A stretch of DNA of 35,793 nucleotides from a virus, in the IMG/VR virus record IMGVR_UViG_3300013132_001801, positions 1 to 35,793 of that record; one strand, given 5' to 3'. Positions 1 through 35,793 of the stretch are shown piece by piece (position 1 is the first letter of the stretch; the number at the start of each line of letters is the position of its first letter). The notes beneath the pieces were generated by a model, which had not been told where the DNA came from, did no database searches, and worked only from the letters and a program-made list of their open reading frames with translations. The position numbers were made by a program, and so were the translations under genes.

Positions 1-27
1 AAGCAATACTACAATAGTGTTTAGCAT
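1..27 (-). CDS. Start of a gene cut by the left window edge
   Basis: An ATG at 25-27 is preceded on the minus strand by a GAGG ribosome site 8 bases upstream. The nine visible residues (MLNTIVVLL) are hydrophobic, so a signal peptide or membrane segment is possible. A small hairpin (TTGACC/GGTCAA, 43-58) lies in its leader. Function cannot be judged from nine residues. Confidence 0.4.
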
Positions 28-77
28 GTGATTACCTCATGATTGACCTTGATTGGTCAACTATATTTAGAAATTAG

Positions 78-148
78 AGCGGGATGCGGGAATCGAACCC
101 GCGCTTCTACCATGGCAAGGTAGTTCGCTACCACTACAACAAACCCGC
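78..148 (-). tRNA. tRNA-Gly (GCC)
   Basis: Cloverleaf read by eye. The acceptor GCGGGTT pairs with ATCCCGC except for one T-T mismatch. The anticodon stem CTACC/GGTAG encloses loop TTGCCAT, giving anticodon GCC, and the T arm GCGGG/CCCGC holds TTCGATT. No CCA is encoded. It is the last tRNA of the minus-strand array. Confidence 0.88.
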
Positions 149-366
149 GAATTGGGGGAGGTGGGACTAGGGTACACCCACAAGTCATGCTCAAGATACC
201 ATCTGCAACACGACCGCCTAGATTCTCTTGGTCGGAGACGATACATCTCTAACTCTCGTTAGTCATGCACGGGCACCATACCATCTAGCCAAGTTAGAGC
301 CTCAAGAGCGGGCTCCACTTCCTTGCACTCCTACTTGCATCCGTCGATGCAAGCATTCTATTATTT
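149..366 (-). ncRNA. Structured spacer A between tRNA-Met and tRNA-Gly
   Basis: No convincing ORF. It is dense in short perfect inverted repeats: an 8-bp stem with a GACG loop (334-353), CTCTAAC/GTTAGAG (247-253 with 294-300), CGACC/GGTCG (211-215 with 230-234) and GTGGG/CCCAC near 160-180. The two ends are also partly complementary. A motif like AGATGGTAT...CATGACT occurs twice. This suggests a folded RNA carried in the tRNA precursor; no known RNA family is recognised. Confidence 0.4.
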
Positions 367-441
367 TGGTGCCTGTGGGTGGAATCAAACCACCTACCAT
401 GCGCTTATGAGACGCAGGTTCTATCAATGAACTACACAGGC
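367..441 (-). tRNA. tRNA-Met (CAT)
   Basis: Perfect acceptor GCCTGTG/CACAGGC, encoded CCA, anticodon stem TGCGT/GCGCA with loop CTCATAA (anticodon CAT), and T arm GGTGG/CCACC. There are three CAT-anticodon tRNAs in the window. Whether this one is elongator Met or a lysidine-modified Ile decoder cannot be decided by eye. Confidence 0.9.
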
Positions 442-447
442 TTCTAT

Positions 448-523
448 TGGTGCCGCCACCCTGTTCCGACCAGGGTTCTTTGGATTTTCAGTCCAACGTG
501 AGAACCATCTTCACCATAGCGGC
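448..523 (-). tRNA. tRNA-Phe (GAA)
   Basis: Acceptor GCCGCTA pairs with TGGCGGC (one GU), discriminator A and CCA encoded. Anticodon stem TTGGA/TCCAA with loop CTGAAAA gives GAA. The T stem CCCTG/CAGGG is perfect, but its loop is the unusual GTCGGAA rather than TTCGANT. Confidence 0.9.
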
Positions 524-532
524 TTTTATTCT

Positions 533-676
533 TTAATCTCTCAACAATCTTGGAACAGATTCCGTTAACTGTTGCTTATTGTATTCTTGTAGTTTAGCAA
601 CATATTGCTCATTTAAGCCGTGCCAACCGATACACTTACCAGTCGGGCTACGACCACATCCATAATCTTTAGACAT
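533..676 (-). CDS. Conserved-type small phage protein, 47 aa
   Basis: The ORF begins at an ATG (674-676) with a strong AAGGA ribosome site 7 bases upstream and ends 9 bases before tRNA-Phe. The protein starts MSKDYGCGRSPTGKCIGWHG, with a Cys/Gly-rich head followed by a short charged helical tail. I recall similar short proteins in T4-like phages of marine and environmental bacteria, but no function is known to me. It lies inside the tRNA array between tRNA-Ser and tRNA-Phe. Confidence 0.7.
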   Translation of the reverse strand: MSKDYGCGRSPTGKCIGWHGLNEQYVAKLQEYNKQQLTESVPRLLRD

Positions 677-700
677 TATTATTTCCTTTTACTCAAATGA

Positions 701-789
701 TGGCGGAGGGCTGGCAGAATCGAACTCCATACCAATCAAGGTACCAACCGTTTTCAAGACGGTGCTGCTCCCAGAGCAGTTAACCCTCC
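701..789 (-). tRNA. tRNA-Ser (TGA)
   Basis: Acceptor GGAGGGT/GCCCTCC, discriminator G, CCA encoded. Anticodon stem ACCGT/ACGGT with loop CTTGAAA gives TGA. It has the long variable arm expected of tRNA-Ser. The T stem is weak, with two mismatches. Confidence 0.85.
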
Positions 790-897
790 AAATTTCGCGC
801 CGATTTATTTCTGTCGGAACGGCCTCGACAATCATGTTTATGAGAGTTCCCAGTCAGGTACAGGTCACTCACAACCCTCTAGCCTCTTTGTGTATAT

Positions 898-926
898 ATC
901 ATATACTATTCAAGGCAATCTGTCAA
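898..926 (-). promoter_or_regulatory. Sigma70-type promoter upstream of the last tRNAs
   Basis: On the minus strand TTGACA (921-926) is followed after 17 bases by TATGAT (898-903), close to the host vegetative consensus. It abuts the stop codon of the RlpA-like gene and reads toward tRNA-Ser, the 47-aa gene, tRNA-Phe, tRNA-Met and tRNA-Gly. The rest of 790-926 holds a small CCGA/TCGG hairpin and nothing else I recognise. Confidence 0.7.
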
Positions 927-1286
927 CTACTTTTTCTTTCCAAGAATCTGTACGTGAACAGTGCAAACTCCACCGCAGCCAATCTTTCTTGCTGCTGCTC
1001 TTGATAGGTCTAAATGTCTGCCCTTGATAAACGGGCCCCTATCATTTATAACTACGATAACTGATCTACCTTTGTATGTAACCTTCAGCCTAGTGCCAAA
1101 AGGAAGTGTCTTGTGTGCTGCTGTTAAAGCATTAGGATTGAATTTTTGCCCGCTTGCAGTGATCTTACTCTTACTACATTCACCTGGCTTAGCACAATCA
1201 TACCACGAAGCAACCATCTTTATTGATGCGCTTGCGGGTGCAGCCAATAAAAAAGCGGCTGCGATAAGTGTAAATAAAGTTTTCAT
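927..1286 (-). CDS. RlpA-like double-psi beta-barrel protein
   Basis: 119 aa. Residues 1-20 form a signal peptide (positive start, hydrophobic core, Ala-x-Ala site), so export is likely. The mature part is a double-psi beta-barrel of the RlpA family. It has the ASWYD opening, TASG, an AAHKTLPFG stretch and NDRGPF followed by GRHLDLS. The His and Asp in these stretches match the catalytic pair of RlpA lytic transglycosylases, which cut naked peptidoglycan glycan strands. Four Cys (two near the start, two near the end) could form disulfides. The SPOR domain of bacterial RlpA is absent. The start is fixed by AAGGAAAA upstream. A longer in-frame reading reaches back into the neighbouring tRNA-like gene and is rejected. 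A role in host wall remodelling or release is inferred. Confidence 0.85.
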
Positions 1287-1301
1287 TTTAGTTTTCCTTA
1301 G

Positions 1302-1395
1302 TGGAGCATCTGACAGGATTCGAACCTGCATTAAGTGTTTCCACCCATCTCCAGTTACCTTAGTCACCGTTCGTAGCGGTGCGGGGTACAGATGC
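1302..1395 (-). tRNA. Atypical tRNA, possibly Arg (ACG), with displaced arms
   Basis: The acceptor GCATCTG/CAGATGC is perfect, CCA is encoded and the T arm GCAGG-TTCGAAT-CCTGT is normal. The only good anticodon hairpin is CACCG/CGGTG with loop CTACGAA (anticodon ACG). That hairpin starts only 7 bases after the acceptor, leaving no D arm. A D-loop-like stretch (AAGGTAACTGG) and a GGGTG-GAAA-CACTT hairpin come after it. At 94 nt it is longer than usual. It may be a rearranged or non-functional tRNA. Confidence 0.6.
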
Positions 1396-1401
1396 ATTGT
1401 T

Positions 1402-1476
1402 TGGAGGGGTAAGTAGGAATCGAACCTACTCATAATGGTTTTGCAGACCACGGCGTTCCCATTTCGCCATTACCCC
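1402..1476 (-). tRNA. tRNA-Cys (GCA)
   Basis: Acceptor GGGGTAA/TTACCCC, discriminator T, CCA encoded. Anticodon stem GTGGT/ACCAT with loop CTGCAAA gives GCA, and the T arm is GTAGG/CCTAC. Its first seven bases are also the end of the upstream homing endonuclease ORF, whose TAA stop lies in the acceptor strand. Confidence 0.92.
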
Positions 1477-1958
1477 TTTTTACTCCATCTGGCTCTTGCT
1501 GCTTTTTGTGCTGCAAGTTTTCTTTCTTCTGGAGTTCTTGAAGCATTTAGTTTGTGAAATGATGATGCTTTGCTCATTGTTTCTGAAAATTGTTGAGCAT
1601 ATTCCGCATTGGCTTTTAACCTTTCTCTCAAAACTAAATGCTGATTTGATGAATGATTCAAACCGTTTTTGTTTACATAATACCAGTTTGCTTCACCGCC
1701 AGGTTTACAGTTATATGTGTTTCCTGATTCTACAAACTCTTCTGTAACCAGTTCTTTTTCTTTCAAAAACATATCATCTTCATTTTCAAAGACGAAGAGT
1801 ATTTCTCTGATGAAAGAGTTTTTTCCATATTTTTCAATGGCTCTTTGTATTAGTTTACCAGAACCTAAATAATCATCATTGAGATTTTTAGTTTTATGAA
1901 CGCCGATGTAAACTTTACCGTTTACTTTACAGGTGGTTTTATATACTGTATAGAACAT
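1470..1958 (-). CDS. GIY-YIG homing endonuclease 1
   Basis: 162 aa, Seg-type. The GIY-YIG nuclease domain fills residues 1-90: TVY then NGKVYIG, the DDYLGSGK loop, an AIEKYG...F helix and a KEKELV stretch with the expected catalytic Glu. The rest is a basic tail (ASRTPEERKLAAQKAARARW) suited to DNA binding. Such free-standing enzymes cut related phage genomes and spread their own gene. The gene sits between tRNA-Gln and tRNA-Cys, and its stop codon lies in the tRNA-Cys acceptor. Its GAGGAG ribosome site is in a hairpin loop (1957-1981) whose 5' arm overlaps a TATAAATA late promoter. A tRNA 5' half lies just upstream. Confidence 0.93.
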   Translation of the reverse strand: MFYTVYKTTCKVNGKVYIGVHKTKNLNDDYLGSGKLIQRAIEKYGKNSFIREILFVFENEDDMFLKEKELVTEEFVESGNTYNCKPGGEANWYYVNKNGLNHSSNQHLVLRERLKANAEYAQQFSETMSKASSFHKLNASRTPEERKLAAQKAARARWSKKG

Positions 1959-1986
1959 AGTGATAATCTCCTCATCACTATTTATA
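1957..1986 (-). promoter_or_regulatory. Late promoter TATAAATA overlapping a translation-control hairpin
   Basis: The exact T4-type late promoter box TATAAATA is at 1979-1986 on the minus strand. A perfect 8-bp stem (1974-1981 with 1957-1964) puts the GAGGAG ribosome site (1968-1973) in its loop and part of the ATG in its stem. A transcript started from the late box would begin near 1973 and lack the 5' arm. Read-through early RNA would keep it. T4 I-TevI is controlled this way; the same control is inferred here. Confidence 0.7.
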
Positions 1987-1990
1987 AAAA

Positions 1991-2028
1991 CACGCAGTCC
2001 CGTGCATTACCGTTTTGCTATGTCTCCA
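1991..2028 (-). pseudogene. 5' half of a tRNA gene, cut in the anticodon region
   Basis: Read on the minus strand, the sequence resembles a tRNA 5' half: TGGAGAC acceptor strand, D-arm-like AGCAAAACGGTAATGC, then CGGGA and a partial anticodon loop. It then breaks off at the late promoter of endonuclease 1. The opening resembles tRNA-Gln. No matching anticodon 3' strand, T arm or acceptor 3' strand follows. It probably remains from the insertion of the endonuclease gene into a tRNA. Confidence 0.5.
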
Positions 2029-2032
2029 TAAT

Positions 2033-2106
2033 TGGCTGCTCATCATGGATTCGAACCACAATATCCTGAGTCAGAGTCAGGTGTCCTACCGTTAGACGAA
2101 TGAGCA
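2033..2106 (-). tRNA. tRNA-Gln (CTG)
   Basis: Perfect acceptor TGCTCAT/ATGAGCA, discriminator G, CCA encoded. Anticodon stem CCTGA/TCAGG with loop CTCTGAC gives CTG. The T loop is TTCGAAT. Confidence 0.92.
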
Positions 2107-2112
2107 ACGAAT

Positions 2113-2170
2113 TGGTGGACAGGGTGGGAATCGAACCCACATCACGCGCGATAACCCTTCGTGCCTGCCC
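2113..2170 (-). tRNA. Miniature tRNA-like gene, 58 nt
   Basis: A good acceptor (GGGCAGG/CCTGTCC, one GU), discriminator A, encoded CCA and a perfect T arm (GTGGG-TTCGATT-CCCAC) enclose only 23 bases where a tRNA has about 41. These bases can form one CACG/CGTG hairpin, so a D arm, an anticodon arm or both are missing. Conservation of the acceptor/T-arm half suggests either recent deletion or selection for a CCA-tailed minihelix. Confidence 0.55.
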
Positions 2171-2175
2171 ATAAT

Positions 2176-2249
2176 TGGTACCCCATACCAGAATCAAACT
2201 GGCGTTCTCACCTTGAGAGGGTGGCGTCCTATCACTAGACGAATGGGGC
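2176..2249 (-). tRNA. tRNA-Glu (CTC)
   Basis: Acceptor GCCCCAT/ATGGGGT, discriminator A, CCA encoded, and the D region TTCGTCTAG typical of tRNA-Glu. Anticodon stem CACC/GGTG with loop CTCTCAA gives CTC. The T loop is TTTGATT. Confidence 0.88.
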
Positions 2250-2255
2250 ATAAAT

Positions 2256-2338
2256 TGGCCAAGGTGAGGGAAGTCGAACCCTCCAGCAAGTCCAGTGTTA
2301 CCAGCACCTTATCTCACCACTCTAATGAGTCTACAGCC
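2256..2338 (-). tRNA. tRNA-like gene, possibly degenerate Thr (GGT)
   Basis: A D arm (CTCA/TGAG around TTAGAGTGG), an anticodon-like hairpin GTG-CTGGTAA-CAC (anticodon GGT), a T arm GAGGG/CCCTC and an encoded CCA are all present. The 3' acceptor strand CACCTTG has no partner at the expected 5' position, so the acceptor stem does not close. It is likely a damaged or chimeric tRNA gene. The 5' boundary is approximate. The next 60 bases, up to 2399, show no feature. Confidence 0.45.
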
Positions 2339-2399
2339 ACATTTCCTCAGAGTCTGGTAAACTCTTTTGTACTCTGTTCTGTGCCGAGGAACTTTGAAT

Positions 2400-2474
2400 T
2401 GGTCCCGAATGGTGGAATCGAACCACCGTATCCTGCTCCACAAACAGGCGTTCTAGCCATTGAACTAAGACGGG
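2400..2474 (-). tRNA. tRNA-His (GTG)
   Basis: Anticodon stem CCTGT/GCAGG with loop TTGTGGA gives GTG. T arm GGTGG/CCACC, discriminator A, CCA encoded. The acceptor CCCGTCT/ATTCGGG has two mismatches near its base. The base at -1 in the gene is A, so the essential G would have to be added or the precursor processed differently. Confidence 0.85.
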
Positions 2475-2480
2475 TTGATT

Positions 2481-2556
2481 TGGTTGCGGAGCCTTGGAAT
2501 CGAACCAAGTATCTTATGCTTATGAGGCATACGACTTACCATTTGTCCTGCCCGCA
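2481..2556 (-). tRNA. tRNA-Met (CAT), overlapped by an endonuclease ORF
   Basis: Acceptor TGCGGGC pairs with the 3' strand (CTCCGCA, one mismatch and an extra G next to the T stem), and CCA is encoded. Anticodon stem TATGC/GCATA with loop CTCATAA gives CAT. T arm CTTGG/CCAAG. The upstream GIY-YIG ORF reads through its 5' half and stops at the TAA in the anticodon loop. Confidence 0.85.
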
Positions 2557-3167
2557 ATGAATCTTCCTTTAGTATATCCTAACTCAATCCAAAAGTCAAG
2601 TTCTTCTTTTTTGATCTTTTTATTTTCAGAACCGTTTGTTATCCAACAAGTGCCATATTGAGAGTTTAATATACCTTTAGATTTCTGTTTCATTATCTTA
2701 GAATGATTTTGTTTCCACTTTTTTGTATGTGTTTTACCTGTAAAAGTATCATAACGAATTTTTTTCTGACTATGTGTTTTTTTCATAGTATCAGATGAGT
2801 GTTGAGTTGCTTTTGATATTGAAATTTTGTTTCTGGTTTTATTGAGATTATTGATCCGAGTTGTTCTCATATATTCAGATAACTCTTTATTCACATAACC
2901 CCAACCACCTTTACCGCCTTCACAGAGATTATAGTTCGTTTCATCGTCAGGGACTACAAGAATATTTTCTAACAGGTTCATATGATCTTCATCTTTGCAG
3001 ATGTGAAGAATCTCTTTATGAAAGTTGTCGATACCATATTTTTCTATGGCACGTTTTAACAACTTACCGGAACCAAGATAGCCATCATTCAAGTTTTTTG
3101 TTTTATGTTTACCAATATAGAACTTACCGTTTATAAGATTTGTTGTTTTGTAGATGGTATAAAACAT
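2520..3167 (-). CDS. GIY-YIG homing endonuclease 2
   Basis: 215 aa. The N-terminal GIY-YIG domain (TIY, NGKFYIGKH, GYLGSGK, AIEKYG, and an Asp/Glu-rich strand) ends near residue 95. A long lysine-rich linker with short repeated basic segments follows, and the tail resembles the TGSENKKIKKEE...GYTKGR module of phage endonucleases. The last 12 codons lie inside the tRNA-Met gene, and the stop codon is in its anticodon loop. The tRNA sequence therefore forms the C-terminus. Its leader holds a 15-bp hairpin (3171-3223) covering the likely GAGG ribosome site. It separates tRNA-Glu(TTC) from tRNA-Met. Confidence 0.92.
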   Translation of the reverse strand: MFYTIYKTTNLINGKFYIGKHKTKNLNDGYLGSGKLLKRAIEKYGIDNFHKEILHICKDEDHMNLLENILVVPDDETNYNLCEGGKGGWGYVNKELSEYMRTTRINNLNKTRNKISISKATQHSSDTMKKTHSQKKIRYDTFTGKTHTKKWKQNHSKIMKQKSKGILNSQYGTCWITNGSENKKIKKEELDFWIELGYTKGRFIAGRTNGKSYAS

Positions 3168-3170
3168 CAG

Positions 3171-3223
3171 GAAGCCTCAGGATACAATAGGGTTTACGTA
3201 CTATATAGTATCCTGAGGACTTC
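3171..3223 (-). promoter_or_regulatory. Long hairpin over the ribosome site of endonuclease 2
   Basis: The arms 3171-3185 and 3208-3223 pair over 15 bases with one bulge. The 3' arm contains the GAGG that would serve the ATG at 3165-3167. The loop contains ACTATATAGT, an AT-rich palindrome that could be a promoter -10 region but is not the exact TATAAATA box. Translation should be blocked on long transcripts and allowed on any that start inside the loop. Confidence 0.5.
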
Positions 3224-3227
3224 AATG

Positions 3228-3299
3228 TAGCGCATAAGGGAATTGAACCCTTCTCTCCGGATTGAAAGCCCAGCATTCTAACCACTAAACTAATGCGCC
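3228..3299 (-). tRNA. tRNA-Glu (TTC)
   Basis: Acceptor GGCGCAT/ATGCGCT, anticodon stem CTGGG/TCCGG with loop CTTTCAA (anticodon TTC), T arm AAGGG/CCCTT with loop TTCAATT. No CCA is encoded. It is the second Glu tRNA, complementing the CTC species. Confidence 0.87.
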
Positions 3300-3309
3300 A
3301 TTGAATTGA

Positions 3310-3368
3310 AGTACCATTGCGGAATCGAACCGCTTTCCCTTACGCTTGGCGGGATGACCACATGGTAC
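3310..3368 (-). tRNA. Miniature tRNA-like gene, 59 nt
   Basis: A perfect acceptor GTACCAT/ATGGTAC and a T arm (GCGG-TTCGATT-CCGC) enclose only 27 bases, which can fold into one TCCC/GGGA hairpin. No CCA is encoded. It is the second gene in the window with an intact acceptor/T-arm half but no room for separate D and anticodon arms. Confidence 0.5.
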
Positions 3369-3373
3369 ATAAT

Positions 3374-3456
3374 TGGAGGACTGGGTGGGACTCGAACCCA
3401 CGGTGTTGTATAGCAGATTAAAAGTCTGCGCCGTTCGCCACTACGGTAACCAGTCC
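3374..3456 (-). tRNA. tRNA-Lys (TTT) with a long variable region
   Basis: Perfect acceptor GGACTGG/CCAGTCC, discriminator T, CCA encoded. Anticodon stem GCAGA/TCTGC with loop CTTTTAA gives TTT. T arm GTGGG/CCCAC. The variable region is 11 bases instead of the usual 5 for Lys, so the assignment rests on the anticodon alone. Confidence 0.82.
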
Positions 3457-3515
3457 GTCTTCTGTAGTGCGGCTACTTCTATAGACTATAAGCTATTACA
3501 ACATCACCAAACTCA

Positions 3516-3706
3516 TTTCGCCTGTAGTAGAAACAAAAGGTAGGACTTCGAAACCTACATCTGATCACCTTACACCTGTTTGGACGTCACCAATACAAAT
3601 GGTACTTAGCCTTGGGGGACTCGAACCCCGCCTCGGTTCACAGTTTTACCTTTAAACTACTTTCATCCTGTCGCAGGTGGCCACCCACTATCTACTACAG
3701 GCGAAA
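3516..3706 (-). ncRNA. Structured spacer C: 15-bp inverted repeat around tRNA-like segments
   Basis: A perfect 15-bp inverted repeat (3516-3530 with 3692-3706) starts 5 bases after tRNA-Gln. Inside, on the minus strand, are a GGTGGCCACC palindrome followed by TGCGACA, a D-arm-like hairpin AGTTT-AAAGGTA-AAACT, a T-arm-like hairpin GGGG-TTCGAGT-CCCC (near 3613-3629), and a second T-arm-like hairpin (GTAGG/CCTAC) near 3539-3557. No complete cloverleaf closes. The palindrome plus TGCGACA also occurs in element B. It is probably a folded RNA or the remains of two tRNAs held in a long stem. I see nothing in 3457-3515. Confidence 0.5.
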
Positions 3707-3711
3707 AAAGT

Positions 3712-3785
3712 TGGCTGGGAGACTAGGAATCGAACCTAGATCGGCGGTTTCAAAGACCGCTATCCTACCTTTAGATGATCTCCCA
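3712..3785 (-). tRNA. tRNA-Gln (TTG)
   Basis: Perfect acceptor TGGGAGA/TCTCCCA, discriminator G, CCA encoded. Anticodon stem GCGGT/ACCGC with loop CTTTGAA gives TTG. T arm CTAGG/CCTAG. Confidence 0.93.
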
Positions 3786-3789
3786 ATAT

Positions 3790-3863
3790 TGGTTGGCCAG
3801 TAGGGAATCGAACCCTCATCGGACGCCTATCAAGCGCCTGCTTTACCATTAAGCTACAAGCCA
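3790..3863 (-). tRNA. tRNA-Ile (GAT)
   Basis: Acceptor TGGCTTG/CTGGCCA with one mismatch, discriminator A, CCA encoded. Anticodon stem GGCGC/GCGTC with loop TTGATAG gives GAT. Confidence 0.9.
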
Positions 3864-3883
3864 GTGAATTAATAACCCGTTAG

Positions 3884-4138
3884 CTGGTCCCACTGAAGGG
3901 ACGGTCAACCCCAGAAAGTGATAACATCCTCGCGAATGTATGTATCCAGACTTTTAAGCCGCCACGGATCTACGGTCGGTAACTGTGAATGATCCCGCAT
4001 TGTGTTCTCCACACATCGCCAAGTCAAGCGGGTGACCGCCCTTCCAATTCTACGCGAACCCAGCAATCGTTCACATTGCATAGGCGGAAGGCACGGTCTG
4101 TTTAGTCTCTCCATGTGAACGCACTTCAACGAGACCAG
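3884..4138 (-). ncRNA. Structured spacer D (about 255 nt)
   Basis: The ends 3884-3898 and 4124-4138 form a 15-bp stem. Three positions are mismatched as plus-strand RNA but become GU pairs as minus-strand RNA, which points to selection on the minus-strand transcript. Inside are a perfect 9-bp stem (4068-4076 with 4113-4121), a GCGGGTGACCGC palindrome and several short hairpins. The one long ORF here (3905-4192) starts inside tRNA-Tyr without a ribosome site and is rejected. The spacer lies between tRNA-Tyr and tRNA-Ile. Confidence 0.5.
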
Positions 4139-4157
4139 TGAGAAACCGTGGCACATT

Positions 4158-4243
4158 TGGTGGGTGAAGTAGGATTCGAACCTACTAAGCACTAGGCAGG
4201 GGATTTACAGTCCGCCGTGACTCGCCATCGTCACCGTTCACCC
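4158..4243 (-). tRNA. tRNA-Tyr (GTA)
   Basis: Perfect acceptor GGGTGAA/TTCACCC, discriminator A, CCA encoded. Anticodon stem GCGGA/TCCCC (one mismatch) with loop CTGTAAA gives GTA. It has the long variable arm expected of bacterial tRNA-Tyr, and T arm GTAGG/CCTAC. Confidence 0.92.
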
Positions 4244-4598
4244 TTAAACTAATCCAGACTTTTGTGATTAGCTAGACCACTACTCGACTGGCAACTACAT
4301 CGTCCTCTACCCTGATTTCACTTGGCTACTCATTCGCTTTCCAGGTAGCTACTCCTTTACTTGCGAACTTTTACCTCAACAGGGGTCAATCTAGAGGAGA
4401 TAAGTTAACTCTGTATTGACTGACCGATCCTTCTCTATCTCTCTATTAAACAGATCGAAATCTGATAGACAGCGTGAGGTAGCTACTCCTCTGCTTCTAT
4501 TTGAGAGCCATGGCCCTTTCAGGAAAATGTAGGGTCACTACGTCCTACATCGCATGGGATCTTCAGTGACAGACCAGATCGGTCAGTCAATGCAGAAT
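4244..4598 (-). ncRNA. Structured spacer E (about 355 nt)
   Basis: A perfect 15-bp inverted repeat (4415-4429 with 4577-4591), extendable outward with two mismatches, ends directly at the CCA of tRNA-Ala. Inside are a 7-bp hairpin (4527-4533 with 4544-4550) and a 5-bp hairpin with a UUCG tetraloop on the minus strand (4451-4464). A 14-base direct repeat, aggtagctactcct, occurs at 4343-4356 and 4477-4490 and is itself partly palindromic. Next to tRNA-Tyr is a CTAATC/GATTAG hairpin. No convincing ORF exists. Two RNA domains are likely. Confidence 0.45.
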
Positions 4599-4673
4599 TG
4601 GTGGACCCTAAGAGAATCGAACTCTTACCCACGCCGTGCAAAGGCGTTGTGCTCCCATTATCACCAAGGGCCC
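4599..4673 (-). tRNA. tRNA-Ala (TGC)
   Basis: Acceptor GGGCCCT/AGGGTCC (one GU), discriminator A, CCA encoded. Perfect anticodon stem ACGCC/GGCGT with loop TTTGCAC gives TGC. T arm AAGAG/CTCTT. Confidence 0.92.
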
Positions 4674-4718
4674 GTTATTGTTTGTAATCATATTGCACTT
4701 TGTATCTCTTGTCAAGTA

Positions 4719-4843
4719 GAAAGAACGCTCACCTATGGTGCCGCCCGCTTTTGGCGGAGACCGACTATGGTGGTGATACTTAATGCCTGTGTGCGATCAC
4801 AGGAATGTTTTCGCCATATTCGCAGTATGACTACCGTTCTTTC
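4719..4843 (-). ncRNA. Structured spacer F (125 nt)
   Basis: On the minus strand the ends pair over 9 bases (4835-4843 with 4719-4727). Next, 4824-4835 pairs with 4769-4780 over 10 of 12 positions. Inside that, CCTGTG/CACAGG (4786-4791 with 4798-4803) forms a perfect stem, and a CCGC/GCGG hairpin lies 3' of it. This gives a compact branched fold beginning 3 bases after the CCA of tRNA-Trp. No ORF and no known RNA family are recognised. Confidence 0.5.
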
Positions 4844-4846
4844 AAT

Positions 4847-4920
4847 TGGCACACGCTGTAGGAATCGAACCCACATCATCGGAGTTGGAAGCCGAGGCCC
4901 TACCATTGGACGAAACGTGC
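4847..4920 (-). tRNA. tRNA-Trp (CCA), anticodon uncertain
   Basis: Acceptor GCACGTT/AGCGTGT (two GU), discriminator G, CCA encoded, T arm GTGGG/CCTAC. The best anticodon stem TCGGC/TCCGA (one mismatch) leaves loop TTCCAAC, so the anticodon is CCA, and discriminator G agrees with Trp. The sequence around it also resembles tRNA-Gly(TCC), which would need a shifted, poorer stem. Confidence 0.75.
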
Positions 4921-4969
4921 TTGAATCTGTTGAGTGACTACTTTACATAGCCGCCACTCACGGCTCTCC

Positions 4970-5072
4970 TTTGTAGTGGCTTACTGCCATGTTATCCTAG
5001 GTTCATGCATTGCTTTTCGGGTGAACTCCACAACACTTGCAAATGTCACGGCACCTTACTGCCCACTACAAA
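4970..5072 (-). ncRNA. Structured spacer G (103 nt)
   Basis: A perfect 10-bp inverted repeat (4970-4979 with 5063-5072) encloses a GTTCA/TGAAC hairpin. Its upstream end is 1 base from the CCA of tRNA-Pro. Between it and tRNA-Trp is a further AGCCG/CGGCT hairpin (4949-4965). No ORF. The layout matches spacers C, E and F. Confidence 0.4.
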
Positions 5073-5073
5073 A

Positions 5074-5152
5074 TGGTCTGCGAGGGTGGATTCGAACCAC
5101 CGATCCCCTGACTCCAAATCAGGTAGGGACGACCAGACTCCCCTACACGCAG
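5074..5152 (-). tRNA. tRNA-Pro (TGG)
   Basis: Acceptor CTGCGTG/CTCGCAG with one mismatch, discriminator A, CCA encoded. Anticodon stem CCTGA/TCAGG with loop TTTGGAG gives TGG. T arm GGTGG/CCACC. Confidence 0.92.
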
Positions 5153-5156
5153 TTAT

Positions 5157-5230
5157 TGGCGACCCATAGCGGTTACGATCCGCTGATACAACTTAGACAG
5201 AGTTGCGTGTTTCCATTACACTAATGGGCC
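5157..5230 (-). tRNA. tRNA-Asp (GTC)
   Basis: Acceptor GGCCCAT/ATGGGTC (one GU), discriminator G, CCA encoded. Anticodon stem CAACT/AGTTG with loop CTGTCTA gives GTC. The T stem AGCGG/CCGCT is perfect with the unusual loop ATCGTAA. Confidence 0.9.
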
Positions 5231-5237
5231 ATTGAAT

Positions 5238-5312
5238 TGGTGTGCCAGGTGAGAATTGAACTCACGACATTCGGTTTAAGAGACCGCTACTCTACCACTG
5301 AGTTACTGGCGC
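5238..5312 (-). tRNA. tRNA-Lys (CTT), overlapped by the HNH ORF
   Basis: Acceptor GCGCCAG/CTGGCAC with one mismatch, discriminator A, CCA encoded. Anticodon stem CGGT/ACCG with loop CTCTTAA gives CTT. T arm GTGAG/CTCAC. Its first 26 bases are also the end of the upstream HNH endonuclease ORF. Confidence 0.88.
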
Positions 5313-5811
5313 ACAATCTTTTTCGTATACTAGTTTCGGTAACACCGTAATGTCTTGCCATCGCAGACTTGTTACCACCAAATTGTTCGTCTAGTATAGT
5401 CTGTATCTCTTTATTAGTCAATAGAATCTTACGTCTATCCAAAGGAACTTTTTCGATCAATTGTTTTTGCTTCCTTGAGCGGATAATATCTCGTTCGGTT
5501 ACAAACAAATCTTCATCAAACATCTGATAGTTTTCAGGAATCACGGCTATGTTTGCATGAACTTCTTTATGGCAGTTGGAGCAAAGCAGAACACACTTTC
5601 TAAGTTCCGCTTTCATTTTTTCAAACGATTGTGGGTTCGCTCTTATGCCACCAAAACCAAACTCTTTTTCTTTTGGATCAATGTGATGAAGCTCTAACGC
5701 AGCCGAGAATTTATCATAGTCACATATTTGGCATTTGCCACCCATTGACTTGATAATGACTTCCTTGGTGCGTTTTCTCCAATTTTTCACATTAGTTGAC
5801 GCTCTACTCAT
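5287..5811 (-). CDS. HNH homing endonuclease ending inside tRNA-Lys
   Basis: 174 aa. A zinc-bound HNH nuclease occupies about residues 25-85: CQIC, ELHHIDP, then LCSNCHKEVH. The four Cys (two CxxC pairs) hold the fold and the HH pair is catalytic. The C-terminal third has a helix-turn-helix (GGNKSAMARHYGVTETSIRKR, about residues 145-166) for target recognition. The last nine codons and the TAG stop lie in the 5' part of tRNA-Lys(CTT). A strong AGGAGG ribosome site is partly closed in a small hairpin that begins at a TATAAATA late promoter. It sits between tRNA-Asn and tRNA-Lys and is likely a mobile gene. Confidence 0.93.
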   Translation of the reverse strand: MSRASTNVKNWRKRTKEVIIKSMGGKCQICDYDKFSAALELHHIDPKEKEFGFGGIRANPQSFEKMKAELRKCVLLCSNCHKEVHANIAVIPENYQMFDEDLFVTERDIIRSRKQKQLIEKVPLDRRKILLTNKEIQTILDEQFGGNKSAMARHYGVTETSIRKRLCASNSVVE

Positions 5812-5816
5812 ATAAA

Positions 5817-5845
5817 CCTCCTAGTCGAACCTAGAAATATTTATA
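5817..5845 (-). promoter_or_regulatory. Late promoter TATAAATA with ribosome-site hairpin for the HNH gene
   Basis: An exact TATAAATA box is at 5838-5845. Just downstream, 5831-5836 pairs with 5819-5824 (6 bp), and the 3' arm covers most of the AGGAGG ribosome site (5817-5822). Late initiation about six bases past the box would fall in the 5' arm and free the site. The logic matches that of endonuclease 1. Confidence 0.65.
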
Positions 5846-5860
5846 TAACAAGCGATGTTA

Positions 5861-5946
5861 TGGCTCGGTCGGCAGGCATCGAACCTGCATTGTCTTTCGA
5901 CGGCGGATTAACAGTCCGCTGGGTTTACCAATTCTCCTACGACCGA
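5861..5946 (-). tRNA. tRNA-Asn (GTT) with a type II variable arm
   Basis: Perfect acceptor TCGGTCG/CGACCGA, discriminator G, CCA encoded. Anticodon stem GCGGA/TCCGC with loop CTGTTAA gives GTT. All identity features fit Asn. The variable region, however, is about 14 bases and carries its own hairpin, GTC-GAAA-GAC, where normal tRNA-Asn has about 5 bases. Confidence 0.88.
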
Positions 5947-5953
5947 ATATATT

Positions 5954-6089
5954 TCTCGTTTCGTCAGAGGTCACAGTTGACATACAAGAATCGAACTTGT
6001 CCTGCCCCTCGCACGGGCTCGTGCTGTCCACTACACTAATGTAACTTTGTCGCAGTGGCCACCGCTAAGTGACCTCTGACGAAACGAGA
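5954..6089 (-). repeat. Element B: perfect 21-bp inverted repeat enclosing tRNA-Arg
   Basis: 5954-5974 and 6069-6089 are exact reverse complements over 21 bases. One arm abuts the 3' end of tRNA-Arg(GCG) and the other lies 24 bases before its 5' end. The leader between contains a GTGGCCAC palindrome and TGCGACA, also found in element C. The transcript would fold into a long duplex with the tRNA in the loop, like the processing stems around rRNAs cut by RNase III. Between the element and the endonuclease at 6142 is only a weak hairpin (6099-6123). Confidence 0.75.
5975..6045 (-). tRNA. tRNA-Arg (GCG)
   Basis: The D stem GTG/CAC and anticodon stem GCCC/GGGC with loop GTGCGAG give anticodon GCG. 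T arm ACAAG/CTTGT. The acceptor GTTACAT pairs with ATGTCAAC only with one bulged C, and no CCA is encoded. It may need the surrounding 21-bp stem for folding or processing, or it may be decaying. Confidence 0.7.
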
Positions 6090-6130
6090 TGAGCCGTTTA
6101 TACCGACTTGCTCAGGTCGTATAGGAACTT

Positions 6131-6800
6131 TACAATGTCAATCAAGTTTTAGACACTTTCCACCAATCTGATGGAATATTGTCGGTATCAAAGAAGTATT
6201 TTCTTTGGTTTCCATTCGTATAAGCAACTTTACCTCTATTATGTCCAGAAGGAACTTTTAGATTACCTTTCTGCCAACCATCAGGAATAGCATCACTAGA
6301 CATTATTTTTTTACAATCGATTCCGTTGTTTATCCACATTGTTTCTGTTTGAGGGTGCTTTTTCTTTTTCCACACATCTTTAAGATTTTGTTTTTGTGCT
6401 TCATTCCATTTCCATGTTCTACCTTTACCTGAAGAACTTATTTTTTCTTTATGTTCTTTTGTAAGATGAAACAGTCCAGAGCCGCCTTCCATTAAGTTGT
6501 AGCTATTGCTATCCTGAACAACCATCGAATCTACTATTTCCTTTTCTTTGGAAAAAAGTTCTTCTTTAGTCTCACAAAAGAATAGTATTTCTCGTTGGAA
6601 GTTATTTCGTCCATGGTGTTTTATGGCATTTTTAAGCTTTTTACCAGAACCAATATAACCATCATTCAAATCTGCTGTGGAATGGCGACCAATATAATAT
6701 TTACCATTAACTAGATTTGTTGTCTTATATACGAAGTGAAACATAGTAGCATTCCTAGTATTAGTCATACTACTATATATGATACCTACAATGTCAATCA
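6131..6800. repeat. 14-bp direct repeat bracketing endonuclease 3
   Basis: The sequence tacaatgtcaatca occurs at 6131-6144 and again at 6787-6800, flanking the GIY-YIG gene and its leader (about 656 bases from repeat to repeat). Removing one copy and the gene would rejoin flanks that read from 6130 into 6801. This is what an insertion by recombination or repair at a short homology leaves behind. Confidence 0.6.
6142..6744 (-). CDS. GIY-YIG homing endonuclease 3
   Basis: 200 aa from the ATG at 6742-6744, chosen because a TAGGA ribosome site precedes it and the sister proteins start MFYT/MFHF; an earlier ATG in frame is possible. The GIY-YIG domain covers residues 1-90 (FVYKTT, NGKYYIGRH, DGYIGSGK, AIKHHG, FSKEKEIV). 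The tail has two repeats of the short phage endonuclease module WINNGIDCKKI / YTNGNQRKYF. A 14-base direct repeat (6131-6144 and 6787-6800) brackets the gene. The left copy covers its stop codon, which marks the borders of an inserted unit. The leader contains nested hairpins (6743-6749 with 6770-6776). Confidence 0.92.
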   Translation of the reverse strand: MFHFVYKTTNLVNGKYYIGRHSTADLNDGYIGSGKKLKNAIKHHGRNNFQREILFFCETKEELFSKEKEIVDSMVVQDSNSYNLMEGGSGLFHLTKEHKEKISSSGKGRTWKWNEAQKQNLKDVWKKKKHPQTETMWINNGIDCKKIMSSDAIPDGWQKGNLKVPSGHNRGKVAYTNGNQRKYFFDTDNIPSDWWKVSKT

Positions 6801-6938
6801 GCGACCGCGTCTATCTTGCCCGCGCGGCTGGGAAACTCTTTTGTTCTCTTACATACTAGATATAATGTTCGCTAGTCTGATTTTCAATGTTTCTTTTCGC
6901 ATAGCTGCTATGTTCTGGACGCATAGCTTGGAAAAGAA

Positions 6939-6971
6939 GAAGCCCCGAAGTTTTATCCTCGGGGCTTCGTG
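6939..6971 (-). terminator. Hairpin terminator after the 25-codon ORF
   Basis: GAAGCCCCGA pairs with TCGGGGCTTC around a short AT-rich loop. On the minus strand it is followed by the T-rich TTCTTTTCC. It lies 22 bases after a minus-strand mini-ORF and before the GC-rich stretch 6813-6832. I recognise no gene in 6801-6938. Confidence 0.7.
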
Positions 6972-6992
6972 TCAACAAATTGTAGGCCTATC

Positions 6993-7070
6993 CTACAACA
7001 CGAAACCCCCACTGGCTGCCCATGTTGGGCGACCTTGAAATTCTTTAGCAATGGGATTATAATGTGTCAT
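6993..7070 (-). CDS. 25-aa peptide ORF with its own promoters and terminator
   Basis: An ATG (7068-7070) with AGAGGAACG upstream opens a 25-codon ORF, MTHYNPIAKEFQGRPTWAAS and five more residues. The stop lies in a 7-bp hairpin (6977-6995). A TATAAATA late box (7091-7098) and a sigma70-type promoter (7103-7131) precede it, and a terminator follows at 6939-6971. The complete set of signals around so short an ORF suggests a real transcript. Whether peptide or RNA is the product is open. Confidence 0.45.
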   Translation of the reverse strand: MTHYNPIAKEFQGRPTWAASGGFVL

Positions 7071-7090
7071 TCGTTCCTCTAAACTGTATT

Positions 7091-7131
7091 CTATTTATAA
7101 TACATCCTACATGGATTTTGTCACTCTGTCA
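7091..7131 (-). promoter_or_regulatory. Tandem early-type and late-type promoters
   Basis: TTGACA (7126-7131) and TAGGAT (7103-7108) are spaced by 17 bases, a vegetative sigma70-type pair. TATAAATA (7091-7098), the T4 late box, follows directly. Both read toward the 25-codon ORF at 7070. Confidence 0.6.
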
Positions 7132-7140
7132 AATTTTTTT

Positions 7141-7217
7141 TGGTGCCCTCGGTAAGAGTTGAACTTACACTAAGCAGGGTTTGAATCTGCTGCCTCTGCC
7201 AGTTGGGCTACGAGGGC
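7141..7217 (-). tRNA. tRNA-Leu (CAA) with a short variable region
   Basis: Perfect acceptor GCCCTCG/CGAGGGC, discriminator A, CCA encoded. Anticodon stem GCAG/CTGC with loop TTCAAAC gives CAA. T arm GTAAG/CTTAC. The variable region is only 5 bases, whereas tRNA-Leu normally has a long arm, so charging identity is uncertain. Confidence 0.82.
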
Positions 7218-7232
7218 TTGATTTGGTCGGCG

Positions 7233-7328
7233 TGGTAGTCCCAGCAGGATTCGAACCTGCACCGTGCACCAATCTAGTGCCTCAATGCCGTGTATAAGAC
7301 GGGTGTTCTACCGTTAAACTATGGGACC
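7233..7328 (-). tRNA. tRNA-Ile (TAT) with a very long variable arm
   Basis: Acceptor GGTCCCA/TGGGACT, discriminator A, CCA encoded. Anticodon stem CCGT/ACGG with loop CTTATAC gives TAT. T arm GCAGG/CCTGC. The variable region is about 26 bases with a GCAC/GTGC hairpin, unknown for standard Ile tRNAs, and makes this a 96-nt gene. It may be mis-assigned or charged unusually. Confidence 0.75.
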
Positions 7329-7342
7329 AAAGTTTGAATTCT

Positions 7343-7350
7343 TATAAATA
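7343..7350 (+). promoter_or_regulatory. Late promoter TATAAATA on the plus strand
   Basis: Exact late box 35 bases before the ATG of the plus-strand endonuclease. An AGTAT/ATACT pair (7350-7354 with 7376-7380) flanks the leader, and its 5' arm overlaps the box, so a late transcript would lose it. Confidence 0.6.
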
Positions 7351-7384
7351 GTATACCAATAGATGTTATAGAAAGATACTCATA

Positions 7385-7969
7385 ATGGAAGCATACACAT
7401 ATACCATAAAACACATTCCTACTAATACTATTTATTACGGTGTTCGCAAATCAACCAATTTTGACCTCGGCATCAGATACTTTTCTTCATCTAATCATGT
7501 TAAACGTATGATTGAAATTGAACCCATAGAAAACTTTCAATTTAGATTGAGAAGACAATTCAATTCCTATCATGAGGCCTTATTACATGAGCATAGGTTA
7601 CTTCAACGAGTGAAAGCAGTTTCTAATCCTAGATTTCTCAATAGAGCGATTTCTTCACCTACAACTCCTATGAATGGTTCTCCTGAAGAAGAAAGGCGTA
7701 GGGAAAACATTCGTCAATCAATGTTAGAATTATGGAAAGATTCCAACTACAAAAATAATCATCCTTGGTCAAAGATAGACAAAGAAGAAGCATCTAGAAG
7801 AGGTAGAAATGGCGCTCTCAAACGTGCCGAAAACTATAAAAACAAAGAAAAGAAAAAGAGAACTCCAAAATATGGAACAGTATTGATTCACAAAAACGGA
7901 AAACAAAAGGTAGTTAAATCAAATTTTGTTCCGGCCTATAAAAAGTGTGGTTGGGAAAGAGTCACCTGA
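7385..7969 (+). CDS. GIY-YIG-type homing endonuclease 4, the only plus-strand gene
   Basis: 194 aa. A divergent GIY-YIG domain: TYTIKH, TNTIYYGVRKS, an SSSNHVKRMI helix and a YHEALLHEHRLL helix with the conserved Glu. A basic tail (LKRAENYKNKEKKKRTPKYG) follows, then a short module (VLIHKNGKQKVV...KKCGWERV) also seen at the ends of phage endonucleases. It differs from the other three GIY-YIG proteins here and is read against the direction of all other genes. That fits independent arrival between tRNA-Ile(TAT) and tRNA-Met. TATAAATA precedes it. There is a modest GAAAG ribosome site. Confidence 0.85.
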   Translation: MEAYTYTIKHIPTNTIYYGVRKSTNFDLGIRYFSSSNHVKRMIEIEPIENFQFRLRRQFNSYHEALLHEHRLLQRVKAVSNPRFLNRAISSPTTPMNGSPEEERRRENIRQSMLELWKDSNYKNNHPWSKIDKEEASRRGRNGALKRAENYKNKEKKKRTPKYGTVLIHKNGKQKVVKSNFVPAYKKCGWERVT

Positions 7970-7985
7970 CCTCACTCCCATATTT

Positions 7986-8061
7986 TGGTGCGACCACCAG
8001 GATTCGAACCCGGAACCAGGCAGGTATGAACTGCCAGCTCTAACCGTTGAGCTATAGTCGC
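7986..8061 (-). tRNA. tRNA-Met (CAT)
   Basis: Acceptor GCGACTA/TGGTCGC, discriminator A, CCA encoded. Perfect anticodon stem GGCAG/CTGCC with loop TTCATAC gives CAT. The D arm GCTC...GAGC is standard. It resembles elongator tRNA-Met most closely of the three. Confidence 0.92.
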
Positions 8062-8066
8062 AGAGA

Positions 8067-8155
8067 TGGTGCGGGCGGTGGGATTCGAACCCACAGCGTT
8101 TCTAATGTATCGGATTTTAAGTCCGATGTGTTTCAACCAATTTCACCACGCCCGC
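8067..8155 (-). tRNA. tRNA-Leu (TAA)
   Basis: Perfect acceptor GCGGGCG/CGCCCGC, discriminator A, CCA encoded. Anticodon stem TCGGA/TCCGA with loop CTTAAAA gives TAA. Long variable arm as expected for Leu. T arm GTGGG/CCCAC. Confidence 0.94.
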
Positions 8156-8231
8156 TGGCGCTCTCGGAGGGATTCGAACCCCCATATAACCGCTTAGAAG
8201 GCGGTTGCCTTATCCATTAGACTACGAGAGC
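8156..8231 (-). tRNA. tRNA-Arg (TCT)
   Basis: Perfect acceptor GCTCTCG/CGAGAGC, discriminator G, CCA encoded. Anticodon stem ACCGC/GCGGT with loop CTTCTAA gives TCT. It is the first tRNA of the array, and its CCA touches the 5' end of tRNA-Leu. Confidence 0.94.
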
Positions 8232-8245
8232 AATAGTGTTTTTAT

Positions 8246-8425
8246 TTATGCTACTTCCATCAAGGATACATAACATCCATCAAGAAAGCGGTGCCCAGTC
8301 CTATGAGCATCATCACTGTCTACAAAGAACTGTTCCCAGACACAATCATCATCCTCAAAACACAATAGCATGAAACCAACGCGGTTGTCAAGCACATAGA
8401 AATCAACTTCATACGACCTAACCAT
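8246..8425 (-). CDS. Unknown acidic protein, 59 aa
   Basis: The ATG overlaps the stop of the upstream gene as TAATG, so translation is probably coupled. The protein (MVRSYEVDFYVLDNRVGFML...) is aromatic and acidic, with a FEDDD run and HRTGHRFLDG near the end. No family recognised. It is the last protein gene before the tRNA array. Confidence 0.65.
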   Translation of the reverse strand: MVRSYEVDFYVLDNRVGFMLLCFEDDDCVWEQFFVDSDDAHRTGHRFLDGCYVSLMEVA

Positions 8426-8652
8426 TATGAGGCCTCGCGTAGTTTAACACCAGTGACCCGTTCATATGCGATAAGAGAAACGGGGTACTGAGGATTGCCA
8501 GTGTATAGACGAAATGTATTAGCAGGATCGTGTCGCTCACTTTTTACCACCACTCCAGTCTTGATATGCTTTGACTTCATAGCGCCGACATTATATTCGG
8601 TACGAACATGAATGCGGTCACCAACTTTTGCTTTCCATTGAGTCGTCATCAT
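8425..8652 (-). CDS. Unknown small protein, 75 aa
   Basis: It reads MMTTQWKAKVGDRIHVRTEY, then KTGVVVKSERHDPANTFRLY. The alternating GDRI, TGVVV and YPVSLI strands suggest a small beta-barrel (SH3/KOW-like), but no family is certain. TAGGA lies upstream, and the stop overlaps the next start (TAATG). It lies in a short operon with the metallopeptidase-like gene. Confidence 0.65.
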   Translation of the reverse strand: MMTTQWKAKVGDRIHVRTEYNVGAMKSKHIKTGVVVKSERHDPANTFRLYTGNPQYPVSLIAYERVTGVKLREAS

Positions 8653-8669
8653 GTATATATCCTAGCAGG

Positions 8670-9191
8670 TCACTTCGCGGAAGTCAACATCTTTTTTGAC
8701 ACGCGCTTTCCGCGAATGTACATGCGCCCGTGCTTGAAGGTAATCTTTTCCGACTTGAGCAGGATGCAATAGAACAGATAGAGCGACCGATCACGCCCGA
8801 AAGCCTCAATTTCCCAAGGCCAGTTCAGGTAGTCCTCAAACGAGTTAGTCAGCTTAAAGACCTTACCCTGCCACTTCGCAGTGACAAGTTCACTGGACAG
8901 TTCACCCTTAGCGTACTGCTTGACATGCACCATCTCATGCGCGAGACACTGAAGCATCTTATAGCGCCGCATTTTCGGATTGATACCAATCTCAAACATA
9001 CGCGGCTTGCGGCTATGCTCTGTCGGAAAACAATGCCCTTCAGCCATCTTGCCCTGATCCTCAAACATAATTTCAATGTCAAGGTTCTTGGCTAGCCGCT
9101 CACCCATCAGATAATTGGCAAAGAATGCTGTCGCAAATCGAATCTCGGCCTTGCACATTGACTTAGACTTGCCGCGAATCTCAATATTCAT
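8670..9191 (-). CDS. SprT-like zinc metallopeptidase
   Basis: 173 aa. The central LAHEMVHVKQY (about residues 84-94) is an HExxH zinc site. The later PWEIEAFG would supply the third ligand region, as in phage SprT/WSS1-like proteins. The N-terminal half is a mixed alpha/beta region and the C-terminus is basic. SprT-type proteases cut DNA-bound proteins; phage versions are uncharacterised. The ATG shares bases with the stop of the 47-codon gene upstream (ATGA), so the two are co-translated. Confidence 0.75.
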   Translation of the reverse strand: MNIEIRGKSKSMCKAEIRFATAFFANYLMGERLAKNLDIEIMFEDQGKMAEGHCFPTEHSRKPRMFEIGINPKMRRYKMLQCLAHEMVHVKQYAKGELSSELVTAKWQGKVFKLTNSFEDYLNWPWEIEAFGRDRSLYLFYCILLKSEKITFKHGRMYIRGKRVSKKMLTSAK

Positions 9192-9331
9192 TTGTCAGTC
9201 TTCTCCATCTTATAGGTGTACTTGCCGTCAGACCAGACCTTCGACCAGATCACAACATAACCCTGACGCCGCAACTCTGCGAGTCGCTTGTTAGTGTAGG
9301 CAATAGTGCCAGAGAACACTTTAATATTCAT
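9188..9331 (-). CDS. Unknown small protein, 47 aa
   Basis: Opens at an ATG (9329-9331) with AAAGGAAC upstream and ends in an ATGA overlap with the metallopeptidase-like gene. The sequence begins MNIKVFSGTIAYTNKRLAEL, then RRQGYVVIWSKVWSDGKYTY. One helix followed by two strands could form a small DNA- or RNA-binding unit. No family recognised. Confidence 0.65.
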   Translation of the reverse strand: MNIKVFSGTIAYTNKRLAELRRQGYVVIWSKVWSDGKYTYKMEKTDK

Positions 9332-9340
9332 ATTGTTCCT

Positions 9341-9592
9341 TTATCGATTGGATAGAAACAGAGCCTTGCCCAGTTCCATCTTGTCAACCCGCATCTCGAA
9401 CGCCTCGGCGCGATGCAGGTGCCAAGGGCGCGCTACCATGAGATGATGGAGCCGCTGCTGGCGCTTGACGCCGACTTCTTCGCTTTCGACAAGGACGATG
9501 AGCCAGAGACCGATGGCACCCATCATAAGCTGCAAACCCAGACCAGAAGTGGCCGACGCACCGAGAACCATACCGAGTAAAAAACGAAACAT
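9341..9592 (-). CDS. Small membrane protein, 83 aa
   Basis: A hydrophobic stretch covers residues 3-35 (MFRFLLGMVLGASATSGLGL, then LMMGAIGLWLIVLV), long enough for one or two glycine-rich membrane segments. A charged cytoplasmic-type tail rich in Arg, His and Glu follows. The ATG directly follows the stop of the upstream gene (TAAATG). Function unknown. Confidence 0.6.
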   Translation of the reverse strand: MFRFLLGMVLGASATSGLGLQLMMGAIGLWLIVLVESEEVGVKRQQRLHHLMVARPWHLHRAEAFEMRVDKMELGKALFLSNR

Positions 9593-9847
9593 TTAGCGAA
9601 TCTCCCTATAACGCAGAGTGGCCCAGAGGTTGATTTCCTCAACCTGATAGTCATACTCTTCCATGTCAATATCATTCTTCATGAGAAGCCGATCAAGCTT
9701 GTCCATCTGGCGCTCAACCTCGCGCTCAATCTTGTCTTCCGTATCCCACTTTCTCATCAGTTCTCTCTTTCTCATGTCTATAATATAGTGATTGTCTATC
9801 AGATTATCAAGAGCAGCAAACGCAACCCTGCTATACTCGGAACGCAT
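9593..9847 (-). CDS. Unknown charged coiled-coil protein, 84 aa
   Basis: Start set at the ATG 9845-9847, five bases after the stop of the gene upstream; a longer reading overlaps that gene. The protein (MRSEYSRVAFAALDNLID...) becomes strongly charged and helical: KWDTEDKIEREVERQMDKLD, then DYQVEEINL. A coiled coil is likely. No family recognised. Confidence 0.55.
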   Translation of the reverse strand: MRSEYSRVAFAALDNLIDNHYIIDMRKRELMRKWDTEDKIEREVERQMDKLDRLLMKNDIDMEEYDYQVEEINLWATLRYREIR

Positions 9848-9852
9848 GTCTG

Positions 9853-10059
9853 TCACACAAACACTTGAGGTTGCATCTGGCTCCCAATCTTGACCCAAGT
9901 CACTTCATCATATCCTAAGTTGCGAATCTCGTCTGCAATCAACTGGTTGCGGGTGCGATGATCATGACGCAGGTCATCCCAGAGCAACTTCCGCGTGTTC
10001 CAGAGAGTGTCTTGGGCTTGACGGAGTGCTTGACGTTCTATGAGATGAAGTCTAGTCAT
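9853..10059 (-). CDS. Unknown small basic/helical protein, 68 aa
   Basis: A strong AAAGGA lies 7 bases before the ATG. The protein (MTRLHLIERQALRQAQDTLW...) has a Gln/Arg-rich helix and a DEIRNLGYDEVTWV segment. It is the first gene of a five- or six-gene minus-strand operon ending before the tRNA array, with a promoter at 10084-10112. Confidence 0.6.
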   Translation of the reverse strand: MTRLHLIERQALRQAQDTLWNTRKLLWDDLRHDHRTRNQLIADEIRNLGYDEVTWVKIGSQMQPQVFV

Positions 10060-10083
10060 GATGCGTCCTTTCTGTATACTCTA

Positions 10084-10112
10084 GATATAAGATCGGCACC
10101 TGCTGGATTCAA
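10084..10112 (-). promoter_or_regulatory. Putative sigma70-type promoter of the 10059-8246 operon
   Basis: TTGAAT (10107-10112) and TATATC (10084-10089) are spaced by 17 bases, with the first ATG 25 bases downstream of the -10 box. Confidence 0.45.
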
Positions 10113-10138
10113 TAGAGGGTATTGCATGACAGTTATGC

Positions 10139-10187
10139 TCCGCGCGCATGGGCCTGGACGCGCATGGACGCGCGGGCCGCGAGTGAG
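10139..10187. other. GC-rich island with repeated GACGCGC
   Basis: In an AT-rich genome this stretch is almost all G and C. The unit atggacgcgc and its near copy ctggacgcgc occur side by side, with further self-complementary CGCGCG runs. No ORF uses it. It lies in the 200-base intergenic region between the terminator at 10211 and the promoter at 10112. Confidence 0.5.
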
Positions 10188-10210
10188 AGGCTAGACTAGC
10201 AAGAGAGTAA

Positions 10211-10243
10211 GGAGAGCGTCTCCGTGCTTTGGAAACGCTCTCC
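10211..10243. terminator. Hairpin terminator after the gene 41 operon
   Basis: GGAGAGCGT pairs perfectly with ACGCTCTCC, with a further CC/GG pair inside. It lies 22 bases after the last gene of the gp43-uvsX-gp41 block. TTTGTG follows on the plus strand and a weaker TTACTCTC on the minus strand, so it may act both ways. Confidence 0.65.
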
Positions 10244-10264
10244 TTTGTGTATCGTATCAAAGGC

Positions 10265-10501
10265 TTATGCGAACAGAGCCTCAAATTTTTGGTTGTAATC
10301 TAGATCATTTTGAACTACAACCTCGCGTAGCATGAATATCGGAGTGAAACCGTCGAATGCACCGCCATCTTCAAGAAAATTAGCATATTCTAATGCATCA
10401 TCTTCAAAAAAGAATCTTTTAATAACTTGATCGGTTGTGATTTCAGTGACCTGCCAAATGAAATCATTTTCAATGTTCACGGGATTGACAATATACTTCA
10501 T
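10265..10501 (-). CDS. Conserved T4-like hypothetical, 78 aa
   Basis: Begins MKYIVNPVNIENDFIWQV and contains FFFEDDALEYANFLEDGGAF followed by DGFTPIFMLR. I recall this GGAF.GFTP.FML pattern in small proteins next to gene 41 of T4-like phages of environmental bacteria. No function known. Last gene of the replication operon, 10 bases after gene 41. Confidence 0.75.
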   Translation of the reverse strand: MKYIVNPVNIENDFIWQVTEITTDQVIKRFFFEDDALEYANFLEDGGAFDGFTPIFMLREVVVQNDLDYNQKFEALFA

Positions 10502-10511
10502 ATTTTTACCT

Positions 10512-11915
10512 CTAAACTTTCAATCTCTTAAATTTATCAAACTTATTAGTAATCTTTTCTACCATTCTATCATCAGCACCCTTTTTTTGACCACTATCAA
10601 CGATATTCTGCGCTGAGTCTTCAACATCATACAGCTTCATCTTTGATCTGTCAATACCAATGACAAACTTTTTGTTTGATGAAGGATCATTGTATCGGTT
10701 CTTCAACTGCTTTACCATGATTTGTCCAAGTTCTTCTAACTGCTCAGAAGAGATAAGAGCAAACATGAAGTCAGCAGTTGCAGGAAGACCGAACGATTCC
10801 GATGTATCTTCAAGACCAATATCTGTAGATACAAAACCGCTTCGTGTAGTTTGAGTGGCTGATACAACTGGCACTTCAAACTCTACAGCAAGACCTCGTA
10901 ACTCTTCTGCAATAGCCTTAACATAGGTATATGAGTTAACACCATTACCAGGCTTGATACGAGAAGACATGCATATATTCAGATAGTCGATAAAGATGAT
11001 ATCTGGTTTGAATGATTTCTTTAGGTTCAACTCGTTTAGCAAAGCCTTAAAATGCATTGAACCAGCACCAGCAGTTGGATACTCTTTAACAATGAGAGTG
11101 CCATTTGTCTTAGACTTTAGCTTTTCTGCTTTCTTCAAATACAATTCTTTTGGCAAGGCCATAAGATCATCAAAGGTGATATTCATCAAATTTGCGTCAA
11201 TACGCTTCGCAACTTCTTCTTCAGCAAGTTCAAGAGTGATGTACAATACATTCTTGCCCATGTTCAAACATGAAGCAGCAACATGACACATGAATAAAGA
11301 TTTACCAACACCAGTGCCAGCAAGTGCAATGTTTAGTGTCTTTTTAGGAAGACCGTTCTTGGTAATCTTGTTGAAGAAATCCAGATCAAACGGAATCTTC
11401 TCTAGAACCTGATGATAGTATTCATATCGCTTTTCAAAATCACCAAGATAATCATGACCAACATTAGGATCAAATGATACAGCAAGAGCATCAGATAGAA
11501 TAGAAGGAATAGCACCCATGGTTAAGGCGCTCTTCTTGTTGTTCATGATTTCAATGGATGTCATGATAGCATGATATAAAGCCTTTTCTTGACAGAACTT
11601 TTCGGTGCTGTCAACAAGCCAATCAATGTTTGTATCATCTTTGTTTGAACGAAAGTCATTGATAGTTGAAATGATATTCTTGACCTGATCTTCTTTGAGA
11701 TTGGCTAGAGAATCAATTTCAATCTGCAAAGCATCAAGAGTTGGAGACTTGTTGTACTTCAGAACAAAGTCTTTAATTTCTTTATAGAGAACACGATCTT
11801 CTTCTATAGAGAAATATTCGTCTTTGATAAATGGAAGAACCTTCCGAGTATAGTCATCACTCTTCAACAAATTCCGTAGAATCGTCTTCTCCAGACTCTG
11901 ATTTTGCACCGTCAC
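10512..11915 (-). CDS. 41: Replicative DNA helicase gp41 (DnaB-like)
   Basis: 467 aa. The N-terminal helical domain (about 1-150) is followed by a RecA-type ATPase core: Walker A AGTGVGKSLF near residue 200, Walker B PDIIFIDYLNI near 300, and SATQTTRSG plus an arginine-bearing C-terminal motif after it. gp41 is the hexameric 5'-to-3' helicase of the T4 replisome and travels with a primase on the lagging strand. No gene 61 primase is seen nearby. The apparent start is GTG at 11915, overlapping the upstream gene by 59 bases; a TTG shortly downstream is an alternative. Its neighbour uvsX matches T4 gene order. Confidence 0.95.
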   Translation of the reverse strand: MTVQNQSLEKTILRNLLKSDDYTRKVLPFIKDEYFSIEEDRVLYKEIKDFVLKYNKSPTLDALQIEIDSLANLKEDQVKNIISTINDFRSNKDDTNIDWLVDSTEKFCQEKALYHAIMTSIEIMNNKKSALTMGAIPSILSDALAVSFDPNVGHDYLGDFEKRYEYYHQVLEKIPFDLDFFNKITKNGLPKKTLNIALAGTGVGKSLFMCHVAASCLNMGKNVLYITLELAEEEVAKRIDANLMNITFDDLMALPKELYLKKAEKLKSKTNGTLIVKEYPTAGAGSMHFKALLNELNLKKSFKPDIIFIDYLNICMSSRIKPGNGVNSYTYVKAIAEELRGLAVEFEVPVVSATQTTRSGFVSTDIGLEDTSESFGLPATADFMFALISSEQLEELGQIMVKQLKNRYNDPSSNKKFVIGIDRSKMKLYDVEDSAQNIVDSGQKKGADDRMVEKITNKFDKFKRLKV

Positions 11916-12189
11916 TATCTACTACCTCCAAGATCATTCTGTTAAGTATCGTACCGATATGATTTTCAAATTCTTTGCTTCTTCGCAAATTTGTTTCGGT
12001 ATGTTTACCCATTTCAATCAGGTCATATGAAAACTTCAACTTTGCAATATTGTTTTCTAATTCCTGGACACCGACTTGCGTATATCGTATTATAACGCCT
12101 TGATAGTTCTCGGTCAACAATTCAATAGGAACAGTATCATATTTCTTGGCCAAATCATCTCGAAACTTATAATCTATACCTGGAGTCAT
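11857..12189 (-). CDS. Conserved hypothetical between uvsX and 41, 110 aa
   Basis: Begins [20 protein letters not shown] and is mostly helical with a very acidic tail ([20 protein letters not shown]). Its ATG overlaps the uvsX stop (ATGA) and its end overlaps gene 41. A gene of similar size and place occurs in other T4-like phages. The acidic tail could bind a replication or recombination partner, but this is a guess. Confidence 0.65.
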
Positions 12190-13235
12190 TCTTCTTCTCC
12201 ATTCGTCACCTTAGACTTGCCGTACAAGAATTCGTTCTTGCAGGACTCATCAATGCGATCAAGAATGTCTTTGGTAAAATACTTTTCTGGGTTTAGTGTG
12301 ATAGCAGATTCAAATGCTTTTGTGCCATCAGGCAGTTCATAACGAGTGGAAACTTTCTTGATGATTTCAAACTTCTCTGCAAGATCAAGAAGCCCGTAAT
12401 ACGGATCAAGCCCATCTGCATAGTCAAGCAGCGTCTCAACCTTCTTGTTCTCAATCGTCAGACGAGCCTTCTTGAGATTGGCCGTGATGATAGCACCAGT
12501 GACTTGATTATCTTTGTCTTTATCTTTCTTCTTGGACAGAAACAGAATAGTAGATGCAGCATACTCAAGCCCAGAACCACCGCCCATCTTCTTGGTTGGC
12601 ACATAAGAACCAACTACATCATAAACATGATTAGTCACGATGAGCGGCACCTTAGCCTTGCCAAGTTTGAGAGTGAGAACACGAAAAGCACCACGAACAA
12701 GCTGCGCTCTAGTCATGTCGCGTGTGTCCTTACCGTCAGCAATGTCAGCCATTTCTTTGTCAGTAGACAGATTGCCAAGAGAGTCTAGAACGAACAGCAT
12801 CGGTGGCCGATCCTTCTTTTCCTTGTCCTCAATGTACTTGTCTAGGATCTTTACTGCTTGAGTTCTAAACTCTTGGATAGTTGCGACCGGCACAACTGCA
12901 ACTCGCTTTGTGTCAACACCTCTATCTGATAGCATTTGCTTAGATATAGCGGATTCGGACTCAAAGTAGAAGACGAAGCCTTCGGCGTTGTCTCTGAGGA
13001 ACTGTCTAACAATGTTGATTGCATAAAAGGTCTTACCTGTGGAAGGTTCTCCGGCAAGTGCAGTAACCTTATTAGCAGGAAGGCCACCGTATATAGAACC
13101 AGATAATAGAGCATTGAGACTGTAACTACCAGTCCCAATAAAACCAGTAACGTCACCCGCTTCGACTCCTTCATCCGCGATGCCAGCATATTCATTACCA
13201 ATTTCCTTGAGAAGAGAAGTAAACATGTTTGTCAT
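12186..13235 (-). CDS. uvsX: RecA-like recombinase UvsX
   Basis: 349 aa. Walker A is GEPSTGKTF near residue 67, Walker B is [11 protein letters not shown] near residue 150, and loops such as NHVYD and [14 protein letters not shown] follow, all as in T4 UvsX. It coats single-stranded DNA and performs strand exchange for recombination-dependent replication and repair. The promoter region upstream (13236-13287) holds a GCTACG/CGTAGC hairpin. Helicase gp41 and a conserved ORF are co-transcribed downstream. Confidence 0.95.
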
Positions 13236-13287
13236 TAGTATCTCCTATGACTATATTGATTTGCTACGAATCTCCGTAGCGAGGTAT

Positions 13288-13824
13288 TTAGCAGCGAACA
13301 ATATCGTCTTCGCTACAGATTTCCCCCATCTGAACTTCAATAGCGATCAAAGTTTCAGTCAGGTGAGTATTTGTGATCTTGTGAAGGGCTTGCTTTGGTA
13401 CGTGGAAAGATTCACCCTTCTTGATAGTAAAGATGTTACCATCAACGATGACCTTGCCTTCACCCTGCACAATCGTCCAATGTTCAGACCTGTGTACATG
13501 ATACTGCAAAGAGATGGCTTGGTCAGGTAAAATATGCAAACGCTTTACCTTGTAACCCTGATCAACATCAAGTACGTGCCATTCTCCCCACGGGCGAGTT
13601 GCACTTACATTTTTAATTGGTGCATCATACATTCCTGGAAACTCCTTATCTACTCTATCAAAATATGCTTCGCGTTCAGCACGTTCAGCATTTTTATTCA
13701 TCTCTAACATCCTGTGATACTCTGTGAAATCGCTTGTTAGACTTTCCTTGTATTCTCTACAACCAGGTTCACATTCTTTGTATAGTCCACAGGGACAACC
13801 GCCGCCATGATCATACTTTGCCAT
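13288..13824 (-). CDS. Mannose-6-phosphate isomerase-type cupin protein
   Basis: 178 aa from the ATG that overlaps the stop of the gene upstream (TAATG). Residues 1-30 are Cys- and Gly-rich (CPCGLYKECEPGC), possibly a small metal site. Residues about 70-175 form a cupin of the type II mannose-6-phosphate isomerase class: RPWGEWHVLD, YHVHRSEHWTIVQGEGKV and GESFHVPKQALHKI carry the metal-binding His and Glu. Such enzymes make mannose 6-phosphate for GDP-mannose. With the phosphomannomutase-like gene at 20835 and the epimerase at 28113 a GDP-mannose route is suggested. The guanylyltransferase domain is missing. Confidence 0.8.
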   Translation of the reverse strand: MAKYDHGGGCPCGLYKECEPGCREYKESLTSDFTEYHRMLEMNKNAERAEREAYFDRVDKEFPGMYDAPIKNVSATRPWGEWHVLDVDQGYKVKRLHILPDQAISLQYHVHRSEHWTIVQGEGKVIVDGNIFTIKKGESFHVPKQALHKITNTHLTETLIAIEVQMGEICSEDDIVRC

Positions 13825-14390
13825 TAAATCCACTCCAATCTTGGTTTACCATCATATCTCTTATCAAACACAAACCATGCGAAGGCTAACATTCCACCTC
13901 GTCCTTGAAGGGACGCAGCACCGCCACCGCTATTAAATCCAACTCTCTCACCGAACACATAAACACATTCTAACTTATTCTGTGAGAAAAGTCTATCTCT
14001 TCTTTCTTTCCCCTCAAGAAAAGATAGTTTGTTGAAGATGCAGACTTTCTTCTGGGCTAGATTGAGAGCATGTAGAGTAAATTTCGTTCCAATCTTGAAC
14101 GGAGGATTGGTAATGATATTTTGTGCTTCACGCCTCATGTTCATGAAGTTTAATCCACCATCACCATATCCTCTGTCAACAAGATCAGTCGCATAGATGT
14201 TCTTGTAACCATAATGTTCAAGCCGCTTGCAGATAGCACCATCACCACATGATGGCTCCCATATCTCACCTTCAAATGCTTCACGATATAACAAAGCATC
14301 AATAGCCCAATCAGGTGTCGCATAGAAGTCATCCTTCTCACGATTAGGATTACCTGATCCTACTAGTCTTGTGAACTGTTCTAGACTCAT
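13824..14390 (-). CDS. Adenine-type DNA methyltransferase-like protein
   Basis: 188 aa. YATPDWAIDALL, then WEPSCGDGAICKRLE (AdoMet-binding motif I) and IITNPPFKIG (catalytic NPPF motif IV) mark an amino-methyltransferase of the type that methylates adenine N6. A loop rich in Gly, FNSGGGAASLQGRGG, follows. No restriction partner is adjacent. Target specificity is unknown. It sits directly after gene 43 with an ATGA overlap, so it is made with the polymerase; protecting or marking new phage DNA is an inference. Confidence 0.8.
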   Translation of the reverse strand: MSLEQFTRLVGSGNPNREKDDFYATPDWAIDALLYREAFEGEIWEPSCGDGAICKRLEHYGYKNIYATDLVDRGYGDGGLNFMNMRREAQNIITNPPFKIGTKFTLHALNLAQKKVCIFNKLSFLEGKERRDRLFSQNKLECVYVFGERVGFNSGGGAASLQGRGGMLAFAWFVFDKRYDGKPRLEWI

Positions 14391-16945
14391 GCGAAGAAAC
14401 TTTCCAATGATGAAACTTTCTCAGTCTTCCAACCAATGCTATCAAGAATGATCTTCAGTGGTTCTACAAAAGACTTTTCAAACTGTGTATTATAGTCGAT
14501 ATACTTGTGCAAGTCAAACTCTTCCGGCATAGACTGCGGAAAAGCAATCACATTGGACTGGATTGTATTAGGCTCAGCCAGATAAATGAATTTGATCTTC
14601 TCGCCCTCTTTGATTGTCTGATGCTTCTTGTCTAGCTTCTTTGCTCGGATCAAATGATTGTACAGCAAAGAACCGCGAACATGGATCGGGCAACCTTTAC
14701 CAAACACATTTTCAGCATCTGAAAACTTCTCAAGTCCATTGACACCACGAGGAAAAGCAATATCGGAAATAGGTTGTTTTTTGAATTCGTTTTTCCAGAT
14801 TTCAATCATATCTATCAATTCGTTTTCAGACTTGTTCAAGACAACATCAATTGCTTCCCACATAATCTTGCGGCAATAGGCAGGAGTAGAACTCTTAATA
14901 ATTTCCAATCCCATAATTTTAACCTTTGGCTTCGCATACTCTACACCTTCATTGTTATAGACGTTTAGAATGTAACGCTTCTTGGCTGTCCAGATACCCT
15001 TGTCGGCCAAAGCTTCGCGCTTCATCACCATCTTTTGTTCGTAGGCATTGACATACTCAGCAAGTTCAGCATAAGCAGAGTCAATAAACGGTTGGATTTT
15101 AGTCTCACAGACCTTATCCATGAACTTGATGATTTCTCTTGTATCAGCATGTGGCTTCTGCTCAACAATAGTCTTGCTGACCAATCTATCAAGCGACAGA
15201 TAAATGCTATCCGTATCCGATGCAATAACATAGTCTTCGTTCTCCGTTCTGAGAAGTTTGTTTATATACTCATTTATCTTCTTCTCAATCCAGCGAATAG
15301 ACAATTGACCAGCAGTTGTGATACCAGATGCTTGCCTCACATCGAAGTATCGGAAGTATTGATTACCCAAAGCGCCGTAAGCTGAGTTCAGAGAGACCTT
15401 CTTCGCAAGTTGAAGATTATTATACCTTGCAATGCGTTTCTCAATATCATAGCGTTTTGCGGTGTCGGTTTCTTTTTCAAGTTCTTTCTTAGCTTCAATA
15501 GCCTTCTTCTTATACGCGGAGCGGTCATTATACATTGTCTCCATAATTTCAGGTAAGAACCCATGGCGTTCTTTTGTGAAGAACTGACCGTTGGGCGTCA
15601 GTGTGCAAGCAAGATCGGCAAGGCAAACAAGATTGACATCCATGTTAAGAAGAGAATCAACACTAATACGGCTGCTAAGTATTTTCCTGTGGTCATCTTT
15701 ATAGTCGCTCGGTTCAATGATTGTATCTGGCGAAATGTTATACTGCATAATCAAATGTGGATACAGGCTGTTCAAGTCAAAGCTTGCAACCCACTTGTGC
15801 ATTCCGAGAATAGGATCTTTGACGAATGCACCTTCGTAGGCCGAATCTTTCTCATGTCGAATGACTGGATCCACAACCATGTTTTTCTTACGAAGATGGT
15901 TATAAACAATAGAATCCCACATACGCACTTGTGAGAATGCATCATCAGCATTAGTCTTACTGTCGTATGCAAGCGTAAGAGTTAATTCGATGAGTTTCAA
16001 CTTGTCATCAATACGTTCGACAAGTTCAACGTCTTTGATGTTATACTCAATAAACTTTTGATAGTTGTCTTTGTAAAGATTATGCAGATTGCCGTACTCC
16101 TCATACGACAATTTCTTTTCGCCAATTTCAACATTAGCGATAGCATCAAGTTTATATGATTCCTGTGATTGACCACCAGGAGCAAACTTACGATACATTG
16201 TGATGTAGTCAAGAGTGGCAATACCAAGAAGCTTGTAGATTGTTTCTTCTTTGCCGACCTTATTGGTTGTCTTACCACCATTGATAACATTCCATGGTGA
16301 AAGCCTCTTAGATGCTTCTTCACCGAGAACCTTACGAATGCGATTGACAAGATAAACGATATCAAATCTTTCTACATTCCAGCCAGTGATGATATCAGGA
16401 TAATCTGCGGCCCATTCATCTATGAACCGCTTGATCAAATCAATCTCATTACGACACTGAATATATCGAACATCACTGCGAGTATTGTTGAATACTCCGC
16501 AACCCAAGACGATGAATTTGCCTTGATTGTTCTTGAAGGTGATGGCTGTGATAGGTTCGTTTGCTTGATCTTGTTCAGGAAAACCATTCTCAGAACCGAC
16601 CTCAATATCTATGTTTGTCACATTGATATGGGCTAAATCCCATTCTACATCATCAGCAAAATGGTCTGCAATGAATGCATACTCATACTTTTGATTGCCG
16701 TAGATATTTAAGTTTTCTACGTCTTTGTATTGTTCTACAAAATCTCTTGCATCGCGGATGTTGCCTGGCTTGATTTCAGCCATTGCTTCACCTGAAACGG
16801 AAGAAAACCCTGTATGAACTTTTGAGGGAACATACAGGGTTGGATAATAGTCAATCTTTCGTCTGACTTTTCTTCCGTCTTCTACACCGCGATACAGGAT
16901 ACGAGAACCATAGACCTGAACATTAGTGTAAAAAGATTTCATCAT
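14387..16945 (-). CDS. 43: DNA polymerase gp43 (family B)
   Basis: 852 aa, close to T4 gp43 length. The 3'-5' exonuclease part shows NIDIEVGSE (Exo I), GWNVERFDIVYL (Exo II) and YNIKDVELVERI (Exo III). The polymerase part shows FDLNSLYPHLI (motif A), KKVSLNSAYGALGN (motif B) and VIASDTDSIYL (motif C, catalytic Asp pair). The C-terminus ends in a hydrophobic SSLESFFA tail that fits clamp binding to gp45. ATG is available at 16945 and 16942, overlapping the stop of the LSm-like gene. No intron or endonuclease interrupts it. Confidence 0.98.
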   Translation of the reverse strand: MMKSFYTNVQVYGSRILYRGVEDGRKVRRKIDYYPTLYVPSKVHTGFSSVSGEAMAEIKPGNIRDARDFVEQYKDVENLNIYGNQKYEYAFIADHFADDVEWDLAHINVTNIDIEVGSENGFPEQDQANEPITAITFKNNQGKFIVLGCGVFNNTRSDVRYIQCRNEIDLIKRFIDEWAADYPDIITGWNVERFDIVYLVNRIRKVLGEEASKRLSPWNVINGGKTTNKVGKEETIYKLLGIATLDYITMYRKFAPGGQSQESYKLDAIANVEIGEKKLSYEEYGNLHNLYKDNYQKFIEYNIKDVELVERIDDKLKLIELTLTLAYDSKTNADDAFSQVRMWDSIVYNHLRKKNMVVDPVIRHEKDSAYEGAFVKDPILGMHKWVASFDLNSLYPHLIMQYNISPDTIIEPSDYKDDHRKILSSRISVDSLLNMDVNLVCLADLACTLTPNGQFFTKERHGFLPEIMETMYNDRSAYKKKAIEAKKELEKETDTAKRYDIEKRIARYNNLQLAKKVSLNSAYGALGNQYFRYFDVRQASGITTAGQLSIRWIEKKINEYINKLLRTENEDYVIASDTDSIYLSLDRLVSKTIVEQKPHADTREIIKFMDKVCETKIQPFIDSAYAELAEYVNAYEQKMVMKREALADKGIWTAKKRYILNVYNNEGVEYAKPKVKIMGLEIIKSSTPAYCRKIMWEAIDVVLNKSENELIDMIEIWKNEFKKQPISDIAFPRGVNGLEKFSDAENVFGKGCPIHVRGSLLYNHLIRAKKLDKKHQTIKEGEKIKFIYLAEPNTIQSNVIAFPQSMPEEFDLHKYIDYNTQFEKSFVEPLKIILDSIGWKTEKVSSLESFFA

Positions 16946-17265
16946 GTACTCGGTAGAATTAATCCTGATTGAGGGGTAACAATCTTGCTGAACATGTTAT
17001 TGTATTGTTCCACAAACTGCTTTATAGGTGTAATTATAGCAAGAACGTGAGATTTGTCAATCACAAACTCTTTGTCTTCGCTAAATTCAGCCCATGGCGC
17101 AAAGCCAATACTTGGCGCACGATTTGGATCGAACTGCATGTTAGGCTTCTGAGGTATAACGACAATGCGAACTGGATTTTCCATCTTGACAATATCGTCA
17201 GAGCTAGGCAGAATCTTAGCTAAAAGTTCTTCACCTGTCAGCAACTTAATAAGCTTGATACTCAT
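16942..17265 (-). CDS. LSm-like conserved phage protein, 107 aa
   Basis: Begins MSIKLIKLLTGEELLAKILP, then NPVRIVVIP, SIGFAPWAEFSEDKEFVIDK and QFVEQYNNMF. This layout, a two-part Sm-fold strand pattern with the GFAPWAEF motif, is common in T4-like phages near gene 43 and is described as LSm-like. RNA binding is plausible but unproven. Overlaps its neighbours by 4 bases at both ends, so it is translationally coupled to gene 43. Confidence 0.8.
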   Translation of the reverse strand: MSIKLIKLLTGEELLAKILPSSDDIVKMENPVRIVVIPQKPNMQFDPNRAPSIGFAPWAEFSEDKEFVIDKSHVLAIITPIKQFVEQYNNMFSKIVTPQSGLILPST

Positions 17266-17444
17266 TCAAGCTCTCCCACATAATCAAATACGCCAACAGT
17301 CATCCACTTTGTAGGAATATATGTGAGATTGGATCCACTCTCACTCTTATAGACATACTTGTTATCATAATCCATAACCTTAGCAAGCTTCTCCCACTTG
17401 CCATCAAAAGCCCGCTGCTTGAACTGTGTTTCAAGAATATTCAT
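17262..17444 (-). CDS. Unknown small protein, 60 aa
   Basis: Sequence opens MNILETQFKQRAFDGKWEKL and continues with a VMDYDNKYVYKS strand pair. The ends overlap the neighbouring genes by 1-4 bases, as expected for a real gene in a tight operon. No family recognised. Confidence 0.6.
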   Translation of the reverse strand: MNILETQFKQRAFDGKWEKLAKVMDYDNKYVYKSESGSNLTYIPTKWMTVGVFDYVGELE

Positions 17445-17815
17445 TATCTCAACTCCTTAATATCAATCTCATGTTCACGATCAAGTACCATATACTTGAC
17501 ATCTACAGGTTCAAACTTGTTCAGATAGTCCAGCACATCGTCAGGGTTCAATGAACCACAAGTGTAGACATCTAATTGCACAAGAGCAGGATCACTTTCA
17601 TCCCACACATGCATGGCTATATGTGATGTTTCAATGATAGCAACCATGGTCAGCCCACGATTACCTTCCTTGTCGAGGTACGTTCCAATAGGACCCATCA
17701 GCAGATTCATACCAATATGCTTGATGAGGTTCTTAAACCATACCGATGTTTCATCAACATTGTTCGGCGGCTTCTTTACCTTAGAACGAATGACAATGTG
17801 CTTGTGTTCTAACAT
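17444..17815 (-). CDS. speD: S-adenosylmethionine decarboxylase-like protein (SpeD)
   Basis: 123 aa, the size of bacterial single-chain SpeD. The stretch ETSHIAMHVWDE aligns with the SHxxxHTxPE signature, where the Ser is the self-cleavage and pyruvoyl site and the His aids processing. QLDVYTCGS carries the catalytic Cys. The residue before the Ser is Thr rather than the usual Glu. SpeD supplies aminopropyl groups for spermidine. Relatives occur in cyanophages and other T4-like phages. Whether this copy self-processes is open. It is co-transcribed with the gene 43 operon. Confidence 0.8.
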   Translation of the reverse strand: MLEHKHIVIRSKVKKPPNNVDETSVWFKNLIKHIGMNLLMGPIGTYLDKEGNRGLTMVAIIETSHIAMHVWDESDPALVQLDVYTCGSLNPDDVLDYLNKFEPVDVKYMVLDREHEIDIKELR

Positions 17816-17816
17816 C

Positions 17817-18017
17817 TCAGTTGAATTTCACTCCTGCCATTTTCTCTTCTGTTGTTACAAATACCATTTTTTTGGTATCATCTGTATAGTATACAGGGTT
17901 AAGACCAGCTTGTCTATACTGATTTCCCCATTTTAGTGCTGTGTGAAAGTTGCTATCAGGCCCCATAATCTCAGCAGCCTGTTTGATGATTTCTTCCGAT
18001 ATAGTTTGATAAGACAT
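17817..18017 (-). CDS. Unknown small protein, 66 aa
   Basis: MSYQTISEEIIKQAAEIMGP, then ALKWGNQYRQAGLNPVYYTD and a short strand pair. Helix-rich N-terminus. It directly follows the zinc-ribbon-like gene and precedes speD by 1 base. No family recognised. Confidence 0.6.
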   Translation of the reverse strand: MSYQTISEEIIKQAAEIMGPDSNFHTALKWGNQYRQAGLNPVYYTDDTKKMVFVTTEEKMAGVKFN

Positions 18018-18269
18018 TTACCATACTCCGTCCTCTACGAGATGAGCATTTCCACGATCAATATAGTTTGTGATGCAGTCATCACAAATAACGCCAACTT
18101 CATATTTATCGCGTTTCAAAGCGTATCGTTGCATATCATAGGCTGAGCCATAATGAGCAAGAATATAGAAGTCTCCATTCATTATGTAAAGAGTAGCAGC
18201 ACAAACATGTGCTTGATTGGTTGCTTTACTGAAAGAATAGTATTCTTGGCTGCAAGTTTTACACTTCAT
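18018..18269 (-). CDS. Small protein with two Cys pairs, 83 aa
   Basis: MKCKTCSQEYYSF begins with a CxxC pair and ICDDCITNYID near residue 62 supplies a second, a typical split zinc ribbon. Between them are aromatic strands. Nucleic-acid or protein binding is possible. The stop and the next ATG are adjacent (TAAATG). Confidence 0.6.
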   Translation of the reverse strand: MKCKTCSQEYYSFSKATNQAHVCAATLYIMNGDFYILAHYGSAYDMQRYALKRDKYEVGVICDDCITNYIDRGNAHLVEDGVW

Positions 18270-18272
18270 ATC

Positions 18273-18965
18273 TCAGGCCCACAGTGCTTGGTAATACTTA
18301 CCGAAGAGCGTGAAGCCAAGCCGCTTACGATCATTAAATGCCTTGTGCTTTTCAGCATTGAACTTGCCCATCTCCATTCTAAATTCTTTGCTGACTATAC
18401 TATCACCTTCTTCAATGATTTCACCTGGTTCGTAAGGATCATAGTAGTGCTTATAGTCGCCTTCCTCGTTTACTTCCTGTTCAAAACTCCAGATCATCTG
18501 GTCAAGAACCCAATCAAACTGTGAATGAAACTTTGTACTCGCTGCTTCAAGTTCTTCGTCGGTAGCATTCAGTTCTTTGTTCCAATAACCTTCGTTGAAG
18601 ACCTTATCTTCACGTTCAGTCAGACGGAGTTCTTCAGGAAGATCCTCTTGATCAACATAGGGGCTGCCATGCTTGGTAGCCTTCAGTTGCTTGAGCATAG
18701 GAAGAACAATGTGTGCAAGAGTATGATCCATAGACCAAGTGTCTTCACGATCAATGCGTACCTCAATCTTGCGCTTACGATACTTCACAAGATGGTTGAT
18801 TGAGTGATCGTAAATCCACTGAATAGTGTCTTCAAGCTTTTCAAGGAACTTCTCAAACTTTGTACTATTCTCCTTCCATGCAAAACCATACTTTTTAACC
18901 ATGTACTTATAATGTATATCACATGACCAGTGATTGTCAGGATAACCGCCGATGTATACTTTCAC
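18273..18965 (-). CDS. Conserved phage protein of unknown function, 230 aa
   Basis: Contains DTWSMDHTLAHIVLPMLKQL then KHGSP, and later FDWVLDQMIWSFEQE, ending LGFTLFGKYYQALW. These blocks recur in proteins of this size across T4-like phages, usually called hypothetical. Many conserved Trp, His, Asp and Glu residues hint at an enzyme or a metal site, but no catalytic family can be named. Its ATG overlaps the stop of the glycosyltransferase (ATGA). Confidence 0.8.
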   Translation of the reverse strand: MKVYIGGYPDNHWSCDIHYKYMVKKYGFAWKENSTKFEKFLEKLEDTIQWIYDHSINHLVKYRKRKIEVRIDREDTWSMDHTLAHIVLPMLKQLKATKHGSPYVDQEDLPEELRLTEREDKVFNEGYWNKELNATDEELEAASTKFHSQFDWVLDQMIWSFEQEVNEEGDYKHYYDPYEPGEIIEEGDSIVSKEFRMEMGKFNAEKHKAFNDRKRLGFTLFGKYYQALWA

Positions 18966-19966
18966 TTATCTCTCTCCAAATTGTTCACAAATGTCTTGTA
19001 TGATTCTTCCCAAGACCAACTATCTCTTGCTATTATACTACACTTTTTTCTTGATAAAGTCAAGCACTTTTCAATAGCTACTTCAAGATTATCATCCGTA
19101 AATCCTGTATACTTGTTGTCCACAACATCCATCGGACCTTGTACGGGATATGCAGCAACAGGTGTTCCACAAAACATCGACTCAATCATTACCACGCCGA
19201 ATGTATCTGCCTTGCTCGTAAACACAAAACAATCAGAAGTCTGATAAAACTGCGCTAACTCTTCACCAAACTTATATCCTACAAACTTTACATTTGGATA
19301 TTTCTGTTGTAATTCTAGTTTGTATGGACCATCTCCAACAACAACTTTTATGTACTTATCGGGTAGTTGGCAAAAAGCATCTAGATTTTTTTCTTTTGAC
19401 ACTCTACCCACTGAAAGTAGAATAGGTACTTGATTCTTTATCTTAGTATGTCTTGGTGTGAAAATTGTATCATCAACACCTCTGGACCAAACAATCTGTC
19501 TGCGACCAATGTCATTTTCAATCAGATACTCAGCAGCAGTCTGAGTTGGACAATATACTTTTCTTTTGCGATGAAACCAACGAAGATATTCTCTTGTCAT
19601 CCACTGTGGAATACCAACAACATCTTTTAACAGTTTAGACCAGTCAGTATGAAATGATGTTGTGTATCTTTGATTTCTTAGAGTTAAAATAAACCCTGCT
19701 GCTAGTCCTAACGGTCCTTCCGTTGAGATATGATAAACTGTTCCTTCTTGATGTCGGAGCATCTTACACAATCCAAAAGGTATTGCAAAAGGAATTTCAG
19801 GATATGCTTTGAATCGAAGTTTTCTCTTAAATAACTCAGGGTGTATAACATCAACGATATATCCATCTTTTTTAGCTAGTTCAACCATCTTCTTTAGAGT
19901 TGTCACAACACCACTTACTTGTGGTTCCCATGCATCAGTGATTATGACTATTCGTTTGAAGTCCAA
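18962..19966 (-). CDS. agt: Agt-type lipid glycosyltransferase (GT4)
   Basis: 334 aa, GT-B fold. The acceptor-side domain starts ITDAWEPQVSGVVTTLK and has STEGPLGLAA and TTSFHTDW. The donor-side domain has WSRGVDDTIFTPR, LLSVGRVSKEKNLDAF, VVVGDGP and ADTFGVVMIES, where GT4 enzymes place the donor-binding Glu. The pattern matches Agt of alphaproteobacteria, which adds sugars to diacylglycerol to make glycolipids when phosphate is scarce. The family also includes sulfolipid and mannolipid transferases, so the sugar is uncertain. It overlaps plcP by 19 bases, the same pairing as in bacterial plcP-agt operons. Confidence 0.82.
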   Translation of the reverse strand: MDFKRIVIITDAWEPQVSGVVTTLKKMVELAKKDGYIVDVIHPELFKRKLRFKAYPEIPFAIPFGLCKMLRHQEGTVYHISTEGPLGLAAGFILTLRNQRYTTSFHTDWSKLLKDVVGIPQWMTREYLRWFHRKRKVYCPTQTAAEYLIENDIGRRQIVWSRGVDDTIFTPRHTKIKNQVPILLSVGRVSKEKNLDAFCQLPDKYIKVVVGDGPYKLELQQKYPNVKFVGYKFGEELAQFYQTSDCFVFTSKADTFGVVMIESMFCGTPVAAYPVQGPMDVVDNKYTGFTDDNLEVAIEKCLTLSRKKCSIIARDSWSWEESYKTFVNNLERDK

Positions 19967-20703
19967 TGTACTATCTCCCAGGTTCTATCTGTGTTTTCTA
20001 CAAGTGCAGTACAACTTTCCACCCAATCTCCGGAGTTCATATATTCAACTCCATTGATTTGCTTGATCACAGCAGTATGTATGTGACCGCAGATAACACC
20101 ATCATAACCTTGAGATTTGCAATAGTCTGCTAATGTGTTTTCAAAATCAAAGATAAAATTGACTGCACCTTTGACATTTGCTTTGAGATATGCTGAAAGA
20201 CTCCAATAACCAAAACCAAACATATGTCGAAGTTTGTTATAGAATCTGTTTACTTTTAGTAGCAGAGCATAAACATTATCACCAAGATAACTCAACCACT
20301 TTGCCATCTTGTGTACACCATCAAACAAATCACCGTGTACGACAAGATATCTTTTGCCATCTAGTCCGACATAATCATGAGTGTCTTTTATTTGAATTGA
20401 TTCAATATCAAGTGAAACGTCTAACCAATCACGAAGGAACTCATCATGGTTGCCTGTGAGATAGACAACTTTAGAGCCATGACGCTGTTTATTGATTATC
20501 TGGCGAATGACAAGTGAATGTGATTGTGGCCAGAAGATGCGCTTTCTTAACTTCCATCCATCAATAATATCACCAACAAGAAATAGATTGTCACAAGAAT
20601 GATTTTTAAGGAAAGAGTTAACTCCATCTGCCTGCGATCCTTCGCTTCCTAAATGGATGTCCGATATAAAGATGGAGTTATAGTGTTTGATCTTTTTCTT
20701 CAT
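19948..20703 (-). CDS. plcP: PlcP-type phospholipase C (metallophosphoesterase)
   Basis: 251 aa. All metallophosphoesterase motifs are present: FISDIHLGS, LVGDIIDGW, YLTGNHDEFLRD, VVHGDLFD and VICGHIHTAV. The stretches WPQSHSLVIRQI, YWSLSAYLK and NSGDWVESCTALVE match PlcP of rhizobia and marine alphaproteobacteria (the COG2908, LpxH-related group). PlcP cleaves phosphatidylethanolamine, phosphatidylcholine or phosphatidylglycerol to diacylglycerol under phosphate starvation, releasing phosphate. LpxH-type lipid A chemistry is the main alternative, but the adjoining Agt makes PlcP far more likely. The length is near that of bacterial PlcP and no key residue is missing. Confidence 0.85.
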   Translation of the reverse strand: MKKKIKHYNSIFISDIHLGSEGSQADGVNSFLKNHSCDNLFLVGDIIDGWKLRKRIFWPQSHSLVIRQIINKQRHGSKVVYLTGNHDEFLRDWLDVSLDIESIQIKDTHDYVGLDGKRYLVVHGDLFDGVHKMAKWLSYLGDNVYALLLKVNRFYNKLRHMFGFGYWSLSAYLKANVKGAVNFIFDFENTLADYCKSQGYDGVICGHIHTAVIKQINGVEYMNSGDWVESCTALVENTDRTWEIVHWTSNE

Positions 20704-20851
20704 GTAAGACTTTCTCGGCTGCTTCTTTCAGAGTATTTAGAAGCCCAAGTCTAGCAAAGTTTACAAGAGTATCATAGTCCATGGTTACAGTGATATCAGC
20801 AGAGCCATCTTCGTTCTCTACGATATCATTCACTTCAAAATGAGTTTCCAT
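20678..20851 (-). CDS. Small acidic conserved protein, 57 aa
   Basis: METHFEVNDIVENEDGSADI, then TMDYDTLVNFARLGLLNTLK and a charged helix. It has GAGGACAAAAT before the ATG, overlaps the phosphomannomutase-like gene by 17 bases and plcP by 26. Similar small proteins with a DGSA...D...L...G pattern occur in T4-like phages. Function unknown. Confidence 0.65.
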   Translation of the reverse strand: METHFEVNDIVENEDGSADITVTMDYDTLVNFARLGLLNTLKEAAEKVLHEEKDQTL

Positions 20852-21527
20852 ATTTTGTCCTCAGTATGTATTCTGTTTCAGGCCAATTTTTAACATGGTG
20901 TACTATATCAGATACTCTTGCAAGAGTATAGTCGTTACCACCAAGCTCACATCTGTCACCAAAGAAAACAACAGTACCGCTCATATCTCTTCTCACTTGA
21001 GCCTTGTTTCGCCCTTTGACAAACAAGTCGATACCAGTTTCACCACCAATGACTGCTTCAAGTCTTGTAAACTGTCGATTCAGTCTACGGCAAATCTGTT
21101 CTCTCTCACCAGTTGCTTCATCCCAAATCTTATACTGTTCACGTTCCGCTTTTGTAGCATTGCGTCCAACAATAGAAAAGTTGACAGCACCGATACGCTT
21201 TTCAATATGATTGCCAGTACGAACAGAAAAGCCAGAAAGTTTTTGCTCTTCATCTAAGACTCCAATCTCATCATGTGTCAGTTCAAAATCAAATGATGAT
21301 ACGAGTTCTCCCTTAACGTATTTGGCATTACCTGAACAGTTATATACTGCTTTAGCAGCATGGCAAATCTCTTCACCCAACTGTTCAAGTGTCTTTACAT
21401 AGTCTGAACCAGTGACAAGGTAGACGGAGGTCTCTAGGCAGAACGAAAGGAAAAAACTTTCAAATCTAGAGTCTATCTTGCCACGGGAAGGCGTTAATGT
21501 GCCATCAACGTCAAAGACGAAGTTCAT
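20835..21527 (-). CDS. Phosphomannomutase-like HAD phosphatase
   Basis: 230 aa. FVFDVDGTLTPSR carries the HAD catalytic Asp pair at residues 6 and 8. LVTGSD gives motif II. RIGAVNFSIVGRNA matches the sugar-binding block of eukaryote-type phosphomannomutase, and GGETGIDLFVKGRNKAQV plus FFGDRCELGGND provide the Lys and acidic motifs. The family converts mannose 6-phosphate to mannose 1-phosphate; the activity of phage forms is unproven. It would sit between the isomerase-type cupin (13288) and the GDP-mannose epimerase (28113). It overlaps the next gene upstream by 4 bases. Confidence 0.78.
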   Translation of the reverse strand: MNFVFDVDGTLTPSRGKIDSRFESFFLSFCLETSVYLVTGSDYVKTLEQLGEEICHAAKAVYNCSGNAKYVKGELVSSFDFELTHDEIGVLDEEQKLSGFSVRTGNHIEKRIGAVNFSIVGRNATKAEREQYKIWDEATGEREQICRRLNRQFTRLEAVIGGETGIDLFVKGRNKAQVRRDMSGTVVFFGDRCELGGNDYTLARVSDIVHHVKNWPETEYILRTKYGNSF

Positions 21528-21763
21528 GAATTGCTGCCAGACTTTCCTGTTGCAGCCCGAATCTCACTCGGCGTGATAACATGGCAAATGTAGTATGTAC
21601 GCCCAGAATTTGTACTGATTTCAATCTGCTTTTGGTCTACAAGTTCGCGGCCAGCCTCATTGCAAGACTGCTCGTTATTGTACTCAGGTTTGTTGGGATA
21701 ATGAACATCGGTATAAACATCACCGTTATTCATTACAACATTCAATACGATAAACCAAATCAT
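21524..21763 (-). CDS. Unknown protein with an N-terminal hydrophobic segment, 79 aa
   Basis: MIWFIVLNVVM is hydrophobic and could be an uncleaved anchor or short signal. The rest (DVYTDVHYPNKPEYNNEQSC, then RTYYICHVI) has two Cys that could pair outside the cytoplasm. GAGG precedes the ATG. The stop overlaps the HAD gene start (ATGA). No family recognised. Confidence 0.6.
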   Translation of the reverse strand: MIWFIVLNVVMNNGDVYTDVHYPNKPEYNNEQSCNEAGRELVDQKQIEISTNSGRTYYICHVITPSEIRAATGKSGSNS

Positions 21764-21788
21764 GTTTATACCTCATCATTATAAAAGT

Positions 21789-21863
21789 TGGAGCGGGTAG
21801 CCGGATTCGAACCGGTCCTCATCAGCTTGGAAGGCTGAGGCACCACCCATATACCATACCCGC
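21789..21863 (-). tRNA. tRNA-Gly (TCC)
   Basis: Perfect acceptor GCGGGTA/TACCCGC, discriminator T, CCA encoded. Anticodon stem TCAGC/GCTGA with loop CTTCCAA gives TCC. T arm CCGG/CCGG with loop TTCGAAT. It lies alone among protein genes, 13.5 kb from the main array, and complements tRNA-Gly(GCC). Confidence 0.94.
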
Positions 21864-21873
21864 TTGTTTGTAT

Positions 21874-22107
21874 TTAGTCAAGCAGTTTAGAGATGCCAAT
21901 CAATTCTGGAAATTCTCGTTCAAGAAGAATGATTGCTTCCTTACGATTACCTTGGTTCCAATATTCCTCAATGGAAATAATATCAAACTGCTCTTCTGGA
22001 TTCTTAGAGACTGTATATCCTTTATGTTCCAAATGCTCAACGATTTCATCTTCATCAAAATCACTAAGATCAATATCAATGTAAACAGTCTCGGTAAACG
22101 TAGCCAT
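21874..22107 (-). CDS. Unknown acidic protein, 77 aa
   Basis: MATFTETVYIDIDLSDFDED, then EIVEHLEHKGYTVSKNPEEQ and a FPELIGISKLLD tail. The alpha/beta pattern with many Asp/Glu recalls small phage proteins often placed near tRNAs. Strong promoter upstream (22140-22167) and a GAGGAAC ribosome site. Function unknown. Confidence 0.7.
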   Translation of the reverse strand: MATFTETVYIDIDLSDFDEDEIVEHLEHKGYTVSKNPEEQFDIISIEEYWNQGNRKEAIILLEREFPELIGISKLLD

Positions 22108-22139
22108 TTGTGTTCCTCTGTGTGTTTGTCAGTGTGTAT

Positions 22140-22167
22140 ATATTAACAGATGTGGTTAGAATGTCAA
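22140..22167 (-). promoter_or_regulatory. Sigma70-type promoter
   Basis: TTGACA (22162-22167) is followed after 16 bases by TAATAT (22140-22145). It reads into the 77-aa gene, tRNA-Gly and then the phosphomannomutase/plcP/agt genes. Confidence 0.65.
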
Positions 22168-22203
22168 TATTATTTTTCGCGTCTTATAACTTTTCCTAAA
22201 GGA

Positions 22204-22395
22204 CTATACTTCTTCTTTTCCGTCTTTTCTTGCCTTACCACGCGCCCGCGAGTCTCTGGCAATTTCTTTTTTTCTTTCTGTATTGGCATAGAACCACTCT
22301 TCAATCTCTTGTGCGGTTCTGTTGCATCCTTTACAGTATCTTCCTGTTTCTTCATATTCGCATACCTTTACACAAATAGAATTATTCATCTTCAT
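22204..22395 (-). CDS. DUF1289-like small Cys protein, 63 aa
   Basis: VCEYEETGRYCKGCNRTAQE followed by IEEWFYANTERK matches the DUF1289 pattern C...C.GC.RT..EI..W, with three or four Cys that would bind zinc or iron. DUF1289 proteins are common in proteobacteria and have no assigned role. Its reading frame is preferred over an overlapping frame (22170-22355) because of this match. It overlaps the next gene upstream by 14 bases. Confidence 0.75.
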   Translation of the reverse strand: MKMNNSICVKVCEYEETGRYCKGCNRTAQEIEEWFYANTERKKEIARDSRARGKARKDGKEEV

Positions 22396-23185
22396 AAAAA
22401 ATTCGATTTAAAGTTTTATCTGCTGGCCCATAACCATATTTATCTTTAGGAGAAAACGCATTATATATTTTAGCTGTTTCAGAATAACAAGGCCATTGTT
22501 CATCTCTGAATCTATCAGATGCAGACTTTAACCAAGGATCATTGGTCTTTTGTTTCAATTCATACCACCAATCAAGTGTAGAAGGATCTGGCAAAGTCTT
22601 TATGTATCTAGACTTTGCCCACCAATAATTTCCACTAAAATGTCTTGAAGGTGTCTCAGAATAATTTACACCTGCAATATCATAATCTCCGAGCTTAACT
22701 CTACCATAACATTGATTCCAATTTTCAATAACACCCCAGTTTAAAAATTGTCTCCAATAATAATACTTCTTAAAAGTTTCAGCATCACCGATTTCTAGAT
22801 GCTTCTTTGTGGACGTTATTCCTTTAGAATGTAGATATAAAATGATCATATCTTTTTCTTGAGAATCATTCCATATTTTTCTCATAGTATGGTTCTCAGT
22901 AATCGTTTTTGATGAATCAATTGTGTTTAACATATCTTCATCGGTAGCGTATGGACTTAAAACAAACTCTATTGATTTCTTACAACCAATATCATAAGTA
23001 CCTTGTAGATGGACAAAAGAGTTCATTTTCTGTTTGTCGTTGTTTGTTACAACTGTAAACTCAATACCATCTAAAATTTCTAGTATTCTATTATCTTCCA
23101 TCATTTTCATATGTTCTAGAAACATAGATGACCATGTTCCATAATCATCCGTGAGATATAGATGGTAGTATAAAATATTTTGCAT
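22382..23185 (-). CDS. Putative glycosyltransferase-related protein, 267 aa
   Basis: Blocks such as LYLHSKGIT, a tryptophan-rich WRQFLNWGVIENW, DYD-IAGVNY, HFSGNYWWAKSRYIKTLPDP and DEQWPCYSE recur in phage and bacterial proteins of surface-glycan loci. The HFSGN.WWA block is the most typical. The enzyme class is not certain. It opens with MQNILYYHLYL and its ATG overlaps the C-methyltransferase stop. Confidence 0.65.
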   Translation of the reverse strand: MQNILYYHLYLTDDYGTWSSMFLEHMKMMEDNRILEILDGIEFTVVTNNDKQKMNSFVHLQGTYDIGCKKSIEFVLSPYATDEDMLNTIDSSKTITENHTMRKIWNDSQEKDMIILYLHSKGITSTKKHLEIGDAETFKKYYYWRQFLNWGVIENWNQCYGRVKLGDYDIAGVNYSETPSRHFSGNYWWAKSRYIKTLPDPSTLDWWYELKQKTNDPWLKSASDRFRDEQWPCYSETAKIYNAFSPKDKYGYGPADKTLNRIFYEDE

Positions 23186-24399
23186 TATGTAGACATTTCA
23201 GTATATACATAAGGAAAATATCTAACGAATGCGTCTCTCTTGTTCGGACGCATCTTCTCAATTTTAGCCTTAATTTCTTCAAAAAAGTTCCATGCAAGAG
23301 GCACGAAAACAACATTGTCATCCTCTGCAAACTCTTTAAGCCTCTTAGAAGAGAAAATAGGAATATGTGTGCCAGGTGTATACAGTCCTTGCTTTAGTGG
23401 ATTATCATCAATGATGAAATCAAGCTTCACATTTGAAGCATTCAACAGAGTATTACCCTTTGCTGGTGCACCATAACCAATCACAGTCTTACCTGCGTTC
23501 TTATGTTCGCTTATCTCTATATCAAAATCCTCTATGATATCTTTACACTCAATAGCATAAAGCTCGTATGTTCTCTCATTGTAAAGTTCAAGCGACTCTT
23601 CATTCTTCATGAGAAGATCGACGTAAGAAGGCCGAGAATTAGACTTTGAGATTACAAAGATATAGCTGGTGCCGTGAATTGGATGCTTTAAAACTTCAAC
23701 CAGATTCAATCCAGCTCTCTTACACAATTCATTCATAGAACGAATATTGTAGAAAGAAAGATGCTCATGATAGATAGTATCAAACTCAGAATTTAGGATC
23801 ATATCAGCCTGAGATGTTGTGATGTAGATATGTCCCTCTTGATGAACAACTTTCTTCATACTCTTAAGAAATTCTAGCTGATCATAATTATGAGCAAATG
23901 CATTCTGGCAGATAACAGCAGCAAATTCATTGGGTCCAAATTGAGTACTATCAAAATAACCACAGTACACTACATGGTTCTTCGAACTCTTCTCATATAG
24001 ATTTTCCGCAGGATCAACACCAAATGTGTGCGCGCCGTATGCCTTGAAAGCATCTAGTTGAGACCCGTCATTACATCCTATGTCTAATACTTTGACAGAA
24101 CGAAAATCACCACACTTTTCATACACAAACTTAGCGAACCAATCAAAGTATTCTAACTGTGTCTTGGCTGTACCTGAAACATACAAATAGTTCTTGAACA
24201 GCAAATCAGGATTGACCTTGTGTGTCAACTGCACATGAAAGCAATCTCTGCAATATACAGTGGCTAACTGAAATTTATCTTCTGATTCTTCTGTATCCTT
24301 GAGAAACGAATTTGCAAGAGGTTGCATTCCAAGATCAAGCAAAGGCATAAGTTCTTGGCCATCACATGCAATGCATCTATCAATCACTTCACAATTCAT
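23185..24399 (-). CDS. NDP-sugar C-methyltransferase
   Basis: 404 aa in three parts. An N-terminal zinc-binding region has CIACDG and YCRDCFHVQLTH (four Cys). A central AdoMet domain has VLDIGCNDGSQLDAFK near residue 100. The C-terminal domain has GYGAPAKGNTLLN and FIIDDNPLKQG. The layout matches the TylCIII/NovU family, which adds a methyl group to carbon 3 of 4-keto-6-deoxy NDP-sugars. The substrate could come from the dehydratase-like gene at 25471. It overlaps the methyltransferase upstream by 4 bases. Confidence 0.85.
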   Translation of the reverse strand: MNCEVIDRCIACDGQELMPLLDLGMQPLANSFLKDTEESEDKFQLATVYCRDCFHVQLTHKVNPDLLFKNYLYVSGTAKTQLEYFDWFAKFVYEKCGDFRSVKVLDIGCNDGSQLDAFKAYGAHTFGVDPAENLYEKSSKNHVVYCGYFDSTQFGPNEFAAVICQNAFAHNYDQLEFLKSMKKVVHQEGHIYITTSQADMILNSEFDTIYHEHLSFYNIRSMNELCKRAGLNLVEVLKHPIHGTSYIFVISKSNSRPSYVDLLMKNEESLELYNERTYELYAIECKDIIEDFDIEISEHKNAGKTVIGYGAPAKGNTLLNASNVKLDFIIDDNPLKQGLYTPGTHIPIFSSKRLKEFAEDDNVVFVPLAWNFFEEIKAKIEKMRPNKRDAFVRYFPYVYTEMST

Positions 24400-25049
24400 T
24401 TTACTGCTCTTTCCATTTTTCTTTTGCCAAACTTTTCGAATACAACTATACTATCATAAAAGAAAACGCCAGACAACCCACCATTAGCAATTTTATTTTT
24501 CATTTCTAAATCGCTTGTCGTTTCTTCTTTCCAGTCATAGTGCAGTACATCTACGTATGATTTGGCATACTCTATAAAAGAATATTTACGATTCAATCCA
24601 CCACCATTGAAGGACATGTAGCTAGTATGGCAATCTTCACAAATGTAAATTCCTCCAACGGAAAGAAAAGGAAAAACTCTTTCAAATGTTAGAATCTGCT
24701 GATCCATAAGATGGCCACCATCATCTATTAACACATCTATATTTTTGTTTTGTAAAAACTTATCCCAGAAATCTGGTTTTCCTTGATCGCCTATGACAAC
24801 TTCAATGTTCTCATTATCATATTTGAGGTGAGCGCATTCAGGATCAACATCAATGCCAATTATTTTAGAACCGGACCCAAAATAATTACCCCACATTTCT
24901 AGTGAGCCGCCTTTTTGAACTCCAACTTCAACAATATTAATATCAGTGCCCAAAAACCTTTTTAGATGTCTTTCGTAGATTTCAAAATAAGGTCTCCACT
25001 TATCAGATGAACGCTCTAATTTATTATGAATTTCTTCTAGCATATTCAT
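24396..25049 (-). CDS. Class I AdoMet methyltransferase, 217 aa
   Basis: IVEVGVQKGGSLEMWGNYFG is the AdoMet motif I. IIGIDVDP gives the acidic end of strand 2, and VLIDDGGHLMDQQIL the later Asp/His site. This resembles sugar O-methyltransferases of the macrocin/CmcI type, whose His and Asp bind a metal. The target is probably a sugar on the glycan made by this locus. Opens MNMLEEIHNKLERSS; GAGG lies 5 bases upstream. Confidence 0.75.
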   Translation of the reverse strand: MNMLEEIHNKLERSSDKWRPYFEIYERHLKRFLGTDINIVEVGVQKGGSLEMWGNYFGSGSKIIGIDVDPECAHLKYDNENIEVVIGDQGKPDFWDKFLQNKNIDVLIDDGGHLMDQQILTFERVFPFLSVGGIYICEDCHTSYMSFNGGGLNRKYSFIEYAKSYVDVLHYDWKEETTSDLEMKNKIANGGLSGVFFYDSIVVFEKFGKRKMERAVK

Positions 25050-25061
25050 GATACCTCCACT

Positions 25062-25469
25062 CTATCCTTTTTTCTTTTTTAAGACTTTTTTATCTAAATC
25101 AATCAATTTAGCGGTAATTGTTTTCTTGTTTAATATTCTATGGATTAGAAGTCTATGATGACCATCCATCACTAGATACTTTTGTTTGTATTTTATGACA
25201 TGTATTGGTTCATGATCATCAATTTTCCACAACATATCTTCAACTGAATAGAAACATTCCCTATGTGTCTTTATGAGTTTATCTGTTTTCAGTTTTACTT
25301 TCTTTGCTGAAAGAAAACGATCTATCACTCTACCTTTAGTTCTTTTCATTAAAAGATCATAGGCCTCGTCACCAAGTTTATGATCTGAGCTTTTCGTTTC
25401 TCTCTCTTCGTCAACGTAAAATTTGACTATTCTTCTAAATATTTTTAAATATTTTTTAGACTTTGACAT
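25062..25469 (-). CDS. ParB/sulfiredoxin-fold small protein, 135 aa
   Basis: The segment HVIKYKQKYLVMDGHHRLLI has the DGHHR motif of the ParB N-terminal/sulfiredoxin fold, which binds nucleotides. The N-terminus is highly basic (KSKKYLKIFRRIVKFY). Its place inside a sugar locus recalls ParB-like kinases or carbohydrate modifiers, but no activity can be assigned. It directly follows the dehydratase-like gene. Confidence 0.65.
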   Translation of the reverse strand: MSKSKKYLKIFRRIVKFYVDEERETKSSDHKLGDEAYDLLMKRTKGRVIDRFLSAKKVKLKTDKLIKTHRECFYSVEDMLWKIDDHEPIHVIKYKQKYLVMDGHHRLLIHRILNKKTITAKLIDLDKKVLKKKKG

Positions 25470-25470
25470 A

Positions 25471-26511
25471 TCAAAGTTCTATCCACTCCTTATTCGTTAA
25501 TGACCAGTCAACAACTTCTTTGATTCTTTCTTGTAGAGTCAACCTTGGTTCCCATCCAAGAGAACGCATATAGTCACCATCAAGAGCATATCTCAAATCA
25601 TGGCCAGGTCTAGATGAGTGAAAGTCAATTAACTCACAGACTGGTTCTTTACCGACAGCCTTAGCAATATGTTTTACCAACTCAAGATTATTGATTTCTT
25701 CTTTACCGACAACATTGAACTTTGGACATTTTGCTCCACCCCAATCAGGCTCATATACCTTCTTCAACTGGTCTTCACTGAGATGAAGCAAGAAATACAT
25801 TGCTTCAGCAACGTCTTTACCGTGAATGTAGAAACGTGAACCAGGAATAGTCTTAGTATGATCCGAGTGAATGAAAATCTTTTCACCATCACGAATCTTA
25901 CGAATACACATAGGGATAAATTTCTCTGGATGCTGACGTTCACCAAAGACATTCATTGTATGTGTAATGAAGATCGGCAACTTGTAAGTATTCTCATATG
26001 CAACGCAGAACTCTTCAGCAGCAGCCTTAGACGCGGAGTAGGGATTGGTAGAGTTATAACGATCACGTTCCTTGTAGGAAACACCATTCGGTGCGATACC
26101 AAAAATCTCGTCAGTAGAGAAATAGATGAAACGCTCAAGGTTCTTTTGAGTGCGGGCATAATTAAGCATATGCACAGTACCGATAGTATTGTCCATAACA
26201 AACTCCATCGGATGAGAGATAGAGCGGTCAACGTGTGATGATGCGGCTAGATGCAGAATAATATCTACATCACCAATAAGATTACGATTGATTTCTGCAA
26301 TTTCAGCCTTTAGATCGTGCCAAACAATCTTGACACGTTTACGAACTTCTGGCGGATACTGTCTTACGACATTATCAAGACGATTGAGATTGCCTGAATA
26401 ATCAAGTCTGTCTAAAGAAATAATTTCCCAATCTGTCTTTTCTAGAAACAGATTAATAATGTGATGGCCAATAAAACCGGCGCCGCCTGTAATCAATACT
26501 CTCTTTGTCAT
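25471..26511 (-). CDS. dTDP-glucose 4,6-dehydratase-like SDR
   Basis: 346 aa. LITGGAGFIGHHI is the NAD-binding motif, FSTDEIFG holds the Thr-Asp-Glu acid/base triad typical of RmlB, and NPYSASKAAAEEF the catalytic Tyr and Lys. ITHTMNVFGERQHPEKFIP is also RmlB-like. The family makes NDP-4-keto-6-deoxy sugars, the substrate class of the C-methyltransferase encoded two genes downstream. UDP-glucuronate-type relatives are possible. Start ATG abuts the next gene by one base. Confidence 0.85.
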   Translation of the reverse strand: MTKRVLITGGAGFIGHHIINLFLEKTDWEIISLDRLDYSGNLNRLDNVVRQYPPEVRKRVKIVWHDLKAEIAEINRNLIGDVDIILHLAASSHVDRSISHPMEFVMDNTIGTVHMLNYARTQKNLERFIYFSTDEIFGIAPNGVSYKERDRYNSTNPYSASKAAAEEFCVAYENTYKLPIFITHTMNVFGERQHPEKFIPMCIRKIRDGEKIFIHSDHTKTIPGSRFYIHGKDVAEAMYFLLHLSEDQLKKVYEPDWGGAKCPKFNVVGKEEINNLELVKHIAKAVGKEPVCELIDFHSSRPGHDLRYALDGDYMRSLGWEPRLTLQERIKEVVDWSLTNKEWIEL

Positions 26512-27245
26512 TATGAACCTTTCTTCAATCCCGCATAAGTCATTTGCTGGTCTTTATATGTATAATCTACGTTAAACTTCTCTTTCATGTACTTAGGAAA
26601 AAACTCTTTCATTAAGTAATCCATATCTCTAAAGGCATCAGTCTTATCATACCAGCTTTCTGTTCTCATATGCTTAACAGTTGTTTCGTGGACAACATGT
26701 GCTGTGCATTGTAGCAGATAACATAGTACTTTGTCAATGCCCCATTCAGAAACTTTATACTCATAGTCATTCAAGAAGTCCAAGAACTTTCTGAATATAT
26801 CATTACGAAAGAAAGGAACACCAGTCTCAATGAAATTCGTTTCTGTAAATACAAACTCCGGCTTATGTTTCAAACAGTCATAAAAGTTATATGAAATAGC
26901 TGCTTGCTGAAACAAACGAAAGTCCCACTTTCTAGCCAATTCAAGTGCAGTATTGACCGATTGAATATCTGTAGCATAATCATCATCCCACGTTCCAATA
27001 TAATCATAATCTTCCCACTTGATCATCTTACAGATTTCAGGAATAAGTTTAAACTTTAATCCTTTCTGGCGAATAACCATATCATATGTATTAGGTTCTG
27101 GTTCAAAATCATCTTTGTATGCAACTACACACACATCATATGTACGTTCCGGTTTACAGAAACGCCAATGATTTTGTTTATCATATTCGTCTGAGAAAAA
27201 TAGATTAGTTGCTGTTGGAGTTATAATTAAAGCGCGCCGCTTCAT
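26511..27245 (-). CDS. Putative glycosyltransferase, 244 aa
   Basis: Contains YDYIGTWDDDYATDIQSVN, where WDDD resembles the metal-binding acidic motif of GT-A enzymes, and FVFTETNFIETGVPFFRNDI further on. Some DUF707-like bacterial glycosyltransferases share this layout. It overlaps the fucosyltransferase-like gene by 41 bases; a later start is possible but none has a better ribosome site. Confidence 0.55.
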   Translation of the reverse strand: MKRRALIITPTATNLFFSDEYDKQNHWRFCKPERTYDVCVVAYKDDFEPEPNTYDMVIRQKGLKFKLIPEICKMIKWEDYDYIGTWDDDYATDIQSVNTALELARKWDFRLFQQAAISYNFYDCLKHKPEFVFTETNFIETGVPFFRNDIFRKFLDFLNDYEYKVSEWGIDKVLCYLLQCTAHVVHETTVKHMRTESWYDKTDAFRDMDYLMKEFFPKYMKEKFNVDYTYKDQQMTYAGLKKGS

Positions 27246-28137
27246 TCAATTCACCTTTATATACATTCTTTTTAAACCAATTACAAAAACGCTCCATGTC
27301 CATATACTTATTATATGGTTCTTTCCAATTATTGAAAAGAGGTTCTAGATACATTGCTTCATATAATTCTGGCTTCTGATCTAATTCAAGAATAGCATCA
27401 AAGAATGTATCATCATCTTGGTAGTCATGCCAATTCAAAAAAGATTTTGGATTGAAGTCACATTCAATCGTGGTGCTTCCCCAATATATAGGCACAGTAC
27501 CGCCCATATAAGCTTCGTATAGTTTTTCAGTTGCATAACCCGGATAACTTGAGTTCTCAAAGCAAAGATTAAACTTGTAGTCTTTTAGAAAGTTCATCTT
27601 AGCTGATACCGAATTCTCACCTCGCTCAAGAATATAACCAACGTTATTAAACAACGGGCCTGCACTATCAACTTTCTTATAGTCATTAAGACGCTGAAAG
27701 AAATAGTTACGCTTCTCACAGGCACCATTTTTTACCACAAATGAGCAAAACTTATCATTAAACTTTTTTGTTAGTTCTTCACCTTCACGGCTAACTGTTT
27801 TTGAATTAACAACGTTTCTGTGTTGGTTATCGTAATCATAAATGACATACAACGGAAGACGATAGTGTCTATCATCATCTATATGATCAAATGAAATTGC
27901 ATAGTGGCAAGCATAATTACTTGGTCTTTCATTCTCACCAGTGTAGAATATTTTAACACATCTTTTGCTGTTATACTGAATGTTATTGTTACCAAAATTT
28001 CTATCACCAAAAATGAGATAGTCTGGATTCACATCATCACGAACTATCTCAAAATCTTCAGATAGAATGTTGGCAAAAAAGTTTGAAATCGCTCCAAACG
28101 TATCAGTAAATCCTAATCTAAGGACTGGTTTTCCCAT
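27205..28137 (-). CDS. GT10 alpha-fucosyltransferase-like protein
   Basis: 310 aa. The signature FENSSYPGYATEKLYEAYMG followed by GTVPIYWGS (about residues 195-225) is the GDP-fucose-binding block of GT10 alpha-1,3-fucosyltransferases. YACHYAISFDH and FCSFVVKN earlier also fit. These enzymes move L-fucose from GDP-fucose. L-fucose is 6-deoxy-L-galactose, so GDP-L-galactose from the epimerase next door is a plausible donor. The ATG overlaps the epimerase stop region by 25 bases. Confidence 0.85.
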   Translation of the reverse strand: MGKPVLRLGFTDTFGAISNFFANILSEDFEIVRDDVNPDYLIFGDRNFGNNNIQYNSKRCVKIFYTGENERPSNYACHYAISFDHIDDDRHYRLPLYVIYDYDNQHRNVVNSKTVSREGEELTKKFNDKFCSFVVKNGACEKRNYFFQRLNDYKKVDSAGPLFNNVGYILERGENSVSAKMNFLKDYKFNLCFENSSYPGYATEKLYEAYMGGTVPIYWGSTTIECDFNPKSFLNWHDYQDDDTFFDAILELDQKPELYEAMYLEPLFNNWKEPYNKYMDMERFCNWFKKNVYKGELNEAARFNYNSNSN

Positions 28138-29168
28138 AGTGTATACACCTCTTTTTCAATCCAGTTATATGTCTGAGTAATTCCATCTTTAAGAGAATAT
28201 TTTGGTTTCCACCCAAGTTTTTCTTCAATCAGCTTATTATGTGAGGTGCGACCACGAACACCAAGTGGGCCAGGAATATGAACAATCTCTAACTTCTTAT
28301 TACGAACACTCATCGCATGTTCTACCAATTTGTTGATTGTTACCATTTCTTCTGAACCAATATTTACAGGGCCCATAAAATCGGACTGCATAAGCAACCG
28401 AACAGCATCAATACAGTCATCAATATATAGAAACGATCTGGTTTGTTCTCCATCGCCCCAAACTTCTACATACTGGCTTTCAGTTATAACTTTACGACAA
28501 ATAGCCGCAGGCGCTTTTTCTTTACCGCCTTTCCATGTGCCAAGAGGACCATAGATGTTGTGAAACCTGGCAATGCGAACTGGTATACCATAGTTGCGAT
28601 TGTATGCGAGGTATAATCTTTCACTAAACAACTTTTCCCATCCATATTCAGAATCAGGATTGGCTGGATATGCTGTCGATTCTTCGCAATTAGGTTTATT
28701 TGGATCTAATTGATTATGTTCTGGATACATACATGCGGAAGAAGAGTAGAAAATCTTAGTTTGATTGCACTTATGATACTTATTATATTCACACACAGAA
28801 TCAAGCACGTTTAGGTTAATTGTTGATGAGTTGTGCATTACATCTGCATCATGCTCACCTGTAAAGATATAACCTGCGCCGCCCATATCGGCTGCAAACT
28901 GATAAATCTCATCAAATGGTTTATCAAACTGCATTGCAAAAATTTGATAAGGATCACGATTACAACCAGCATAACTTATTAGTTGTAGCATATCTGCTTG
29001 ATCACGTAAATCACGAATAACAAAATGATCTGCTTTGCTAATACAGAATTCAGGTTGTTTTAAATCTACGCCGCGCACCCAATATCCTTCGTCCTTAAGA
29101 CGATTGACCATTTGGTTACCAATAAAACCACCGGCGCCAAGAACAAGTGCGGTCTTCTTAGTCATCAT
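28113..29168 (-). CDS. GDP-mannose 3,5-epimerase-like SDR
   Basis: 351 aa. LVLGAGGFIGNQM binds NAD. FAADMGGAGYIFT, FYSSSACMYPE, EYGWEKLFSERLY (catalytic Tyr and Lys), FHNIYGPLGTWKGGKEKAPA and HIPGPLGVRGR follow the plant GDP-mannose 3,5-epimerase pattern block by block. That enzyme turns GDP-D-mannose into GDP-L-galactose and GDP-L-gulose. This is a strong family match and unusual in a phage. It overlaps the genes on both sides (11 and 25 bases), so the three are one translational unit. Confidence 0.87.
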   Translation of the reverse strand: MMTKKTALVLGAGGFIGNQMVNRLKDEGYWVRGVDLKQPEFCISKADHFVIRDLRDQADMLQLISYAGCNRDPYQIFAMQFDKPFDEIYQFAADMGGAGYIFTGEHDADVMHNSSTINLNVLDSVCEYNKYHKCNQTKIFYSSSACMYPEHNQLDPNKPNCEESTAYPANPDSEYGWEKLFSERLYLAYNRNYGIPVRIARFHNIYGPLGTWKGGKEKAPAAICRKVITESQYVEVWGDGEQTRSFLYIDDCIDAVRLLMQSDFMGPVNIGSEEMVTINKLVEHAMSVRNKKLEIVHIPGPLGVRGRTSHNKLIEEKLGWKPKYSLKDGITQTYNWIEKEVYTLWENQSLD

Positions 29169-30057
29169 ATTTCTCCATAATTTCTTTTGACCACTTTAAG
29201 GTTCTATCATACTGATGAACTATACAATACTTATTATCATTTTGGTCTAAAACAAGACCTTCATTGAACTTAGGTTGAATGTCATCATATAACATTTGAT
29301 AGTTTATGTGTTTTGAAAGATCAGAACCATATATTATACCAAGGTCACCTTTACCTGATTTCACAGCCTCTAAAGTTGTTCCGAGTTGAATGGCCCAACC
29401 ACTCTTGTTATCTGTGAATAGAATATTACTCTTGAACGGTTCTTGTTGAATCAAGAAATTGAAAACAGCTTGATCTACAATAGGAATTGGTCTGTTGATA
29501 GATAATTGAAAAATTAACAACATCAAGTCTGTAACTTCTTTGGCAAATCCAGCTATTGTTCCAACATTGTAAATAGTATTATCTTTTAGTCTGTTGTGAA
29601 AATATGGGCCAAAAGTTTCTCTAAGATTGTTATTTCCCCAAGGTTCATCTCTATACTTCAGACCTTCGGAAGAAACAACCAATCTTTTTCCTAGTGATAA
29701 CTTCTCATCTAGCCAGTAAACAGGATTAGACTGAAAAACAATGTCCCTAGTATCTATGGCTATGACATACTCATAATCATTCTGTAGTTCATTTAATGTG
29801 TTCCAAATATAGAAGAAACGTTCAACATGCGGCATCCCATTAGATTGTACCTTATAAGAACCATCAGGTTGTTCTTGTCCATATAAAGAAAGTTTAATAT
29901 TCTCTTTAACTAATTTTTCAATTGTTTCTTTCGTGATGTTAGTAGCAACGAGACAAATATCACCGTCAAATCCAGTTTTCTTAATAGAGTTGATCAAATA
30001 CTTTAGTTCATTCCAACCGTAATTTGATGCTCCTCCTATAATTAGACTTTTAGCCAT
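29158..30057 (-). CDS. Putative glycosyltransferase, 299 aa
   Basis: YVIAIDTRDIVFQSNP contains a DTRD motif that may act as the GT-A metal site. NNNLRETFGPYF and IVDQAVFNFLI follow, the latter like the DQ..FN motif of glycosyltransferases that process a whole glycan end. The N-terminus SLIIGGASNYGWNELKYLIN starts a Rossmann-like unit. No family name is secure. It overlaps the GT2 gene by 16 bases. Confidence 0.6.
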   Translation of the reverse strand: MAKSLIIGGASNYGWNELKYLINSIKKTGFDGDICLVATNITKETIEKLVKENIKLSLYGQEQPDGSYKVQSNGMPHVERFFYIWNTLNELQNDYEYVIAIDTRDIVFQSNPVYWLDEKLSLGKRLVVSSEGLKYRDEPWGNNNLRETFGPYFHNRLKDNTIYNVGTIAGFAKEVTDLMLLIFQLSINRPIPIVDQAVFNFLIQQEPFKSNILFTDNKSGWAIQLGTTLEAVKSGKGDLGIIYGSDLSKHINYQMLYDDIQPKFNEGLVLDQNDNKYCIVHQYDRTLKWSKEIMEKYDD

Positions 30058-30788
30058 GGTAATTCTCCATTATAATGTTTCGTTTGTTCTTCGTTACCCC
30101 TGATGAAGAAGTCAGCATTCACTGAACCTGGATTACCATCAAGACGATAACATAGAGTGTGCTTGCGGTTTGTATCCCACTTAGCTTGCTGCATCACCGA
30201 ATAGAGATACCGCCTATCACCACCCCAACCAGAATGCCAGAGATGGCATGTTTTCTGTAAGAACTCTCGTTCAAAAGCAAATGAAGAAGTGTCTACGAGA
30301 TATTGTGGATCTTTATGTGAAAAGTAGATTGGCCACTTACCGAGTGCTTCACAGTTATCATCACAAATATAGCTTTTATCGGGATTGTAAATCTTGCGAA
30401 GAGAATAAGCAAAGTCATTGCCGCGATCAAGAACTTCAACGAGAGACCTCACATGGTCTGGATCATACCAATTATCTTCATCAAGGAAGAAGATGTAGTC
30501 TGCATTGATAAGATGTGGAATGCCAGCATATATACGATGACCATAGAAACCTTTTGCGCCTGTATTATAAGGTAATATCATAACTCTAATTTTATCTACA
30601 TAATCCGGATTCATATACTCAGCCCAGACCGAAGATGCTTTATCTGCAAATTCATCACCATCAACAACAATGAGGTGTGTAAGATTTCTGTAAGTTTGTT
30701 TTAGGACCGACTCGATAGTATCTCTGAGTTTATCAGAACCGATAGTAGGAGTGATTACGACAACAGATTTTTCAATGATTAATTTCAT
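30042..30788 (-). CDS. GT2-family glycosyltransferase
   Basis: 248 aa from the ATG at 30786-30788, which lies after the transcription start expected from the promoter at 30820-30848. A longer reading would begin inside that promoter. VVITPTIGSDKLRDTIESVL and LIVVDGDE form the nucleotide-sugar fold, and IFFLDEDNWYDPDHV carries the metal-binding DED. NADFFIRGN near the end also fits. First gene of the carbohydrate operon. Donor and acceptor sugars are unknown. Confidence 0.8.
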   Translation of the reverse strand: MKLIIEKSVVVITPTIGSDKLRDTIESVLKQTYRNLTHLIVVDGDEFADKASSVWAEYMNPDYVDKIRVMILPYNTGAKGFYGHRIYAGIPHLINADYIFFLDEDNWYDPDHVRSLVEVLDRGNDFAYSLRKIYNPDKSYICDDNCEALGKWPIYFSHKDPQYLVDTSSFAFEREFLQKTCHLWHSGWGGDRRYLYSVMQQAKWDTNRKHTLCYRLDGNPGSVNADFFIRGNEEQTKHYNGELPWLKV

Positions 30789-30802
30789 AGTATACCTATA
30801 AT

Positions 30803-30848
30803 GTAAAAGAGAGGATACTAGTATATAGCATCCTCTCCCCAAAGTCAA
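30803..30848 (-). promoter_or_regulatory. Sigma70-type promoter overlapping the pstS terminator
   Basis: TTGACT (30843-30848) and TATACT (30820-30825) are spaced by 17 bases. The hairpin GAGAGGAT/ATCCTCTC (30809-30816 with 30830-30837) followed by TTTTAC on the minus strand looks like the terminator of pstS. It carries the -10 box in its loop, so one element ends one transcript and starts the next. Confidence 0.7.
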
Positions 30849-30852
30849 TTTT

Positions 30853-31821
30853 TTAGTTGAGAGATATTAGACCCTTATCAGTCAAATAACCTTCTTCACC
30901 AAGAGCATCTTCGCTCTGATATTCTTCCATAAACTCTTTCAGATTAGGAATCACATCAAAATGTTCTTGCTTGAAGTATACAAACAATGGGCGAGAGATA
31001 GGATAATCACCAGCTTTGATTGCATCTTGCTCAGGTACAACACCATTAACAGTTGCTCCCTTGATTACACTTACGTTCTCTTCCAAGAACGAGTAACCAA
31101 AGATACCAAGAGCATTAGGGTTACCTTGAATCTTCTGAACGATTAGAGTATCATTTTCACCCGCTTCAATAAATGCACCATCTTCACGTATTGACTTACA
31201 GTACATCTTTTCATCATCAGCAGACATCTTAATACCTGCGTCTTTAGCTGCCTTCTTACATTCTTTTTCAAGCACCAACTCTACAAATGAGTCGCGCGTA
31301 CCTGAGGTAGGCGGAGGCCCAAGAACTTCAATCTTACCAGCAGAAAGTGATGCATCTACATCGCTCCAATTGATAGACTTATTCTCTACAAACTTACCAT
31401 CAACAATAACCCACTTTGCTAAAGCACGGTAGATAATGTCTGTGGTTAGTTCCATAGACTCATGTTCTTTAGACATGGCAAGGACAATGGCGTCAATACC
31501 AATCTTAACTTCAACAGGAGTAACTCCGTTCTTGGCGCAAGTTTCCTTTTCGGAATCCTTGATTGCTCTGGATGCATTTACAGCATCAGGGTGTTCATCG
31601 CCTGCACCAGCGCAGAACAACTTGATACCACCACCAGTACCAGTTGATTCAACGATTGGTGTTGGTACACCAGCCTTCTTACCAAACTGTTCTGCTACAG
31701 TGGTTGTAAATGGATAGACAGTAGATGAGCCAACGATACGAATTTGATCACGGGCCGCATATGCTGTGCTTGTTCCAAATGCTAACAATGCAGCAGCCAA
31801 AATAATCATCTTATTCTTCAT
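30853..31821 (-). CDS. pstS: Phosphate-binding protein PstS
   Basis: 322 aa from the ATG at 31819-31821, set by GGAGAAG just upstream. Residues 1-22 are a signal peptide ending AYA, so the protein is periplasmic. RIVGSSTVYPFTTTVAEQFG, ESTGTGGGIKLFCAGAGDEH and GPPTSGTRDSFVELVLE form the phosphate-binding loops of the PstS family. Phage PstS is well known in marine T4-like phages and may raise phosphate uptake during infection. No clear Pho box was found upstream. The pst transporter genes are absent, so it would work with the host transporter. Confidence 0.93.
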   Translation of the reverse strand: MKNKMIILAAALLAFGTSTAYAARDQIRIVGSSTVYPFTTTVAEQFGKKAGVPTPIVESTGTGGGIKLFCAGAGDEHPDAVNASRAIKDSEKETCAKNGVTPVEVKIGIDAIVLAMSKEHESMELTTDIIYRALAKWVIVDGKFVENKSINWSDVDASLSAGKIEVLGPPPTSGTRDSFVELVLEKECKKAAKDAGIKMSADDEKMYCKSIREDGAFIEAGENDTLIVQKIQGNPNALGIFGYSFLEENVSVIKGATVNGVVPEQDAIKAGDYPISRPLFVYFKQEHFDVIPNLKEFMEEYQSEDALGEEGYLTDKGLISLN

Positions 31822-31877
31822 ACACTTCTCCATAAAAAATTCTAGGTAGAACAATTTCTGCCCAGAACAATAGCGTT

Positions 31878-31908
31878 AGTATAATACTACCAATTACTCC
31901 TCTGTGAA
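31878..31908 (-). promoter_or_regulatory. Possible weak promoter before pstS
   Basis: TATACT (31878-31883) has TTCACA (31903-31908) upstream with a long 19-base spacer. It overlaps the end of the DUF3563-like gene. Confidence 0.3.
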
Positions 31909-32036
31909 TAGGACATTCTATCCCATTCACGCTGAAGATATTCTAGATGAACACGATCCGTAGCCTGACTTAGATAGTGATACATACGTTCTTGTTCACT
32001 TCTACGGGCAAATAGCGACTTGATATATTTTAACAT
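31887..32036 (-). CDS. DUF3563-like small protein, 49 aa
   Basis: The ATG overlaps the HSP20 stop (TGATG). MLKYIKSLFARRSEQERMYH, then YLSQATDRVHLEYLQREWDR: the ...Y..A.DR.DLE...R..DR pattern matches DUF3563, short helical proteins of proteobacteria with no assigned role. It is cotranscribed with the chaperone. Confidence 0.6.
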   Translation of the reverse strand: MLKYIKSLFARRSEQERMYHYLSQATDRVHLEYLQREWDRMSYSQRSNW

Positions 32037-32545
32037 CACTTCTCGCCGTACTTCTCAGACAAGAATTGATTAGTAGGTTCGCCATTATGTGCATTCTCAT
32101 TTGTTACACCAATGTTAATCTTCTTCGGCTTCTTCTCTTCTGGAATGAAGCGTTCAAGCCAAATCTTGAGCATACCGTTGATTAGATCGGCGTTCTTCAC
32201 TTCAACAGTATCAGCAAGTGTAAACTGACGAGTGAATGCGCGTTCTGCAATACCCTTGAAGAGGTACTCGGTAGCCTCATCAGACTTGACATTACCCTTG
32301 ATGGTTAGAACACCTTCTTGCAATTCAAGTTCAATGTCCTGCTTACCAAAGCCCGCAACAGCCAGTTCAATCACATAGGTATTTTCACCAGTCTTCTTGA
32401 TGTTGTATGGCGGATAGGTTGGGATCTTAGGAAATGTCTCACTGATTTCTGCAAGTTTCTTTAGAATAGGTTCAAAACCTACAGTGGTATTGAACTGTTT
32501 GGAAAAAGAAAAAGGATCAAAATACGGCATCTTATTGATAGTCAT
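32036..32545 (-). CDS. Small heat shock protein HSP20 (IbpA-like)
   Basis: 169 aa. YPPYNIKKTGENTYVIELAV opens the alpha-crystallin domain, and LTIKGNVKSDEATEYLFKGI, AERAFTRQFTLADTVEV and NADLINGMLKIWLERF complete it. The C-terminal KKINI is the I-x-I type anchor. Such chaperones hold unfolding proteins without ATP, and many T4-like phages carry one. The consensus promoter at 32710-32738 and the tRNA-like gene lie just upstream. Confidence 0.95.
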   Translation of the reverse strand: MTINKMPYFDPFSFSKQFNTTVGFEPILKKLAEISETFPKIPTYPPYNIKKTGENTYVIELAVAGFGKQDIELELQEGVLTIKGNVKSDEATEYLFKGIAERAFTRQFTLADTVEVKNADLINGMLKIWLERFIPEEKKPKKINIGVTNENAHNGEPTNQFLSEKYGEK

Positions 32546-32601
32546 GTGCTTAACTCCTGTTTAGCAAGTTATGTTATGTTGAACTTCCCGTTAGGCGAAG
32601 T

Positions 32602-32671
32602 TGGAGCGGGGGTAAGGTTTGATACTTACATCGATCAATGGGAACCGACCATTTTCATTAAACTACCCCGC
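32602..32671 (-). tRNA. tRNA-like gene with 8-base loops, possibly CAT
   Basis: Acceptor GCGGGGT/CCCCCGC (one mismatch), discriminator T and CCA encoded. The anticodon-type stem TCGGT/ATCGA closes an 8-base loop TCCCATTG. The T stem GTAAG/CTTAC closes an 8-base loop TATCAAAC without the TTC signature. Met (CAT) or Trp-like (CCA) reading depends on the frame. An AACTTC/GAAGTT hairpin follows the CCA. It may be a decayed tRNA or a non-standard adaptor. Confidence 0.5.
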
Positions 32672-32709
32672 AAAGTGTGAGTACGCATTACTTCATTCTC
32701 ACAACCATA

Positions 32710-32738
32710 TATATAAAACTTTAATTAGAGAATGTCAA
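32710..32738 (-). promoter_or_regulatory. Strong sigma70-type promoter for the tRNA-like gene and hsp20
   Basis: TTGACA (32733-32738), a 17-base spacer and TATATA (32710-32715). The tRNA-like 5' end is about 33 bases downstream, followed by hsp20, the DUF3563-like gene and pstS. Confidence 0.75.
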
Positions 32739-33262
32739 GTCTTATCAACGATTTTTACAGTTATTCCTGTAGAACCCATGCCGCCTTCTCGTTCAGACTT
32801 TTGACCAGGCCTTTGAAACACTTCCCAGATGGCATATTCTTCCTTCTTGATGAGTTCACCTTGAGCAATACGGTCACCATTGTTTATCATGTGACCATTA
32901 TCTGAGGTATTATGAAGGAGAATAAACAATTCATCTGTATAGTCGGCGTCAATGATGCCTTGTCCGTTGATAAGGTTTAGTCCCTGCTTTAGAGAAATGC
33001 CCGATCTTGGATGAATGCGAACGGAATATCCTTCTGGAATATCTAAAATCATTCCAGTTGGAATCATTACTCGCTCATGTGGCCCAATGTAGATATTACC
33101 ATTCTTCATGGGTCTGTTAAATGCTGAGTTGAAGTTATTATAACCCTTGAATTCTACCTTGCCATATGTCTGGCAAGATATATCAAAGCAAGCCGATTGC
33201 TTTGTGAGAAAAACTGGAAGGACTACTGATGGATGTAACTTGTAAATATTCAATCTGTTCAT
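32735..33262 (-). CDS. dut: dUTPase (trimeric type)
   Basis: 175 aa from the ATG at 33260-33262 (GGAG 8 bases upstream). The five trimeric dUTPase motifs can be seen: SACFDIS (1), HPRSGISLKQG (2), GIIDADYTDEL (3), NNGDRIAQGEL (4) and REGGMGSTG (5, with Met for the usual Phe). An insertion between motifs 1 and 2 makes it longer than the roughly 150-aa standard. The enzyme removes dUTP and supplies dUMP, helping to keep uracil out of phage DNA. Motif 1 has Cys-Phe in place of the usual Gly-hydrophobic pair. Confidence 0.93.
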   Translation of the reverse strand: MNRLNIYKLHPSVVLPVFLTKQSACFDISCQTYGKVEFKGYNNFNSAFNRPMKNGNIYIGPHERVMIPTGMILDIPEGYSVRIHPRSGISLKQGLNLINGQGIIDADYTDELFILLHNTSDNGHMINNGDRIAQGELIKKEEYAIWEVFQRPGQKSEREGGMGSTGITVKIVDKT

Positions 33263-33302
33263 TATATACTCCAATGTCATTATGTTATGTTATTCTTGCC
33301 AA

Positions 33303-33707
33303 TCAATGATCCTTGCGCTTCTTGCCTATATTGTATTTAGCAACAAGATTCCACTCATGCTTTTCTTTATGAGAAATAATCTTGATCTGCGATAGTGGAG
33401 CCACAGGATCAGAACTTTTTACTTCATTAACTAGATCAACCAATTCCCATTCATGTAGAAGATTTGCTATTGTGTTAAGACGACCCTTGTCATCATCTGT
33501 AAAATCTGACTGCTTTCCGTCTAACAGAAAGAGTTGCTTAAAGTGGACAATCGCGTAACGACCTTGTTTATGTAAAATATGACAGGACTGATATAAAGTC
33601 TTGTCTTTCTTAGATGCTACTCCAATACGAGAAAGAGTTTCACGGACTTTTAAAAAATTGTCTGGATCAGGCAGAGTTACCCAAATTAATTCTTTTATGT
33701 CTAACAT
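33303..33707 (-). CDS. regA: Translational repressor RegA
   Basis: 134 aa. DPDNFLKVRETLSRIGVASK, KDKTLYQSCHILHKQGRYAI and VHFKQLFLLDGKQ, then HEWNLVAKYNIGK, follow T4 RegA block by block. RegA binds near the start codons of early mRNAs, including those of 44, 45 and its own, and blocks translation. Gene order 45-44-62-regA equals that of T4. It overlaps the end of gene 62 by 41 bases. Confidence 0.95.
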   Translation of the reverse strand: MLDIKELIWVTLPDPDNFLKVRETLSRIGVASKKDKTLYQSCHILHKQGRYAIVHFKQLFLLDGKQSDFTDDDKGRLNTIANLLHEWELVDLVNEVKSSDPVAPLSQIKIISHKEKHEWNLVAKYNIGKKRKDH

Positions 33708-34086
33708 TCAAACCACCTTTATTCAAATTCTTTTTTATTTCGTTTAGCTGAGTGTCAGACAGGATGGTAAGAGCGTCTTTTGCTTTCTCATTGGAATAGC
33801 CATAATACTCTTTCACCGCATCCAGATTCTCCACAATCTCACGCTTTTGCCATTTCTGAAAGGAGCGCTTATAGCCCCTTACAGTATTTAGCAGAAAGTG
33901 GAATTGTAGAAGATTGTCCAGATGTGGCATCTTATTCATCTCGTTTGCATACAAGATGATGTCATGGTGGAATGACAGTGAGCGGTTGATGATGAACGGG
34001 ACATAATCCCGTTCATTCTCAGCGGTAACAACCACCTTCTTGGTCTGCTGAATAGAAGGTATGATATCTTTGAATAGGTCAGACAT
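33667..34086 (-). CDS. 62: Clamp loader small subunit gp62
   Basis: 139 aa from the ATG at 34084-34086; a GTG two codons earlier is possible. MSDLFKDIIPSIQQTKK, then DYVPFIINRSLSFHHD and NEMNKMPHLDNLL match gp62 of T4-like phages. It joins four gp44 subunits to open and load the gp45 clamp. Shorter than T4 gp62 (187 aa), as in many environmental T4-like phages. Its start overlaps the gene 44 stop. Confidence 0.9.
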   Translation of the reverse strand: MSDLFKDIIPSIQQTKKVVVTAENERDYVPFIINRSLSFHHDIILYANEMNKMPHLDNLLQFHFLLNTVRGYKRSFQKWQKREIVENLDAVKEYYGYSNEKAKDALTILSDTQLNEIKKNLNKGGLNVRHKRINLGNSA

Positions 34087-35014
34087 ATTCACAATCCACC
34101 ATCAACTCAGTCAGACATGCGACCAAGTTAATTTCTTGGTCAGCAACAAATGCTGCCTGATACTGATACTTGCCAATAGTTACCACAGCTTGTGGAATCG
34201 AACTTGGCTTCATATATTCATACAGACCATCGTAAATCTTGCGATAGATACGCTCAGGCTCAATATCAGAATTGGCTACACACCACTTTCGCATATCACC
34301 GAAGTTCTTGTCCTTCAGATGCTTGACAAGTTCACTTATCTTCCTAATATCTGACAACTGTGCAACAATACCAGCGTCAAGACTACCAGAAGAGGAGTAA
34401 CGCTGCAACTCATTAAGAGTACGCCGATAGTCGGGAAAATACTTTTCAATGATCTTTGCAAGGACCGCTTTGTCATATTTTACACTCTCTTGTAATAAAA
34501 TAGATTCCATACGCTTCATCAACTGCATGGCCATTTTTGCTTTTTCTTCATTCTTCAATGCAAAGTCAATGACTGAGCAGCGAGAATGAATAGCATCAAT
34601 CAGCTTGGACTTGAAGTTACAAGTCAGAATGAAGGTACAGTTAGCAGCAAACTCTTCAATCGCACCACGCATAGCAGCCTGTGCTTCTGGCGTAAGATAG
34701 TCAGCTTCGTCTAGAATGATGACTTTCTTACCACCAGTTAGAGACACAGTGGATGCATAGTTACGAATAGTTGTTCGCAGCATATCAATACCACGATTTT
34801 CAGAGGCATTGATATACAGATGGTTGATACCAATCTCATCACACATAGCCTTAGCTACGGTTGTCTTACCGACACCAGCAGAACCGGTGAGCATGAGATT
34901 TGGAATTTCTTTGCTAGTCACATACTCTTGAAAGGGCTTCTTGAGTCTGTCAGGAAGAATACAATCGTTAATGGTTTTCGGGCGGTAGCGTTCACACCAC
35001 AGGAAGGATTCGCT
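34079..35014 (-). CDS. 44: Clamp loader ATPase gp44
   Basis: 311 aa from MSESFLWCERYRPKTI; a longer reading would overlap the upstream gene. LTGSAGVGKTTVAKAM is Walker A, VIILDEADYL Walker B, and HSRCSVIDF the SRC arginine-finger motif of clamp loaders. RYRPKTINDCILP matches the T4 start. Four copies with one gp62 use ATP to load gp45. The start overlaps the 72-aa gene by 23 bases. Confidence 0.96.
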   Translation of the reverse strand, partial: SESFLWCERYRPKTINDCILPDRLKKPFQEYVTSKEIPNLMLTGSAGVGKTTVAKAMCDEIGINHLYINASENRGIDMLRTTIRNYASTVSLTGGKKVIILDEADYLTPEAQAAMRGAIEEFAANCTFILTCNFKSKLIDAIHSRCSVIDFALKNEEKAKMAMQLMKRMESILLQESVKYDKAVLAKIIEKYFPDYRRTLNELQRYSSSGSLDAGIVAQLSDIRKISELVKHLKDKNFGDMRKWCVANSDIEPERIYRKIYDGLYEYMKPSSIPQAVVTIGKYQYQAAFVADQEINLVACLTELMVDCEYV

Positions 35015-35210
35015 CATCAATATCATCCACAATTTGTTGAAGGAGTTCTTTTGCGTTAGCACCGCCAAGTTGCTGAACATATATCATCTTGGCGGTCACT
35101 AACATGTTGGAAGCCAACATTAGCACATCTTCTACATTATCACACATCATGATCTGTCTGTCAATAGGCAGCATGAGTTCATTCATTCGTGCTATGACAT
35201 CTTTTGCCAT
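34992..35210 (-). CDS. Unknown helical protein between dsbA-like and 44, 72 aa
   Basis: MAKDVIARMNELMLPIDRQI, then DNVEDVLMLASNMLVTAKMI and a short acidic tail. Almost entirely helical with an amphipathic pattern. One-base overlap with the gene before and 23-base overlap with gene 44 support it. Related T4-like phages carry a similar small gene here; function unknown. Confidence 0.7.
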   Translation of the reverse strand: MAKDVIARMNELMLPIDRQIMMCDNVEDVLMLASNMLVTAKMIYVQQLGGANAKELLQQIVDDIDERILPVV

Positions 35211-35494
35211 TACTTCATAACACCATTATAGAACTCTTCAAACTGACGGTTTTCTTCCTGCTCTTCTGCATAGTTTGAACGGAAGTAGACCTTAGCCATG
35301 CGGCGAAGAATCTTCTTGTCAACACCAGTCTTGTCACTGATGCTTGTTATAGTTTCTTTCTGAAAGTCACGTTCAGCAGCAGCACGGGTCATGCTATCAT
35401 TCATCTCACGAATAGCATTCTTTAGTTCAGTCTTCTGGCTTTCGTTCAACGAGTTGATGCTAACGAAAGGCTTGTTATGTCCGATACCAGCCAT
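35210..35494 (-). CDS. dsbA: DsbA-like double-stranded DNA-binding protein
   Basis: 94 aa. The C-terminal half (KTGVDKKILRRMAKVYFRSN and then EENRQFEEFYNGVM) follows T4 DsbA, which has GVDGKMFNRLLALYHKDN and EELYDTVF-type residues at the same places. T4 DsbA binds double-stranded DNA near late promoters and aids late transcription. Here it lies between 45 and 44 and could act on the TATAAATA boxes in the window. The match is by eye only. Confidence 0.7.
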   Translation of the reverse strand: MAGIGHNKPFVSINSLNESQKTELKNAIREMNDSMTRAAAERDFQKETITSISDKTGVDKKILRRMAKVYFRSNYAEEQEENRQFEEFYNGVMK

Positions 35495-35793
35495 TACTTG
35501 GTCTCCAGTGCGATGAAATACTTGATCTTGTCTTTGAAGATGCCGCCAGTCGCAATGAACTTAGCAAAAGCACCAAGCTGAATTTCTACATCGTAATCGC
35601 CAGGAATAAGCTTGATGTTCTCAACCTTGAACGAAGCAGTGAAATCAGCACCAGCATAATCATTCAACTTGAAAGAAGCATGATTAGATGTATCGTTAGC
35701 CTTCTCATGTGTCTGCAAAAGAATCTCACCGTTCTTACCAACAACGGAGAGATGAGTAAGACTATTCATTGAAGCAAGCCGAAGAAGCTTTGA
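35494..35793 (-). CDS. 45: Sliding clamp gp45, C-terminal part
   Basis: The reading frame stays open to the window edge, so this is the last 99 residues and the 5' part lies outside. ASFKLNDYAGADFTASFKVE and NIKLIPGDYDVEIQ match the C-terminal domain of T4 gp45, which forms a trimeric ring holding the polymerase on DNA and also activates late transcription. An internal ATG at 35767-35769 is not the start. Confidence 0.92.
   Translation of the reverse strand, partial: SKLLRLASMNSLTHLSVVGKNGEILLQTHEKANDTSNHASFKLNDYAGADFTASFKVENIKLIPGDYDVEIQLGAFAKFIATGGIFKDKIKYFIALETK

Follow-up and report, generated by a model that had tools for sequence, protein, structure and literature searches.

On the minus strand of the window, the 35.8-kb virus record analysed here over its whole length (a metagenomic contig without a complete genome), lie two overlapping open reading frames, both of them intact. 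The first, plcP (19948..20703), opens with ATG and encodes a calcineurin-like metallophosphoesterase of 251 aa assigned to the PlcP (intracellular phospholipase C) family, and the second, agt (18962..19966), opens with TTG and encodes a GT4 glycosyltransferase of 334 aa assigned to the Agt/GTcp diacylglycerol-glycosylating clade. The 19-base overlap reported by the first-pass annotation is present (19948..19966, minus strand), and the gene order, likened there to that of the bacterial pair, matches PA3219-PA3218 of P. aeruginosa. A GGGAG ribosome-binding-like site for agt (19975..19979, minus strand) stands 8 bases ahead of the TTG, within the plcP codons for W-E-I. Overlap and site are kept in all 12 of the closest contigs (12/12) and in a second, distant clade, and the overlap, a GGAG or GGAA element and a TTG, ATG or GTG start reappear in relatives as far as ~51%/43% identity; translational coupling of plcP and agt is likely. 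A third gene, for a 230-aa protein of unknown function (phrog_11543; 18273..18965, minus strand), overlaps agt by 4 bases and is retained in most close relatives.

The surroundings of the pair are those of a phage. T4-type genes for gp43, UvsX, a gp41-like helicase, gp44, gp62, RegA and dUTPase are present, and the source phage is T4-like, large and tailed. The T4-type DNA polymerase gene gp43 (14387..16945, minus strand) has plcP-agt directly upstream, an arrangement found in two clades, that of the window and that of L221-L261, while directly upstream of plcP lies a gene for a phosphomannomutase/HAD-IIB protein (20835..21527, minus strand) that adjoins plcP also in L002, L006 and L012. The window further holds 26 tRNA genes, one at 21789-21863 and the other 25 crowded within its first 8 kb (77-8231), where they are interspersed with small open reading frames and GIY-YIG homing endonucleases. 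A surface-sugar cassette with two epimerases/dehydratases, a fucosyltransferase-like GT10 (FucT), a GT2 and methyltransferases extends over 22382-31854 at a GC content of 35-37%, below that of the rest of the window; genes for an HSP20-like chaperone (32036-32545) and a mannose-6-phosphate isomerase-type cupin (13288-13833) were also noted. Pointers to the host conflict, as gp43 is closest to cyanophages (50%), yet psbA is absent from 12/12 related contigs tested; the capsid of one relative is closest to phages of Methylophilales, Stenotrophomonas and Pelagibacter. A scan for sigma-70-type promoters gave no enrichment over shuffles, and the late-promoter-like matches to TATAAATA all fall outside the plcP-agt pair.

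The assignment of the phosphoesterase to PlcP draws on several comparisons. Its Pfam match is Metallophos, and the complete set of metallophosphoesterase motifs read by the first-pass annotation was borne out by an alignment of 56 sequences, in which the eight metal ligands D15, H17, D45, N85, H86, H123, H207 and H209 are invariant. Identity reaches 52% over 231 aa with P. aeruginosa PlcP and 42% with the S. meliloti PlcP whose gene lies beside AHL synthase and LuxR genes, a protein that we take to be SMc00171. Against E. coli LpxH the pairwise score is merely 31 bits, and the LpxH equivalog model is not passed (35.3 bits vs a cut-off of 134). In four bacterial genomes holding true LpxH, the same model gives the true LpxH 231-330 bits and the PlcP-type genes 38-57, so that the window protein behaves as bacterial PlcP-type genes do, its score lying at their level and not at that of true LpxH. 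Furthermore, a tree of 171 sequences splits LpxH from PlcP with an SH-aLRT of 100 and nests the window protein among the PlcPs; the grouping with LpxH by which the PlcP reading would have been refuted is thus not found, and identity with LpxH was rejected on model score, pairwise score and tree together. The two share the metallophosphoesterase fold and a lipid-type substrate, but form separate clades, with GNRD in LpxH and GNHDE in PlcP. The predicted structure (pLDDT 81) is closest to LpxH crystal structures at ~20% identity; a PDB sequence search with the window protein gave no match, and LpxH is the nearest solved fold because PDB searches turned up no PlcP. The product of 19948-20703 is, as judged from its sequence, a member of the PlcP family, and its phospholipase C activity is inferred. 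Within the same tree it falls in a virus-only clade (support 99), and weak resolution of the deeper order among viral and bacterial PlcPs leaves the number of plcP transfers unsettled.

The glycosyltransferase is 37% identical over 327 aa to P. aeruginosa Agt1, encoded by the gene after PlcP in the same locus. The claim that this GT4 is an Agt is upheld by a 147-row tree, in which a plcP-linked Agt clade that includes the window protein stands apart from other GT4 enzymes (support 99). Within that tree the window falls in a viral clade (support 100), and the bacteria that come closest to this clade are Alphaproteobacteria with small genomes, a placement to which base composition may contribute. 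Mutagenesis of the SAR11 GTcp has identified G16, G82, G85, H104, R163, R190, K195, D256, T257, F258, G259, E264 and W320 as essential (PMC8231724). Counterparts of all are present in the window (G19, G84, G87, H106, R162, R188, K193, D254, T255, F256, G257, E262 and W319, respectively), covering the catalytic His-Asp pair, the donor site and the DAG site. These positions were mapped through an aligned relative and not through GTcp itself; as the GTcp sequence was not in the alignment, R162 and W319 were assigned by motif position, with a shift of one. D254 is the Agt-type residue, in place of which most other GT4s sampled carry E. The predicted structure (pLDDT 93) is GT4-like, and its best-named fold matches are general GT4 enzymes. 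The window glycosyltransferase belongs to the Agt clade, from which diacylglycerol (DAG) glycosylation is inferred.

Strong purifying selection acts on plcP and agt alike, with dN/dS against close relatives of 0.04-0.07 for plcP and 0.07-0.15 for agt; chance open reading frames were rejected on these values (0.04-0.15). In addition, at least 291 stretches in IMG/VR are related to the window PlcP. Among the best 80 of these loci, a GT4 gene lies downstream in 63, a GT2 gene takes its place in 14 and neither is found in 3; the 63 GT4 genes include 56 within 130 bases of plcP and 28 that overlap it. Viewed from the Agt side, plcP lies upstream in 43/53 further viral Agt contigs. The pair occurs in more than 100 other virus contigs, of lengths up to 369 kb, and is widespread. 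Viral-hallmark genes on the contigs tested comprise a gp43-type polymerase (21/50), the gp23 capsid (6/28) and terminase (10/28); a search of the long non-T4 contigs for the tail-sheath family was negative, for which reason these were judged viral through terminase or PHROG matches. Genes for ribonucleotide reductase (RNR) adjoin the pair in 25-36 loci. The GT2 found directly downstream of viral plcP instead of Agt is of ~235 aa (L025, L040, L042, L043, L044, L046 and L049; further loci L062, L066, L072, L075, L076, L077 and L079), and its position suggests a substitute lipid glycosyltransferase. One contig, L220, joins a window-like Agt (71%) to a different PlcP (52%) with a 25-base overlap, a mix that, on sequence comparison, appears to reflect exchange or recombination among the forms of the pair that phages carry.

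Linkage to phosphate acquisition is seen at several levels. The window encodes a PstS-like phosphate-binding protein (30853..31854, minus strand; PF12849) with a signal peptide-like N-terminus, ~10 kb away from plcP and 46% identical to the PstS-like product of the gene next to plcP in phage Mosig. Among the long viral contigs, 8/28 have a PstS-like gene, which in most cases adjoins plcP, and seven viral loci carry the order phoX-pstS-plcP-agt (L027, L029, L032, L034, L035, L039 and L068, e.g. L068:2193-7910); the L068 stretch also holds a phage-type DNA polymerase and a homing endonuclease. A Pho-box-like element, [CT]TGT[AC]ATAATTCTGTAAT, stands 69-77 bases ahead of phoX in 7/7 phoX-bearing loci, which are not independent trials because their sequences are related, and four other viral loci have similar elements directly before pstS. 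An TATGCTAATAT-like element was also observed upstream of phoX in the phoX-bearing loci. PhoB control of phage genes has been published, and the same cyanophage paper regards Pho-box prediction in phages as unreliable without binding data (PMC10976474). At the window's own pair and at its PstS-like gene no Pho box is recognisable, so that the criterion for a PhoB-regulated operon is not fulfilled there. Altogether, the viral phoX-pstS-plcP-agt operons and their predicted Pho-box-like elements support a phosphate link, in the absence of binding data.

In phosphate-starved bacteria, PlcP and Agt strip phosphate from membrane lipids and put sugar lipids in their place, and we consider it probable, with a good deal of confidence, that the window pair is a phage counterpart of this lipid-remodelling module and serves phosphorus supply, although activity, substrates, timing and benefit are all inferred. 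The infecting phage would make PlcP, which would cleave host phospholipids (PG and PE) at the membrane surface into diacylglycerol and phosphorylated headgroups (glycerol phosphate and phosphoethanolamine). Agt would then glycosylate the diacylglycerol with UDP-glucose or UDP-glucuronate to MGDG- or GADG-type glycolipids, and the membrane would remain an intact bilayer while lipid phosphorus is freed. The proposal that phosphate is released from host membranes holds in so far as the phoX/pstS operons and the Pho-box-like elements tie the pair to phosphate, but not in its literal form: PlcP yields phosphorylated headgroups and not free phosphate, so that a further phosphatase is required before lipid phosphorus could feed phage DNA synthesis. 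This step may be supplied by a host enzyme or, in some phages, perhaps by PhoX, although the latter has a Tat-like signal and would act outside the cytoplasm. The position of the pair near gp43, and in other phages beside RNR genes or within phoX-pstS-plcP-agt operons that have a Pho-box-like promoter, makes a supply of phosphorus when phosphate is limiting the likeliest benefit. It is probable that, in phosphate-poor conditions, these phages remodel the membranes of their hosts, the lipid change itself being inferred. The broader proposition, that in many unrelated large phages the host PhoB triggers a programme of PhoX, PstS, PlcP and Agt or GT2 that turns phospholipid into glycolipid and treats host lipids as a phosphorus store, is one on which we are evenly divided.

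The main rival explanation accepts the lipid remodelling as proposed and places the benefit in the changed membrane itself, by way of superinfection exclusion, lysis timing or resistance to predators or antimicrobial peptides. The presence of a large surface-sugar cassette in the same window lends it some weight, as do two papers that connect lipid remodelling with phage attachment and with grazing (PMC9938194, PMC9457565); the linkage to pstS, phoX, Pho-box-like elements and gp43 or RNR genes points instead to phosphorus and DNA supply, and we regard a membrane-property benefit as improbable, though worth keeping in mind. Far less plausible is the combination of a glycosyltransferase acting on LPS, capsule or phage DNA or protein, an LpxH-like lipid A phosphoesterase and an accidental adjacency. 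Public annotation does name the phosphoesterase UDP-2,3-diacylglucosamine diphosphatase, the nearest solved fold is LpxH, the best-named glycosyltransferase folds are general GT4, and the nearby sugar cassette (FucT, epimerases, methyltransferases) leaves room for a surface-glycan role. Against this stand the fully supported tree split, an LpxH score far under the cut-off, the position of the glycosyltransferase among the Agts, its residues D254, R162 and W319, and the conservation of plcP-agt adjacency across many viral lineages, while LpxH is merely the nearest fold available where PDB searches return no PlcP. That plcP-agt is host sequence brought in by misassembly or chimerism of the contig, conceivable for an incomplete metagenomic genome of 35.8 kb, is a negligible prospect, given T4-type replication genes on both flanks, the same arrangement in independent 110-167 kb contigs with gp43 (two also with gp23, terminase and tail sheath) and viral copies that are 85-91% identical where no bacterial copy exceeds ~54% in the sets searched; host contamination was rejected on the flanking phage genes and the long relatives.

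Read as a phage-borne supply of lipid phosphorus, the pair can be set beside two known systems. With the bacterial modules (P. aeruginosa PA3219-PA3218; SAR11 HTCC7211 PB7211_983 and PB7211_960) it shares families, order, adjacency or overlap and catalytic residues, but it differs in being phage-encoded, beside replication genes and in virus-only clades, with a 19-base overlap and no Pho box seen. The P. aeruginosa PA3219/PA3218 (PlcP/Agt1) pair makes glycolipids (PMC8528852). With the phosphorus genes of cyanophages (pstS, phoA and phoH, under host PhoBR control) it has phage-borne phosphate acquisition in common, and some plcP-agt phages resemble these in carrying pstS and phoX with Pho-box-like promoters; in contrast, phosphorus would be drawn from the membrane lipids of the host itself, a source for which no description in phages was encountered, and psbA was not found in any of the 12 contigs tested. 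Phosphate-uptake genes in phages are already known. The combination of these known enzymes with known phage phosphorus genes appears to be new in phages. The remark in the first-pass annotation that no characterised viral example was known stands in that a literature search, with subscription papers and preprints outside its scope, found no viral PlcP or Agt paper, but the pair is not a single case.

If the reading is correct, the host membrane would be a new phosphorus source feeding viral DNA synthesis, of which a 167-kb genome contains ~335,000 phosphorus atoms, and glycolipids in phosphate-poor water may partly mark infected cells; if the PhoB programme also holds, infection in low-phosphate water would ordinarily include a virus-driven lipid change. 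Among named phages, Pelagibacter phage Mosig EXVC030M, a cultured pelagiphage, has a PlcP homologue (QOI69083.1, 50.8%) beside a PstS-like gene, and Synechococcus phage S-SRM01 has a more distant one (QPX48289.1, 33.6%); both proteins bear the LpxH annotation, and no Agt was found in either phage at E 1e-5. Because Mosig, a cultured SAR11 phage, carries PlcP, albeit misnamed, the idea is testable. Sequence records routinely name PlcP UDP-2,3-diacylglucosamine diphosphatase (LpxH), among them the phage records MT647606.1 and MW015081.1 as well as plasmid and genome records, a label that conceals the PlcP group in databases. A copy of the plcP-agt1 locus was also observed on P. aeruginosa plasmids (L085).
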